From: Sclerodactyla briareus
Taxonomy: Eukaryota > Echinodermata > Holothuroidea > Dendrochirotida > Sclerodactylidae
DNA length: 64,000 nucleotides
Direction of reading: 5' to 3'
Assembly: GCA_026419785.1 (NCBI GenBank)
Contig: JAODTK010000543.1
Coordinates: 186,001 to 250,000 of the forward strand
Shown: positions 1 to 64,000 of the stretch, piece by piece
How positions within the stretch are numbered: the stretch's first letter is position 1
Layout of the letters: each line of letters starts with the position of its first letter
Program-made: the position numbers and the translations under genes
The notes under the pieces: generated by a model
What the model was told of the DNA's origin: nothing
The model's database searches: none
The model's input: only the letters and a program-made list of their open reading frames with translations

Positions 1-22
1 ACACACGCACACACAACACACG
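1..22. repeat. CA microsatellite, cut by the window edge
   Basis: An imperfect run of AC/GCAC dinucleotides opens the window and continues beyond the left edge. It is followed within 25 bases by a degenerate copy of the hairpin that also follows the CA tracts at 14.6, 27.8 and 38.4 kb, so I read it as the right end of the same composite repeat. Its full length cannot be judged here. Confidence 0.7.
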
Positions 23-42
23 ACGCGTGCTCGTTGATGATA

Positions 43-69
43 GATTCATCCGGACTTCGTCAAGGAATC
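43..69 (+). other. Hairpin next to a CA tract, copy 1 (degenerate)
   Basis: The left arm reads GATTCAT and the right arm AAGGAATC around a GACTTCGTC-type loop. The intact consensus from the other copies is GATTCCTT and AAGGAATC with the loop TGACTTCGGC. As in the other copies, the right arm is followed by a run of A. Its role is unknown. The constant position beside CA/TG arrays suggests the end of a mobile element. Confidence 0.55.
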
Positions 70-270
70 AAAAATGCGCCAGGGTTCTGTGAATCACAGG
101 GACGCACGGTCTTCACACTCTCACACAGGAAGCAGAAGCCCAACGTTCTGGTGTATTGAAGGCGCGCTTGAGTGATGCGTTCCATGGGCACCACGGAAGC
201 TCTGTGATCAAGGGGCGCTATTTATAGTGACGTCACGTGTCACAGAGCATCAATAATGGTGTATCACGTG
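60..270 (-). promoter_or_regulatory. Promoter-like cluster: two E-boxes, CRE, TATA box
   Basis: Read on the minus strand, this holds CACGTG at 265-270, an overlapping CRE and E-box (CACGTGACGTCA, 228-239) and TATAAATAG at 218-226. An ATG lies at 183-185, roughly 35-40 bases below the TATA box, where transcription would normally start. The ATG opens only 41 codons and stops inside the hairpin at 60-62; I do not recognise the peptide. The order CACGTG, TGACGTCA, TATA is what a CREB/bHLH-driven core promoter looks like, but no gene of proven coding quality follows. It could be the promoter of a repeat or a chance cluster. Confidence 0.3.
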
Positions 271-1524
271 ATTAGGCGCCAGTCCTTGTTCATGAGAGGC
301 ACTATAGCTCATGTAGTATAGCCAACTAGAGCACTACATACGTGTTAGAAAACACCAAAGACAGTCTGGTATAACATAGCCTATGGGCGGTGCACAGCCT
401 GTGTTTCTCCGTGCGCCCTGTTCCGACGGGGACGCTGCGGTCGGTCATATCTCATATGATTTAGTAGGCTATCCGACACTCGACTTCAGAGTAACCTGTA
501 ACCAAGTCGTCTGATACATTATACGAACTCCACGTGGTTATAGCAAGCTGTTTGACACGAGATTACGGGGGCGTAAACTCAACAGGACTCACAAGTGTTG
601 GGGGTGAACAGACTGACGGGTGCCTGCGAAACATTCACGTAACAGATGTGTCTAAATATGCTACCACCTTCACGGCAGCTCATGGCGTGCTTCCGAGACA
701 AGTGAGTAGGGGCGCAACAAAATGCGTAACTGGATACTGAATAGCTATGTATCGGATATTCCACCCAGCAGCGTACCTCAGTATATATTCACCCTGCGAA
801 ATGTGTGCTCCTGTCCTGTGAACTTGCATGTTCGCTCGCTGACGGTTCTCAGATTTTGCAAGGTGGGAGGGAGGGAGGGGGAGGCGGGGGGGGTTACCAC
901 ACACACCAAACTTTTCCAGTTAACCCTAATGAGCATTGCACCCTTAGATTACACGCCTGTACACCCCAAAATAGCTCTCCCTGTATTCTGGCGAAAGAAA
1001 CCGGTATTCCATTATAATTTTACCATACCTGTATTGTATTTCAATTTTTGCATGCAGACTCGCTTCCAGTCTGAGACTGAAGGGTCTGACTTTATCAGGC
1101 TGTATTTTTGTAACACCGGAACCCTTCACGACACCACGCACAACCCTGCAGTGAATTAATAACATTATGACCTAGATACTAAGTGTAGGAAATCTTGGGT
1201 GTCCCGATTTCTGCATAGCCTACACCGCCTGTACACTGACTGGAGGACCACGTCACCGACAGATAGGGACAGAATATTTTGGAAGTTATTGTATATTAAT
1301 TTTCGGGCGAACAAGCAGCTAGCCCCTGTGCTCATTAAGTGGGGAAAACACACTGCAAATGCACATGACACAAGCATCTTCCAAAATAAGCATACCACCA
1401 ACAGTCCGAGCCTAACCAGCTCCATTTCAATTAACCCAAATTTGCGGGTGGACCCCAGTAATTTCCATCAATCAGCCCTAAACTACAACTTAGTAGAAAG
1501 CAAGTGGGTATCTCGGCGCACCTC
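271..1524. other. No gene recognised
   Basis: Unique-looking DNA with only short overlapping frames on both strands, none with a recognisable domain. Apart from the G-rich tract at 865-893 I see no promoter, RNA gene or repeat. The longest frame, 722-1159 (+), runs through that G tract and has no protein-like motif. Confidence 0.6.
865..893 (+). other. G-quadruplex-type run
   Basis: Four G-runs of at least three bases are separated by single A residues (GGGAGGGAGGGAGGGGG), followed by a run of eight G. Single-base loops are the most stable class of intramolecular G-quadruplex. No gene start is recognisable next to it, so any regulatory role is unknown. Confidence 0.6.
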
Positions 1525-1963
1525 CCTACCAAACACAAAAACGTTTTAAAAAACATGTTTTTTCTAACATGTTTCGCTGATCGTTTCGAAAACGTTTTTT
1601 TGGTGAGTAACACGAAGGTTAGGAGAATATTTACCAGAACGTTTCACAAAACGTTTTGAAAGAAGAAAACGTTTCGGAAACATTCCAAAATTTCTGAAAG
1701 TGTTCTAAAGGGTTTTGGTGGCCAAAGATTTGCGCCAAAAAGATTTAAGTTTATGTTAGTGTGTCGAAGTATATTATATAATAGTTTTGTTTCCTGGTTT
1801 CTGTAACTCCTCCAAATTGAATAAAATTGAATGTTTCTTAGAATTTTCCCAAAACATTTTCGGGAGGGTATGGAAACGTTTCCGTACCATTCGTGTTACT
1901 CAACATTAAACGTTTTCAGAAAACATTGAAAATATGTTTCCGAAAACGTTTGTGTTTGCTGGG
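1525..1963. mobile_element. MITE, copy 1 (AACGTT-rich, 439 bp)
   Basis: The left end reads CCTACCAAACACAAAAACG. The right end, reverse complemented, reads CCCAGCAAACACAAACG, so the element has terminal inverted repeats of about 17-20 bases. The interior is AT-rich, crowded with AAACGTTT-like palindromes and has no coding capacity, as expected of a non-autonomous DNA transposon. A second, directly oriented copy lies at 63,402-63,825. The target duplication is unclear (possibly TA here), so I do not assign a superfamily. Confidence 0.7.
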
Positions 1964-3384
1964 CTATATACTAAATTCCTGCGTACTAGGTGGTTTCAAC
2001 ATGTAATTACTGTAATAATACATGTAATAAACCACTAGCCAGTGGACTGGGGCCTTACTCGTGATTGTTATTCATTGCCACTAATCCAATCATCAGTTAC
2101 CTTGGAGTCTGTTCTCAGTCATACACATCATGTACATATTTACACCAAGTGGGTTTGGAAATGTTAACAAATCAGCAATTTTCAGCGTCACAGACAAATA
2201 ATCACTCCTTGCGACAATAAATAAATATCTTATACGAAAATATAACTCACCGCTTTTGTGTCGCTGTTATAGTGTTAAAACTCCAGCGTATTCCACTTAC
2301 TGCTTTCCTCGGCAGTCTCTGCTTAGTCTGCCTTGGTTGGCATTGAGCAGGTTACAGTAAGTGCGGTATGTACAGTCGTGTCTGATCGGCAATCCCACTC
2401 AAGGTGAGTCAGTGATACATCTGCCTGGAATGACAGAGTATAATATTTTTACAGTGATAGCGTGACTCAACGCAATCCAAACAGAGTCAGCACTCACGCC
2501 AGATAAGTCCTACGCGAACGCCTTCACAATGGTCGAACGCCGCTGCAGCAGGGCTTGGTTCAATAGTAGCCTACCAAAGCGCGTTAGGACTAATAAGAGA
2601 TCACTATCAATAGCTGTCACAACACTCATAGTCTAATGACACAAGGACCAAAGCATTTGGGTAACGCCCATTCTCACGTCAACGGAAGGCGCACTGATCA
2701 CCTGTTAGGAATCTGCGGTGATGGAAGCTGCCTCAAGAATTACCCTCAGATCTCGAGCACTCTCTTTCTCTCAACTCAAGGGGGAGCCTGAAGTGGCGGA
2801 TGTATGGGGCTGAGGTTTGTGGGAGGCCCTGACCACTCGAGGTGTAATCTATAACCTATTCAACAACTGCGAGAATATTTCAATATTTCGAGTTGTTGTC
2901 TTGTTGTATTTGAACAGAACCCGCGCAACAAGTGTGGTTGTATTGCTGGGAATACGACGGCGTTAGGCGAGCAAGGGTCAACGAGCTACTTCCCGGCTGC
3001 AAGCTGCGTGCTATGGGCAACGGGTAGCGCCGGTTAATAGTGCCTGGTGAGCTGAGCCGGTTCACCCCTCCGGTAGGTGGTAATTTAATGGGCTCAAAGT
3101 CCATGCATCGGTTCATCCGAATGAATTTCGTTAAATTATTTGAATGATACTGTTTCTCTCTGGCAGCACAAATCCTTTTGGTGGTGGCGCCAGACTGCAA
3201 CATGGGAATTGAAAAGCGTTGGCCATAGTGACACAGTTTAGGCCATGTGAAGTGGACAGATAGAATGGTGTTCACGAATTTGATAGTAGGCTAGGCCTAG
3301 CCCACGTTATAGGCCTCGAAGAAAAGGTCGTGGCATGAAGCAAAGGATACTTTTTTGTCGCAAAAATTAGGTTCAATTATATGG
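1964..3384. other. No gene recognised
   Basis: No domain, RNA gene or repeat with a second copy in the window was recognised. The 131-codon minus frame at 2,880-3,275 is uninterrupted but shows no recognisable motif. I treat it as chance. Confidence 0.5.
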
Positions 3385-4135
3385 TAAGCCGCTTTTTCCA
3401 TGCCCGCTGCAGGCGGGCGGCGGGCGTTTTGGAATACCTCGTTTCACACGAACACGCGGGGCGGGGGGGGCGGCCGTTTTCTCGAGTCACGCACCTCTTC
3501 TCACTATTAGTGTGTACTATATAAGAACCGATGTAGCCCTCTATTATTATTATTATTATATTATTATGTATTATTATTATTATTATTATTTTATCAAACA
3601 ACCCGGGGACGCATACTAGTGTTTCAACTAAACACCGGTGTTTCTTTTCTGAAAACCATTGTTCGAATGTCAACGATCAAGCCCACTATTAAAACTTCAA
3701 ATTGACAGGTTTCTGGAATTTAAATTAGCAAATACTTGACCTATCACTGGTTTAAACATGTAACTAATGTTGTCAAATAGGTGTCTGGTCTGGCCGTAAA
3801 AATAGAGACAACGTATAAAATCTCATCCGCTAGTGTGGAAACAGTTTAGCCTCGGAATGCTTTTGGACATTCTTTCTGAACAAACATTGTCCTCTACTCT
3901 CCATTAAAATATCGGGCTACAACCCGGGTGATTGCAGGGAAATCACCGTAAATCGATTACGAAATACCACGCGGGACCCGCGGGCGGCGGAAAAAACGCT
4001 ACAATGACCGATCGAGAAACGCCGCCCGCCCGCTCGCTCTCGTGCATTGAAACGGCTCCCATTGAAAATAACGATAGCGCTTTTAGGCGCCCCGCCCGCC
4101 CGCCCGCGGCATGAAACGCGTCTTAAGCACTTTTC
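3385..4135. repeat. GC-rich inverted repeat around a TTA microsatellite
   Basis: Near the left side (about 3,395-3,495) the sequence CATGCC is followed by GGGCGG-rich tracts and then GTTTT. Near the right side (about 3,955-4,125) the same order appears on the opposite strand, with four GC-rich tracts in total. Between them lies AT-rich DNA and a (TTA)n run. The layout resembles a short fold-back element or two copies of a GC-rich repeat in inverted orientation. No coding capacity is seen. Confidence 0.45.
3541..3594. repeat. (TTA)n microsatellite
   Basis: An imperfect trinucleotide run of TTA/ATT with two small interruptions, lying between the two GC-rich arms of the surrounding inverted repeat. 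Confidence 0.9.
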
Positions 4136-4489
4136 TGGAAGCTAACAAAATAACGAAATATTCCGCTCACTCCTACCAAGTAAATCGCATCACTACTCGC
4201 GGTTTCGAGCCGCACTTGACCATATGCAGGAAGGGAAGCGAGTATCACATGGTCAACGACGAATCACATGCGGTTATATTGCAGTATTTGTCTTCTAAGA
4301 TTTAAATAGCACGCGTCCTGCTACAGGGTGAGAATACCGAGGGTGTAGGGATGGGCCGATCGTGCACTAGTGGTGCTCCATGCCGCGCCGCAGACGCAAT
4401 GCATTCATGTTGTGTAGATCTGTGTAGGTTGGGCCTACGTGTTCATAGTGTGTGTATGAACATGTAGGCCTAGGGTACCGATTATCGTG

Positions 4490-4730
4490 TTCAAGTTTGG
4501 AGGGGATATACCTCATGCCACCTGCCAATTCGAGGCAGGCGCACCACTGGGGGGTCAGACCACCACAACTTTTTGGACGTCCTCCATACATAATGATTTT
4601 TTTCACACAAAAATTTTCCCATCACTGCTTGCTTCGACCCCCCCCACAGCCCCCAAAAAAAAAAATGTTTCTGCCCCCAACTTTCATACAGTGGCTGCGA
4701 GCCCTTGTTCGGAGGTGCCGTCGGGCTGAA
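4490..4730 (+). repeat. Fragment of repeat family X
   Basis: This segment aligns by eye with 61,215-61,400. Both share a CATAATGATTTTT-like stretch, CACACAAAA, CCCATCACT, a C-run after TTCGAC/TTCCGAC, and a closing ACAGTGGCTGCG followed by CCCTTG. The open frames on both strands are not preserved between the two copies, so I do not call them genes. The family is probably a non-autonomous DNA transposon or transposon untranslated region. Confidence 0.55.
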
Positions 4731-5937
4731 TATAACTGTTGTTCTATTCATGGATTTAAAACTGTTTACGTCGTGCATGGACGCCACATTGACCCCCAAT
4801 TTACACATTAAAGTGCTCATCCACAAATTCTGGCAATTGGCAAAATTCACTTTCTGTTTTCAATTTATGTGAGGCAAACAACCCATTAAATTGAAACCCT
4901 TCCAGCTAGCTATATTATACTCCATTAACCTTTCTGAAGATACGCGGTCTCAAGAAAGTAAAGCCTTTGAGCAGTCGATGATTTGTCATTGGGTGGGGGG
5001 GGGGTTGAGGGGTCGGAACCCTTCGTGCGTAACCCCCTGATATCGCTGCTTTCACCATCTCCTCGTCCTGCGTCAATAATGACTAGGTCAGTAACGAATA
5101 GGTCAGTAACGAATATGCCAATACTGAATGGGTTAATTATTACTATAGATCCATAAACCATCCCATTCATCTGTTGTAAAGCGCCCGCCGATTCACATAA
5201 TTCTGGCCAGGCCCGGTAAGCAAATTATCCCGCCCGGAGCGTCATGAATCGATCGTTTTTTTTTTTTTTTAAATTTATTAGATTTTTAGACTTACTTGTA
5301 AGAAATTGGACATAATTATGTTAGGGTTATATACTCGCCGTATCCACCACGGAAGGCTACGTCAAACAGTTACCCATGTATTCATATAATTGCGGGGATA
5401 TTGGTGAATGCTCCAATAAGTCAATAATGTAACACTCCGTTCTGGCAATGGGAAACAGGTTTTTTTTTGTTTTGTTTTTGTTTTTTTTCGGTGGTCTAGG
5501 ATCTTTAACTTACACAACATTCTGTATCTTACAGCCATTACTGCGCTCCGCTAAGATGGTCAACATAATTATACCCCCTCCCGCTCCTCCCTCCCCCCCC
5601 CCCCCAATGCCCTTAGTACTGCGCCGCCTGTTTATATACTGTAGATCCGTGTAAATTTATCAGATGCCTTTTTTATGAACTCGGAGCTTACTGTTGTGAT
5701 GGTTAAAATGAAATCAGTAGAGAAATCAGGCAGTCATGACAGTTGGGTGGGGGGTGTTATGTATGTAGGTTTTTGTGCGTGTGTGTGTGTGTGGTGTGTG
5801 GGCCCTGGCTTTTGCTCACGATTACTCTACCTCACAGGATGGAGGAAACTCAACTCGGTATAATTTGTTCGCCATGCTGAGTACATGAACCCTTTATAAT
5901 AATGTATTAAGGTAAATGGTCAATGATCATCTGAGGT
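4731..5937. other. No gene; short low-complexity tracts
   Basis: Contains a small tandem duplication at about 5,084-5,116 (AGGTCAGTAACGAAT twice), a T-run near 5,257, a C-run near 5,592 and a short TG tract near 5,777-5,795. No coding domain or RNA gene was recognised. Confidence 0.6.
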
Positions 5938-6349
5938 TAATTTATTTATATTTATTTACATTTACTTCATGAATGATGGGTAAAAGAACTCGGTTTAGAA
6001 ATTGCTAATCACCCACCCGAGGCCAAAAATACCCTGTCAACATATCTAAATGACACAAGAATCCCCATGAAGAGGTCAATATTAGATAAAGTGACATTAA
6101 ACGTAGAGAGCCTTAGAGGTCCATTAATAAATATTTCATGAACCTTACAAAACAAAATGGGAATCAATCAAATGAGATAATCATCACTGGATCAAATGTA
6201 TAATGAGGCTCCTTTGTCAGATGAAATCATTAAAAGAAATTCATAAAATTACCTTATATACCATCATAGACACTTCAAAATCCTCAAATAATATTTAGCT
6301 TCTAAAAATTCATATTATTTCGCGAATTAATGTTTACAAAAAAAACTGC

Positions 6350-9250
6350 CTAAGGATGCGCCTCCCTAACAGTTTCGGGTAAGTTAGTCCAGTCTCTAGC
6401 AGCATTGTATGAAAAGCGTCGTTTGTTGTATTCGGTCCTTCCACCGGTAATCAATAGCCATTTGACGTAGACGATCTCCAGACCCATGTAGTGCGTAATC
6501 TTCTGGTGAATTGGGAATAACCCTCTGAGATAATCGGGAGTCACACCATTGAGACATTTATATATCATTGTAAGACGCTTTTTCCCGCATACGCTATCGA
6601 TTACCTTCATCCCAGTGTATCAAGCATATAATCAGAACTTAATTGGAAATCAGGATCGCCCAATATTACTCTTGCCCCGATTTTTTGCACTCGGTTAACT
6701 TTTTACATATCGCCCTTCTTACATGTACCCCATATGGTTCTACAGTAGTCAACAGCGGCATATTATACCCGTGATAATACAGTTTCCAGGTAGCTTGTCT
6801 TAATAAATGGTTTTATTCTTCTTAAAAGCGCAATTCTCCCCCGAAAATCTTGCAAAGATAAATCTACATTGTACATTCCCAGATAATGTTTGATCATATG
6901 GCAAACCCCCGTATTTTTTCGTGGAGTACATTTTCCAGAATGCAGTTTGTTTACTGTCACAGATGGAGAGCTTATTCCCTAATTCATCTTGTCTCGAATA
7001 ATTTCTCTTCTTTAGCCGGGATCTCATCAACATAGTTTTTATTTTTACTGTATTCATCGCCATTCTTTTTAACCCTTACAAACCACCGCTTATTTCACAC
7101 ATGTTCAGCATTAAATTTATCATTTATATCTGTTAAAGTTTTACCATCGACCATAAAAAGTTGTATCTTCAGCAACATGTCGCACGTAACTATGTTTTAA
7201 CGCGAGACCATATCATTTATATCTAATATGCATAAACAATGGTCCTAGAATAGATCCCTGAAGGACCGCCAACATACAAACCTGCTCGGGATCCGCAAGA
7301 GCCCCATTAACTGACTTGGCTGGGTTCTACCAGCAAGTAAGACGTCATCCAGCACATGTACTTTCGAAAACCCCATAAGACCCAACTTGCGTATTAGAAT
7401 TCATGATCGACCATATCAAAGCCTTTTTAAATCCAGGAGTATGTGCTTACAAAATAACCTTCGTCGATTGCTTCCTCCATCCGTCTGTGATTTTTAGGAG
7501 AGCTGGTCTCGCATGAGTGCCTTTTCCTGAAATCCTGACTACTGCGCAACTCTAAGCAGATCAAATTCATTCAGGTAATGGTAATCATGGCATTATGTCG
7601 TGCCTTCGCAATAATCTTGGATACTAACTGGTAAATAAGATAGGCCGATAATTAGAAACGGTCCGCTTGAATATTGGGGTCCATCTGGCTTGTTTCCAGC
7701 CTGGCTGGAAACACGTTTGTTGAAATCCTTAATTTATAATGTGAGTAATACTTTAACAAATAACGCCTGCATTGCTTCTTTACAATTTTAGTTCAAAAAA
7801 AAACACTAATTCCATCTAAACCAGTTGCTTTTTTTTTTGGGTTCTAAAGAACTTAAATCCCGCATCACGAAATCTTGTGAGACCACGGTATATCAAAGCG
7901 GGTACCGATGGGCAGCTTATTTAATATATACCTTGTAGTTCCCATCAAAGGTCCTGTGACCTGCAACCCCAGGTCCCACAACACTGGTGATACAGAAATT
8001 TGAAGAATTTTTTTAAATGCATTCGCAAACCCCTGGTTACCTTCAATATCCCTCTAATCATCACTATAACGACTGTGTGATTGTTGAACTTTCATGTCAG
8101 TGTTGGTTGATTGGACATTTCGTAGGAGCTTCCAAATAGCTTTAAGAGTTTCCTTCGTGTTCAATTATGACATCATGGAAATAGTTTTGCTTCGCCTTTC
8201 TAATCATGCCTGTTAACGTTACTTTCTATATTGTTTGTACAAGTGAGATCAGACTTCTTAGCCCTGTTTCTTCTCTTACTTGATCATTAAATTTCGTCTC
8301 ATTCCACCAAGCCGGTTGAAATTTTCTCTTAATCCCCTTTTCATTAAAGGGGCATGTTTTATCCGGATATATCCCTCAATACATTTTGCACGCGGCTAAA
8401 GCTTTATCTGGACCGTCTATATGAACCCCGTCTGGGGCCCTAAGAGCCCTCTAAGTAGGGGTCTCGCTCCCTCCTCCCAACTCATTTTGTTTAATATTTT
8501 CCAAACCTTTCTATACTTTTTGGCCCTGTGTGAGTGGTTCTTATTCTAACTCACATGCGCCACTGTAAATACTATTGGATAATGTCAGCTAATTGGTACA
8601 TGAGGCAACACTGAGATTTTTAACTCGACTTTCATTGTGGTGTATACATGGTCAATCCACTTGATCAAGGTTACAGAATTTTCCGTTTCCCCCCTTGTAG
8701 TATTTTAACCATTTTTTCAATCCCAGTTATTCGATACTCTTGACCAATTACAGTTTTCTTCCATTCAACAATGATATGAAATCAACCCATTATACCGATA
8801 TCCAAATCAGAATGACACGGGTTCGTTAGCATCTCTCCTAATATATCTGTCCAATCACTGTGGTCAACATGGCGGGTCGATATAAAACAAACATTAATCC
8901 ATTTTTAAAACATTTTTGACAAAGGGAATTCTATTCTACCCAAATTGCTTCGAAGGCATCAACCTCAATTGATCTCGCCTGACACAAAGGTATGTCGTGT
9001 TGTCACATAACACCAACACCACCTCCTTGTCTCCCCTCTCTGTCCCGGCGGACCCAACATTACCCGGGTATCATTGATTTCACTCATGGTCATTAATTGA
9101 ATCATCGAGACATGTCTCGTTCAACCAAATGTGCAAGTTTATAATTTTTAGTCCGTATATTAATGCTTGTTATTGGTCTCCTTTTATGAGACGGCGATTG
9201 ATGTAAGGAAGGCGATGTTCAATTCAATTTTGCACAGTAACATTCTTTCT
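6350..9250 (-). pseudogene. LINE ORF2: endonuclease and reverse transcriptase, degraded
   Basis: This would encode the APE-type endonuclease that nicks the target and the reverse transcriptase that copies the element RNA. Read on the minus strand with frame jumps, the endonuclease shows WLNETCLDDSI near 9,112-9,130, GGGVGV near 9,010-9,035, an IMG-x-F relic of the GDFN motif near 8,785-8,805, and S-stop-HYPIV (normally SDHxP) near 8,575-8,600. The reverse transcriptase shows LKKAFDMVDH (motif A) at 7,411-7,436, QGSILGP (motif B) at 7,241-7,263 and VAEDTT where YADD is expected near 7,157-7,180. The C-terminal part (6,350-6,610) is an open frame with the typical YKCLNG...PDYL and RRFSYNAARDWTNLPE. 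Catalytic residues are lost, so it is not functional. Confidence 0.8.
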
Positions 9251-9489
9251 TTGTCTGCTCATTGCTAGCCTGTTTTTGTCTGTTGCTATGGGAACATAAC
9301 CTACTTGCCTGTTTTTTTTTTCCATTATTCAAGTTAGAATGTGGGGGGGGGTTTCCTCAGTAAGGGGGCATAAAAGTTTATTTTTATTAAAATTCATATA
9401 AGGCTTCAAATTCAGTAAAAGTCTTAAAACCTCGTTATTACGTTTCCGATTACGTAGTGCACTGTCCTCTTTGCGAATAGGGGCCAGTT

Positions 9490-10650
9490 ATTGTGGCGCC
9501 CTGTCTTCCCTGGCCTCAACCTAGTAAGATGGTTCCACTTGTTTGGCACATTTTTCGCCTTGTGGCCTCGGCGTCCTCATGCTCTGCACTGAATGGGGTG
9601 GTCAAATCGGCAACCATTTTTTGAAAAAAGAGTGGTCTGGCTCTCCATGAGTTGTACACTCACGATGCTGTTGTGGGCCTCGACCTCTGGGTGTGGTATT
9701 GGCTGTGGAAATGGAACCTCCCTGTACATGGTGTTCCTCCCTGGCATCTCTGGGGCTGTAATCATATCGGCTGTGGTGTGGGGGCTCGCAATTGAGGTCA
9801 TATCTCCGTTGTTCTGACTTCCGGTGACTCCTGATTTTGAATAGTGCTGGGAGCTGTGTTAGTTGTCAATAAAACGGTTCGTGCCTCTCTCTGTCGGTTT
9901 AGGTGGACATCGTCGGCCGAAGGCTCTCCATGTCTGCGTCCCCCATCTGCGTATGGTCATGCATGAGGACGTTTGCATGACCTGCAGCCTAGTACTCGAC
10001 GTTAGTTTCCTGTAGTTCACTATCGAGATTGTATACAAATGGCGTGTTCATATCCCTCCGGGGACATGGTCCCGATATACGACTGAGCATGGTGTACCGC
10101 TGCTTCAGTTCCTTTAATCGTGTCCCTCAAAAATCCTAGGTCTTCCGCCCTCGAATAGATTTCGACACATCATGTATTTCGCAGCTGCATGGTCATTTAC
10201 TTGATTAGTTATGTGGCCGACACGAGTGACCTCACCCGAGTGTCCTGAGATTGTGCGATGGTGGCTCCCCGTATGCATTTCACGTCAGTGTTCTCAAATG
10301 TTTCATTAGTGATATCCCGTAGCAAAGAGTCTCCAATAATTAGGTTCCTTTTTCGGTTTGGCCATTTTGTTTTTGGTACGTCTGCGTAGCTGGGCATGCC
10401 GACATTATCCCAGGGAGAGCCTCCTAATGTCTCTTGCCTGGAGTTCCCGCTTTAGTTCCGTTAGTTCTCTTCTCCTTCGATTCGTTTTCTCCAGCTACGA
10501 TTCAGTCGTTCGGCTGTTGTGCTTGGAGCTTTTTGGGTAGGCTCCGACACGATGGGCAAATCCATGATTTCGTTTTTGGAGGAGCTTTTCTTAATCCGCG
10601 ACGCATGGAAATGATATTTGTTGTTGAAAATTCACATGTTTGATTCAACA
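9490..10650 (-). pseudogene. LINE ORF1: PHD-like, esterase-like and zinc-knuckle domains, degraded
   Basis: ORF1 of CR1-like LINEs encodes an RNA-binding partner of ORF2. On the minus strand I see a PHD-like WICPSCR near 10,546-10,566. An SGNH/GDSL esterase-like domain follows: LIIGDSLLRDI near 10,305-10,340, SGPCPRRDMNTP and a LDSEL-like stretch near 10,000-10,080, and DDVHL, the expected histidine block, near 9,901-9,916. A CCHC zinc knuckle (C-x2-C-x4-H-x4-C, after repair of one base) lies near 9,550-9,600. Several frame jumps separate these pieces. PHD and esterase domains in CR1 ORF1 are established; the downstream knuckle is my reading and less certain. Confidence 0.65.
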
Positions 10651-10690
10651 GTATCCGGGCGTAATGTGGCCCCCATTACAGCATGGAAAG

Positions 10691-11205
10691 GAGCCTTCAG
10701 TTTGAACGTGATGGTAGACAAAAAAGAATTGGAACAGATTGTTTCTGCTGCCCATGGCAACCCGTATTTTTACACTGTCGCGAACCGGTTCCTGTTGTCG
10801 ACGCGCCACTAATAAATGGCGGTAAAATAGTATATGCGGTGAAAGATTTCAAACCGAAAAACAAACCTCGATCAAATGTTGTAAGGACACAGCGAAAACG
10901 TTGGCACCCAAACTCCTGAACAGTGCCGTAAAACAGTATTGAAAAGTATATAGAATAAATCAACTAACATAGAACTTAACCATAAAGCCAAGTGGCTTAG
11001 TGATTCCTTGACTGGTTTTCTGTCACCCATAATCATACACAGGGACACGGACATAATGGAGATAGTACCAGCTCATGCTGGGCAACATCACTTTCTGACA
11101 ACTTTCCTATCTTTACCAACCAAACTAATAGGGTTCCTGTACCTTGGTAAGAAAGCTAACACTAAATTTCAAGTTTTTTTTTTTCAGACTTGACCTCGGA
11201 ACCTT
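10691..11205. other. No gene recognised
   Basis: Links the LINE 5' end to the satellite. A TTTGACC-type satellite-like phrase and the T-run near 11,170-11,190 suggest the satellite family fades in here. The short plus frames have no recognisable domain. Confidence 0.5.
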
Positions 11206-14200
11206 AGATACCTCCGACTTAACCCAAAAACAATAGGTTCATTACTCCCCATAAGAAAGATCACCCCTATTTCAACCTGATCAGACCAACCGTTCTGGAC
11301 TTAAATCGGGGTTTTCAAGGTTTTCAGACTTTGACCTCTGTGACCTCCCGATGACCTCTGACCTGACCCAACCAATAGGGTTCAATGTATTCACATGGGG
11401 AAACACATACTCAAGTCGAGCTTCATCCATCCGGGTGGGGGCGAGTTATCGTGTTTTACAAGCCACAATTGGCCGAAATATCAAATTTTCATTCACAAAT
11501 TTTTCTATTTTCGACCAAAATTCACCCCAACCTACAACCAAAACAATAGCTTTTCCTGTCCTCCCCATAAGAAGCATATCAACACCTAATTTCAACTTGA
11601 TCAGACCAACCATTCTGGACTTATCGTTTTACAAGGTTTCCCGACTTTGACTTTGGTGACCTCAATGACCCTCTGAGCTGACCCAAAACCAATAGGGTTC
11701 ATGTACTCATCATGGGGTAACACACCTACCAGTATGAGCTTCAATCCACTGGGTGGGGGTCGATTTATCGTGGGTGTTTTCACAAGCAAATTGGCCAAAA
11801 TTATCAACTTTTCACAAATTTTCCATTTTCTCCTTTCTAAACTAACTACCAAAATTCAATTTCACTCCCACCTGACCACAAAACAATAGTGTTCCTGTAT
11901 CCCCTCCCCCATAGAAGCTTGTACACCTAATTTCAATTGAATCAGACCAACCTTTCTGGACTTATCGTGTTTACACGGTTTCAGACTTTGACCTCTGGTG
12001 ACCTCAATGAACCCTCTGCCTGACCCCGAAACAATAGGTTTCATGTACTCATCATGGGAACACAACTACCAAGAATGAGCTTCAACCATCCGGGTGGGGT
12101 CGTCGTTTATCGTGTTTTACCAAGCCAAATTGGCCAAATATCAAATTTTCACAATTTCCTATTTCCGGTTCGACCAAATTTCACCCCGACCTGAACCAAA
12201 ACAATAGGGTTCCTGTACTCCCCATAAGAAAGGCTAGAAAGCTACACAGCAATTTTGAACCTGATCATACCAACAATTCTGGACTTATCGTGTGTTTACA
12301 AGGTTTTCAGACTTTGACCTCTGGTGACCTCAGATGACCTCTGACCTGACCCCAAAACATAGGATCAATGTACTCAAGCCATGGGAACACACATACACGT
12401 ATCAGCTTCATCCATACTGGTGGGGTGAGTTATCGTGTTACAAGCCAAATTGCCAAACTATCAATTTTCCACAATTGTCCATTTTTGAACAAAATCCACC
12501 CCCAACCTACACCAAACACAATAGGTGTTCCTGTATCCCCCTAAGAGCTATACCCCTAATTTCAACTTGAACAGACCAACCCATTCTTGACTTAATCGTG
12601 TTTACAAGGTTTTGACTTTAACCTCTTTCGACCTCAAATGATCTCTGACTTGACCCAAAAACCTAGGTTCAGTATCATCATGGGAAACACACCTACCAAG
12701 TATGAGCTTCATCCATCTGGTGGGGTCGAGTTTCGTGTTTCAAGCCAAAGTTGGCCAAAATATCAATTTTTTCAAATTTTTTTCCATTTCTCCAATTCAC
12801 TCCCGACCTGAACTACAAACAATAGGTTTCCTGAACTTCCCATAAAAAAGTATACACCTAATTTCAACTTGATCCGACCACCTTCTGGACTTATCGTGTT
12901 TAAAGTATTTCAGACTTTGACTCTTGGTGACCTCAGATGACCTCTGACCTGAACCCAAAACAATATGATTCCATGTACTTCATCATGGGGAACACATCCT
13001 AACAATATGAGCTTCTCCATCCGGTGGGGTCGAGTTTATCGTGTTTACAAGCCAAAATTGGCCACAATATCAAAATTTTTCACAAATTTTCCATTTTCTA
13101 CTAAACCCCCCCTTTAAAATACCAAAATTCACCTCCCGACCTGACCAAAAAACAATAGGGTTCCTGTACTCCCCATAAGAAGCTATACCCCTAATTTCAA
13201 CTTGATCAGACCAACCATTCTGTTATCGTGTTTACAAGGTTTTCAGACTTGGCTTTGGGGACCTCAGATGACCTCGGACCATGACCCAAAAACAATAGGT
13301 TCATGTATCATCATGGGGAACACACCTACCAAGTATGAGCTTATCATCTGGGTGGGGTCGAGTTATCGTGTGGGATTACAAGCCAAAATTGGCCAAAATA
13401 TCAAATTTTTCACAAATTGTCATTTTTACAAAAATTCAGTCCCGACCTGATCCAAAAACAATAGGGTGTTCCCGTACTCCTATAAGAAGCTACACACCTA
13501 ATTTCAAATGACAGAACAACCATCTGGGACTTATCGTGTTTACAAGTTTAGACTTTGACATCTGAGTGACCTTAGATGACCTGTGACCTGCCCCAAAAAC
13601 AATAGGGATTATGTACTCTCATGGGGAACACACACATACCAAGGTAGCTTATTCATCCGGGTGGGGTCGAGTTATCGTGTTTACAAGCCAAAATTGGCCT
13701 AAATATAAAATTTCACAAATTTCTTCCGACCAAAATTCACCCGACCTGAAAACCACAAACAATAGGGTTCCTGTATCCCCATAAGGAAAGCGATTACACT
13801 GATTTCAAGCTGATCAGACCAACAATTCTGGATTATCGTGTTTACAAGGTTTTCAGACGTTGACCTCTGGTGACCTCAGATGACATCGACCTGACCCCAA
13901 AACAATAGGGAGTCATGTACTCATCATGGGAACACAACCATTACAAGTATGAAGCTTATCATCTGGGTGGGGTCGAGGTATCGTGTTACAAGCCAAAATT
14001 GGCCAAAACATCGACTTTTCACAAATTTCTATTTGACCAAAATTCACTCCCGACCGAACTAAAAACAATAGGGTTCTGTACTCCCCATAGAAAAGTAACA
14101 CTAATTGCAACTTGATCAGACCAACAATTTGGACTTATAGTGTTTACAAGGTTTTAGACTTGGACTCTGGTGACCTAGAGACTACGGAGACCCAAAAAAA

Positions 14201-14590
14201 CAATAGGATTCCATGACTCATCATTGGGGAACACACCTACCAAAATTTAACTTCATCCAACCAGGTTGGTTCAAGTTATCGTGTTTTCACACGCCAAAAG
14301 TGGCCAAATATCAAATTTTCACAAAGTTCCATTTTCTACCAAATTTCACTCCCGACGACCAAAAAACAAGAGGTTCTGACTCCCCATAGAAACGCTATAC
14401 ACTAATTTCAACTTGATCAGACCAACCATTCTGGACTTATCGTGTTTCAAGGTTCAGCTGTGACTCTGGTGACCTCGATGACCTCTGACCTACCCAAAAA
14501 CAATAGGGTTGATGTACTCATGCATGTGGAACAACATACAAGTATGAGCCTGACCTAACTAAGACCTGATCAAGTTATCGGGTTTACAAG
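11206..14590 (+). repeat. Satellite of about eleven 300-340 bp units with TGACCT half-sites
   Basis: The half-site block recurs near 11,333, 11,651, 11,992, 12,317, 12,617, 12,920, 13,253, 13,559, 13,861, 14,165 and 14,464. Each unit carries, in order: the TGACCT cluster; ACCCAAAAACAATAGGTTCA; CATCATGGGGAACACA; CATCCATCTGGGTGGGGTCG; TTATCGTGTTTACAAGCC; CAAAATTGGCCAAAATATCA; a second ACAATAGGGTTCCTGTA; and CTAATTTCAACTTGATCAGA. The units differ by many single-base indels and code for nothing. The array ends directly at a CA tract and hairpin. Related single units occur at 14,765-15,045 and 23,270-23,440 (both inverted) and as short remnants at 27,186-27,240 and 37,688-37,735. Confidence 0.9.
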
Positions 14591-14600
14591 CTGGCGTCGC

Positions 14601-14637
14601 ACAGAAACATACACACCACACACATACACACACACAC
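14601..14637. repeat. CA microsatellite
   Basis: A short imperfect CA tract between the last satellite unit and the hairpin at 14,653-14,678. The sequence CGTGACTGC links the tract to the hairpin; its reverse complement sits in the same place in the copy at 22.98 kb. Confidence 0.85.
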
Positions 14638-14652
14638 GACGTGACTGCATGA

Positions 14653-14678
14653 GATTCCTCTGACTTCGTCAAGGAATC
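14653..14678 (+). other. Hairpin next to a CA tract, copy 2
   Basis: A stem-loop with arms GATTCCTC and AAGGAATC and a ten-base loop (TGACTTCGTC), followed by AAAA. It is a near-consensus copy of the motif at 22,954, 27,831 and 38,474. Stem-loops near the 3' end are a hallmark of Helitrons, but I do not see a clear CTRR end after it, so that link is only a suggestion. Confidence 0.7.
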
Positions 14679-14764
14679 AAAAAGCGTAAAAATATAGAGC
14701 AGAATCTTTTTCTTGCGTTCTTTCGCGGTGGGGTTTGCCGGAATTGGGTCAACAACAGGTCAAG

Positions 14765-15045
14765 TCTGAAATTGCGTGACAGGAAAGCCATTAGTGCTTG
14801 GGTCTGATCAAGCTGAAGTTTGGTATGCAGCTTTCTTATGGGTGAGATGGAACCCAGTGTTGTTTTAGGTGTGGATTGGGGTCATGTTGTATGACAAACT
14901 GGAAAATTGTGAGATATTTATATTGTGACCAATTTAGAGACAACATGAAAAGTTGATAACTTGATCTCACCTGCAGGGATAAAGATGACAATGGTTCCCA
15001 AAATGAAGTACATGAAGCCTTTTGTCTTTTGTTTTATTTCTTGAC
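14765..15045 (-). repeat. One diverged satellite unit in inverted orientation
   Basis: Read as reverse complement, this matches the satellite: TTGATCAGA becomes TCTGATCAAG, the GCTTTCTTATGGG block, a GTTGTTTTAGG block, and the AAATTGGTC/CCAATTT pair. It lies beyond the CA tract and hairpin and faces the array, so the hairpin sits between oppositely oriented satellite sequences. Confidence 0.65.
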
Positions 15046-15833
15046 AGAGATGGCTTGACCAGCAAATGTAATGTCATACAGTTCACTAAGTATACCGAGA
15101 TCCATGGCATGCAATCTATCGCCTATTGAGGAAGCTAGCGTGATCTATGCAGAATAACTCGTTATCTAGTAATTAGCATTACGTGCGCCTTTGCAACACA
15201 CTCTGCATTCTACCAAGTTCGAACCTAAACCACAGTGGGTCGAAGAATGAACGGGACGAACAGAAATGCTTGAACTTTAATTGCTCTCCCACAGCTAAGC
15301 CAATATTACAAAATACAATACGTAGTAATGACATAAAACCCTCAAATACAACTAGTATAATAACATAACACATCAAAATCATATGAATAGGCCTGCGCAC
15401 GGCGGATTTGGGGGCAAGTTTAAAACCGTTCCCACCCAGCTCCTAGCAATAACTTTTGCACACATAACCGGGTGAGTGGATCAAAGGTATCAATACTTAT
15501 GACAGCGCTAGGGTTCATAAATTCGCTCTGTTGGCTACGTGAGTGGGCCATCAAACACTACAGTGTCTCAGTCACTCGTCCGCTTCTTTGACCCAGTCAC
15601 CGTGGGCAGCGGTATAGTTTATGGTGACAATGGAATCACTCACCCGGTAGGCCTATAGACCATGCAATAAAAGACTCCTTACCATTCATAGATTTCACAA
15701 TACTGTCAATACATTACAGGCCAGTAGCTATACCACCCCACTGGTATCCACGCATCATGCGATCACACTATGATGCACGGTCGATGCAATGTGCGTATAG
15801 GGACAAGGGAACATTCAGTCATTCACACTGCTG
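15046..15833. other. No gene recognised
   Basis: Ordinary AT-leaning sequence between the satellite and the fold-back element. Opposing frames of 61-73 codons near 15,180-15,400 overlap on both strands and carry no recognisable motif. Confidence 0.6.
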
Positions 15834-17440
15834 CAAGGGGCGGGCGACTCATGGGGAGGAGGGGGGGGGGACGGGGTGGACAGTGTTGCCCCCAATATTT
15901 TGGGTTGAGGACGCACTGCATTTGTCCCCCCCCCCAATATTTGAGCCCGACTGCTATTTCGCTGACACTGTATCCGCACTATCCATCAGCAACCATGTTT
16001 AAACAAATGCATGATGCCTAAATGATTCAAACGGTGCGTGAATTTTGCTGCTCCATTTTCGACTGAAAATTTTGGCGCGCGGCCGCGGCGGGTATTTATG
16101 TATCGGTAGTGTTCAGACATATTTTGATTGGCCTTCTCAGGCATGTGATGTTCCTTAACATCATTAGAATTATCAATGAAAAGACGGTTCTCCTCCATCC
16201 CTATTCGGTTACATAAGGCTGGCTTCACCAGCTTGGTGGCTCCTCCTTTCAGTTGCGACGTTGTCAAACAAATCGATATCTTGAGGTGAAGGGGTTGAGA
16301 CGACGGGGGGTAGGTTTACCACCTGGCGGGATCTGTTATTTTATTTATTATGGTGCGATTAACTGTGAAAGTTGAGTGCAAATAGCTGTGCACATACACA
16401 CTATGAGGGCAACACGGTGCGGGCATCGGAAAATGCACAGCAGGGAAGGGGAATGCGACAAATTGCGTTGTCAGAAAGATTATGATTCAAAATTCGAGTG
16501 AAGGAAAGAAAGAAACGGCTGTCCAAAAGTGAAGACCAAATATTGCCTGAATGTGTGATGGAATGCCCACAAGTGTAAACTTTCGTGTCTGTGAAGGGAG
16601 AGAAGTGGGGCGACGGGGCAAGTCTACCACCTGTCGGGACCTGTGATTTTGTTTTGGCAAAATATGGTCTATATGACCAAAATTTGAAATAGAGTATTCG
16701 GCAATCAATTATGGGTGCGACCCTTTTTTTGAAACGTTGTTGCGTGCATGGTGCACATACTGAGGAGGCAGGCACCGGTGCGGGTAGGAACCCTTTAAAA
16801 TAGTCATTCGAAGATTCTGGCCGGGAAAACGCCACACTTTCGTGCAGGAGACATGATTAAAATTTGTGGTGAAGACAAGTTTTTATCCAAAGATTGACTG
16901 TCAGTTAGATGAATGTCCTGAAGTGTAAATTTTCCCATGCGCCTGTGGTAAGCAAAGGGATAAAGCGGGGCCGTAATCGTTGAGTAAAAAATCAGGCATG
17001 CCCATATCTACCTAAGTGATAGTAAGAGAGGGGTCAGTTGGCAATGTCGATGGTGGTCAAATTGGATCCTGCGAAATCATCGCATTCGCCGCTGAACGTT
17101 AGTGATGGTACATTGCCATTCTCGACTGATCCTTCATGACTGAAACATCAAGTGCTTCGTATTTCAGAATGTCACAGCATCCAACGCAAAACCTTGAATT
17201 GATTCCCTAAGGCGATAAGTTTCTAGAGAACATTCCTTGAAATAGAAAAAAAATTGTAGGAATGTTAGGAATGCTGCTGGACTGTCCCAGTAAGGATGCG
17301 AAGTGCCGTTCCTGCAATATAGGGGGTCTGTCAAAAGAAAAATTTATTGTTACGCACACGCCAACCTGTGTTGGGCTCCGCCTCGATGGTATCCATCTTG
17401 TCCGATCCCCCAACCGCCAACACATATCGCCGCCCTTGCA
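15834..17440 (+). repeat. Left inverted arm of the fold-back element
   Basis: Contains the G-run end, two clear subunits and one weak subunit marked by CGACGGGG and ACCACCTG(G/T)CGGGA-CTGTG (near 16,295, 16,610 and 16,940), then an inner part ending in a segment of repeat family Y (17,290-17,440; CCGTTCCTGCAAT). The left arm is shorter than the right by about 1.2 kb. Confidence 0.75.
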
Positions 17441-17739
17441 CTGCTGTAACGATTCCAAGGCGACTACATGTATATAAGAAGACTAGGGGAAGTTCCCCCT
17501 GCGCGATTTGACGGTGGATTTGCGCTAACCGACCTAGGGAAATGCGCAACTTAGCTTGCCCCTTTACTCCAGAAGTTTGAATTATTATGTTGTGTACAAC
17601 ATATATTGAATGTTAACTAATTACCTAATCAGCAGATTATATTCTAGTTGACTTGCGCCGTGGAATGCAAGCTTGCAATAAGTGACTCCCCCATAGACGG
17701 TTGCTGAACTTGCGGGAATTCGAATCCGTGCAAGTAAAG

Positions 17740-20599
17740 GTTGGCTGCTTCCAGGGGGCCGATTTGTGTTGGCGGTTGGAGTGGGGGGGGGGGGGGCGGA
17801 CAAGGCAATACTATCTAAGCGGAGCGCCACCACTGGATGGCGCGTAGCGCACACGGAAATTTTATTTTCGTTCGACAGACCCCCCAGGATTGCAGGAAAC
17901 GACACTTCCAGTGCCATGTGGCGACAGTAAGCAGCCTCTTAAAAAATTGATAAAACAATTTTTTGTCAGGAAAAGGTTCTTAAAAACTTATCGCCTTCGA
18001 GGTCAAGTTAAGTTTGCGGTGGTGCTGTGACATTCTGGAATACGATTGCAAGTGCAAGTAGGTCATGAAAGGAAGCAGTGGAAATGAGCAATAGCAACGG
18101 CCACTACGTTCGCGCGAAGCGCGGAGATTTTGCAGGAGGACAGTGTGACCAACGATGACAGCATGAACCCTCTTCTGACCATAACTTAGATAGGCCTTTG
18201 TTTATTACTCAAAGATTACGGCCCAATTTTTATTGTCTCTACTGAATGAAATTCAGGAAACGACTTATGGGCACTTTGGCGTGTGGTGTGTTGTGTGTGT
18301 GCGTGTGTGGTGGTTGTGTTGTAGGTGTCACACTTTTTGTTAGCAGGATTTCTCCACCCCCCCCCCCCCAAACGTGTGAGGGCCGATTATGACAAGATTT
18401 TGTGGGTAGGACCGGGGTTGGGTGTACACGATATGATTAGATTTTGGGCAGCCAAGTCGTTAATAAGTTGGGGTAATTAGCTTATTATGTAATTATTGTT
18501 TAAGCTCGTTAGCAAGATTACACAAGAACCGGATGTGTACAGTGATGTAGTTTGGCATTGTAGATCCGGATGGATGAAGGTAGATGAACGATAGAATTTT
18601 CAAGGCCTAAAATGACGTTAATTAAGTGGTTTATAATTTGCAGAATTATGCGGATTTTCGAGTGGTTCGGAATTTCACGAAAACTGGGGATGTGGGTCTA
18701 CCTGTTCCCGAGAAATTTAAAAGTGAAGTTCGGGGGGTCACGGATGTCATTTAATGTGTCTCATTTGCATATTTCATGCGATTTTTGAAAGTTTGGGGGA
18801 TTTCCAGAAAACATGGTGTGATCCACCTTTGATCCTGATCATTTTAAAGGTACAGCTGGAGTCAGTAGAGGTATTGTAGGGACTAATTGCTAACTATCCA
18901 ATTCCAAACTTGGTACGACATTTCGCCAAAACTCAGAGGTATGGTCCGGTAACATTTTCTGGATCTGATGTGTTGATGTTCATGAATTTGCTTGAATTCC
19001 ATACATAATAGTTTTTTAGAATAAGCATGAGGAACGAGTAAAACATAGCTCCTGTGGCAATTTTACTGCTATTATAAAGCCTGCCGAACCAAGCAAACCC
19101 ACCTTACCAACGAAATGAATTCGGTTGATGAAACCTACAAAAATACTGTAACATTTTTCTTTACTCTCTTATTACCTGGGGACGGTACCCAACACACCCC
19201 CCCCACACCCCAACGTATTGGCAGTTATTTGAGGGTATTTAGGAATTTAATGTGTTATATGTGAGAATTTGTGATGTTCGTTTAACATGAGAATGGTCGG
19301 CATGAAATAGTCGTTGTTTGTGTCGTGAATAATAGGAAAACACCGATCGCGAACCAGGCGAGACACTTTTGGCAGACTTTCGCCTAGGTCGTCTTTGCGG
19401 ACAACAGGCGCATGGGAGGGACACTTCTGATTGAGTGGCCAGACTGAGCCACCTGGCGTATATAATACAGAAGTATAAGGTTAGCGCAACTGAAATTTTA
19501 CACTTTCGACATTCCATCGATAAGTTCAGGCAATCTTGGATAGAACTTATCTTCACCTAAATTTTGAACCATGCATTGTCTTTGCACGAAGTGTGGAGTT
19601 CCCTGGCAGGAATATTCGAGTGGCTATTTTATGGGGGCCTGCACATTGCACGTGTGCCTGCCCCATAGTATTGGTGCACGTTTTGGGGTTTTTACGCACC
19701 CAAACTTTCAAAAGGGGTCGCCCCATAATTTGATTGGCGAATTACTAGTTTTAAATTTGCCAAATAGAGATATTTCCCGAAAAATAATTCCCAGGTCCCG
19801 CCAGGTGGAGGCTTACCCCCGTCGCCTCAAACCACATTCCCTTCAAAGGACAACACAATGTTTACACTTTTGGCATTCCAACGAAAATTTAGGCCAATAT
19901 TTGGACTTCACTTGCACAGCCTTTTCCTTCATTAATCATTACTTTTTGACAACGCAATTTGTGACGTTCCTGGCTGCAATTCGATGCCGCACCGTGTGCC
20001 CCAATAGTGATAGTATGTGCCACCGTTTCACCAGACTTGCAACAAGTGTCGCACCATAAATCACAGATCACAAATAACAGATCCCGCCAGGTGGTAAACC
20101 ACCCCCGTCGCATCAACCCCCTTGCCCTCAAGATAGAGATGTGTTTGTTAGTTTGCTTGGTTATTTAACTAACTGGTCCTTAGCAGGACTCGACAAATGA
20201 AGGAGCGATACACAAACCTGGGAAAAGCCACAGTCTTATGCAAAATGATAGGAGTTGAAGGAGAACCCTTTCTTTACCTATCATTATATAAGAACCATCC
20301 CAGAGTGAATTTCGGGCATTTGTGTTGTTACGGAACAATCATATGTCTGCACAAGGCACATCATGTGTCTGAAACAACTACGATACATTAAATACAAAAA
20401 TGAATAGCAGAATCACTCCAACTGATAATTTAGGTCATTATGCATTTGTTAAGACACACATTGCTGCTGAATATGTAGGAAACAGTGTCAGCGAATAGCA
20501 GTCGGGCTCAAATATGAGGGGGGGGGGGGAATGCATTGCGTTCCCCCAACCAAATATTGGGGTGACGCAGTCCCCCCCCCCCCCATGATCGCGCCCTTG
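17740..20599 (-). repeat. Right inverted arm of the fold-back element
   Basis: Mirror image of the left arm. The innermost segment (17,740-18,005) pairs with 17,205-17,440, the 18,010-18,080 segment with about 17,130-17,205, and 19,420-20,599 with 15,834-16,980. The stretch 18,200-19,240 has no clear partner on the left and includes a TG tract, so it is probably a later insertion or a deletion on the other side. The 162-codon frame inside this arm is not preserved in the left arm. Confidence 0.7.
18278..18335. repeat. TG microsatellite inside the fold-back arm
   Basis: An interrupted TG/GTGT tract. Immediately to its right, GGTGTCACACTTTTTGTTAGCA resembles the reverse complement of the phrase that precedes the CA arrays of copies A and B. 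This may be a weak further copy of the composite repeat, but I cannot find its hairpin. Confidence 0.6.
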
Positions 20600-22834
20600 G
20601 CTGCATCTCATAACGTGGATTCAATAACGTCAATTACCTGGGATGACATTAAAACCGGTATCGTATAATCCAGTGTCTGTGAGCGGCAGTAGCGTGATAT
20701 TCCGGGGTCAGATCCCCCTTCCCAGGTTCACCGGAGAAAGCATTGGACAGTTACTGGGATATCGCTGGAGAGATCACGCCAAGGAAAGTAAACAAGGCCA
20801 AAGACGGAGAATGAGGGAGGTATAGGGACAATGAAAACAACAGACGATGATTCAGCTGCCGCCACTAGTGAAATGCACCTGTCTTTCCCCACCTCATCAC
20901 GGTATGCTCCAGACTGATGCCCCGAGATACGTCATTTGAGGTGGCGACAAAAGAGGGAGGAAGACTAATTAATTCCAGACGGTGTATGGAGTATATGTAC
21001 ATTATTATGAATGTAGAGCTAGGTACTTTGTTTTATATCATTAAAGAAATTATCTATGTGTGAGGGATGTTCCCTTGATGCCCTCCAACGCCCCACAATT
21101 TGAAGTTTCGTTATAGCTTTCTACAGCGCTGGAAAACGCGAATCGATTGTTTGATTCAACGGAACGGCGAATTTGACGAACAAGACACGTGTAACGAGGG
21201 TGTGGTAGGTATGGACTGCGTAATTGCTGGTGTGCAGTGTGGTGGAGGGCGCTCTTTCTAAATGAAACACAGTCACATGTTCTTCTCCTAAAGTGGAAGG
21301 CGCTTGCCTCTAACGAAACGTTCACAACAGACGACATTCACAAGAGGGATGTTAAATTCCACGCGTAAAAATATGATGGAAACAGTACAGTACCAAGAAC
21401 GATGAAGGTCCACTTCTTACAAGTGCGGACGAGCACACTCGACTTCCGACCAAGTTACGGCCACCTCGTGACTGAAGACGTTGGAACCTGGCTTCATCGT
21501 AACAAGAGCGCGCGTCTGATCGCATTTGTTGTAGTTGATCACAAGACCAGAGATAAGGACGCCGCACACAAGGTCGCAGTCTGCAAAGCCTTTTGATTTG
21601 CGATTTCAAATAGTAAGGCAGTCGAAATAACCCCGGGGGCCTACATGGCATCACTGACTGGTTAAAATGAAGAGGGGGTCACAATAATGACATACGGATT
21701 AGCAGTATTGAGAGGTTTCCCTGGAACACCCGTGCCGTGCTCTCATCATCTGACAGTATTCCATCTGCAGTATACAGTGTTCCCAAATTTTCCAAGGCGG
21801 GAACCCCAGTCAAGTAGCGCAATCCGAGCGCGACCCCAACTTTGTGTCTCCGGAATAATGAAGTTTCGCGCAGTCCTTCACCCGTGGTCAGCGACAATTG
21901 AGGCAGATAACGCCAGATTTACTCAGGAAAAACGCTAGAACGGGCCACCAATCAAACCCTAAATATGATTTCCAGGGTTTCTGTAAAGATTACACCTGAA
22001 TTAGCAGTGTTTCAATCAATAATCGCGATCGCAATGTCTCACAACGTGCCAATCTACAAAGGAACAGTTTTGTGAGAAAACACATATCGCGAAACCGCGT
22101 TTCGGCCATGGTGTTATAGTTCGTTGATCGATTCAGAAAACGGGACACAACGTCTCCCGGACGCCATCTAACAGCCAAAGGCTACAGGGATGAGAACCCT
22201 CGTTTGAGTTGGCTGGGGAGGAGGGGGGGGGGGGGTCATTGCACACCTCAGAACAATATTTGTCCTCATTGGCTACTGCTAACCCTAATCTGTACTCCTT
22301 CCCCAACCCCACGCAACCGATTCTATTCCATACGAACTCCCAGTCATTGAACCTTCGAAGCAAGATGGTAATCGAAGTTAGACCTGTATAACTGTGGCAA
22401 AACTGACCTGCATTTGAGTCAGGGGGGGGGGGAATTAAACTGAACATTCGAACCCAAATCGGGATGTGTATCACCCAAATCTGGTCAAACTGAACTCACC
22501 CGAGTTAAAATGAGACTCTTCGGGCGGATCCCTATTGACAAAGTCTTGGGTCAAATTGGCTGTGCTATGGAGTGTAGGTACCATATCCGTTTCAGACATT
22601 ACTCATTGGAAAATATAATAATAACCGATATGATTAAGGTACCGAGCATGTTGTGGTTCTGAGCACCAAGATACCAATAAAATTGGATCAATGAAGCATG
22701 CACAGGCGTTCCACCAGTAATTCGACGTAAAACGGTCGTTACATTAAGATACAGACTGCTTCAACGCTCCTAGCTGATACCTAAAGGTCGAAAACACCAT
22801 CATCAATTCGATGTGACTGTGCTCAACATGTCTC
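20600..22834. other. No gene recognised
   Basis: Contains overlapping frames of 60-113 codons on both strands (for example 21,352-21,654 minus, 21,050-21,337 minus and 22,133-22,474 minus), none with a motif I can name, and G-runs at about 22,222 and 22,420. This is one of the few places in the window without an obvious repeat partner, so host exons are possible but unsupported. Confidence 0.5.
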
Positions 22835-22940
22835 GATCCCTGGGCGGTCCGATAGTGTATCGCTCCGGAGAGTGTCATAGCGATACATGACGTCTTGCTT
22901 TTAAGCACACTTCGCGGGTTCGAGTTCCGGCATTCATCTG
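22835..22940 (+). other. tRNA-like sequence, probable SINE head
   Basis: GATAGTGTATCGCTCCGG resembles box A, and GGGTTCGAGTTCC, about 65 bases on, closely matches the T-arm box B. TTGCTTTTAAGCA between them could form a lysine-like anticodon arm. No CCA end or full cloverleaf is evident. The tRNA-like part runs directly into the recurring hairpin (22,954) and a TG tract, as in a tRNA-derived SINE whose tail is that hairpin. It could also be an unrelated tRNA pseudogene beside it. Confidence 0.4.
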
Positions 22941-22953
22941 GGCGGCTTTTTTC

Positions 22954-22979
22954 GAATCCTTGCCGAAGTCAAAGGAATC
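22954..22979 (-). other. Hairpin next to a TG tract, copy 3 (inverted)
   Basis: The arms are GAATCCTT and AAGGAATC with loop GCCGAAGTCA, the reverse complement of the consensus. It is followed by GCAGTCACG and a TG array, so the whole composite is in reverse orientation relative to the copies at 14.6, 27.8 and 38.4 kb. Confidence 0.7.
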
Positions 22980-22992
22980 TAGCAGTCACGTC

Positions 22993-23440
22993 AGTGTGTG
23001 CTCTCGCGCGTCGTGTGTTGTGTGGTGTGTGGTTGACCTTGACGGATTCGTTTCAGCCTGATATCTAACGAGCGCAAGCATGTGCCAAATAACAAGTACC
23101 AATATTAGGTAGGTGGGATGCCTCATAGTTGGAGCCGACCCTATTCAAAATTTCAAACAACTCCTCCATAAAATAGCAAGGAAGGGAAGCACCTATAAAA
23201 TTCAAATCGGTATTGTAGGTGCAAGAGTACAGAGAGCAGATCCAGTATTGATTTTTGAGTGAAGGTCATTCACATGTACATAGATTGGTCCGTGCACCGT
23301 AGATGACCCCATTGTTTTGGGTCAGGTCAGAGGACTAGGGGTCCACAGGGATCAAACTCATGCTTGTCATGTAGGTAGTATCCTATTACTTTGGGGTCTA
23401 AATTAAAGTCACTTTAGGTCAGCAGGGGTCAAAATTGGAA
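22993..23440 (-). repeat. TG tract and one satellite-like unit, inverted
   Basis: An interrupted TG tract (22,993-23,033) is followed, after about 240 bases of less clear sequence, by CCATTGTTTTGGGTCAGGTCAGAGG and further AGGTCA-type half-sites up to about 23,425. That is the reverse complement of the satellite half-site block. The order of parts is the mirror image of the satellite, CA tract and hairpin at 14.5-14.7 kb. Confidence 0.6.
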
Positions 23441-24078
23441 AAAGCCTATCAATACATTTGGATAATACATTTTCTGATCAGATCTGGCATAATGGTTCAA
23501 CTCTCAACATATCCAAAATACCCCTTTCGGACACGCCGGTACTATGTTCAAACCTATGTGGTGGAAGGCAGAAGAGCCTTCAGAACCACATTGTGTACAA
23601 TGGGGTCTATATGTACTTTCTTTCAACATTATTCGAGAAGTGCGCCCTCATATTGACCTTCAGCTCTTCACACAACCAAAATAGCTTATCGACAAAATGG
23701 AAGACATTCCCGAACAAGTGATTTTTCCTGTCCAATTTTATCAATGAAATCACATAATCGTCTGGCCAACTCTACTCAGAGATTTTTGCACTAAACCCAT
23801 GAGAACACTTGTGCACGAATTCGTTTGAATGATTCAGAGCCTATCGGGTGATATTTTTTACAAACTCACATTATCTTCCTCGGGTTACGAAAACCTCCCA
23901 TAGGGCTTTGAGTGTTAACAGCTCATGAATATACCTATACTGACAAACTATGTCAATTTCCCTCATAGTACGAGTGGGGCTACTGCGAATTCATTCCATT
24001 TGAATCCTCGGTTACAATGTGAAAAAACCTTCCTGTCGGATGTAACTGGGCACATTTTCCCCATACATTTAGAGAGAA

Positions 24079-24192
<114 letters not shown>

Positions 24193-26339
24193 ATGCACCA
24201 GTTCCATTACAGTGCTATGGAACACTTTGTACTGGTGAAGTGAATTTTATATATTTTTCTTTGTAATACACGCAGTTTAAGGCTTGCTCTCTTAAAAACA
24301 TTCTCTTGTCCACTATAGAAAGAAATTAGTTGTCCGGAGCTGAATTCAAAGGTGTCTAACCTACTATATTCCTGAGATAATCTGGGTGCCTCAAGTGAAT
24401 TACGGGTAATTTAAAATACTTTAGAAAACTTGTTGAAGACTAAACATCTATACCTGAGACAAGGGAAATGAGAATGTTGTCCATCACCTATACTCCATCA
24501 CAAGTAATGCCACTTGGAATGTAGATTGGCCATACAGAGAACATTGTCCCTGGGTCTGGTCCGAAGTCATCTTAAATTGTTGTGATGTAAAATAAGGCGA
24601 GGAATTACTACCATTGTTTGCTTCTTGTTCCTTGGTGGCTCTACTTGTAGTTGCGAAAGTGAGATCTTAGTAATTCTCATTCACAATTCCCCTGTAGTGC
24701 TGTGAAATTTTTGTTCCCGAGGTCTTGTATCGGGATACTGCAAATAAGTCACTCATCAGTCACAGTAATATCAATAAGCTCGACATGATCTCCTTTCACT
24801 GCTGGTGGTCCTTCGTTGGGAACCTGAGGCAGTTCCGGAGCAGGTTGGGGGTTAGTTACACCCCTGCCTCGATATCATTTCAGCACTGGTCGAGAAGAGA
24901 ATGCGACCACAATTAATACTTCCAGGGTTCCTTGATGAGCCTTCGTTGGGTTTCCCGTATAATGACGCAAACCAAAGCCCGAAATTGGCTAATTAGGCTA
25001 ATTTGCACGATTCACTCGGAATTGGATAACTTTATGAGCGATGGTATTATCAGATCATACGCAGTAAATAACGACTAGCAGCATTTCAAATCGTCATGCT
25101 CAGGTCATCAGCAGTCCATGGCCGGTATTTCTGAGGGACAAGGCTAATGGAGAACAAACGGCGACATTGATGAGAATTATGCAAAGGGTACCAGTTAGCC
25201 AGTACTGCATATGAATCGATACCAGCCCAAACTGTCACCACGGGCCTTTTTCTTAGGTAATAACAAAAATTAAATGACTAGGAAGTGCCGCACTATTAAG
25301 TACAACCTGGAACACAATTCTACACAGACATACGAAGTTTAAAATCTACCTCTCAACCAACGGTGAAGACATTTCCTCCTCCGGTACCCCAGCTATTCCA
25401 GAATGGCTAGTCCCAGAGATGAATGCACAGTTCCAAGCTTCGACTCAACGAAGAAACTACTGAATTAATAGTGTCCGGGTCAAAACAACAAGCAACTTCG
25501 AAATCTGCAAGTCGATCACTCTCCATTAGTTTTTGGCATAGAACATGTTTTTTTGCCAGCAATGCAGTCAGGGATCTGGGCATTCATATTCGAAGTATCC
25601 TTGGGCCAGATGAGACCCGAAAGCCAAGAGGCTTATGAGCCCTCATTATACTTTATTCAACGTGAACGCCTAGTTATTCGAAGGCAGCCAATTTGCAGAA
25701 TAATCAACCTAACATACTCCAACACGTCCGGATTGTGCTACCATTGAGTTTCAAGTAACACGTCCCCCTCTTCGTTCCATGGCGTCGTGATCATTGGGCA
25801 GGGGGGGGGGGGGGCGGAAAGTAACTGTATCGTCACTTGTTCTTTGATAATCGTTGCGGGATTGCCCTCACACACCTCAATTAAACATATTCGAAATTGT
25901 AATGTTTGCTCTGGCCGCGGAATGCGAGTTAAACTGCATCAAAATTTGCTTAAATTAGACGTTTGTCCCCCTGACTATTTAAGTTGATTTCGTTCTATCC
26001 ATGGGAATATGTTCAAATCCATCCCAACAGCCACTCGGGGGTTTCCCAATTGCGGTTTGCGCAGGCCAAAATCGGCCGCCATATATGCAATCGGCACCCT
26101 ATGAAATACCAATCAGGTTGTAAGGAAGATGTTAGGTTTTTCCAGACAATAAAGGTAGAACTTATCAACGAACGTTCATACACGCTGGAAAACGTCGAGT
26201 ACATTATTAAAATGTCAAGGGGTGTATCAAAATCGTTTAGTCAATTCACATTGTGACCCAGTATCATACGTAACCGGCTGTAGGAATATTTTCTGTTTAA
26301 TGCTCACTGAACTTACCTTTGCGACCCACAAATAATGCC

Positions 26340-27140
26340 CTTCTTTGAAAATTTGTGCTACGCTGCTTGAAAATGATGCAACTTGCCCACTTTCACTTAA
26401 TTACAATCGCATGAATGTTAAGTGACATTTCTTTTATGTTTGAAGTTAGTTTGGATTTATGCAAATAAAAAATGGCCATTTGGCCTCATCATTCAGATCT
26501 GAAGGAACACCCATTTGGAAATCTGGCATAGCACGGCTATGATTAAGTTCACTTTTCATTTGGAATTTTATGTAATTTTCAGATAAAAATGGCACTCACC
26601 ATTTGGCCTCTGTAACGACCTTACTTTAATAATATTGCTAGCTGCGCGGAACCAACTATGGCCGTTTCGTAATTGGTAGAGCCAAAATTCGTCATGAACA
26701 TAGTCAATTTGTTCCGATTTGTAAAAGTTACTATTTTATTTATTGAAATGCCATCTGGAAATCACCCATTGGCATTCATTATTATTATTTTCGAAAATTT
26801 TGCTACGCTGCGCGGCAACCAATGGTGCCGTTCGCTTTGATAGCCATAAAATCGCAAGAACAGAAGTGGCTGAGGTGAAATACATCCTACTGCTTCAATT
26901 TTACTTTTGAATCATCACATGGGGAAGCCATTTGGCGATTTCCATTTGCATTTGAAACGACCTAATTTCAAAGAATTCGCAACGCTGCGCAGCAAACTAG
27001 TTCCGCTTTGATTGGATAGTATAAAGCCGTTGACATACACGGTGGCTAATATGAAATTTTAATTTGCAAAGTTTATTATCAATGTAAAACCACATGAAAA
27101 AAAATGGCCATCTGAGCTCCCATGCATCTGAAAAGACCAT
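26340..27140 (+). repeat. Tandem subrepeats with GCTACGCTGCGCGG, in copy A
   Basis: The phrase TTTGCTACGCTGCGCGG-AACCAA followed by GCCGTTCGCTTTGATAG recurs near 26,350, 26,626, 26,797 and 26,975, each preceded by AAATGGCCATTTGG-like text, giving diverged units of about 170-280 bases. The same series appears in copy B at about 36,860-37,640, so it predates the segmental duplication. No coding sense is apparent. Confidence 0.6.
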
Positions 27141-27451
27141 GATAAATTTGCGCTGAGCTCAGAATATAGAAAGGATTGCTCTATAGTGACCTCCAATGAC
27201 CTTTACCTGACAACCCAGAACAATAGGTTCATCCTCCCCCTATGTTCATCCACATACCTAATATAACTTATAGATACTTGCTTACAGTAGATTCTTGCTG
27301 ACAAAGGGTTTTTTTAAACCTGTCCTGTAGTGACCTTGCATGCCTTGAACGGCACGGAACCATATGGATGATAATCCTCCAAATGAGCACCCACGCCAAT
27401 TTGAACTTGGTACCTGTTTGCGTTTTCAGATACCGTGCTGACAAAAAGGGG

Positions 27452-27484
27452 TGTCACACACAGCCACACACAGCCACCTACACC

Positions 27485-27519
<35 letters not shown>

Positions 27520-27814
27520 GACACACAAATCACCCACACATTACAATACACACACAGCCACACACACATAGCACACACGCACACCGCACAATGCCGCACA
27601 CACAGCCCACTCGCGCTCACATTCACCGCACGCACACGCGTGCGCACACACGCCACGCGCACACCACAACGCACGCACTACGCACACACACACACACCAC
27701 ACACACCACACACAACAACACACACACAAACAGACACACACACCCGACACACGCAAACAACACACACACACAACACAAACTCACCACTGGGACACCCACA
27801 AACACACACCGCCC
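27452..27814. repeat. CA array of copy A
   Basis: About 360 bases of CA with CGCACA and GCGTGC interruptions. It follows a TGACCT remnant (27,186-27,240) and the phrase GTGCTGACAAAAAGGGGTGT, and is followed by the hairpin at 27,831. The long overlapping frames in this stretch (His/Thr-rich on plus, Val/Cys-rich on minus) are products of the dinucleotide repeat. Confidence 0.95.
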
Positions 27815-27830
27815 GGTGCTGACCGGAATA

Positions 27831-27855
27831 GATTCCTTTTACTTTCGGCAAGGAT
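27831..27855 (+). other. Hairpin next to a CA tract, copy 4
   Basis: Arms GATTCCTT and AAGGAT with a loop that includes TTCGGC, followed by AAAAA. It lies about 17 bases after the CA array, in the same orientation as the copies at 14,653 and 38,474. Confidence 0.65.
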
Positions 27856-30800
27856 AAAAATGGTAAAAACACCACTGCACTAACAATATTGCCCAAATTA
27901 AGGGATTTCCCCCAGTGGGTAGTGCAGGGTGCACTGGCCGGATCCTTTTTCGGCACAAGTGATGGCTGTTTCATAACTGTTCGAGGAAGGTACAGCATGC
28001 TATGAGTATCCGGTCATACGATGATATCCGTGCGTGCGTTTCCCATATTGCTGTTCCTCACATATAAGCAAGGGAATTCGCCCATGGTTATTTGAAAATA
28101 CCGTCAAACCCCAAATCAATAACGACTTGCGCATTGTAAGCTGTCATATCAGTGATTCGATTTTTATTCCTTCTCTGAGACATTGTTTGGGATGCAGTGC
28201 ACCTCGCGGCACAACCCCCGACTGTTATATGATACCTTATATAGCCCTCTCGCTGGCGCTCAGCAGAAGAAACTGGAGTAGGAAAACACGTGGGTAGGCA
28301 CAAACGAGGGGTAGGCAATTACCCCAGCCTACATTCGGGTAGCACGCGATATTTGACTGATTGAAGTGGCATGGCTGTCGATTATTACCGTGAAGCAGAC
28401 ATCGAAACCTGCTTATCCCTCGTATCAGGTTATATGGATGGTGGTGTAGATTCGTCAATAATTATAAGCATGCTGAATTTAGTCCTTGCCTCATCTTATC
28501 TGAAACCTGGCAGATTTGCTCTCATGGTCCCAGGATTCAGAGGCTCACAAGCCTTCCCCCCACGACAAGGTATCAGCACGGGAAGTACCTATTTTTGCAC
28601 ACACTTTTCCTAATTTGATCAATTCATCAGTTGACTAATTTCGAGATTTTCCATTTATATTTTTATTACTTTGCCTTCGTTTTGCGATGTTTTAAACATT
28701 AATCGTATTTCGAAATGTCGAGTCATTCCAAATCTCGATTTCTTTTCAAAGTTCTGGAACAACTTCTAGCATCGCTTGTGATACTTCTCTATTTAATTTC
28801 GACATTGTTTTAAAATTGTCGTTAGTGACTTTTCCCCCCGATTTTTCAACTACCAACCCCAATTTTTAATTTTAACTCATATTGGAGATTCCATCCAGTC
28901 TTCAAGTAGAGTGTACCTTTGTTAGTTGTTCCCATCCTGTCAATTCGCGATTCAGTGTCTTACCGATATCGCCCTTGTTTGTAGTTTGATATTTTACTTG
29001 TAAAAAAAAAAAAAAAAAAATAATCATCTCAATATTTCAATTTCATCCGTCGCTGTGGCGATGTTAACGTTTCGAGTCCTCCGAAAATGCGTCATGTTTC
29101 CTCGATTCATTCGGATATCGTATTCTCTCTTTTTCCTCTGCAACATACCACCATTTGGACCTGCGAAGTCGTTCATTTTATTTCGACATTTGCATTTTCA
29201 GGTACGAAATGTGTTCGATAGCTATTTCCCTCATTTCTTTACATTTACCATGAGGGCTTTCTGTGAGACTATGAAGAGGAGTGCAATCATCGTTGGCACA
29301 TAACGGCCAGAATTATAAAGTGTTCCATCCGCCTTGATGGCCGAAAAATCACACCTCCTGAGTGCTCAAGCACGCATGTACGGAGCCTTGGAATATCCAT
29401 CACCTGCTGCACTTTTCTTAATGAGAAATGAACAGTTTTGAATAAATGTTATACATGTGCTACATGACGATACATTTATAGTGAATCCTCCTTTATGAAT
29501 CCTGCCAGTGCCCCCCAAACACCGTTTATCACTGTGTTACATGTGTTTCCATTATTCCCTATACATCACTTATTTTTGGTTGCAATAACTATCCTCAAAT
29601 GCAGACGGCCTCCATATAACCTATCTCGGGTGTCCCATAACCACCCACCCCCACCTTTCTACAACTACACCTGTACAGACTTTCCATCCTACAAATAGGA
29701 GGCTGCTCATTACCTGTAGACCAACATTAGCCGAATGAAACAAATTCAAACTACCCCTGCGTTTAGTCCAATTATTTTGAGTATATTTGATTACCGTTTA
29801 TGTACAGTGGCATGCAGGGCTTACAGCACGTGACCATTTTGGCCTGATGTCAGGTATACGTTTGTAATGAGCTCTGTAATAGGTATGTCAATGAATAATA
29901 TGGTAACCATAGGCTGAATGTAAAAAAAAAAAAACTGCTACTGTACGGGGGCGAGCAAACACCTTTTCAGGGAAAACCTCCTTCCGAAAATTTAGGCAAT
30001 TGGTGTCTCTCTTCAACTTTATCCTGTAAACTTGCCCGATTTTCCCGTGTATTCATTTCCTCACTTTCACTATTTTTAACTTTCCGTTCCTTTCCTTGCT
30101 TTTTCTATCTCATCTACGGCCCTTCATTTCCTGTTTTCCTTCTCCGTCCCGATGTTACCCCTCCCCAATATTTTTTGCCGGGGAACTTCCCCCTCTGCTG
30201 CACCCCCTATGTTGCGCCCCTGCCGTTTCGTTTTCCACAATTCACGAACCCAACCAGTCAAATCCTTTTTACTTCGGTTGCTCTCGAGAGTTTTGAGGTC
30301 ATTTGAGTCATCTTCAAGTTTAGTATACTTTTACTTCCGTTATTCAGCCTCCTCGGGTCACTTCGAAATATTCTACCGTTCCGTCCGAACCGATATTTCT
30401 ACTTGTCATCACATCTGTTATTCTTTGAATTTCCGTGGAGTCTCGCTTTCCTTAGTTTCAATAATGTCCAATTAAGTGCGGAATTACAGTACTGTCGACA
30501 CTTTCCTATGTTTCATTTTTTATATTTCAATACGTTCGATGCCATCGGTAATTTTTTAGTGTTTGCGCTTTGAATGGGTTCTGAACATTTAAGATATATC
30601 GTCGTTGTAGGGCCTTGTTTCGATATCCCGCTTTTTTCTATCGTTTTATATACTTTGCTCGTTTGAGCTTTGTTTTTGGTTATGTAAACTCAACAACATT
30701 TCCTATTTCTGTTTTTTCGTGGATTCAATTTTACTTTTCACTTGCCTTCGTGACTTTGACATTCTGTCGGGGGGGGGGGGGGGAGACAAGCGACTTCCTA

Positions 30801-31138
30801 TTTCGACTTTTGGATTTCGTTTTTAGATTTTCTCTCGAATCGTTTTCGTGTCGAACTTTCGATGCTTCGGTGCATTGATATCACATATATATTAAAAAAA
30901 AATTGTCCGGACCTTGATTGAGAGACATTAGCATATTAAACGTAGTCCCGAAATCGTTTCGGTTAATCATGAGAGCTGTTGAATTTACTAGATATACATT
31001 TTTAACTTGATGAAACCATATTTGGAAACAGCTACCAGCCATTATTACACATCGTCCACAATCCGAATAAAGGGAACCAACTTCGCTCTAGTTTTAATCG
31101 ACGGTTAGGATCTTGTCCGAACATTTCTGTTTGATAGG

Positions 31139-31600
31139 TCAGCATTGAGAAAGCTTTGTTGCTATTCTCTCGGAAGGCGCAGTGTTTTTAGCATTCGTAT
31201 TCTCAATAGAAGCCATCGCTGCAGCCCACTGGCAAGATCGCTTCAGTTCTGCTTGGGTTCCTCTCCTCCCATAACCTGATAACTTTCTCTTGAGTGTTCC
31301 CACAATTTCCGATTCTTTCGACGTTTTCTTCCACAAGCCTGAACGCCTTCTTTCTTCTGCAATCTTTTTAAACTACCTTGTAGCCCAGATTCTTCCCTGA
31401 GACAATACCCCTGATTGACGTCATCTTCGTTGAGACGTCACGCCCGGGACTGCTCGCGGATCATCGAGAGAACTATCTTGGTCACAAGATCGTTCATCTC
31501 TTGATCAGGAGTTACCTTTAACATTCTCTCCGATCCTCTGTACCAGAAGATCCACACTCATTCCAGGAACAGCCATAGAGTGCCCTTTAGTATTCCTACA
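31139..31600 (-). other. Possible decayed coding segment in copy A
   Basis: Reading the minus strand with a few frame shifts gives two stretches that also appear in copy B (41,700-42,180). One contains SVDLLVQRIGE and TPDQEMNDLVTKIV-SMI-EQS; the other contains AELKRS, then QWAAAMASIENTNAKNTAPSER and a stop. The 65-codon frame at 31,139-31,336 is open. I do not recognise the family. Because the same residues can be recovered from both copies, a dead gene is more likely than chance, but two copies of one repeat are not independent evidence of coding. Confidence 0.3.
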
Positions 31601-32074
31601 TGAGTCAGATCTGTGACGTCACCAGCCCGGTATGGGAGATGATGGCAGTGCCCTGCCCCTCCGCGGTGTTGTGGGGGACTGTGGCTTTGTTATTGTGTGA
31701 GGTTTCTAGGTGACGAAATGAATAGCTGTGCAGATTCTGAGGGGAGAAAAGGACGGAATCGATCAGATGCGTCCAAGGCTGCTGTAAAAACTTTGTTAAC
31801 AAGGTCAATGCTCATAGTACTATGGAACTATGATACATCAGATTTATCCCTGCGCGCTTCTGTTGGAAAAGACATGTGGTTTATGCCATCGTCGTTTCAA
31901 GCGGGGACATAGCCATCTTTTTACGTTGCGGATGGGTAGGGTGGTAAGGACATTTCCCCTGATTTTGACAATCTCGATTTCCCCAAACCATATATGTTGG
32001 GTTTGCAGAGTAGTGGATTATTTTTAATTTAAGGCCTGGCGCCGAGCGAGACGACTTTAACCCTTGAACCACAA

Positions 32075-32150
32075 CCTCGCCCTGGTCGATGTCTCAATTG
32101 GCAGACGTGCAGCACTCAGACTTGCATGGTTCGACTCGTACCGATAACTA
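32075..32150 (+). other. tRNA-like head, copy A
   Basis: TGTCTCAATTGGCAGACGTG matches the box A region of tRNAs and tRNA-derived SINEs. GGTTCGACTCGTACC, about 45 bases on, matches box B. Between them lies CACTCAGACTTGCATG, similar to an anticodon arm. The acceptor stem cannot be paired, so this is a SINE head or tRNA pseudogene rather than a working tRNA. The corresponding sequence in copy B is at 42,690-42,760. Confidence 0.5.
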
Positions 32151-33802
32151 TACTCCATATTCAATTTGTACTTTTAAGTCCTGAATTTCTATTCCAATAT
32201 GTATTTATATAAATAGTACACTGCCTTCATTTTGTTGAAGCTCAGTTCCATTTTCTAGTCGTATAGACGCCACCGCAAAAATATGAATGACCGAAAACGC
32301 TGAATAACTTGACCTTATCATACAGCGTTCTCCTTTCACCCTTGAATGACACTTGGCGGATCCGTCTTACATATTATGGGGGTAATTTCAGATCTAATCT
32401 CAACGCTTCAATTTCTAACCTTACAATTTTTCTAACTTTAATCGTAGGAGGGTGGGGGGGTTGTGGTTTGCCCTACGTCGCGATTTCTATGCAGAGACCA
32501 CCACTAAGATGAAGGGTATTGAGGCATTATTCGTTGTAATATACCCGATGGCTCCACGATGTATGGAGTCTTCCCTTCATTAGCCTTCCACGTTGCCAAG
32601 AAACAGCGGGCTTGACACACCCACCAATAACACCCACCTACGGGGTCCTTAGGGCCATCAAACAAATACATGGATCTTATAAAGTGATTACTCACATCAT
32701 TAAAAATGCGATGGAGGCATAGTTGAAGTTAAAAAACAAGCTCGGTGAGAGTTAGTCACTAACAATTTCGGTTGTCATGTAGCATACACTGAACCAAATC
32801 CCTGGTTTACAATTGATTTCCGCATGAATAAGTCTGCATAGGTAAGCCTGCACACGGAGGAACCTATTCGTTTTTTGGTGCTTACTGGATGATACTCTGT
32901 GTACAAAGTTATTTTGAGATAACTTTATTAGCGGGAAAAAAAATAAAAAAAACGATCGGGATTGGGGGCTTTGGCTTACATACTCCTAGGTCGGGTTTCC
33001 CCCTTTGTCACGCCACACAATGGTGTATATTAATTCGATTCGACCGACGTTGAATTTGCAGATAGTCCCATGTCCGACCATGGGGGCATATCCTTCAGAA
33101 GACTATTGTGTGTGACAAAAAAGATAAAGAGAATATAATGTTTCGGAGAAGTAGCGGATGCAACTGTAATGGCAGTGATCTGGTTAACCGTGTTGTGGCG
33201 AAAATATAATCTTTGATTTGGATCAGAAAACTTGTCTCACGACTTAGGCCTACCTATTTATATTCCTTCGGAAACTTTCGTGCATTTAGGTTGAAATGCG
33301 CTATATAACCAGGCCCTACGTATATACTACATTGTTATCTGAACGTCACCTAAACTTATCTGAGATACGTCCTCTATGTCATTATGACTAAACAGAAGGA
33401 AAACGATTTCTTCACCAGTTTATCAAACTCCAGCTCTCAATTCATCAGTTGATGCTCTCCAACGATCAAATGCTTGATCAGTCAGGTGATAAAATCGCAA
33501 AAGTACAGCAAGAGGAAAACCGAGGGTCTTTATCTTTTGCTGCGGTCAACTTTTGTTGTGACTGTATACCAACGTTGCTAGTGCAGTAAGTCCATCTTGT
33601 TCGTCTAAATATCCCTCGTTCGTGACGCAACAATGAATCCTATCTTCTATTGGTTGACTATGTTGGGCGCAAAAGACGCGTGATGCTAGATCGAGAGTTG
33701 TTGCTTGCATATAGGATCTTCTACGTTTATGTGCGTGCATCGTCGAAGACGATATCGTGCCGTCATATCATCTAATCCCATAGAGGTCTTAAAACTGCTA
33801 GA

Positions 33803-34260
33803 GCGCGCACTTGCTTTAGCGCGCATGATGGCATAAGCCTAAGCTATGTACAATTTCCATTGCCGCTATTCTGATCCCTGGCAAAATGCTGGAGCTTTTT
33901 TAACAAAATTGACATTTGCCCGAGCTGGTTGCGTCTGCGTGAGAAGGCATTGTTAACGCGCTATATCATTACACAATCCCTATCCGCCCGCGCAGAACAC
34001 TACTTTTAGGACGCGCACGCACTCAATCTTCCCATGTACCATCGCCACAGCTAAGATAGGATCCCGTCAAAGACAACCAGAGCAAGCTCCTGCGCGTGTT
34101 CCTGAGGAGCGGATTCTGTACAAAAACACGCGCGCGTACAACCCACACACAACATATACTAACGATTTCGTAGTTACCTGCTCATCCCCATACGCGCGCG
34201 TTATGAAACCATTATTAATGGCGTTGGGATGTGATGGAAGTCCGCACATCTAGTATAATA
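33803..34260 (+). repeat. CGCG-rich repeat R, end of copy A
   Basis: A segment of about 460 bases beginning GAGCGCGCACTTGC, with CATGATGGC, CTAAGCTATGTACAA, GAGCTGGTTGCGTCTGC, CAGAACACTACTTTT, several ACGCGCGCGT palindromes and a closing CCGCACATCTAG. Its first 85 bases recur right after it, at 34,273, as the start of copy B, and again at 47,095 as the start of copy C. Fuller copies are at 44,398-44,870 and, inverted, at 45,620-46,070. Confidence 0.75.
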
Positions 34261-37200
34261 TAACACCCCTCTAGAGCGCGCACTTACTTTTGACGCCATG
34301 ATGGCAGGAGGCCTAAGCTATGTACAACATTTTAATGCCGCCATTCCATTCAGACACCACATTGTTTACAATGGGGTGTATATGTACTTCTCTGAACATT
34401 AGCGAAGAGCGCCCTCTTTGTTTCACTCCTTCACACAACCAAAAGATCCTATCGACAAATGGATAGACATGCCCAACGAGGGATTTTTCTTTCCATTTAC
34501 AATGAAATCACATAATCGTCTGGTCAAATTCTACTCAGATATGTTGCACTAAACATAGAACCATAATTTTTCAACCTCCATTATCTACCTCGGGGTACGA
34601 AAACTTCCATTAGGGTTTGAGTGTTGAACAGCTACATATGGTACCTATACTGACAAACTTTGTCAGTTTCCCTCATAGTAACTTGGGGCTACTGCGAATT
34701 CATTCTATTTGAATCCTCGGTTACAATCAATAATGTGAAAAAACCCTTCCTGCCTGTGTAATAGAACACATTTTCCCCCTCTATTTAGTGCTATCCAACA
34801 CTTTGTCTGGTTGAGTGAATTTTATTATTTTTCTTTGTACTACACACAGTTTAGGGCTGCTTTCTTAACAGGTCTCTTGTCTACTCTACTTAGTCGTCCG
34901 GGTTGAATCAAGGTGTGTACCTACTATATCTGGAGATAATCAGGGTGCCTCAAGTTATTACTGTGTAACTTTATAAACTTTAGGAAACTTGTTGAAGACT
35001 AAACATCTATACCTGAGACAAGGGAAAATAGGAATGTTGTCCATCACTTTTTCATTCTTCACAAAGCGCCTGTATGTAGATTTGCCATCAAGAAAATGGT
35101 CCCTGGCCTGGGAATCTGAAGTCATCTGAATTTCTCGTGATTTTAAATAAGGCGAGGAATACTAACGTATTGTTGCGTTTCTTTTCTCTCGGTGGCTCTA
35201 CTTGTAGCTGCGATACGCGAGATTTTAGTAATTCTCAATTCACAATCTGTCTCTGTAGTGCAGAGGGAAATTTTGTCCCGATGCCTGTATCGGATACTTG
35301 CAATAGAGTCACGGTCAGTCATTCATGCAGTATGACAATAGCCTCCGACAGGAACCTCCGTTTCCCTGCTGGTGGTCCTGTTCGGTGTTGTGAACCTGAA
35401 TGGCTGCAGTTTCCGGGCAGTTGGGTGTTAGTTACACCCCTCCTCGATATCATTTCTGCACTGGTATAGAAGAGAAGGCGAAAACCAACAATCAATACGT
35501 TCCATGGGTTCCTTGAGTGACTTCGTTGGTTTCCCGGGAAGCAAACCAAAGCCTGAAATTGGCTAGATTGGCTAATTTTCCACTGTTCACGGCGAATTGA
35601 TGGTCCTCTAGTAAGCGTTGGTATTTATTCGGATCATACCATTAAAGGACAGTACAGCATTTCACTCGTCATGCAAAGTCTCAGGCAATCCATGGCCGGG
35701 ATTTCGAGTGACGAAGGCTATGAAACAACGGCGACTTGATTATAATTATATCAAAGTACTTGCCAGTACTGCACTCTCATATCGATAACAGCCCAACTGT
35801 CACCATTGTGACTCTAAAACTAGTAATAACAATCATGAAGGAACTAGAATGCCCACACTATTAAGCACAACCTGGAATACAATTTCTACACAGACGATAC
35901 GCAGTTAAATCTCTCAAACCAACGGTGAATGACATTTACTCCGGTACCACATCTATCAGAATGTCTGTCTAGGAATGATGACCGTTCACAGCTTCGACCA
36001 ACGAAAGAAACTCCTGAATTAATAGTGGCCGGTCAAAATACCAACTTCGAAATCTGAACGAATCAGAACATGTTTTTTTATGCCAGCGATGCTGTCAGGG
36101 ATCTTGGCCTTCATATTCCAGTATCTTGCCAAGATGAAGCGAACCATAAAGCAAGAAGGCTTAGTGATCCCGTCATTATCTCTATAAACGTGAACGCAAC
36201 TGTTTATTCGAAGTGCAGCCAATTTGCAGAATAATCACCTACCATACTCCAACACGTCCCGATTGTGCTATCAAGTTGAGTTTTCCAGTAACACGTCCCC
36301 TCCTTCGGTCCATTGCGTCCGTGCCCATTGGCGGGGGGGGGGGGCGGCATGTAACTGTACATCGAAATTGGGTTTCTTGCTAATCGTTGCGGATGCCCTC
36401 CCACCGCACTAAACATAAATCGAAATAAGTAATGTCATTGCCCTGCCGAGGAAATGCTAGCTAATGCATTAAAATTTGCGTAAGTTACGTTGATCCCCTC
36501 TGATATTGTAAGTTTTTCGTTTCTATCCATGGGAATATGTTCAAACATACACAGAAACAGCCCCTCGGGAGTTCCCAATTGGGCGGTCCGCAGGCCAAAA
36601 TCGACCCCCATATGATGCAATCCGGCACACTATGAATACCAATAAGTTAGGAAATATGTTTAAGGTTTTTCAGACAAGAAAAGGTAGACTATCAACGAAC
36701 GTTCATACGCTGGAAACGTCGATACATGTATTAAAATCGTCATATCACAATCACTTTAAGTCAATAACCTTGTGCCATTATATACTTACGGGCTGTAGGA
36801 ATATTTTCTGTTTAATGCTCTCTACGACTTACATTTGCGAAGCCACAATATTCCCCTTCTTTGCAATTTTGTGCTACTCCCCTGCCTAAATGACTGCAAC
36901 TTGCCCACTTCATTATCTAAATTCGCATGAACTGAATGACATTCTTTTTATGTTTGAAGTTTAGTTGTTTATGAATATAAAAATAGCCATTTGGCCTCAT
37001 CATCAGCATCTGACAAATCACTCATTTGGGAATTTTGGCATGACAGCACGCTGAAATTCACTTCATTTGTGAAGTTGTAATGTTAATTTCAGATAAAAAT
37101 GGCCCTCACATTTGGCATCTGTACAGACCTTACTTTCCTTTGATATATTTGCTACGCTGCGCGGAAACCAATCAGGCCGCTTCGCACTTGTATGCCCAAT

Positions 37201-37965
37201 CGTATGAACATAGGTGAAATTTGTTCCACGTTTGTAAAGTTAACTTATTTTTATCTATTGAAAAGCCATCTGGAATCACATTTGGCATTCATTAATTATT
37301 AATTTCGAAAAATTTGCTAACGCTTCGCGGCAACCATGGTGCGCTTCGCTTTGATAGCCATAAAATTCGCAAGAACATAGAGTGGCTGAGGTGAAATCTC
37401 TAATGCCTTCATTTTTACTTTAATCATACATTGGAAAAGCCATTTGGATAATAACCATTTGCATTTTGAACACGACCCTTTTCAAAGAATTCGCAACGCT
37501 GCGCAGCAACTGTGGTGCGCTTCGATTGGATATATATAAAGCCGCTTAGCTCGTGGCTATTGAAATTTTAATTGCACACGTTTATGTTCATTAACCACAT
37601 GACAAATGGCCCTCTGGAGCTCACTGTGCATCTGAAAAGAACCAGATAAGTTCGCGCTGAGCTCAGATATAGAAGGATTGCCCTATAGTGACCTCCAATG
37701 ACCTTGACCTTTAACCCAAGAACAAATGGTTCATCCTCCCCTATGTGTGCAAATCCAATACCTCATATTACTTAATAGATACTTGCTTACATTAGAATCG
37801 TGCGACATTTTTGTTTTTTTAACTTTGTCCTGTCGTGCCCTTGCATGACCTTGAACTGGACACTGGAACCAATAATGGTGAATCCTCTCCACATGAGCAA
37901 CCCACTTGCCTATTTGAACTTGGTACCTGTTTTGGCGTTTCGTTCAGATACCGTGCTGACAAGGG

Positions 37966-38452
37966 TGTCACACACACACAGCCACAGCCACACACATACA
38001 CACACACACACACAAACACACATCACATACACACAACACACACCGCACACGCACACGCACATGCACGCACACACATGCACACCATCACACACACGACCCG
38101 CGCACACACACACAACACGCCACACGGTGCGCACACCCACAAGCGCGCAGCACACACGCACACCCGCACCCACACGCACACACACACACACACACAACAA
38201 CACACAAACAACACACCACCCAACGCACAAACACACACACATACACACACACCCACCCGGCACAATGCACGCACACCCACCTCGCGCGCACACACACCAC
38301 ACGCACCGCGTTCGCCACAGCACCCGCACCGCGCACACACACAACGCCCACAAGCTCACACACACACACAACACACACAAACAACACACCACACACACCA
38401 CATCAACACACACACACCACAAAAACCACAAACACACAAACAAAGACACACC
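37966..38452. repeat. CA array of copy B
   Basis: About 490 bases of CA with interspersed CGCACA and GCGCGCACA. It follows a TGACCT remnant (37,688-37,735) and GTGCTGACAAGGGTGTCACA, and is followed by the hairpin at 38,474. The 221- and 223-codon plus frames and the 179-codon minus frame here are dinucleotide artefacts. Confidence 0.95.
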
Positions 38453-38473
38453 GCACGGTTCGTGACCGCATAT

Positions 38474-38504
38474 ATTCCTTTTACTTTTACTTCCGGCAAG
38501 GAAT
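38474..38504 (+). other. Hairpin next to a CA tract, copy 5
   Basis: Arms ATTCCTT and AAGGAAT around a longer loop containing TTACTTTTACTTCCGGC, followed by GAAAATTGG. Same order and orientation as in copy A. Confidence 0.65.
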
Positions 38505-41500
38505 GAAAATTGGTAAGAAACCCGACTGCACTAACAATATTTGCCCAAATTAAGGGATTTCCCCCAGTGGGGTAGTTGCAGGGTGCACTCCGGATCGTTT
38601 TGGACAAAAGATGGCTGGTCAAAGAACTGTGTCGAGGAATGTCCAGGCATTGCTATGAGTTATCCCGTTCATACGGAGGATATCCTTACGTTGATTCCAT
38701 ATGGCTGTTCCACATATAAGGCGAGGAATTTCGACATGGTAATGTGAAAAATAACTCGTCAACCCCAAATCAACATGACTGCGCCAAGTGAGCTGTAATA
38801 TCAGTAGTCATTTTTTTATTCCTCCCTAAGAATTGTTGGGGGATGCGATGCACCCGCGCACACCCCCTGAGCTGTTAAATATGATACCTATACAGCCCGG
38901 CTCGCTGGCGCTCAGCACGAGCGACTGGAGTAGGGACAAAACGTGGTAGGCACAAACGAGGGGTTAGCAATTACCCAGCCTACATTAGGGTAGCAAGCGA
39001 TTATTGACTGATTGAGAGTGCATGGCTTGATTATTACCAGTGAGCAGACAGCGGAAACCTTCTTATCATCCCTCGTTATGCAGGTTATTGGATGTGTGTA
39101 GAAATGATAAGAATGTGATTAGTCTGGCCTCATCTTATCTGAAACCTGGCAGATTTTTGCTTCTCATGGTCCCAGGATTACAGAGGCTAACAAGCCTTCA
39201 CCACGACAAGTATCAGCACCCGGGAGGACCTATTTTGCCACTCCCTATTTGGGATCAATTAATCAGATTGACTAATTTCGGAGATTTTTCCCATTTATAT
39301 TTTTAGACTTGTTCCTTCGGTTTTTGCGATGTTTTAAACTTTTCTTCGTATTCAGAAATTTCTGGTTCATTCCAATATTCTCGATTTCTTTTCACATTTC
39401 TGGAACAACTGACTGCATCGACTGTGCATACTTCTATATTTTAATTCGACATTGTTTCAAAATTTGTCGTCATACTTCCCCCGTTTTCCTTCAACGTACT
39501 CAAACCAATATTAGCTCATATTGGAGATTCCAAGTCTTCAAGTAGAGTGTACCTTTGGTTAGTTGTTCCATCAGGGTCAAAAACTCGCGATTCAGTGTCG
39601 CACCCGCTATCGCCACTTGTTTGTAGTTTGACATTTGAATTGAAAAAAAAAAAAAATTAAGTCATCTCAATATTTCAATTTCATCCGAGCTGTGTGCGAT
39701 GTTAACATTTCGAGTCATCCGAAAATGCGACATTTTTCATCGATTCATCGGAGATCCTAGTTCTCTATTTTCCTCTGCAACATACCACCAGTTTGGACTG
39801 CGAAAGTCGGTCAGTTTATTTCGACATTTTAAACCTTTTCAGGTACGAAATGTTTCGATAGCTATTTCCCGTCATTTCGTTACGGATTCTTTACCATGAG
39901 GGCTTTCGTGCGACTATTGAAGAGAGGTGCACAATCATCGGTTGGCGCATAACGGCCCAAGACTATAAAGGTTTTCAATCCGCTTGAGGCCGAAAAATCA
40001 CACCTCCTGAGTGCTTCAAGCAGCATGTACGGAGCCTTGGGAATTATCCATCTCCTGCTCATTTTCTAATGAGAAAATGAACAGTTTTGAATAAATGTCT
40101 AACATGTGATACATGACGATACATTGATATGTGAATCTCATTTAATTGACTCTGCCAGTGCCCCCCCGAAGCACCACCTTTTATCATGTGTTACATGTGT
40201 CCATTTATCACCATAACATCAATAATTCAATAAATATCCTTAGTAGACGCACCCCATATTTATAACCTATCCCGGTGGTGTCAATAACCACCCACCACCC
40301 AAACTGTTACAGACTACACGGTCATGATTCCATCCTACAAAGAAAGGTGAAGCAGACATGTATACACAACATTTTAGCCTTAATGGAAACAAATTCAACT
40401 ACCACCTGCGTTTATCCAAGTATTTTGGAGTATATTGTGATTACCGTTTATGTACTGTGGCATGCAGGTGCGTTACACGTGACATTTTTGGCGGAATGGT
40501 CTGTATGAAGGTTGATATGAGCTCTGTAAAGGTTATGTCAATGAATTAATATACCATACCATAAGTACAAAAAAAAATGTACTGTAAGGGGAGCGCGTAC
40601 CGAAAACAAACTATGTTCAGGAAAACTATCAGAAAAATTTAGGCAAATTCTGTTCCTTCAATCGTTATACTGTACGTGCCCGATTTTCCCGTGAATTCAT
40701 TTCCTACAGCTCCTATTTTTGACTTCCTTTCCTTGCTTTCTCTCATCGACCCCTCATCCATTCCTGTTTTATTCTTCGTCCCGATGGTAACCCTTCAAAT
40801 ATTTCACGGGGAACATTCCCCCTCTGCACCCCCTATGGTTGGCCACTGACCGTTTGTTTTCACAATTCGACACCGACCAGTCAAATCCTTTTTACTTCTC
40901 ATTCGCGAGTTGAGTGAGGTCATGACTTCAAGTTTAGTATATTATACTTCCGTTTAGTTCAGCTCCCGGGTCACTTCGTGAAATTCTTACCGTTCAGTCG
41001 AACCGATAATTCTACTGTTCATCACGATTGTATTCTTTGATTTCCGTTGGAGTCTCGCTTTCTGTAGTTTATACTGTTCAATTAGGCGGAATTTAAGTTT
41101 AAGTGGTCGACACTTGTTTAGTTTTAGCGCTTGCAGGGTTCGAACATTTAGATTATATAGTCGTTGTAGGCTTGTTTCGAGATCCTGTTTCTATCGATTT
41201 GTTTTATTACTGGCTCGTTTGGGTTTTGTTTTTGGTTTATGTAAACTCAACAACATTTCCTGTGTTTCGGTGGATGGATTCGATGTACGTTTCACATTGC
41301 CTTCGTGACTTTGACATTCTTTCCGAGACAGCGATACTTCCATATTTCGACTTTTGTATTTCGTTCTTTAGATTTTTCTAGAACGTTTCGTGTCGAAATT
41401 CGATTGATGCGGTTATTGCATTGATATCACATGATATAATAAAAATTCCCGGACCTTGATGGAGAGACATTAGCATATTAAATGTTAGTCCCGAATTGTC

Positions 41501-41699
41501 GAGTAAAGCGTGAGGGAGCTGTTGAATTTAAGAGATAATAACATTTTAACTGGGTGAAACACCATATTGAACAGACTAACATCAATTATTTAGGCGTCAC
41601 ATCCGAGAGAAGGGAAACCCATATCCTAGAGTTTATCGAGTTTGTGGAATTGATCTTTTCGAAACATTTCTGTTTGGATAGTGTCAGAGCATTATAAAG

Positions 41700-42180
41700 C
41701 TTGTGCATTCTTATCGGAAGGCGCAGTGTTTTTAGCAGTTGTATTCTTCAATGAAGCCAGTGCTGCCGCCCCACTGCAATGATCGCTCAGTTCTGGCTTG
41801 GTGCCTCTCTCCCAAGTAAACTGAGAAGAAACTTTCTCTTTGATTGTTCACACAATTCCGGATTTTCCGACGTTTTTTTCTTCCACAAGCACTGAACGCT
41901 TCTCTCTGAAATCATTTGTAAAATACGCTTGTAGCCAAAGAAGTCTTCCTGTGAGACAACAACCTCCTGATATGACGTCATCTTCGTTGATGACGTCACG
42001 CACGGGGGACTGCTCGCTGATCATCGAGGAGAAACTACTTGGTCCCAACAAGAATCGTTCATCTCTTGATCAGGAGTTACCTTACATTTCTCTCCGATCC
42101 TCTGTACCAGACGATCCACACCTCATTCCAGGAACATCGATTAGGGGCCCGTTAGTTTTTCACTACATGAGTACAGATCT
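41700..42180 (-). other. Possible decayed coding segment in copy B
   Basis: Counterpart of 31,139-31,600. On the minus strand, with frame jumps, it gives TPDQEMND, SSMISEQSPV-DVINEDDVI, then a segment with TKPELSDHCSGAAALASLKNTTAKNTAPSDK. The stop and frame-shift positions differ from copy A, so both copies are broken independently or by sequencing error. Family unknown. Confidence 0.3.
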
Positions 42181-42689
42181 GTGACGTCACTCAGCACGGC
42201 TTATATGGGAGGGAATGATGGCAGCGCGCCTGCCCCTCAGCGGTTTGTGGAGGGGGGGGGAGGGCGTTGTTATTGTTAGGTGATAGGACCGAAACTTGAT
42301 AGCTGCAGATTCTGAGGGGGAGAAAAGAAGAATTAGAGAAATCGATGCAGATGCGTCGAAGGCTGCTTTGCTTGTAAAAAACTTTTGTTTTTAAACAAGC
42401 TGGTCAATGCTCAATATACTGTGAAACTATGATACATCAGATTATTCCGGCTCGCCTTCTGTATGAAAACAGACCATGGTGTTTATGCCATCGTCGTTTC
42501 AAGCGGGGACGTGGGGACCGTCGTAGCCATCTTTTTTTACAGGTGGGAGGGGTAGGTATAAGGACTTTCCCCCCGATTTTGCAGTCTATTCGGAGTTCCC
42601 CAAACCATATAGTTTGGGTTTGCAGAGTATTGGCTATTTTTTGAAGGCCTGGCGCCGAGCGAGACGACTTAACCAATTTGAAACAAAAG

Positions 42690-42760
42690 TCGCCCTGGTC
42701 GCTGTTCTCAGTTGGCAGACGTGGCAGCACTCAGACCGGCAGGTCTCGAGATCGTACTGA
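42690..42760 (+). other. tRNA-like head, copy B
   Basis: Counterpart of 32,075-32,150, with CTCAGTTGGCAGACGTGGCA (box A region) and CACTCAGACCGGCAGG. The box B is more eroded than in copy A. Confidence 0.45.
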
Positions 42761-44397
42761 TAATAACTCCAGATTCAGAGTTGTACGTTTACTCGGAATT
42801 CATTCCAATATGTTCGTTATATGATAATTAGTCACGCCTTCATGTTGTTGGAAAGCTCAGTTCCAATTTCATAGTCGTATAGACGCCACCACAAAAATAT
42901 GAATGGCGGAAACGCTGAATACACTTGACCTTATCATACAGCGTTACCCCTTTCACCCTTGAATGACACTTGGCGGATACCGTCGGACATATCAGAGTTT
43001 AATTTCAAATCTAATCTCACGCTTCAATTTCTAACCTTACAATTCTCTAACTTTTTAATCGTAGGAGGGGGGGGGGGGGGGGTGGGTTTGCCATACGTTC
43101 GATGTAATGCCAAGAGTACCACCCACTATCATGAAGGTATATTAAGGCATTAGTTGGTTGTAATATGTAGCCCGGTGGCTTCTTCAGATGTATGGGTTCT
43201 TCCCTTCATTCGCCTTTCACGGGTGCCAAGAATACAGCGGGCTTGACACTACCCCAATAACACTTTCACTCACGGGGGTCAGCCATCAACGAGAAAACCG
43301 ATGTTGTATCATTATAAATTGCTCACTCACTCATTAAAAATGCAATGGTAGGGCATAGGTGAAGTTAAAGAACAAGCTCGGTGGAGGGTGTATAGTCAAC
43401 TAACAAATTTCGGTTGTAATTTTAGCATACACTGAATCCAGAATCCCTGGTTTACAATAAGTCCGCATGAATAGTTGCTAGGTGCCTGCACCGGAGGAAC
43501 CTATTCGTTTTTGGTTGCATACTGGGGATGACAATCTGTGTGCAAGATTTGGAGATAACTTTATTAGGGATAACCGAGGCGCAGGAAGGTTGGCTGTGGT
43601 TACATACTCCCTAAGGTCGGAGTTTCACCATTTGTCACGCCACACAATGGTGCTATTAATTCGATTCGGACGACGTTGAATTTGCAGATAGTCCCATGTC
43701 CGACCATGCAGTAGCCTTCAGAAGACTATTGTTTGACAAAAAAGGAAAAGAGGAAGTATATGTTCGGAGCAAGTAGCGATTCACCACTGTAATGGCAGTG
43801 AGCTGGTTAACAGTGTTGTGTTAGAAATATAATCATTTGATTGTTCAGAAAACTTGTGCTCACGACATAGGCCTAGCCTATAGTATTCCCGGAAAACCCT
43901 TCGTGGCATTTAGGTTGAAATGCCTATAAACAAAACCACCAGGCTACGTTTTATACTCACTATTATCTGAACGTCACCTAAAATGATCTGAGATACGTCG
44001 CTAATATAAGTATAACTAACGGAAGGAAAACGTCTCACCAGTTAATCAACTCCTCTCTCAATTCTTCATTGATGCCTCCCACAAATCAAATGCTTGATCA
44101 CAGGTTGATAAAATCGCAAAAGTAACAGCAAGGAAAACCGTAGGCTTTACTTTGCTGCGGCAACTTTTGTTGTGACTGGATACCAATGTGCTGTGCAGTA
44201 GCCATCTTGTTCGTCATAACATCCCATTCGTCGGGACGCAACAATGAAATCCTATCATTCTATTGGTTGACTATGTTGAGCGCAAAGACGTTCTGCGTGC
44301 ATATAGAGTTCTTCATTATGTGCTATGTGCGTGCATCGTCGACGAAGATATCGTGCGTGCATATCATATAATCCCAAGAGTATAAAAAACTGTCTAG

Positions 44398-44870
44398 AGC
44401 GCGGACTTGCTTCATACGCGCATGATGGCATGACTGGCCCCTAAGCTATGTGCAAATTTACAAACAAATTGCCGCATTCTAATCCCGGCAATCATGGGAG
44501 CGTATTATATTAACAAAAGTGACATTTGCCCGGAGCTGGTTGCGTCTGCTTGAGAGGCATTGTTCCACGCGCTATATCATGTACACAATCCCTATGCTCG
44601 GCCTGACGCAGAACACTACTTTTTAGGACTCGCACGCACCAATATCCCCATGTTTACCCACAATCCGCCGCAGCCTAACGATAGGAACGCGTTCAAAGAT
44701 GCCCGAAGCAAGCTCCTTGCGCGTATTCCTGATTATGCGGAATTCTGTACAAAAACCAACGCGCCCGCGTACAAACCACACACAAACCATATCCTACGAT
44801 TTATCGTATTTACCACCCTGCCAGATCAACGCGCGCGTATGAACCATTAATTAATTGCGTTGGGTATTTG
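44398..44870 (+). repeat. Repeat R, end of copy B
   Basis: Counterpart of 33,803-34,260 (GAGCGCGGACTTGC; CATGATGGCATGACTGG; GAGCTGGTTGCGTCTGC; CAGAACACTACTTTTTAGG; CTAACGATAGGAACGCG). The 96-codon plus frame 44,560-44,850 lies in it but is not preserved in copy A. Confidence 0.75.
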
Positions 44871-44899
44871 TCCGAATTCCGCACATAGAGTAATCAATA

Positions 44900-45619
44900 C
44901 ATAGAGCATAATTAAGAACTAGAGGGCGGACTGTTCGGCCCGCGCGGCGTCAGAAGAGCCTACCCCACCACAAACATATATTAAAACCTTGGAGCTATAT
45001 ATTAACTGGAGAGGACCTCAGAGTCGCGTGTTGTGTGCCCTGTTCAACTTCCCGTCAGAGAACACAAACTCGATGTGAGGAGCGCCTATGTGTGTAAAAC
45101 ATTGTGAAAACCCATTTAGTTGTTCACATTCCCTCTATCTTCGAATTTCTTCGACCAGAGAGCCCCCGAAAATACCGTCGTTGTTCCATAGTAAGAGGTA
45201 TATCCATAGTGCGAGATTCTTCTGCACATCTTCAGGGAGTGTTACCCTGTTTCAGGAAACGTGGGAAAATCAGACATCTACTACGGAATCACAAACACAT
45301 GAATTTAATTCGGGGCATACGAATCGATTGTTGCGTCTGGCAAAACACCATCTAGAGGCGTAAGGGTATGACATCACGGAGAACTAGAGCTTACCAGATG
45401 TGAAGCTCGAATTTAAGGAGGCTGTCCAAACAGAACATATTCTAATCTTACGACGAAATGTGAATCTTGTCGCCTGAATGCCATTCACATAAACACCCTG
45501 TCAAATGAGGGCGCTGTTTAGCATAGAAACGAGGCTCCACACTGACTTCTGTTTGTATAGGCTTCAGTACAGCATTTCCGGGGCTTGATTACAACGTCGT
45601 AGTTAACTGGTCAGCATAC
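44900..45619. other. Spacer between inverted R repeats; no gene recognised
   Basis: About 720 bases with no second copy noticed in the window. Two overlapping plus frames (45,088-45,363 and 45,104-45,355) are unrecognised. This may be an insertion that came with the inverted R copy. Confidence 0.5.
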
Positions 45620-46070
45620 TCGCGCGTATAAAACCATCATCATTGCGGCCGGTTTTGTACAGATTCCGCACCATCAGGAACACGCGCAATAGCTCGCTCT
45701 AGCAATCTTTGACCGCGCGTCTGTAAGTAAAGACCGCGCGTAATCCTATCGTTAGGCCTCGGAAATTGTGAATTTCATGGGGAAATTTGGTGCGTGCGCG
45801 CCTAAAAAGTAGTGTTCTGCGTCGGTCCAAGCATAGGAATTTTGTACATGATATAGCTCGTTAAACACGCGTTCTCACGCAGACGCAACCAGCTCCGGGC
45901 AAATGTCAATTTTGGGCCCGGACCGGTACTGGGCGCATGCAAATTTGTACATAGCTTAGGGGCCTCCATGCGATCATGCGCTTCTAAAATAGTGCACACT
46001 ATAGCAGTTTTATTATACTTCTATGGTATATATAACCTCTAGAGCGCGCGCACCATAGAGTATAATATAA
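45620..46070 (-). repeat. Repeat R, inverted copy
   Basis: The reverse complement matches 44,398-44,870 and 33,803-34,260: GGAGCTGGTTGCGTCTGCG, CAGAACACTACTTTTTAGGC, GGCCTAACGATAGGATTACG and AGCTATTGCGCGTGTTCCTG. With 44,398-44,870 it makes an inverted pair about 750 bases apart. Confidence 0.75.
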
Positions 46071-46084
46071 CTCCTCGAGAGCGA

Positions 46085-47094
46085 CGAACTCTATCTCATT
46101 TCACTATTACGTAACAATGTTTCATACACTGTCAAATTAGACGGCAAACAGGAAATCCTTTCGCACGAAACATCGGGTCCCCCCAGGGTGACCGTGCGAG
46201 TGCATTATTCTTTTATAACATACCTGGCCAAGTCTTTGAAATCGGATGAAATGACCTTGATGCAGTTATCCAACCATCTCAGTTAAGTTGATATGACTAC
46301 ATAGCGCAATAGTAATCCCGACAACTTTTTCACCGTGGACCACTACGCTGATGATATCTCTGGGCAGCGACTGGAGACATATATTACAAACTCGATAGCA
46401 GTTGACTGAGAAACGAACAAGAAGAAATCTAAAATAAACAGACGAAAACTGAGAAATTCTCAATCACAATAATGGCAATGCAACTTGGAAAATGAAATAT
46501 GTAGGAGTTTGTTATGAACCGAAGAAGACATCAACAGAAGAATTGTATAACCAACAATGCTTTCAAAACTCTATCAACAATTTTTCAAGAGCAACGAATC
46601 AGTAACAGCAGTCACACTCCGGATTTTCGATGCCCTTAACCGAGTATTTTCGTATAATTGTGACTGTGGGGTACAACGAAGAATCTTGAATCCAAATTGA
46701 CACTTTCCAAGAAGACTACTCCGCAATGGATCTCAACATCAGATGGACCACTAACACTTGATACCAAACGACGAACTCCATGCTGTGACCAATCAACATC
46801 CCTTGGTCTTCCGTGGTAGCACATAGAAGTTTGAGCTTTTTTGGTCACGTCGCGAGACCCAAGAAGAAGCTCCAGCGAAGATCGCTATGAGAGAAGCATT
46901 GAGACAGACTATAAGCCAGTTGGGAAGACATGTGACTAATTTGCTCGGAAAAATCAAATCGCTATTCCAGGACATCAACATTAACAGTTTTTCGAGGGAA
47001 GCAATAAACCTTGCGCAAGTTCGTGATACGTGGCGGAAAGATTGTCAACTGAGCATGTAGGATAGACGAGATCAACCACTACTAATACTACTAG
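46085..47094 (+). pseudogene. 5'-truncated LINE: reverse transcriptase C-terminal half
   Basis: In shifting plus frames this reads LLRNNVSYTVKLDGKQEI, then ETSGPPQGDRASALFF and a YLAKSLKS stretch (reverse transcriptase motif B region, 46,120-46,240), HYADDISG (motif C, catalytic aspartates present, 46,340-46,362), and a thumb/C-terminal part ending REAINLAQVRDTWRKDCQ and a stop at 47,060. A short (ACT/AAT)n-like tail follows at 47,075-47,094. GxPQGD in place of QGSxLGP separates it from the CR1-like element at 6-10 kb. It would have copied its own RNA; it is now frame-shifted and lacks its endonuclease half. It sits exactly at the start of copy C. Confidence 0.75.
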
Positions 47095-48651
47095 ATGTGC
47101 GAACTTATTTCAGCCGCGCATGATAGCAAGGCGGCCTAAGCTAGTACAAAATTGCATTGCCGCCATTACCGGTCCGGGCAAAATGGGGTGTATAGTACTT
47201 TATTTGAACATTATCGAGAAGGCGCCAGCATTGGTCTTTCAGCTATTCACACAACCTCAAATGCGTATCGACAAAATGGAAGGACATGCCCGAACGAATT
47301 TTCTATCCAATTTATCAATGAAATCACATAATCGTCTGGTCAAATTCTACTAAGAGATGTTGCACTAAACATAGAACACGATAATCTTTTACAAATCACA
47401 GTATCTTGACCTCGGGGGTACGAAAAATTCCATTGGGCTTTGAGTGTGAACAAGATACATGAATGGTTACCTATACTGACAAACTTGTTAAAGTTTACTC
47501 TAAGTACTAGTGGGGCTTAACTGCGAATGTCATTTGCAGTCACTGAATCTCGGTTACATCAAATAATGTGGAAAAACCCTTGCTGCCGTGGAAATGAACA
47601 CATTTTCCCCCTATATTTAGTGCTATGCAACACTTTGTACTGGTGAGTGAATTTATATATTTTCTTGTATACACACAGTAGGGCTGCTTGTTTAAAAACA
47701 GGTCTATGGTCCCTCCTAAAAGAAATTAGTCGTCCCGGAGATGAATTCAAAGGTTTGTGTAAACCTGCTATATTCTGGAGATAATCTGGGTGCCTCAAGG
47801 TATTACTGGGTAACATTATAAAACTTTAGAAAACTTGTTGAAGACTAAACATCTATACCTGAGACTGTGAGACAAGGGAAATGAGGGCTGTGTCAATCCA
47901 TGTTCGTTTCCTGCACAAGTGTGAACTTGGCTGTAGATTGGCCATACAGAGAAACTGGTCATGGGCCCTGATCCGAAGTCATCTGAATTCTCGTGATGTT
48001 AAATAAGGCGAGGAATCACTACGCATTGTTGCGTCTTGTTCTATCGGTGGCTCTACTTGTAGTTGCGATACGCGAGATTTTAGTAATCTCAATTAACAAT
48101 TTCCTGTAGTGCAGTGAAATTTCTCCGAGGCTTGTAATCGGGATACTCTGCAAATAAGTCACGTCAGCAGAACGTCGACATAATCTTCCAGTCACTGCTG
48201 GTGGTCCTTTCGGTTGGGAACCCTGTAATGGCAGTTCGGGAGCAGGTTGGGGCGTTAGTTACACCAATGCCTCGATATCATTCGCACTGCGAGAAGGGAA
48301 GGAGAACCAACAATCAATACGTCCAGGGTTCCTGAGGAGCCTTCGATGGTTTCCCGTATCTATTGAAGCAAACCAAAGCCTGAAAATGGCTAAGTGGCTA
48401 ATTTGCACGATTCACTCGGTATTGATGGCTTTATGAGCGGTGGGTATTATCAGTCATACGCAATAAAATCGAATAGCAAGCATTTCAATCGTCATGACTA
48501 CTAGGCACAGGCAGGTCAGGGTGTTTCGGCGGAAAACGAAGGGGCTACTGAGAACAAACGGCGACATTGATTATAATTATAGCAAAGGTACAACTTGGTA
48601 GTACTGCAATAGCACTACGATAACAGCCCAAAACTGTCACAAAACTGTTCC

Positions 48652-50039
48652 CAGGGGGTAAATACGATGGTTGGAGGGTTGTGGACACCCCCTGTGGAAA
48701 TCAGACGTCGGTCCTGGGGCGACAAAAAATCGATCTCCGCTCGAGTTCCAATAACTTCGGCGACGAGTGAGAGAAGTTTCTCTAAGCCTAAATTAGTGAA
48801 GACGTTCTTTACGTTCTGTTCATGGGCCCAAGACGATACGGGACTATTGACACGGCTGTGAGGGTGTCTCACAGATGGCATTGAATTGGATGCATTGTTG
48901 ATAGGTGGCGAATTACTGAGTTTGGTCGCATTATCAGTGTTTGTCGGGGGTTACGTATGGAGGGCGGCGTCGTCCGTAAATAGGCAGCTATTCCCCACAT
49001 TATGTTAGGTGGATATATAGTAAGGCAGTGGCGTTTGTGTTCCCCTAATGCATGTCCAACTGCATGTTTGAGACCGTGAGATTTGTCCAAATCTAAGAGT
49101 ATGTTGCGATGTGATTCGGATTCCTGGTAGTAAAGGACAAGAGTTAATTTAAATAGAGAAAAGAAACTCGTTTCCACCTCACATTGAATCATAATTTACG
49201 ATAATTCGTACCACCTGTAAATCCATCGAAAAAATCGACTTAGGCAATGAAGGGGCGGCGCCAGCGGGAGCGTGCGCGCCCCTCCCCCCCCCCCCCCCCC
49301 TCGCGGGGGGAAGCGGAGGAACGTCGGGGAGAAAAAGTAAGAAAAAAAAAAATAGGTGCTTTGCGCACGTCGAGGAGTGCAGGAAATTGAGTAACTTGAT
49401 GGACAGTGTGTCAAGTTACAGTCCCATCGGACAATGATTAAATATCGGTATCAGCCGGGCTAGCAAAGACCATGATGGAATGCCAATTCTACCAGTATTC
49501 CATGAAAAGTATTATATGGAATTTAGGCTCAAGCACTTGAAAATCAAGTTCATAATCATATCCAGCGTACAGCAATTAGTAATCTCAATATGCTAACCAA
49601 ATATGAGTTTCACAGTATTCATGTCGCTAGGTTACAGACCGTTTGGACACACATTATCTTAAAAACAGTTGCCTAGTCGGGGAAAAAAAATGTTGGCAAA
49701 ATGGAATGTTGCAGAGCGAAAAAAGCAATATTTTCCAAATAGGTAATGCATGCTACAATATCGTACTGGGATAGCACATTTTGATCTGAGGGATTGCAAA
49801 AATCCCAAAGGGGAGGTGGGCCAACCCGCCCCTAGGACCCCTCCCCGGATAGTCTATCAACAAGGTTCACTAACAAAACGATTGCCCACATTAGTAGGGG
49901 ACCCAGAGCACCCTCTACGACCGCGTGGCGCCGCCTTCGGGTACAATCCGATAATAAGATCGGTCTCACAAAAATCTTGTCGGTTTCAAAATGATTCACA
50001 CACCCCCCCCTCCGGATTTTTTAGTTATATACGCCCCTG
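48652..50039 (+). mobile_element. hAT DNA transposon, internally deleted, inserted in copy C
   Basis: The ends read CAGGGGGTAAATAC and, reverse complemented from the right, CAGGGGCGTATATAAC, the CAGGG-type termini of hAT elements. Comparison with copies A and B shows that exactly this stretch is extra in copy C. The flanks ACTGTTCC and ATGTGCCT could be an 8-base target duplication with indels, the size hAT makes. Only the C-terminal end of the transposase remains, so the element is non-autonomous. The 3' part has C-runs typical of this group's untranslated end. Confidence 0.7.
48667..48861 (+). pseudogene. hAT transposase C-terminal dimerisation domain, fragment
   Basis: An open frame of 64 codons whose middle reads ITSATSERSFSKPKLVKTFF, the conserved core of the hAT C-terminal dimerisation domain (usually A-SERSFS-LK-IKT-LR). 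hAT transposases are normally 500-800 residues with a BED finger and an RNase H-like DDE core; none of that is present here. The frame stops soon after the conserved block, where functional proteins continue with the rest of the domain. The antisense frame at 48,615-48,881 is a shadow. Confidence 0.75.
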
Positions 50040-50532
50040 ATGTGCCTCTATAAGAGAATAACAAATATGAAATGACTAGGAAGTCCCACACTATAAGCAA
50101 ACTGGAATACAATTCTACACAGACGCAGTTTTTAAAATCTCGCAAATCAACGGGGACTGACATTTCTCCGGTACCAAAGCATCAAGAATGGTCTAGTTAG
50201 GAGATGTACACCATTGGATGAACAGTTAAAGCTGCGGATCGAGAAAGAACTACTGAATTCATAGTGTTCGGGTCAAAATCAACTTCGAAAGTCGATCACT
50301 CCATTAGTTCGGTCAGAACGTGTGTTTTTTTGGCCAGCGATGCAGTCAGGGATTGGGCATTCCTATTCGCAGTATCTCGCCAAGGTGAAAAACCAGAAAG
50401 CCAAAAAAGGCTGAGTGAGTCCTCAGTATACTATATGAAACGTGAACGCACGTTTATTCGAAGTGCAACCAATTTGCCGAATAATCAACTGAACAACCAC
50501 ACTCCAACACGTCCTGCTTGTGGCTATTAAGT

Positions 50533-52860
50533 TCCGGCGCGTAGCAGCGACACAAAGTGGGTCGGCCAAATGTGACCTGAAGTCTTATCCTGAGCGGAGC
50601 GCCCCATCTTAGCCGCGAAGCGACAACAAACCTTTTTTATTCAGATAACCCCTGGATACTGGAAATGCCCATTGGCCTGGCATCGAAGCCATTCATGGGA
50701 CCACCACCCACCCTGTCATTCATAATATTATTCCTAATAAAATACTATTAAATAATAATAAATATGGTATTGTGGGGGGGGGGGGGCCTAAGCAAGCGTC
50801 ATCATCGGATTGGCGGTGAGCGGGGTCCGGACATTTTCTGGATTTTAGACCCTTCAAGATGGCCGGAAACGGTACTTGCCGGGTGTTTTGAACTGCATTC
50901 ACCCTACCTTTAAATATTATCGCATGTCTGCAATCCTCCACTTCATGAGGAATCTTATCATGTTTTATTCCCCTTACCATTTGCATCCTTTATCCCTACC
51001 ATATCTCTACTCTCAAAGGTATTCCGTAGATCATTACAGACCCTTCAATTGGGGTTGGGTTTTCCCGCAATCTTGAAAATTTGCGTTAACATCGCTGTCG
51101 TGGAAAATGTTTGCCTTTTCGACCTTGTGAAATAAAAATCGAGCCCATCGTATAGAATTTTTTTTTTTTTTCAGATTTGGTTTCCGTTCAAATTTTCGGT
51201 GCGAAATTTTAACATGTGTCCCATAGATATGCTTTGTCCCGAACTCCTTCCCTACATATTGCCACGCCAATCACATAAACCTCATACTGATGTGCACGAC
51301 CCCCCCTTGCCCCGCTGTGTTTCCGTTCATAAGCTTTCATAAAAAGGATGAGAAGTGACTAAACTCTATGTGCACTGTTAGGAAAATGCCATTTAGAATC
51401 CAGCATTGGTGGGGGCAACATGAAATCGAACAACATACTACCTTGGCATGTGGCCTTCAACTTGTAGATGCACGTATGGAGAGAAAGCAAGATTTTCCAA
51501 AATCATTTCGAAGTTATTATGCATTGGCCTACTGTATATAATGTGAACGAAAAAACCGACACAGCGTGTTTTTGTCATTTGTGGGCCTCCTCTTACATAA
51601 AATGCAAGCAATCTTATTGAATACGTGCCAGGTCTTTGTGGCTATGGCCGTCTTGTAACCTTCGTTCTACCATCATTTTATTTTTTTTTGGAGATGCGTG
51701 CCCCGTGCCTTATCAGTGGGGGGAGGATACATAGGCCATCGGCCATCCCCAACATTTAAATTAGGGGATTAATAAGCCCCCATCCATCCCCCCCGCTATT
51801 TTACGCCTATGTTTGCAAGGGTGTATGCAACTTGACTCTCTGAACGAGTCGATAGTCCGTGGTAACGTTTGGGGGTTGGGGGGATACAGCTTACCCGGAC
51901 CTCAATATTGCGTAAATAGTACCCAAAGCGTGGTTCCATTTGTACTGTTTTGAAATTGCGCGATAGAGCGTCTAAAAATTTATTTAGTCTTTCAGATACC
52001 TCGAACGATAAAATGACCCTCCCAGGTTTTTCGGAACATGGATCCCAAGTGGTGTACCCGGATTTTTTGAGGTATTCCTTTTTGAACGCCGTCCTGGTTA
52101 GAGGGGCAAAAAGAAGGTGGTTCCCCTTCCACTTTAACTTGTAATATACTTCCAGGGATGAAATTGCCAAATACCACGGTCATAACTGTTTAAAAAATCG
52201 CTGTCTTGGGGAGTCCCCCTCCCTTTTGAGATTTTTTCTTCAATAATCAGAGTCGATACGTGCGATTAGGTGCTATATTTGTTATTAGTTCTCAAATTTG
52301 TGCGTGAGACTCACTGTTTCCAGGAAAATGAAAAATAAAACTGGATTGTCTCTTTGCCCGCCGTCGTGGGGGGAGGGTCTAGAGACGAGGGTCCTTTTCC
52401 TTCCCCGATATGTGGAACAATTCATCCCCTTACATAATGCGATTGGTGCTAAACTGTTTATTTTTGGAAGCCAAAACGTGTTGAGAAGTGAAATTTCCCG
52501 GGAAATCGCTAATTGCCACTGGAAATCTCCCGAGAGGGGAAGATCGAGGGCGGGAATTCATTCTGGGTACGCAACTGTAGATCATATAGTAATTTCGGAA
52601 ATGAGCGGTTTGGCATCACCGTACAAAGCTTCCCTTGTGATTGTCGGCCGGTCCAGGGGTTAATATTGAAAAACTGTTTTTCACGAGATATTTCATCGTT
52701 TACTAATTAATTATCTGAATTCAAGAGTCGGCAGGCTAGCATAGGCAGCTAGTATATAGAGAAGGGGAGTTTTCCACAGCCAGATAGATAGCGCTTCATA
52801 GTGCTTTGAAAAAGGAAATCTGCCCCACTTGGGTTTGCAAACTGAAAAAATGCGAGAAAT
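50533..52860. other. Repeat-family Y fragment, otherwise no gene recognised
   Basis: At 50,760-50,900 a G-run is followed by CCTTCAAGATGGCCGGAAACGGTACTT, the reverse complement of family Y (62,560-63,085 and 17,290-17,440). A further G/C-run stretch lies near 51,720-51,800. Two unrecognised frames, 51,796-52,170 (-, 124 codons) and 52,298-52,663 (+, 121 codons), are the longest non-repetitive frames here. I see no domain in either. Confidence 0.5.
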
Positions 52861-53560
52861 GGGCGGCGATCATGGGGGGACGGGGGGGGGGGGAGGCGTC
52901 CCATTCCCAATTTTGGTTTTTGAGGGGGCCGCAATTACATTTTTGGTCCCACCCCCCCCTTCCCCATATGTAGTTCGACTACTATTTCGCTGGCACTGTA
53001 GCGACAAACTCATTAGCAACCGTTGTTAAACAAATGATAATGACCTAAAATGATCAAGATGAAAGGTGAATTTGCTGCTTCATATCCGTTTTTTGCCGCG
53101 CTACGCGCGGGGTATCTTATGGCCGGTAGGGTTAAGAATTATGATGTGCCTTGGGAGACCATGATGTTCCTTAAAAAAAAAGATGCTGAAGTTTACTCCG
53201 AGTTGTGCCTAATTATAATGAAAAGAAGGTTCCCTTCAACCTCTCGGTGGCATAAGATTGGGGGATTCTGTGATTTTTTAAATTTTATTCATGGGGCGAC
53301 CACTCGTGAAAGGTGGGTGCACGGTTCACATACTATCAATATGAGGGCACAAGGTGGGGCATCGAAAATGCGGCTAGGGAACGCCTCAAAAATTGCGTTG
53401 TCGGAAAAAAAAAAAAATGATTTCCAAACCTCAAGCGAGAAAGAAAGGGGAAAGAAACGGCTAAGTTCTAAATTGCCTGAATTTTCGATGGAATCATGCC
53501 CCAAAGTGACGAAAAAGGGTACAGATTTGCCTCAGTACACTAAAAAGTGAACCAATTTGT
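52861..53560 (+). repeat. Single arm of the fold-back family
   Basis: Starts GGGCGGCGATCATGGGGGG and then follows the left arm of the 15.8-kb element: G-run; CCAATTTTGG; TTCGACTACTATTTCGCTGG; TTAGCAACCGTTGTTAAACAAATG; GATGTTCCTTAA; CAATATGAGGGCAC; AAAATTGCGTTGTC. Only one copy of the subunit is present and no inverted partner is nearby, so it is a solo arm or truncated element. The 166-codon frame in it is not conserved in the other arms. Confidence 0.7.
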
Positions 53561-54292
53561 GTTTCGCGCGAACTAGGGGTGGATTTTGTCCCATTGCTTT
53601 CCCGTCTTCTCCTTAACACTCATATGGAAATTTCCGCATCATTGGCCACCCCCCCCCTAAACTTTACTATTTGTGAGGTGGAACATAAACAACAGTCTCA
53701 TTGACTTTGAAAACTAAATCAACCCTCTTTTGACGTACGAAACCATTTAGCCTTCGGTCCGTTCATCTCCCTCGACCACGCGCGATTGGAACTGCAGTTC
53801 AGCCCGAGGCTGTCAGACATGGATTTTCAACGCATGTTTCTCCAGAAACTGTATAATCGGGGGGAAAAAAGTGCCCTGCTCTATCGGGCATGACGTCATA
53901 TCATGGTTGGGACAGTAGAGCTAAAGCTAGATAAATGTCCAAATTTTTGGGTGAGAACTGTTTTGCCTATATGGAGCACAAAGGTGGGAGGTTTCTGGTC
54001 AAAGTTTAAGTCGGTGCAAAGTGAAGCTTGGTACATGCAGCAAAAAACGCCCGGGAAAGGCCTTTCGGCCATTTGGGGGGCTTGCGCAAACTATGATGCG
54101 CTCCGCTTCTTAGATAATGTTCTCGCGCCCCGCTTCCGAAAATGTCTGTGGCCCCCCCCTTTCGTATGAAAAGTCTGGTGACGACACTTGCTATTTTGCA
54201 AAAATAATAATAATAATAATGTGTAAGATTTATATAACTGCAATATCACAAAGAGTACCGATGCGCATCACAGAAAGAAGAAACGAAGTTAA
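53561..54292 (+). repeat. Fragment of repeat family X and unassigned DNA
   Basis: The segment 53,900-54,185 shares GTGAAGCTTGGTACATGCA, CTTGCGCAAACTA, GCGCTCCGCT and CTGTGGCCCCCCC-like text with 58,130-58,390. The rest of the interval shows nothing recognisable. The 88-codon frame at 53,903 is not preserved in the 58-kb copy. Confidence 0.5.
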
Positions 54293-55616
54293 AGCGTGTT
54301 CACACTGTGCGATACGTGCGATACGTTAGATTATATAATTTATCGGATTGGATCGTGTTTACACTGTGGATAAAAAGGTCGTGCGATAAATTCATCGGCC
54401 GTCTCTCGCCTAACATAACGGAGAGAGTAGTGGATTTTAGTTTAGAGAAAACACAAGTTTACCCCTTTTGTCGCTTCAGGCGGTGGAATAATCCTGTGTC
54501 CATCAGATTTTTGAGTACCAATAATTGATTTCAAAGCAATTCGAAGCTTGTTCTCCTCAGTCTTTGTAGGAGGCGTGAGAAGCGCAATTGACGATCAAAT
54601 CAGAACCTCTGACCCTCACCATCCCCTTACCCTTTCGTTAGACACCACCCAGTCTTAATTACATCGGTATCCAATATACGGCGAAGTGAGGTAGCCAAGA
54701 AAGATTCAGTCAATTGTTCAATTCAGCCAATTGAGCTGAAAAATGGAACTTGTTACTCTGCTCAGAACATGCATGCAAAAATTGATGCCTACGGCTCCAC
54801 CTGTGTACCTTACTTCGTTTCTTCACTGATCTACAATACATGATTAACTTGGCGTCAATCGACATTACCCACCCCCCCCCCCCCCCCCCCCTATTGCTTT
54901 ATTTCCGTTTGCCTTTTTTCCGTTTCTATCCGCCCGCTTTCCTTCACAGGGTAAGGTGAAGTTTCCGTCAATACACCAGCCTGTGGATCGAGACCCCCAG
55001 GAAAAACCCTCCTACCACCCTGCTCCCTATCAACAGCCACAACACCCCCTCCCCACTCACTACCAACCGCATTCCTCCCTGCCGTTGCATTCATAACGAC
55101 TACTTACTTGGGAGTCGGCCGACGCAACATGACCCCCATCACCTCACTGGTCACTCTATTGTTATAGGGAGGGCTATCATTGATTCGAGAAACTAAATAA
55201 TGGTTCCTAGGTCCCATGCTTGGCGGCAACATAGGACCGAGAAGCATAATCATAGGCCAATTCTTCCCCGTATACGTCATAACTCCCCCAAACAGTCATC
55301 AAACTGCTGATTTTATACACTAAAAAAACCCAATTTGCACGCCAAACTCCCCCAATATCCTGTTTGGCTTTCCATACTCTTTGCAGAATTGCGAAGTTTA
55401 TCACTGCATTGCATAATCTATCGCATCCGATAATTTATCGTACATAAAAGTGGAAATATTTTTCAACTCGACATCCGATAAATTTATCGTCTCGTATCGT
55501 AACACGTACCGTATCGCACAGGTGTGAACCCTCCTCTTGAAATAAAACCCCCAACTTTTTAACTCGACGTCCTATAAATTTGTCGTATCGATCGTATCGC
55601 ACAAGTGTCAACAGCC
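54293..55616. mobile_element. TTAA-flanked DNA transposon, Kolobok-like, non-autonomous (1.32 kb)
   Basis: TTAA occurs at 54,289-54,292 and at 55,617-55,620, directly flanking terminal inverted repeats AGCGTGTTCACACTGTGCG (left) and AGGCTGTTGACACTTGTGCG (right, reverse complemented). Both then continue into CGATACG and TTATCGG/TTATAGG. The right side has a second, inner copy of the end sequence (about 55,410-55,528), so the end is tandemly duplicated. TTAA targets are made by piggyBac and Kolobok-type transposases. AGG-type termini favour Kolobok over piggyBac, which starts CCC. No transposase frame is seen. It holds a C20 run at 54,872-54,891. Confidence 0.75.
54872..54891 (+). repeat. C20 homopolymer
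   Basis: Twenty consecutive C inside the TTAA-flanked element. A run of the same length lies at 59,698-59,717. Such long runs are error-prone in most sequencing methods. Confidence 0.9.
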
Positions 55617-56129
55617 TTAAAGAACAATAGAAACAACAGTTCAGAATGAAAAACGAAAGGAAAGCCACAACTACAAGATGGAAAGCCCAACGAAGAGAAG
55701 CGTTTATAAAAAGCCTTGATTTGAAAGAATTCACACTATCCGCTGACCTTACAGCAAAAGGAAAGGCCATTGATAACGATCACAGCATACGAAAAAGATA
55801 ATTTCACATCGCTTGGCATATTAACAGAGGTACACGTAGAGAAGCTGTGTCAGATGCCGAGAGAACAGCCAGTGATATACTTGGTCAATTTGTTCGCTAC
55901 TATACTTATGACAGTTATTGACGCCTTTATAAGCGAAGAGCAACATTCGAAATTCGATTCTCTCTTTAATATGGGGGGGGAGCGGGAACCAGTGCAAGTC
56001 TTGAATGATCAGGTCTATATTGTCGAATTTCCTTGCACGAGTGATAACGCGCGCCGCAGAATTTTGTTACACAGTTTACAAGCGTTTAATTTGACATCGG
56101 GAACACCGAACAGAAGGCTTATTCGGTAA
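55617..56129 (+). CDS. Unassigned open frame ending at a splice-donor-like sequence
   Basis: A 119-codon plus frame runs 55,770-56,129; the ATG at 55,770 is simply the first available. It has balanced composition (LVNLFATILMTVIDAF, then EEQHSKFDSLF and VYIVEFPCTSDNARRRILLH) and no repeat partner in the window. Its last codons read CTTATTCGGTAAGG, a strong 5' splice-site match (CG|GTAAGG), after which the frame stops, as an exon would. Upstream, 55,646-55,799 holds another frame (MKNERKATTTRWKAQRR), which may join through a one-base error. I do not recognise a family. It could be a host exon or chance. Confidence 0.3.
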
Positions 56130-56366
56130 GGAATTCCTAGGGGCCGTCAGCTTGCCGCTTCATGCTTGCCCTGCAACACTATTTGCGGGTTTAGACGCTA
56201 CTATTCCAGCGCTTTACAATTTGTCATTTTAAACGATACTGTCAAGTTAGTACGACTGTTGCGTAAAAGGTTCCACTTGCAGAATAAAATGACATGCAGC
56301 AATTCGGTTTGTAATCTAAAGAAGGCCTACTCAAACAACCAATGACTATCACTTACGGGTCATTTC

Positions 56367-56437
56367 CCGTAGTGTAGTGGTACACTTCTCGCACGCTTAC
56401 GTTCGCGTCCCGGGTTCGAGATCCCCCGCCGACATAA
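56367..56437 (+). other. tRNA-like sequence (SINE head or tRNA pseudogene)
   Basis: CCGTAGTGTAGTGGTAC matches the D-arm/box A (TAGTGTAGTGG). CCCGGGTTCGAGATCCC matches the T-arm/box B with one extra base. The spacing between boxes is near that of a real tRNA. The acceptor stem (GTCATTT / GACATA) pairs poorly and the anticodon stem is disturbed, so the anticodon cannot be read with confidence. A T-rich stretch follows (TTTTGATTAGCTTTTTAGG), which could end polymerase III transcription. Confidence 0.5.
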
Positions 56438-57559
56438 AATTTTGATTAGCTTTTTAGGATTTTTTATCAGTTAGGCACGTGGTCTAATTATTTACATTAC
56501 CGGAACCTTTTCACGAAGCTATTTTAATGTTAGGGGATTTTTTTACATAGTACGCGCGCGTACTTGTTTGACCCTACAGCGGTTTGCCGTGTCTCACAAC
56601 GACCTTCAACGTTTACCTAAGAACGCCCCTCCTCCACATTTCGCTGCGTGGTTCCAAGTCTCAATTCTTTGTTTCTCAAATCACAATTCAATTCGCATTT
56701 TCCAGAGATGGGAAGAGCTTCAAACAAATGAAGTGTGTCCTAGGAGAACTCAGGGTTGAGTCGAGTCCGGCCAATCCAGTCCAGTCCAAGACCGATCCTC
56801 CAACACTGTAGAGAACCAATGGAACGTTCTTCTCAACTTGAAAATAGCCGCAAAATCTACGTATCACCAATCCGTATAACTTCAGGGTCCTTATGATTAC
56901 AGGTCACCTCACCTCAATCGAAACTCTTCAAGGGCACCGGCATTAATATCACGTGACAATCCCTTCCAAAAAGACCTATCCCTTATATGGTTCAACTATT
57001 TCATCATCGCGAGGATGAGTGCTAGCATTCTTGTTAGAATTTTACGGAAATGTTTCTGCCCAATGGCTTACTTTCCGTTGTAAACTTCTGTATCAATTTC
57101 CTTTCGAATTCGAATTTAGAAATATTCATAGGCCCCTCTCAGATCAACTAAGTCTATTAACCAAGGCCCTATATCACATTCCAACCATTCTACAGTAGCT
57201 GAAATTGCAAAGACCCCCACAATTATGCCGGCCCATTTACTTCAGACTTTAAACGCTGATGACTTCCTGGCCCAGGAGAAATTCCCTTCCAATTCACACT
57301 CACTAGGGTTATACCATCTGTCCTTATTAATCAGGATTGTTCGACTTTTTCATTCAACATTGATACAAAATTAGTCAAGTCTTGAACTGAAACTCATTTT
57401 AAATTGAATTGACAGTCAGGGACGTTCGCGAGCGGAGTAATTTTTTCGAATATCCAGTTGGAATTTCCGACAATCGTCAGATTGTATATTTTTACGACTG
57501 GGGCCCTCGGCCCAGTCAACTATGTAAATTTTCCAACTCAAACAACAGGAATATTCTTT
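56438..57559. other. No gene recognised
   Basis: No motif or second copy noticed. Short frames on both strands only. Confidence 0.5.
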
Positions 57560-59200
57560 ATTCCTGTAAAAACGGTTGATTACAATTACCAACAAAGGAA
57601 TGTATATTTTTTTTTTTATAAAAAGTGGGGGGGGGAAAGTTTGCAAAATTTTTGCGCGCTTCGCGCGCAATAACAGTACTTCTTCTTACCTTCATTTAAC
57701 AGTATATTACAACAGCGTGATGGGCCTGTCGCTATTGTATGACATCAATTGTGTCTATGTTATGATTATAGATTGGGGTAGAGATTAGATTCCGCGTACA
57801 ACCAATACGGAAAAAGCTAGTGATGTGCGAATTGCTGATACCCCTTACGCCATTATTTTACATTAGGCTAGTGTAATTTTAATAATCCCAAATGCGATTA
57901 AATTATACAAATAGCGTCCTGAATAGTCAACTGAATGCGTGGTCATACGAGATCCTGTTTCCAGATGTGCCGGGAAAACCAAGACAAATTTCGGGCTTCG
58001 CGCGCACAAGGTGATTAGTAGTGTGCAGCAAAAACTCCTGAACATTCTGAGCAGCGGGTCATGCGATAAGACCGGGGGAGGTCTGACAAAGATGTTGTCA
58101 AATTTGTCCACTGATTACAGAGATTTTTCATGGCGGACAAAAATGGCCCAGGTGTGAAGCTTGGTACATGCATGCCAAAGAAGTCAAAGGCGCCTGGGAG
58201 GGTCCATTTTGTGGTCTCTGCGGGCTTGCGCAACTAAAATTGTTTTGGAACGCTCCGCGCAACCTATGGTGGCGCTCCGCTCAGATAGTGTTATTGTTCC
58301 TGTGTGAAATGTCTCTGTCTCCCCTTGTTCGCATTCCAACCGTACAAAGAAATCTTGAGACCGCCACTGGCGAGACTGTGGGCCAAACTATGATAAAATG
58401 CCCTAAAACCGTTGAAATTTGGGTTCAAACTGTACCATTTTTTCCGTGACCCATTTAAAAATTCGGGCAAATTTTTGTTCCCCTCAATTGCATGGTCCCG
58501 TATGCGTATGTTGGCGGCCGCTGTCAGGTAAGAAATCACAGGTCCACCAACCCCAAAGCCAGCCTACTTACTGCCCATGATGAAGCCTCAGTACATTTTG
58601 GTCGGAAAAAATCACACAATCCTGAGTAATAAACATCGCAGCTGAGGACGCGGTAAATGGAAAATTATTTCTGGTTTAGGAGTGTCATTATGCATCAGAT
58701 TGCATCCTCTCAAGGCCACCTGCAATGCAAACATTCTCTAATCTCTAAAGTGGGCGGCTTATGAATCGGCGGTCCCCCTCTGAAAAAGTGAGATCAAACA
58801 TTCACTCATCATCTGCCCTCGCTTCAAATTCTGAGGCAACCAATCGCAATCTAGGACATGTGAAAATGCGAAAGTATTTATGGAATGAAGTGAGTGTTTT
58901 GGAGTGCTATATTTGCACCACATTGCTCTCCTTGTCACCGGGATGACTGCCAAAAATTTCCAAGAGGAGGGGGACACCCCCTCCCCGTGGACCTTCCCCA
59001 GATCCATTATCAACCTTCAGCACCCCACTCAAAAATACGATCTCACGCCACTGATTGTTACTTTACTGTTTGACACTGCTGCCAGTGCTGTTTGTCCGAC
59101 TGAGCTTGTGGCGACGCACCCGCCCGTCACACCCTCCACTTCCAATAACGAGAGTGCACTAAGGCCAGTCCGACCCAGCACTTGGTATAGAGAGCAGTTC
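57560..59200 (+). repeat. Repeat family X, copy 1
   Basis: Aligns in order with 60,540-61,870. Shared parts include TTTTGCGCGCTTCGCGCGCAAT, ATCAATTGTGTCTATGTT, GCGAATTGC, TTAGGCTAGTG, AAATAGCGTCCTG, ATGTTGGCGG-CCG, CATCAGATTGC, GAAATGCAAACATT/GCAATGCAAACATT and GGAATGAAGTGAGTGTT. The last three recur within each copy as subunits of about 180-230 bases. Frames are not shared between the copies, so this is probably transposon-derived non-coding DNA. Confidence 0.7.
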
Positions 59201-60539
59201 TAATTATGGTTTGTTACTTTGTATCTCACTCAAGCCTCGATGGCCGAGTCGCCACCTTCTGTGCGCATTAGGTGGATGGATACATGGGCGTCACAGGTGG
59301 GGACTGGAGACATGCCCCCCCCCCCACTTTTGACAATGCTCCCATTGACTTTAAACATTTCACACAGTAAAATTTTGAAAAATGTGTGTCCATACACCCC
59401 CCACACACTTTTGAGAGGGTGGTGTCGCTCATGGGTGGATAGAGGTGTCCACAGTTCATCCACGAAAACAGTTCATAGATGAGATGGGCCTCAATTCAAA
59501 TCTCAGTGAACTCCACATCTGTGAACTCTCGGTCTCTTTTGATCCATTTTCACAAACTTTACCAAACTTCCTAAAATTAAAAAGAGACCCCCCAACAAAA
59601 CATGACAAAGATTGGAACACCAAAAATGCCCCTTTTAGCGGGTAGGGAGAGTTGGACAAAATGATTTGGCCATTTTGGAAATTTCACTACTTCTTCACCC
59701 CCCCCCCCCCCCCCCCCATCATATGACCCTTGTTATTTTATTTCCCTCTCAAGAAAGATTTTTTTTTGCGCGCTTAGCGTGCGGCTGTTTCTTCTTGCGA
59801 TTTGAAATTGCCGATATGGAGCTGAGTTATTTCAACTGTTTCCTGTAGAATAAGTATTCTTCAAACGTACAAAGACTCAATTCAATAGTGAACTCATCAA
59901 AACAACATAGATTTTAGTTCGATAGTATTCTCTCGAACGATTTACCTTTAGTGATAGCCTTCTCCTCTGAATCACTTTTTAACTCACGTTTCCAAACTTG
60001 ATCAACTATAACATTTACGACCGGATCTCTCGAATTGGACAAACAAGAGTATACTCCAAAATAAAACAATTTGCAATGCGCAGAATCACTTAGGTGCGTC
60101 ATTCTAACGCCGTCCGGCAAACTGCAGAGCCTACAGATTAGTGTGGTCTATTCATCGTTCATTGCTTGACATAGTAAACTGCTCGAAAGTTTGCCAATCA
60201 AAGTCCAAATTCTAAGGAATGGTCGGTTTTCTTATATTTCCATCCATCCACCAATTTACGCAGCGTCCGTTGCCTTTGCCCTGCACCAATTCATCAGACT
60301 GGTTCTACCATGGGCGTATAAGAACCGGTGGGCTGGAATGGTGGGGGGGCAGCACCAGTGAAAAATGTGGGGACTGAATTACCATTTTTCCGCCCCCACT
60401 TCCTCGAGTTTGAACCCCCTTTTTTTTCAAAACCAAAGCAGCTCGTCATTCATGCTATTCCACTTTCTTCATATTTCATTCAGTCATTTGTTGGCTGGAT
60501 TTCCTTTTGTAATATCAATTTTTATCTCGATATCCAGAT
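59201..60539. other. Family X-like scraps with a C20 run; no gene recognised
   Basis: Holds a G/C-run stretch near 59,315, a C20 run at 59,698-59,717 followed by a TTTGCGCGCTTAGCG phrase of family X, and another G/C-run stretch near 60,345-60,420. Overlapping short frames on both strands are unrecognised. Confidence 0.5.
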
Positions 60540-61870
60540 ACTGTGCAAATCGTTTTGCGCGCAATAAACAAGCTTCTTTCGTCATTAACATTCATATTTG
60601 TCGGATTGTATAGCATCAATTGTGTCTATGTTGTGGATTGAAAATTATGATAGGGATTAAAATCACGTACACCACACTGAATAGCCTTGTAAAATCTGCG
60701 AATTGCACCTCGATCATTTTTCTACAATTAGGCTAGTGGCAATTTTGTAAAGGGGATGGACTAAAACATAAAAATAGCGTCCTGGACGAAACGAACAATT
60801 CGAAATTCAGGAAAAGAGGAGGCGGAGGTATTTTTTAAATCAAATATCACGAAATTGTGCAATGGTTTTGGCGCGCTTCGCGTGCAATTTGTTGTGTATT
60901 TTCATTCCCGTCTCTGTTAACGTCGATCGATGAATTCGAGAACTTTCATGATATTCGTGTCGCGGGCGATCTTTTAAAGATTTACGGGTCTTTAGAAACG
61001 GAACGTGGGTTGACAGGAGGTTGAAAAAAAAAAATGGCCGATCTTCGAATCTTTTGCTGACTGGCAGTTTATGATAAAATTCCTGAAAAAACTTCATTCA
61101 GCCGGCTAACCATTCTTCCGATGACCTACCTTAAAATACAAATTTCGGGCAACTTCTTGGTCCACTAAATTGGAATGGTCCGTAAGCCTATGTTGGCGGT
61201 CCGTTGTTAGGTAAGACATACACCAAATCCCCCGGCGCAGTCACTAGGGGGTTCTGGGGGGTCATGCCACCAACTTTGGGAACGCCTGCGACATAATGAT
61301 TTTTCACACACAAAATGTTTCCCATCACTTCTTCCGACCCCCCCAATTGCCTTCTTGACACCCAACTTGCAGACAGTGGCTGCGCCCTTGTCAACTCCCA
61401 AAGGATGAGCCTAATTACTGACCATGGAGCTGTCGAAAAAATCACAAGATCCGGAGTAGCAAGTCGATCTAAGGCCTGAGCAGAGTATAATGCAAGTATT
61501 TTTGAAACGGAGTGAGTGTTAGGAATGTCAATCTGGTCTATTGCATCAGATTGCCATCTAAGGACATATGAAATGCAAACATTTACTAAAGTGGGAGGAG
61601 GGGGGGGGGTTCCCCGGTGGTCCTCTGCAAAGGGAGATTTGGACTTCTACAAATCCTACTGCCATCGATTCATTTGGCAGAGAAAGCACAAAATTCAGAG
61701 CCCCCGGCAAATCGCATCCAATCATTTCTGGAATGAAGTGAGTGTTGGCGTGCATATTGCACCAAATTGCACAAGGCCACCGGAAAATGCATTTTTTTTT
61801 GCAAAGACCCGCCCTCAGAAACGTCAGCGAACTTTCAGCACCCCCACGCAAAAAAGTTCCTAAAACACTG
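60540..61870 (+). repeat. Repeat family X, copy 2
   Basis: Counterpart of 57,560-59,200. The 61,215-61,400 part also matches 4,490-4,730. It is interrupted relative to copy 1 by about 300 bases near 60,800-61,150, which include a further GGCGCGCTTCGCGTGCAAT phrase. The 185-codon minus frame 61,558-62,115 overlaps its right end and is not preserved in copy 1. Confidence 0.65.
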
Positions 61871-62559
61871 GTTTTGTACTCCCTCTCAAACACATTCCTT
61901 CTGATGTTCATCATATCTGCTGTCATATCGGCGGAAAGCGTCATATATAGGAGTAACATGAACACGATGCATATGTGAAGTCCTTTCTCTGTTGACAGCG
62001 CGGACGCCTGATTGTATGATGACTTTATATCGCGTGACGTTGTGCTTGCCCCTAACGAGTTTGTGCCTGGTTGTGGCATTACACAGATTTCACATTTCCA
62101 CCCTAGCTGGTACACTGAGTATCGTTTCTGTGAGCCTACTTGATATCTTATTCAAGAAGGGTAACCATTTTCCCGAGATCGGGTCAAAGTTCATGCCCAG
62201 TGCCCAATGTAGGCAGGACAGTACAGTAAGGGGGCAAGGAACCACGTTGGGGTAAACCCGAGAAAAGCGGTAGTGGAAGTGAACATATTCTGGCGAAGAA
62301 TTGAGAAATACGACAGGTGAAGCGAAACTGAAATGTTCCCCCGAAATATTTACTGAGTGCCAACAAAGTTTTCAATGAATGCCCCCAAATGTGAAAAAAT
62401 TGCGGTTACTGCCGGCCTACATGAACGTCAAGGAATTTAGGTCAACTTTTGAGATTTGGGTAATTGCAATTGAAAAAGATGACAAGCCCACAATTCCAAG
62501 CCTGAGCCTCTACAAATACCATGGCGGCGCCGCTGCAGCAGCTCCGTAAAATAGGAAGA
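61871..62559. other. No gene recognised
   Basis: No repeat partner or motif noticed; only short frames. Confidence 0.5.
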
Positions 62560-63085
62560 CCGGGAAGGTGGTATCAGGAGACCTTATTGTCAGAATCCTG
62601 AAGGATACGCGTCAAACGATGCTGGGCTCTCCGCTTAGATAGTACGACCCCATAGAAAAAATCCAGCTCACCCCTCCGGCCCGGATCAGCGCCGCCATCT
62701 AGCTACGCCAATGGATTAAGCTTTCGCGTACCGAAAGTACCGTTTCCTGCAATCTGAGTGACCTATTTTCTTTCACATTTTCTCAATGATCTGTTCCAAG
62801 CATCCCAAATTGTAAACTTGCAGTGGGTTCTTGGTATTATTTGGTTTGTAATCACTGTGACAGTTTCTCCGAAAAATATAAAGAGGTCGTAGATGCGTGG
62901 CAGCTTTAACATTTCTTACTAAAATTGCACATTTAGATGGTTGCAATTGGGCCGCAAAGTGCCATTTCCGGCGATCTGGGAGATAACAAGCCAAAATTTC
63001 CTCGGTACGCTATGAGCCAACCAATGGTGGCGCTTCGCTTGAAGTGGTTCGCAGTCAGTTCGGTCCCCCCCCCCCCACACTTTTC
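62560..63085 (+). repeat. Repeat family Y, two tandem copies
   Basis: Y carries AAGTNCCGTTTCCTGCAATCT, TGGTGGCGCTTCGCTT-type text and a C-run. It is seen here near 62,615-62,770 and 62,950-63,080. Other copies: an inverted pair in the fold-back element (17,290-17,440 and 17,740-17,915) and an inverted copy at 50,770-50,900. Non-coding; probably the end region of a DNA transposon family. Confidence 0.6.
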
Positions 63086-63401
63086 GAACGGAATTACGCC
63101 TGATGGCCCTACCCCTTACAAATTCATTTGGCAACTGCGACCAAAGCTTAATCGGTCCGTTACGCTCTTATGAACATGAAGTGGCATGACATAGTTTAAG
63201 CGATCTTGTCGCATATTGCCTCTCAATAGGTGCTCTCCGTCCGCAGAGCCCCGAAGCTTCGTTCGCTGATTTTTTCGTTGCCAGCAATAACTGATATAAT
63301 GAATAGCCGGAACTCGGAGCGGTAGCAATCGAGGAACGGACTGAATAAACGGAAACGTTGAAAATATTAAAACGCGCAGATGTAAACTGGAAATGCCTGG
63401 A

Positions 63402-63825
63402 CCTACAAACACAAAAACGTTTTAAAAAGATTTTTTACATGTTTCGCTGATTGTTTTTTTCGAAAACGTTTTATGTTGCGTACCAAAGGTTAGGAAATGT
63501 TTCAAAGAAACGTTTCCAAAACGTTTCGAAGAAACTTTTTAAAAGAATTTCCAAAAATTTCTGAAGTGTGTTAAATGGTTTTTTGGTGGCAAAAAGGTTT
63601 GCGCCAAACGGATTTAGTTAATGTTAGGTTGCGTAAGTATATATATTATCTGTTTTGATTCCTATGTTTGCTGGTAAATTTGAAGTACAATTGAAATGTT
63701 TCTAAATAGTCCCAAAACATTTTTGGATGGTAGGGAAACGTTCGTAACATTCGTTTACTCAACATAAAACGTTTTTCAAAAACATAATACGAACATGTTT
63801 CGAACACGTTTCGTGTTTGGCTAGG
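63402..63825. mobile_element. MITE, copy 2 (AACGTT-rich, 424 bp)
   Basis: Same element and orientation as 1,525-1,963. The left end is CCTACAAACACAAAAACG and the right end, reverse complemented, CCTAGCCAAACACGAAACG. The interior follows copy 1 throughout (TTTCGCTGATTG, GGTTAGGAAATG, TTTGCGCCAAACGGATTTAG, CCCAAAACATTTTTGG), with many one- or two-base indels. Confidence 0.7.
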
Positions 63826-64000
63826 AGAACGTAGGGGCTGTGTGTGGCGACTCATCCATTTGCCTCGCAGAATGTATCAAACCGCGAATTGGTCATTCAA
63901 CTAGCTCACTGTTTTCCTATTTCGTAAATTTCATTTCACAATATTTCAACGAACGGCGCTGCCACCTGCGCTATACTATTTTCCCAATATATTTGTCGTG

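Follow-up and report, generated by a model that had tools for sequence, protein, structure and literature searches.

A satellite-bearing composite in Sclerodactyla briareus, very probably a non-autonomous Helentron

The stretch of contig C539 analysed here (64,000 nucleotides, hereafter the window; the assembly comprises 319 Mb in 3171 contigs) presents a satellite array, a CA run and a hairpin that adjoin one another in a fixed order and in both orientations. This arrangement raises the question of whether the composite is a mobile element and, if so, to which class it belongs and how it relates to its array. The initial annotation had proposed a non-autonomous, Helitron-like unit of the pearl/DINE-1 kind with the hairpin at its 3' end. 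The evidence gathered here indicates a real, well-bounded, high-copy element of a kind already known, very probably a non-autonomous Helentron (HINE; of the DINE-1, pearl and Cg_HINE kind) carrying a satellite array. The proposed affinity stands and the polarity is reversed, the hairpin forming the 5' end when the element is read on the minus strand. Judged from the array, the assembly appears rich in small indels, and frame breaks and identity values are therefore to be taken loosely.

Layout of the composite and its relatives in the window

The 301-bp-period array, the CA run and the hairpin are all present at 11.1-14.68 kb. The approximately eleven units annotated at 11.2-14.68 kb were recovered as 12 monomer hits, 11 of them near-full. 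The composite extends further than originally drawn, to a conserved far end at 10978-11094. Its parts are as follows.

10978 to 14683, minus strand: whole element, very probably a non-autonomous Helentron-like element (HINE), family A; 3706 bp with terminal Ts included, 5' end at 14683 and 3' end at 10978; copies elsewhere in the genome match each end, beyond which similarity breaks off
14679 to 14683, minus strand: 5' terminal T-run (AAAAA on the plus strand)
14668 to 14678, minus strand: 5' subterminal inverted repeat (subTIR) GATTCCTTGAC, with an exact inverted copy at 11002-11012
14653 to 14664, minus strand: inverted repeat complementary to the 5' subTIR, the two forming the hairpin; DNA fold of 14640-14690, -7.4 kcal/mol, z -2.66
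14600 to 14638, minus strand: TG microsatellite (CA on the plus strand), in the same place in other copies
11112 to 14597, minus strand: central satellite array; TRF period 301, 12 profile hits of a dimeric unit of about 300 bp, 11 near-full
10978 to 11094, minus strand: conserved 3' terminal block; nhmmer E 3.1e-25, the window's own sequence being one row of the profile
11002 to 11012, minus strand: 3' subterminal inverted repeat GTCAAGGAATC
10985 to 10998, minus strand: 3' palindrome AAGCC-ACTT-GGCTT with a 5-bp stem; the 61-nt piece taken whole shows no folding advantage over shuffled sequence (z -0.19)

Read on the minus strand, the 5' half runs from the T-run through the subTIR GATTCCTTGAC, a GAA loop, the complementary arm and a TATGCAGTCACGTC-like block to the TG microsatellite and the array. 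The 3' end is a block of about 110 bp that contains the subTIR GTCAAGGAATC, ACT, AAGCC-loop-GGCTT, TATGG and TT; many other copies read TCTGG in place of TATGG. The DNA fold of the window copy gives the 5' hairpin a stem of 11 bp with one bulge and a GAA loop, so that the annotated hairpin is retained and its 8-bp arm length is revised. SubTIRs of at least 11 bp occur at both ends, as exact GATTCCTTGAC and GTCAAGGAATC in the window copy and exact or with few changes in others. On the 5' side the distance to the end is 0-5 nt, the exact value varying with the assignment of the Ts, and on the 3' side 22-24 nt. The palindrome near the 3' end reads AAGCCTTTTGGCTT in family A and GACACAGTTTTGTGTC in family B; these palindromes fold weakly, with z values of -1.65 and -1.34 for the consensus forms and the value listed above for the window copy. 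The inverted repeat complementary to the 5' subTIR, the microsatellite and the central repeats are features of the DINE-1 type.

Further copies in the window are partial or degenerate.

43 to 74, minus strand: 5' end (hairpin at 43-69 and T-run) of another copy, whose body lies to the left of the window
22947 to 22979, plus strand: 5' end (T-run and hairpin) belonging to an oppositely oriented, degenerate copy, with a satellite relic at 23299-23454
25615 to 27860, minus strand: degenerate copy, first duplicate; 5' end near 27855 and 3' end near 25615, both placed by inspection and by comparison with the second duplicate
36142 to 38510, minus strand: degenerate copy, second duplicate; 5' end near 38505, 3' end at 36142 (E 3.1e-5)

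Two of these bear out earlier readings, namely that the window opens with the hairpin end and that a mirror-image case occupies 22.95-23.44 kb, where the hairpin itself spans 22954-22979. A search for the 3' end of this 23-kb copy found none. The composites reported at 27.19-27.86 and 37.69-38.50 kb are degenerate copies with a satellite relic, as proposed, and they are not two independent copies. Positions 24211-34255 and 34787-44892 are duplicates of each other, 77-78% identical across about 10 kb, and an incomplete third copy sits near 47.1-50.5 kb; the element lies within two of the duplicates and a piece of its 3' end within the third. Because of this duplication the two composites share both flanks, and they therefore represent one insertion, subsequently duplicated. 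Both carry a family B-like 5' hairpin (TTGCC) and the phrase GTGCTGACAAGGGTGT, close variants of which occur in the B-hairpin loci L014, L018, L022, L026 and L033; the 3' end of the 38-kb copy (36142) is degenerate and A-like. The satellite is reduced to relics at 23.3-23.45, 27.2 and 37.8-38.0 kb, where the monomer scores 24-35 bits, as compared with 176-270 bits across the 11 near-full units in the window array. At 18.28-18.36 kb, annotated as a weak further case, the CA run is present, but neither inspection nor pattern search showed a hairpin; as the pattern likewise failed to pick up the degenerate hairpins of the 27-kb and 38-kb copies, a decayed one may be present. These corrections to orientation and to the number of independent copies are relevant to annotation of this genome.

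Weak satellite-unit relics in the opposite orientation were also observed at 14747-15028 (minus strand), near the 5' end of the element, and at 5801-5939 (minus strand). Separately, the window contains a run of 108 As at 24084-24191.

Boundaries, target sites and class of the element

Genome-wide, the hairpin GATTCCTTTGACTTCGGCAAGGAATC has 549 matches with at most three mismatches (267 on the plus and 282 on the minus strand), and the opposite end CCAGAAAGCCAAAAGGCTTAGTGATTCCTTGAC has 929 (470 and 459), with zero matches for the control in each case (a reversed pattern for the hairpin); these are counts of ends rather than of complete elements. Among the matches listed, every occurrence of CCAGAAAGCCAAAAGGCTTAGTGATTCCTTGAC is exact. 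In 36 of the 38 loci first fetched, some of which overlap one another, comparison shows a common sequence up to GGAATC and an A-run, beyond which the sequences look unrelated; L002 and L004 were unmatched. When 22 copies, each with about 7.5 kb on the array side, were compared all against all, the unmatched 27-kb and 38-kb window copies being left out, 412 alignments covered the hairpin. All except two stop within 30 bases past it (410/412), at a median of 5, which contradicts a gradual fading without a common boundary. The far boundary is a conserved block starting at about ACCAGAAAGCCAAAAGGCTTAGTGATTCCTTGAC and including GATTCCTTGAC, which repeats the outer hairpin arm in inverted form; 20 distinct 3' ends were found in the fetched loci, and several loci end without the block. 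For 5' ends, 40 of 61 distinct matches were kept. The 21 with 5 mismatches were left out, 20 being wrong-strand readings of the palindromic hairpin and one (L045) apparently real and diverged.

The target resembles that of Helentrons. TT occurs in the last 5 bases before the 5' end in 40/40 cases and TTTT in 31/40, while TT forms the first two bases after the 3' end in 14/20. The AT target preference that the first reading anticipated gives way to a TT or T-run target, as in Helentrons, rather than the A|T of canonical Helitrons. Empty sites, defined as matches elsewhere across the junction of the joined flanks, were recovered for three of 12 constructs: L054 at 28 or more places belonging to a dispersed repeat (up to 89% identity), L020 at one place (82%) and L045 at five (74-81%). 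No empty site was found for the other nine constructs. The 12 come from 16 (L042 with its nearer 3' flank; L039, L055, L057 and L058 omitted), after 18 end pairs had been found and one of two kept for each of L042 and L058. In the first empty-site search 40 of 384 candidates were scored, mostly for the L054 construct, which makes the misses of other constructs there weak. The aligned empty sites (four for L054, one for L020, two for L045) are uninterrupted T-rich sequence with no target duplication beyond the Ts; small gaps lie beside the junction in the L020 alignment. The sharp hairpin boundary, the matching far boundary, the empty sites and the ends in both orientations uphold the mobile unit of the initial annotation.

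Two side observations concern these loci. The flank of L054 (C3065:719845 and others) belongs to a further dispersed repeat, longer than 100 bp, which was used as an insertion target. In L058, HINE 3' ends occur twice and a 31-bp tandem repeat array flanks them, a position that fits insertion into that array, the 3' flank aligning partly.

A second family, B, has the 5' end GATTCCTTGCC and the 3' end GGCAAGGAATC or a close variant together with GACACAGTTTTGTGTC. Both ends occur in L040, L046 and L051, and the hairpin assigns L015, L033, L043 and L049 as well; in L043, 4.7 kb separate the 5' end from a B-type 3' end, which may derive from a different copy. The genome contains 69 B-type 3' ends (control 0). 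Among 39 classified 5' hairpins, one of the 40 kept ends being unclassifiable, the tenth stem pair is A-T in 27, C-G in 7 and a C.T mismatch in 5. Both arms of the stem and both element ends share the change, which fits a functional role for the subTIR and hairpin. Because the loci were picked for resembling either the window copy or the hairpin pattern, the tenth-pair and family counts are not a random sample. Two high-copy HINE families are hereby added for this genome.

Among other classes, a canonical Helitron derivative, with 5' TC, 3' CTRR and insertion between A and T, is improbable. CTGG at 11 of the 20 3' ends, with a palindrome just upstream, would suit it, but the search pattern itself ended in CTGG and hence favours that reading. 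The 5' terminus consists of a T-run and then GATTCC rather than TC, the target is TT or a T-run, and the family B terminus is TTGTTT in the copies read. Moreover, the feature list for canonical Helitrons in the available portion of PMC4067079 includes neither a 5' hairpin nor inverted subterminal repeats at the two ends. Less probable still is a cut-and-paste MITE with a captured satellite, suggested by short inverted repeats at both ends; elements of the HINE kind were earlier misfiled as MITEs, according to the part of PMC4067079 available. Here the repeats are subterminal, the hairpins at the two ends differ in sequence, and the aligned empty sites of three insertions lack a target duplication. 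An ordinary satellite array spread by segmental duplication or recombination, with the hairpin as a chance neighbour, accords with the truly duplicated 27-kb and 38-kb copies but hardly merits consideration, given hairpin alignments that stop so abruptly among the 22 copies, their flanks being therefore unrelated, and the empty sites of three insertions.

The HINE reading retains by far the greatest weight. Counted against it are the failure to find a partner with the same ends, the 22-24 nt between 3' subTIR and terminus, the weak 3' palindromes, the proportion of CTGG ends and the nine constructs without an empty site. In the mechanism proposed for a HINE, a Helentron Rep/helicase supplied in trans would nick at the termini, and one strand would be copied by rolling-circle replication. 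The 5' subTIR and hairpin and the 3' subTIR and palindrome would serve as start and stop signals. The array would be carried passively, changing in length by whole units and passing from copy to copy.

Searches of the genome with PF14214, PIF1 and a Rep piece found no autonomous element with these ends. The PF14214 (Helitron_like_N) profile gave three matches at two loci, two pieces on contig C2413 being confirmed as Helitron_like_N by Pfam, and a search with the C2413 Rep piece returned the same two loci only. PIF1 gave one locus with two internal stops. As to the linkage to a Rep/helicase element that the first reading proposed to look for, Rep fragments turned up at two loci, and neither they nor the PIF1 hit were seen to carry the ends of the element. 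At C2413:101601-105075 (L059, L060) a broken Helentron-type Rep fragment is followed by a GDFN motif, which we take to be endonuclease-like, and then by an inserted HINE 5' end, with no helicase recognised by eye in between. The Rep piece reads VRIEFQQRGSPHAH and bears the Helentron "RGSPHAH" signature with serine, a residue given as a mark of Helentron Rep in the available part of PMC4067079. In the Helitron-type Rep, L takes the place of this S before PHxH. About 1.1 kb separate the Rep piece from the HINE 5' end downstream of it, and the HINE extends in the direction away from the Rep. This Rep therefore lies outside the HINE, and its nearness, initially suggestive of linkage, was rejected as proof of a partner.

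The microsatellite, the array and its half-sites

In 30 loci found by the hairpin pattern alone, TG/GT steps are more frequent on the inner than on the outer side of the hairpin in every case (inner median 25, minimum 15; outer median 9, maximum 15). A threshold of at least 25 steps per 50 bases is passed by 15/30 inner sides, 0/30 outer sides and 0.3% of random windows. About half of the copies thus have a long run, the rest being short or decayed. The earlier claim that hairpins are accompanied by CA arrays holds as an inner enrichment throughout and as a long array in that half.

The unit of about 300 bp is a dimer, its half-unit-shifted self-alignment giving 58% identity (66% over the best 104 bases) and half-units of about 150 bp. 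Arrays adjoining the microsatellite contain from 1-2 unit hits (L052, L054, L047) up to 12 in the window copy. In 24 of 26 sources the adjoining unit breaks off at consensus position 253-266, the exceptions being L052 at 247 and L055 at 225. Between six young copies, selected after identities had been seen, this unit is 95.5% identical at the same position and 87-91% identical to units elsewhere. Since the microsatellite-adjoining unit is most alike between young copies, the array appears to travel with the element; independent capture of an array by each copy was rejected on this evidence and on the shared end point.

For the inner units of the young copies, likeness within a copy exceeds likeness between copies only slightly, by 0.7 points, a difference as large arising in 68 of 5000 shuffles. 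The difference rises to 3.0 points (0/5000 shuffles) when all 16 copies that have three or more near-full units are compared, but the nearest neighbour lies in the same copy for only 21 of 63 units; in L048, L042, L039 and L056, within-copy identity falls below between-copy identity. We read these patterns as an array inherited through transposition with limited homogenisation within copies. The system offers a usable example of transposons carrying satellite DNA, with a dimer unit, copies that differ by whole units, and a unit order partly preserved between copies.

The consensus unit contains TGACCT-N4-TGACCT-N4-TGACCT-N1-TGACCT, that is, two DR4 spacings and one DR1. TGACCT is the reverse complement of AGGTCA, which we take to be a nuclear-receptor half-site. 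Perfect triple sites at spacing 4 number 1,958 in the genome (control 6). Among the matches listed, 48 of about 100 triple sites have the exact unit consensus, and a good part of the triple sites may therefore lie outside the element. Judged from sequence, it seems unlikely that the satellite is a portable cluster of nuclear-receptor half-sites, with the element seeding many of these triple sites as it spreads and enlarges the array and some of them acting as hormone-response or receptor-sink elements. Half-sites are conserved at 0.925 against 0.872 for the rest of the unit, and single half-sites rank at the 69th to 97th percentile of 6-mers; this slight excess and that range of ranks are insufficient for a functional claim. 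Alu repeats are reportedly spreaders of such half-sites (PMC1785376, PMC3252374), and a literature search joining Helitron with AGGTCA returned a single paper, which concerns plant centromeres.

Comparison with known satellite-carrying Helentrons

Elements of this kind have been described in oysters, mites and fruit flies. The closest counterpart is Cg_HINE of Crassostrea gigas, which, in the account of PMC7492417, likewise combines an 11-12 bp 5' subTIR, a complementary inverted repeat, a microsatellite, a satellite-like central array, a 3' subTIR and a palindrome. The same account describes insertion without target duplication, a T-rich or TT target and both orientations, and its authors likewise could relate no autonomous element to it. 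Differences from that account lie in the microsatellite (TG/CA here, mostly 4-base motifs in Cg_HINE), in the satellite unit (a dimer of about 300 bp with half-units of about 150 bp, against a 140-180 bp average) and in the 3' terminal block (about 110 bp against about 60). The pearl elements of oysters and ark clams, classed as HINEs in what is available of PMC7492417, carry short arrays of central repeats of about 160 bp and are likened to the present element by description only.

DINE-1 and HINE-Mo, so far as the accessible text of PMC4067079 describes them, share the subTIRs, the 3' stem-loop and the TT or T-rich target with variable T-runs, and the inverted repeat inside the 5' end corresponds to that of DINE-1. 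The same text places the HINE 5' subTIR 2-4 nt from the 5' end, with which the 0-5 nt of the present copies are compatible; the 3' subTIR lies 22-24 nt from the 3' end here, compared with 38-60 bp in mites. Overall, the order of parts published for HINE, DINE-1 and Cg_HINE, as given in the available parts of PMC7492417 and PMC4067079, is the order of the window element.
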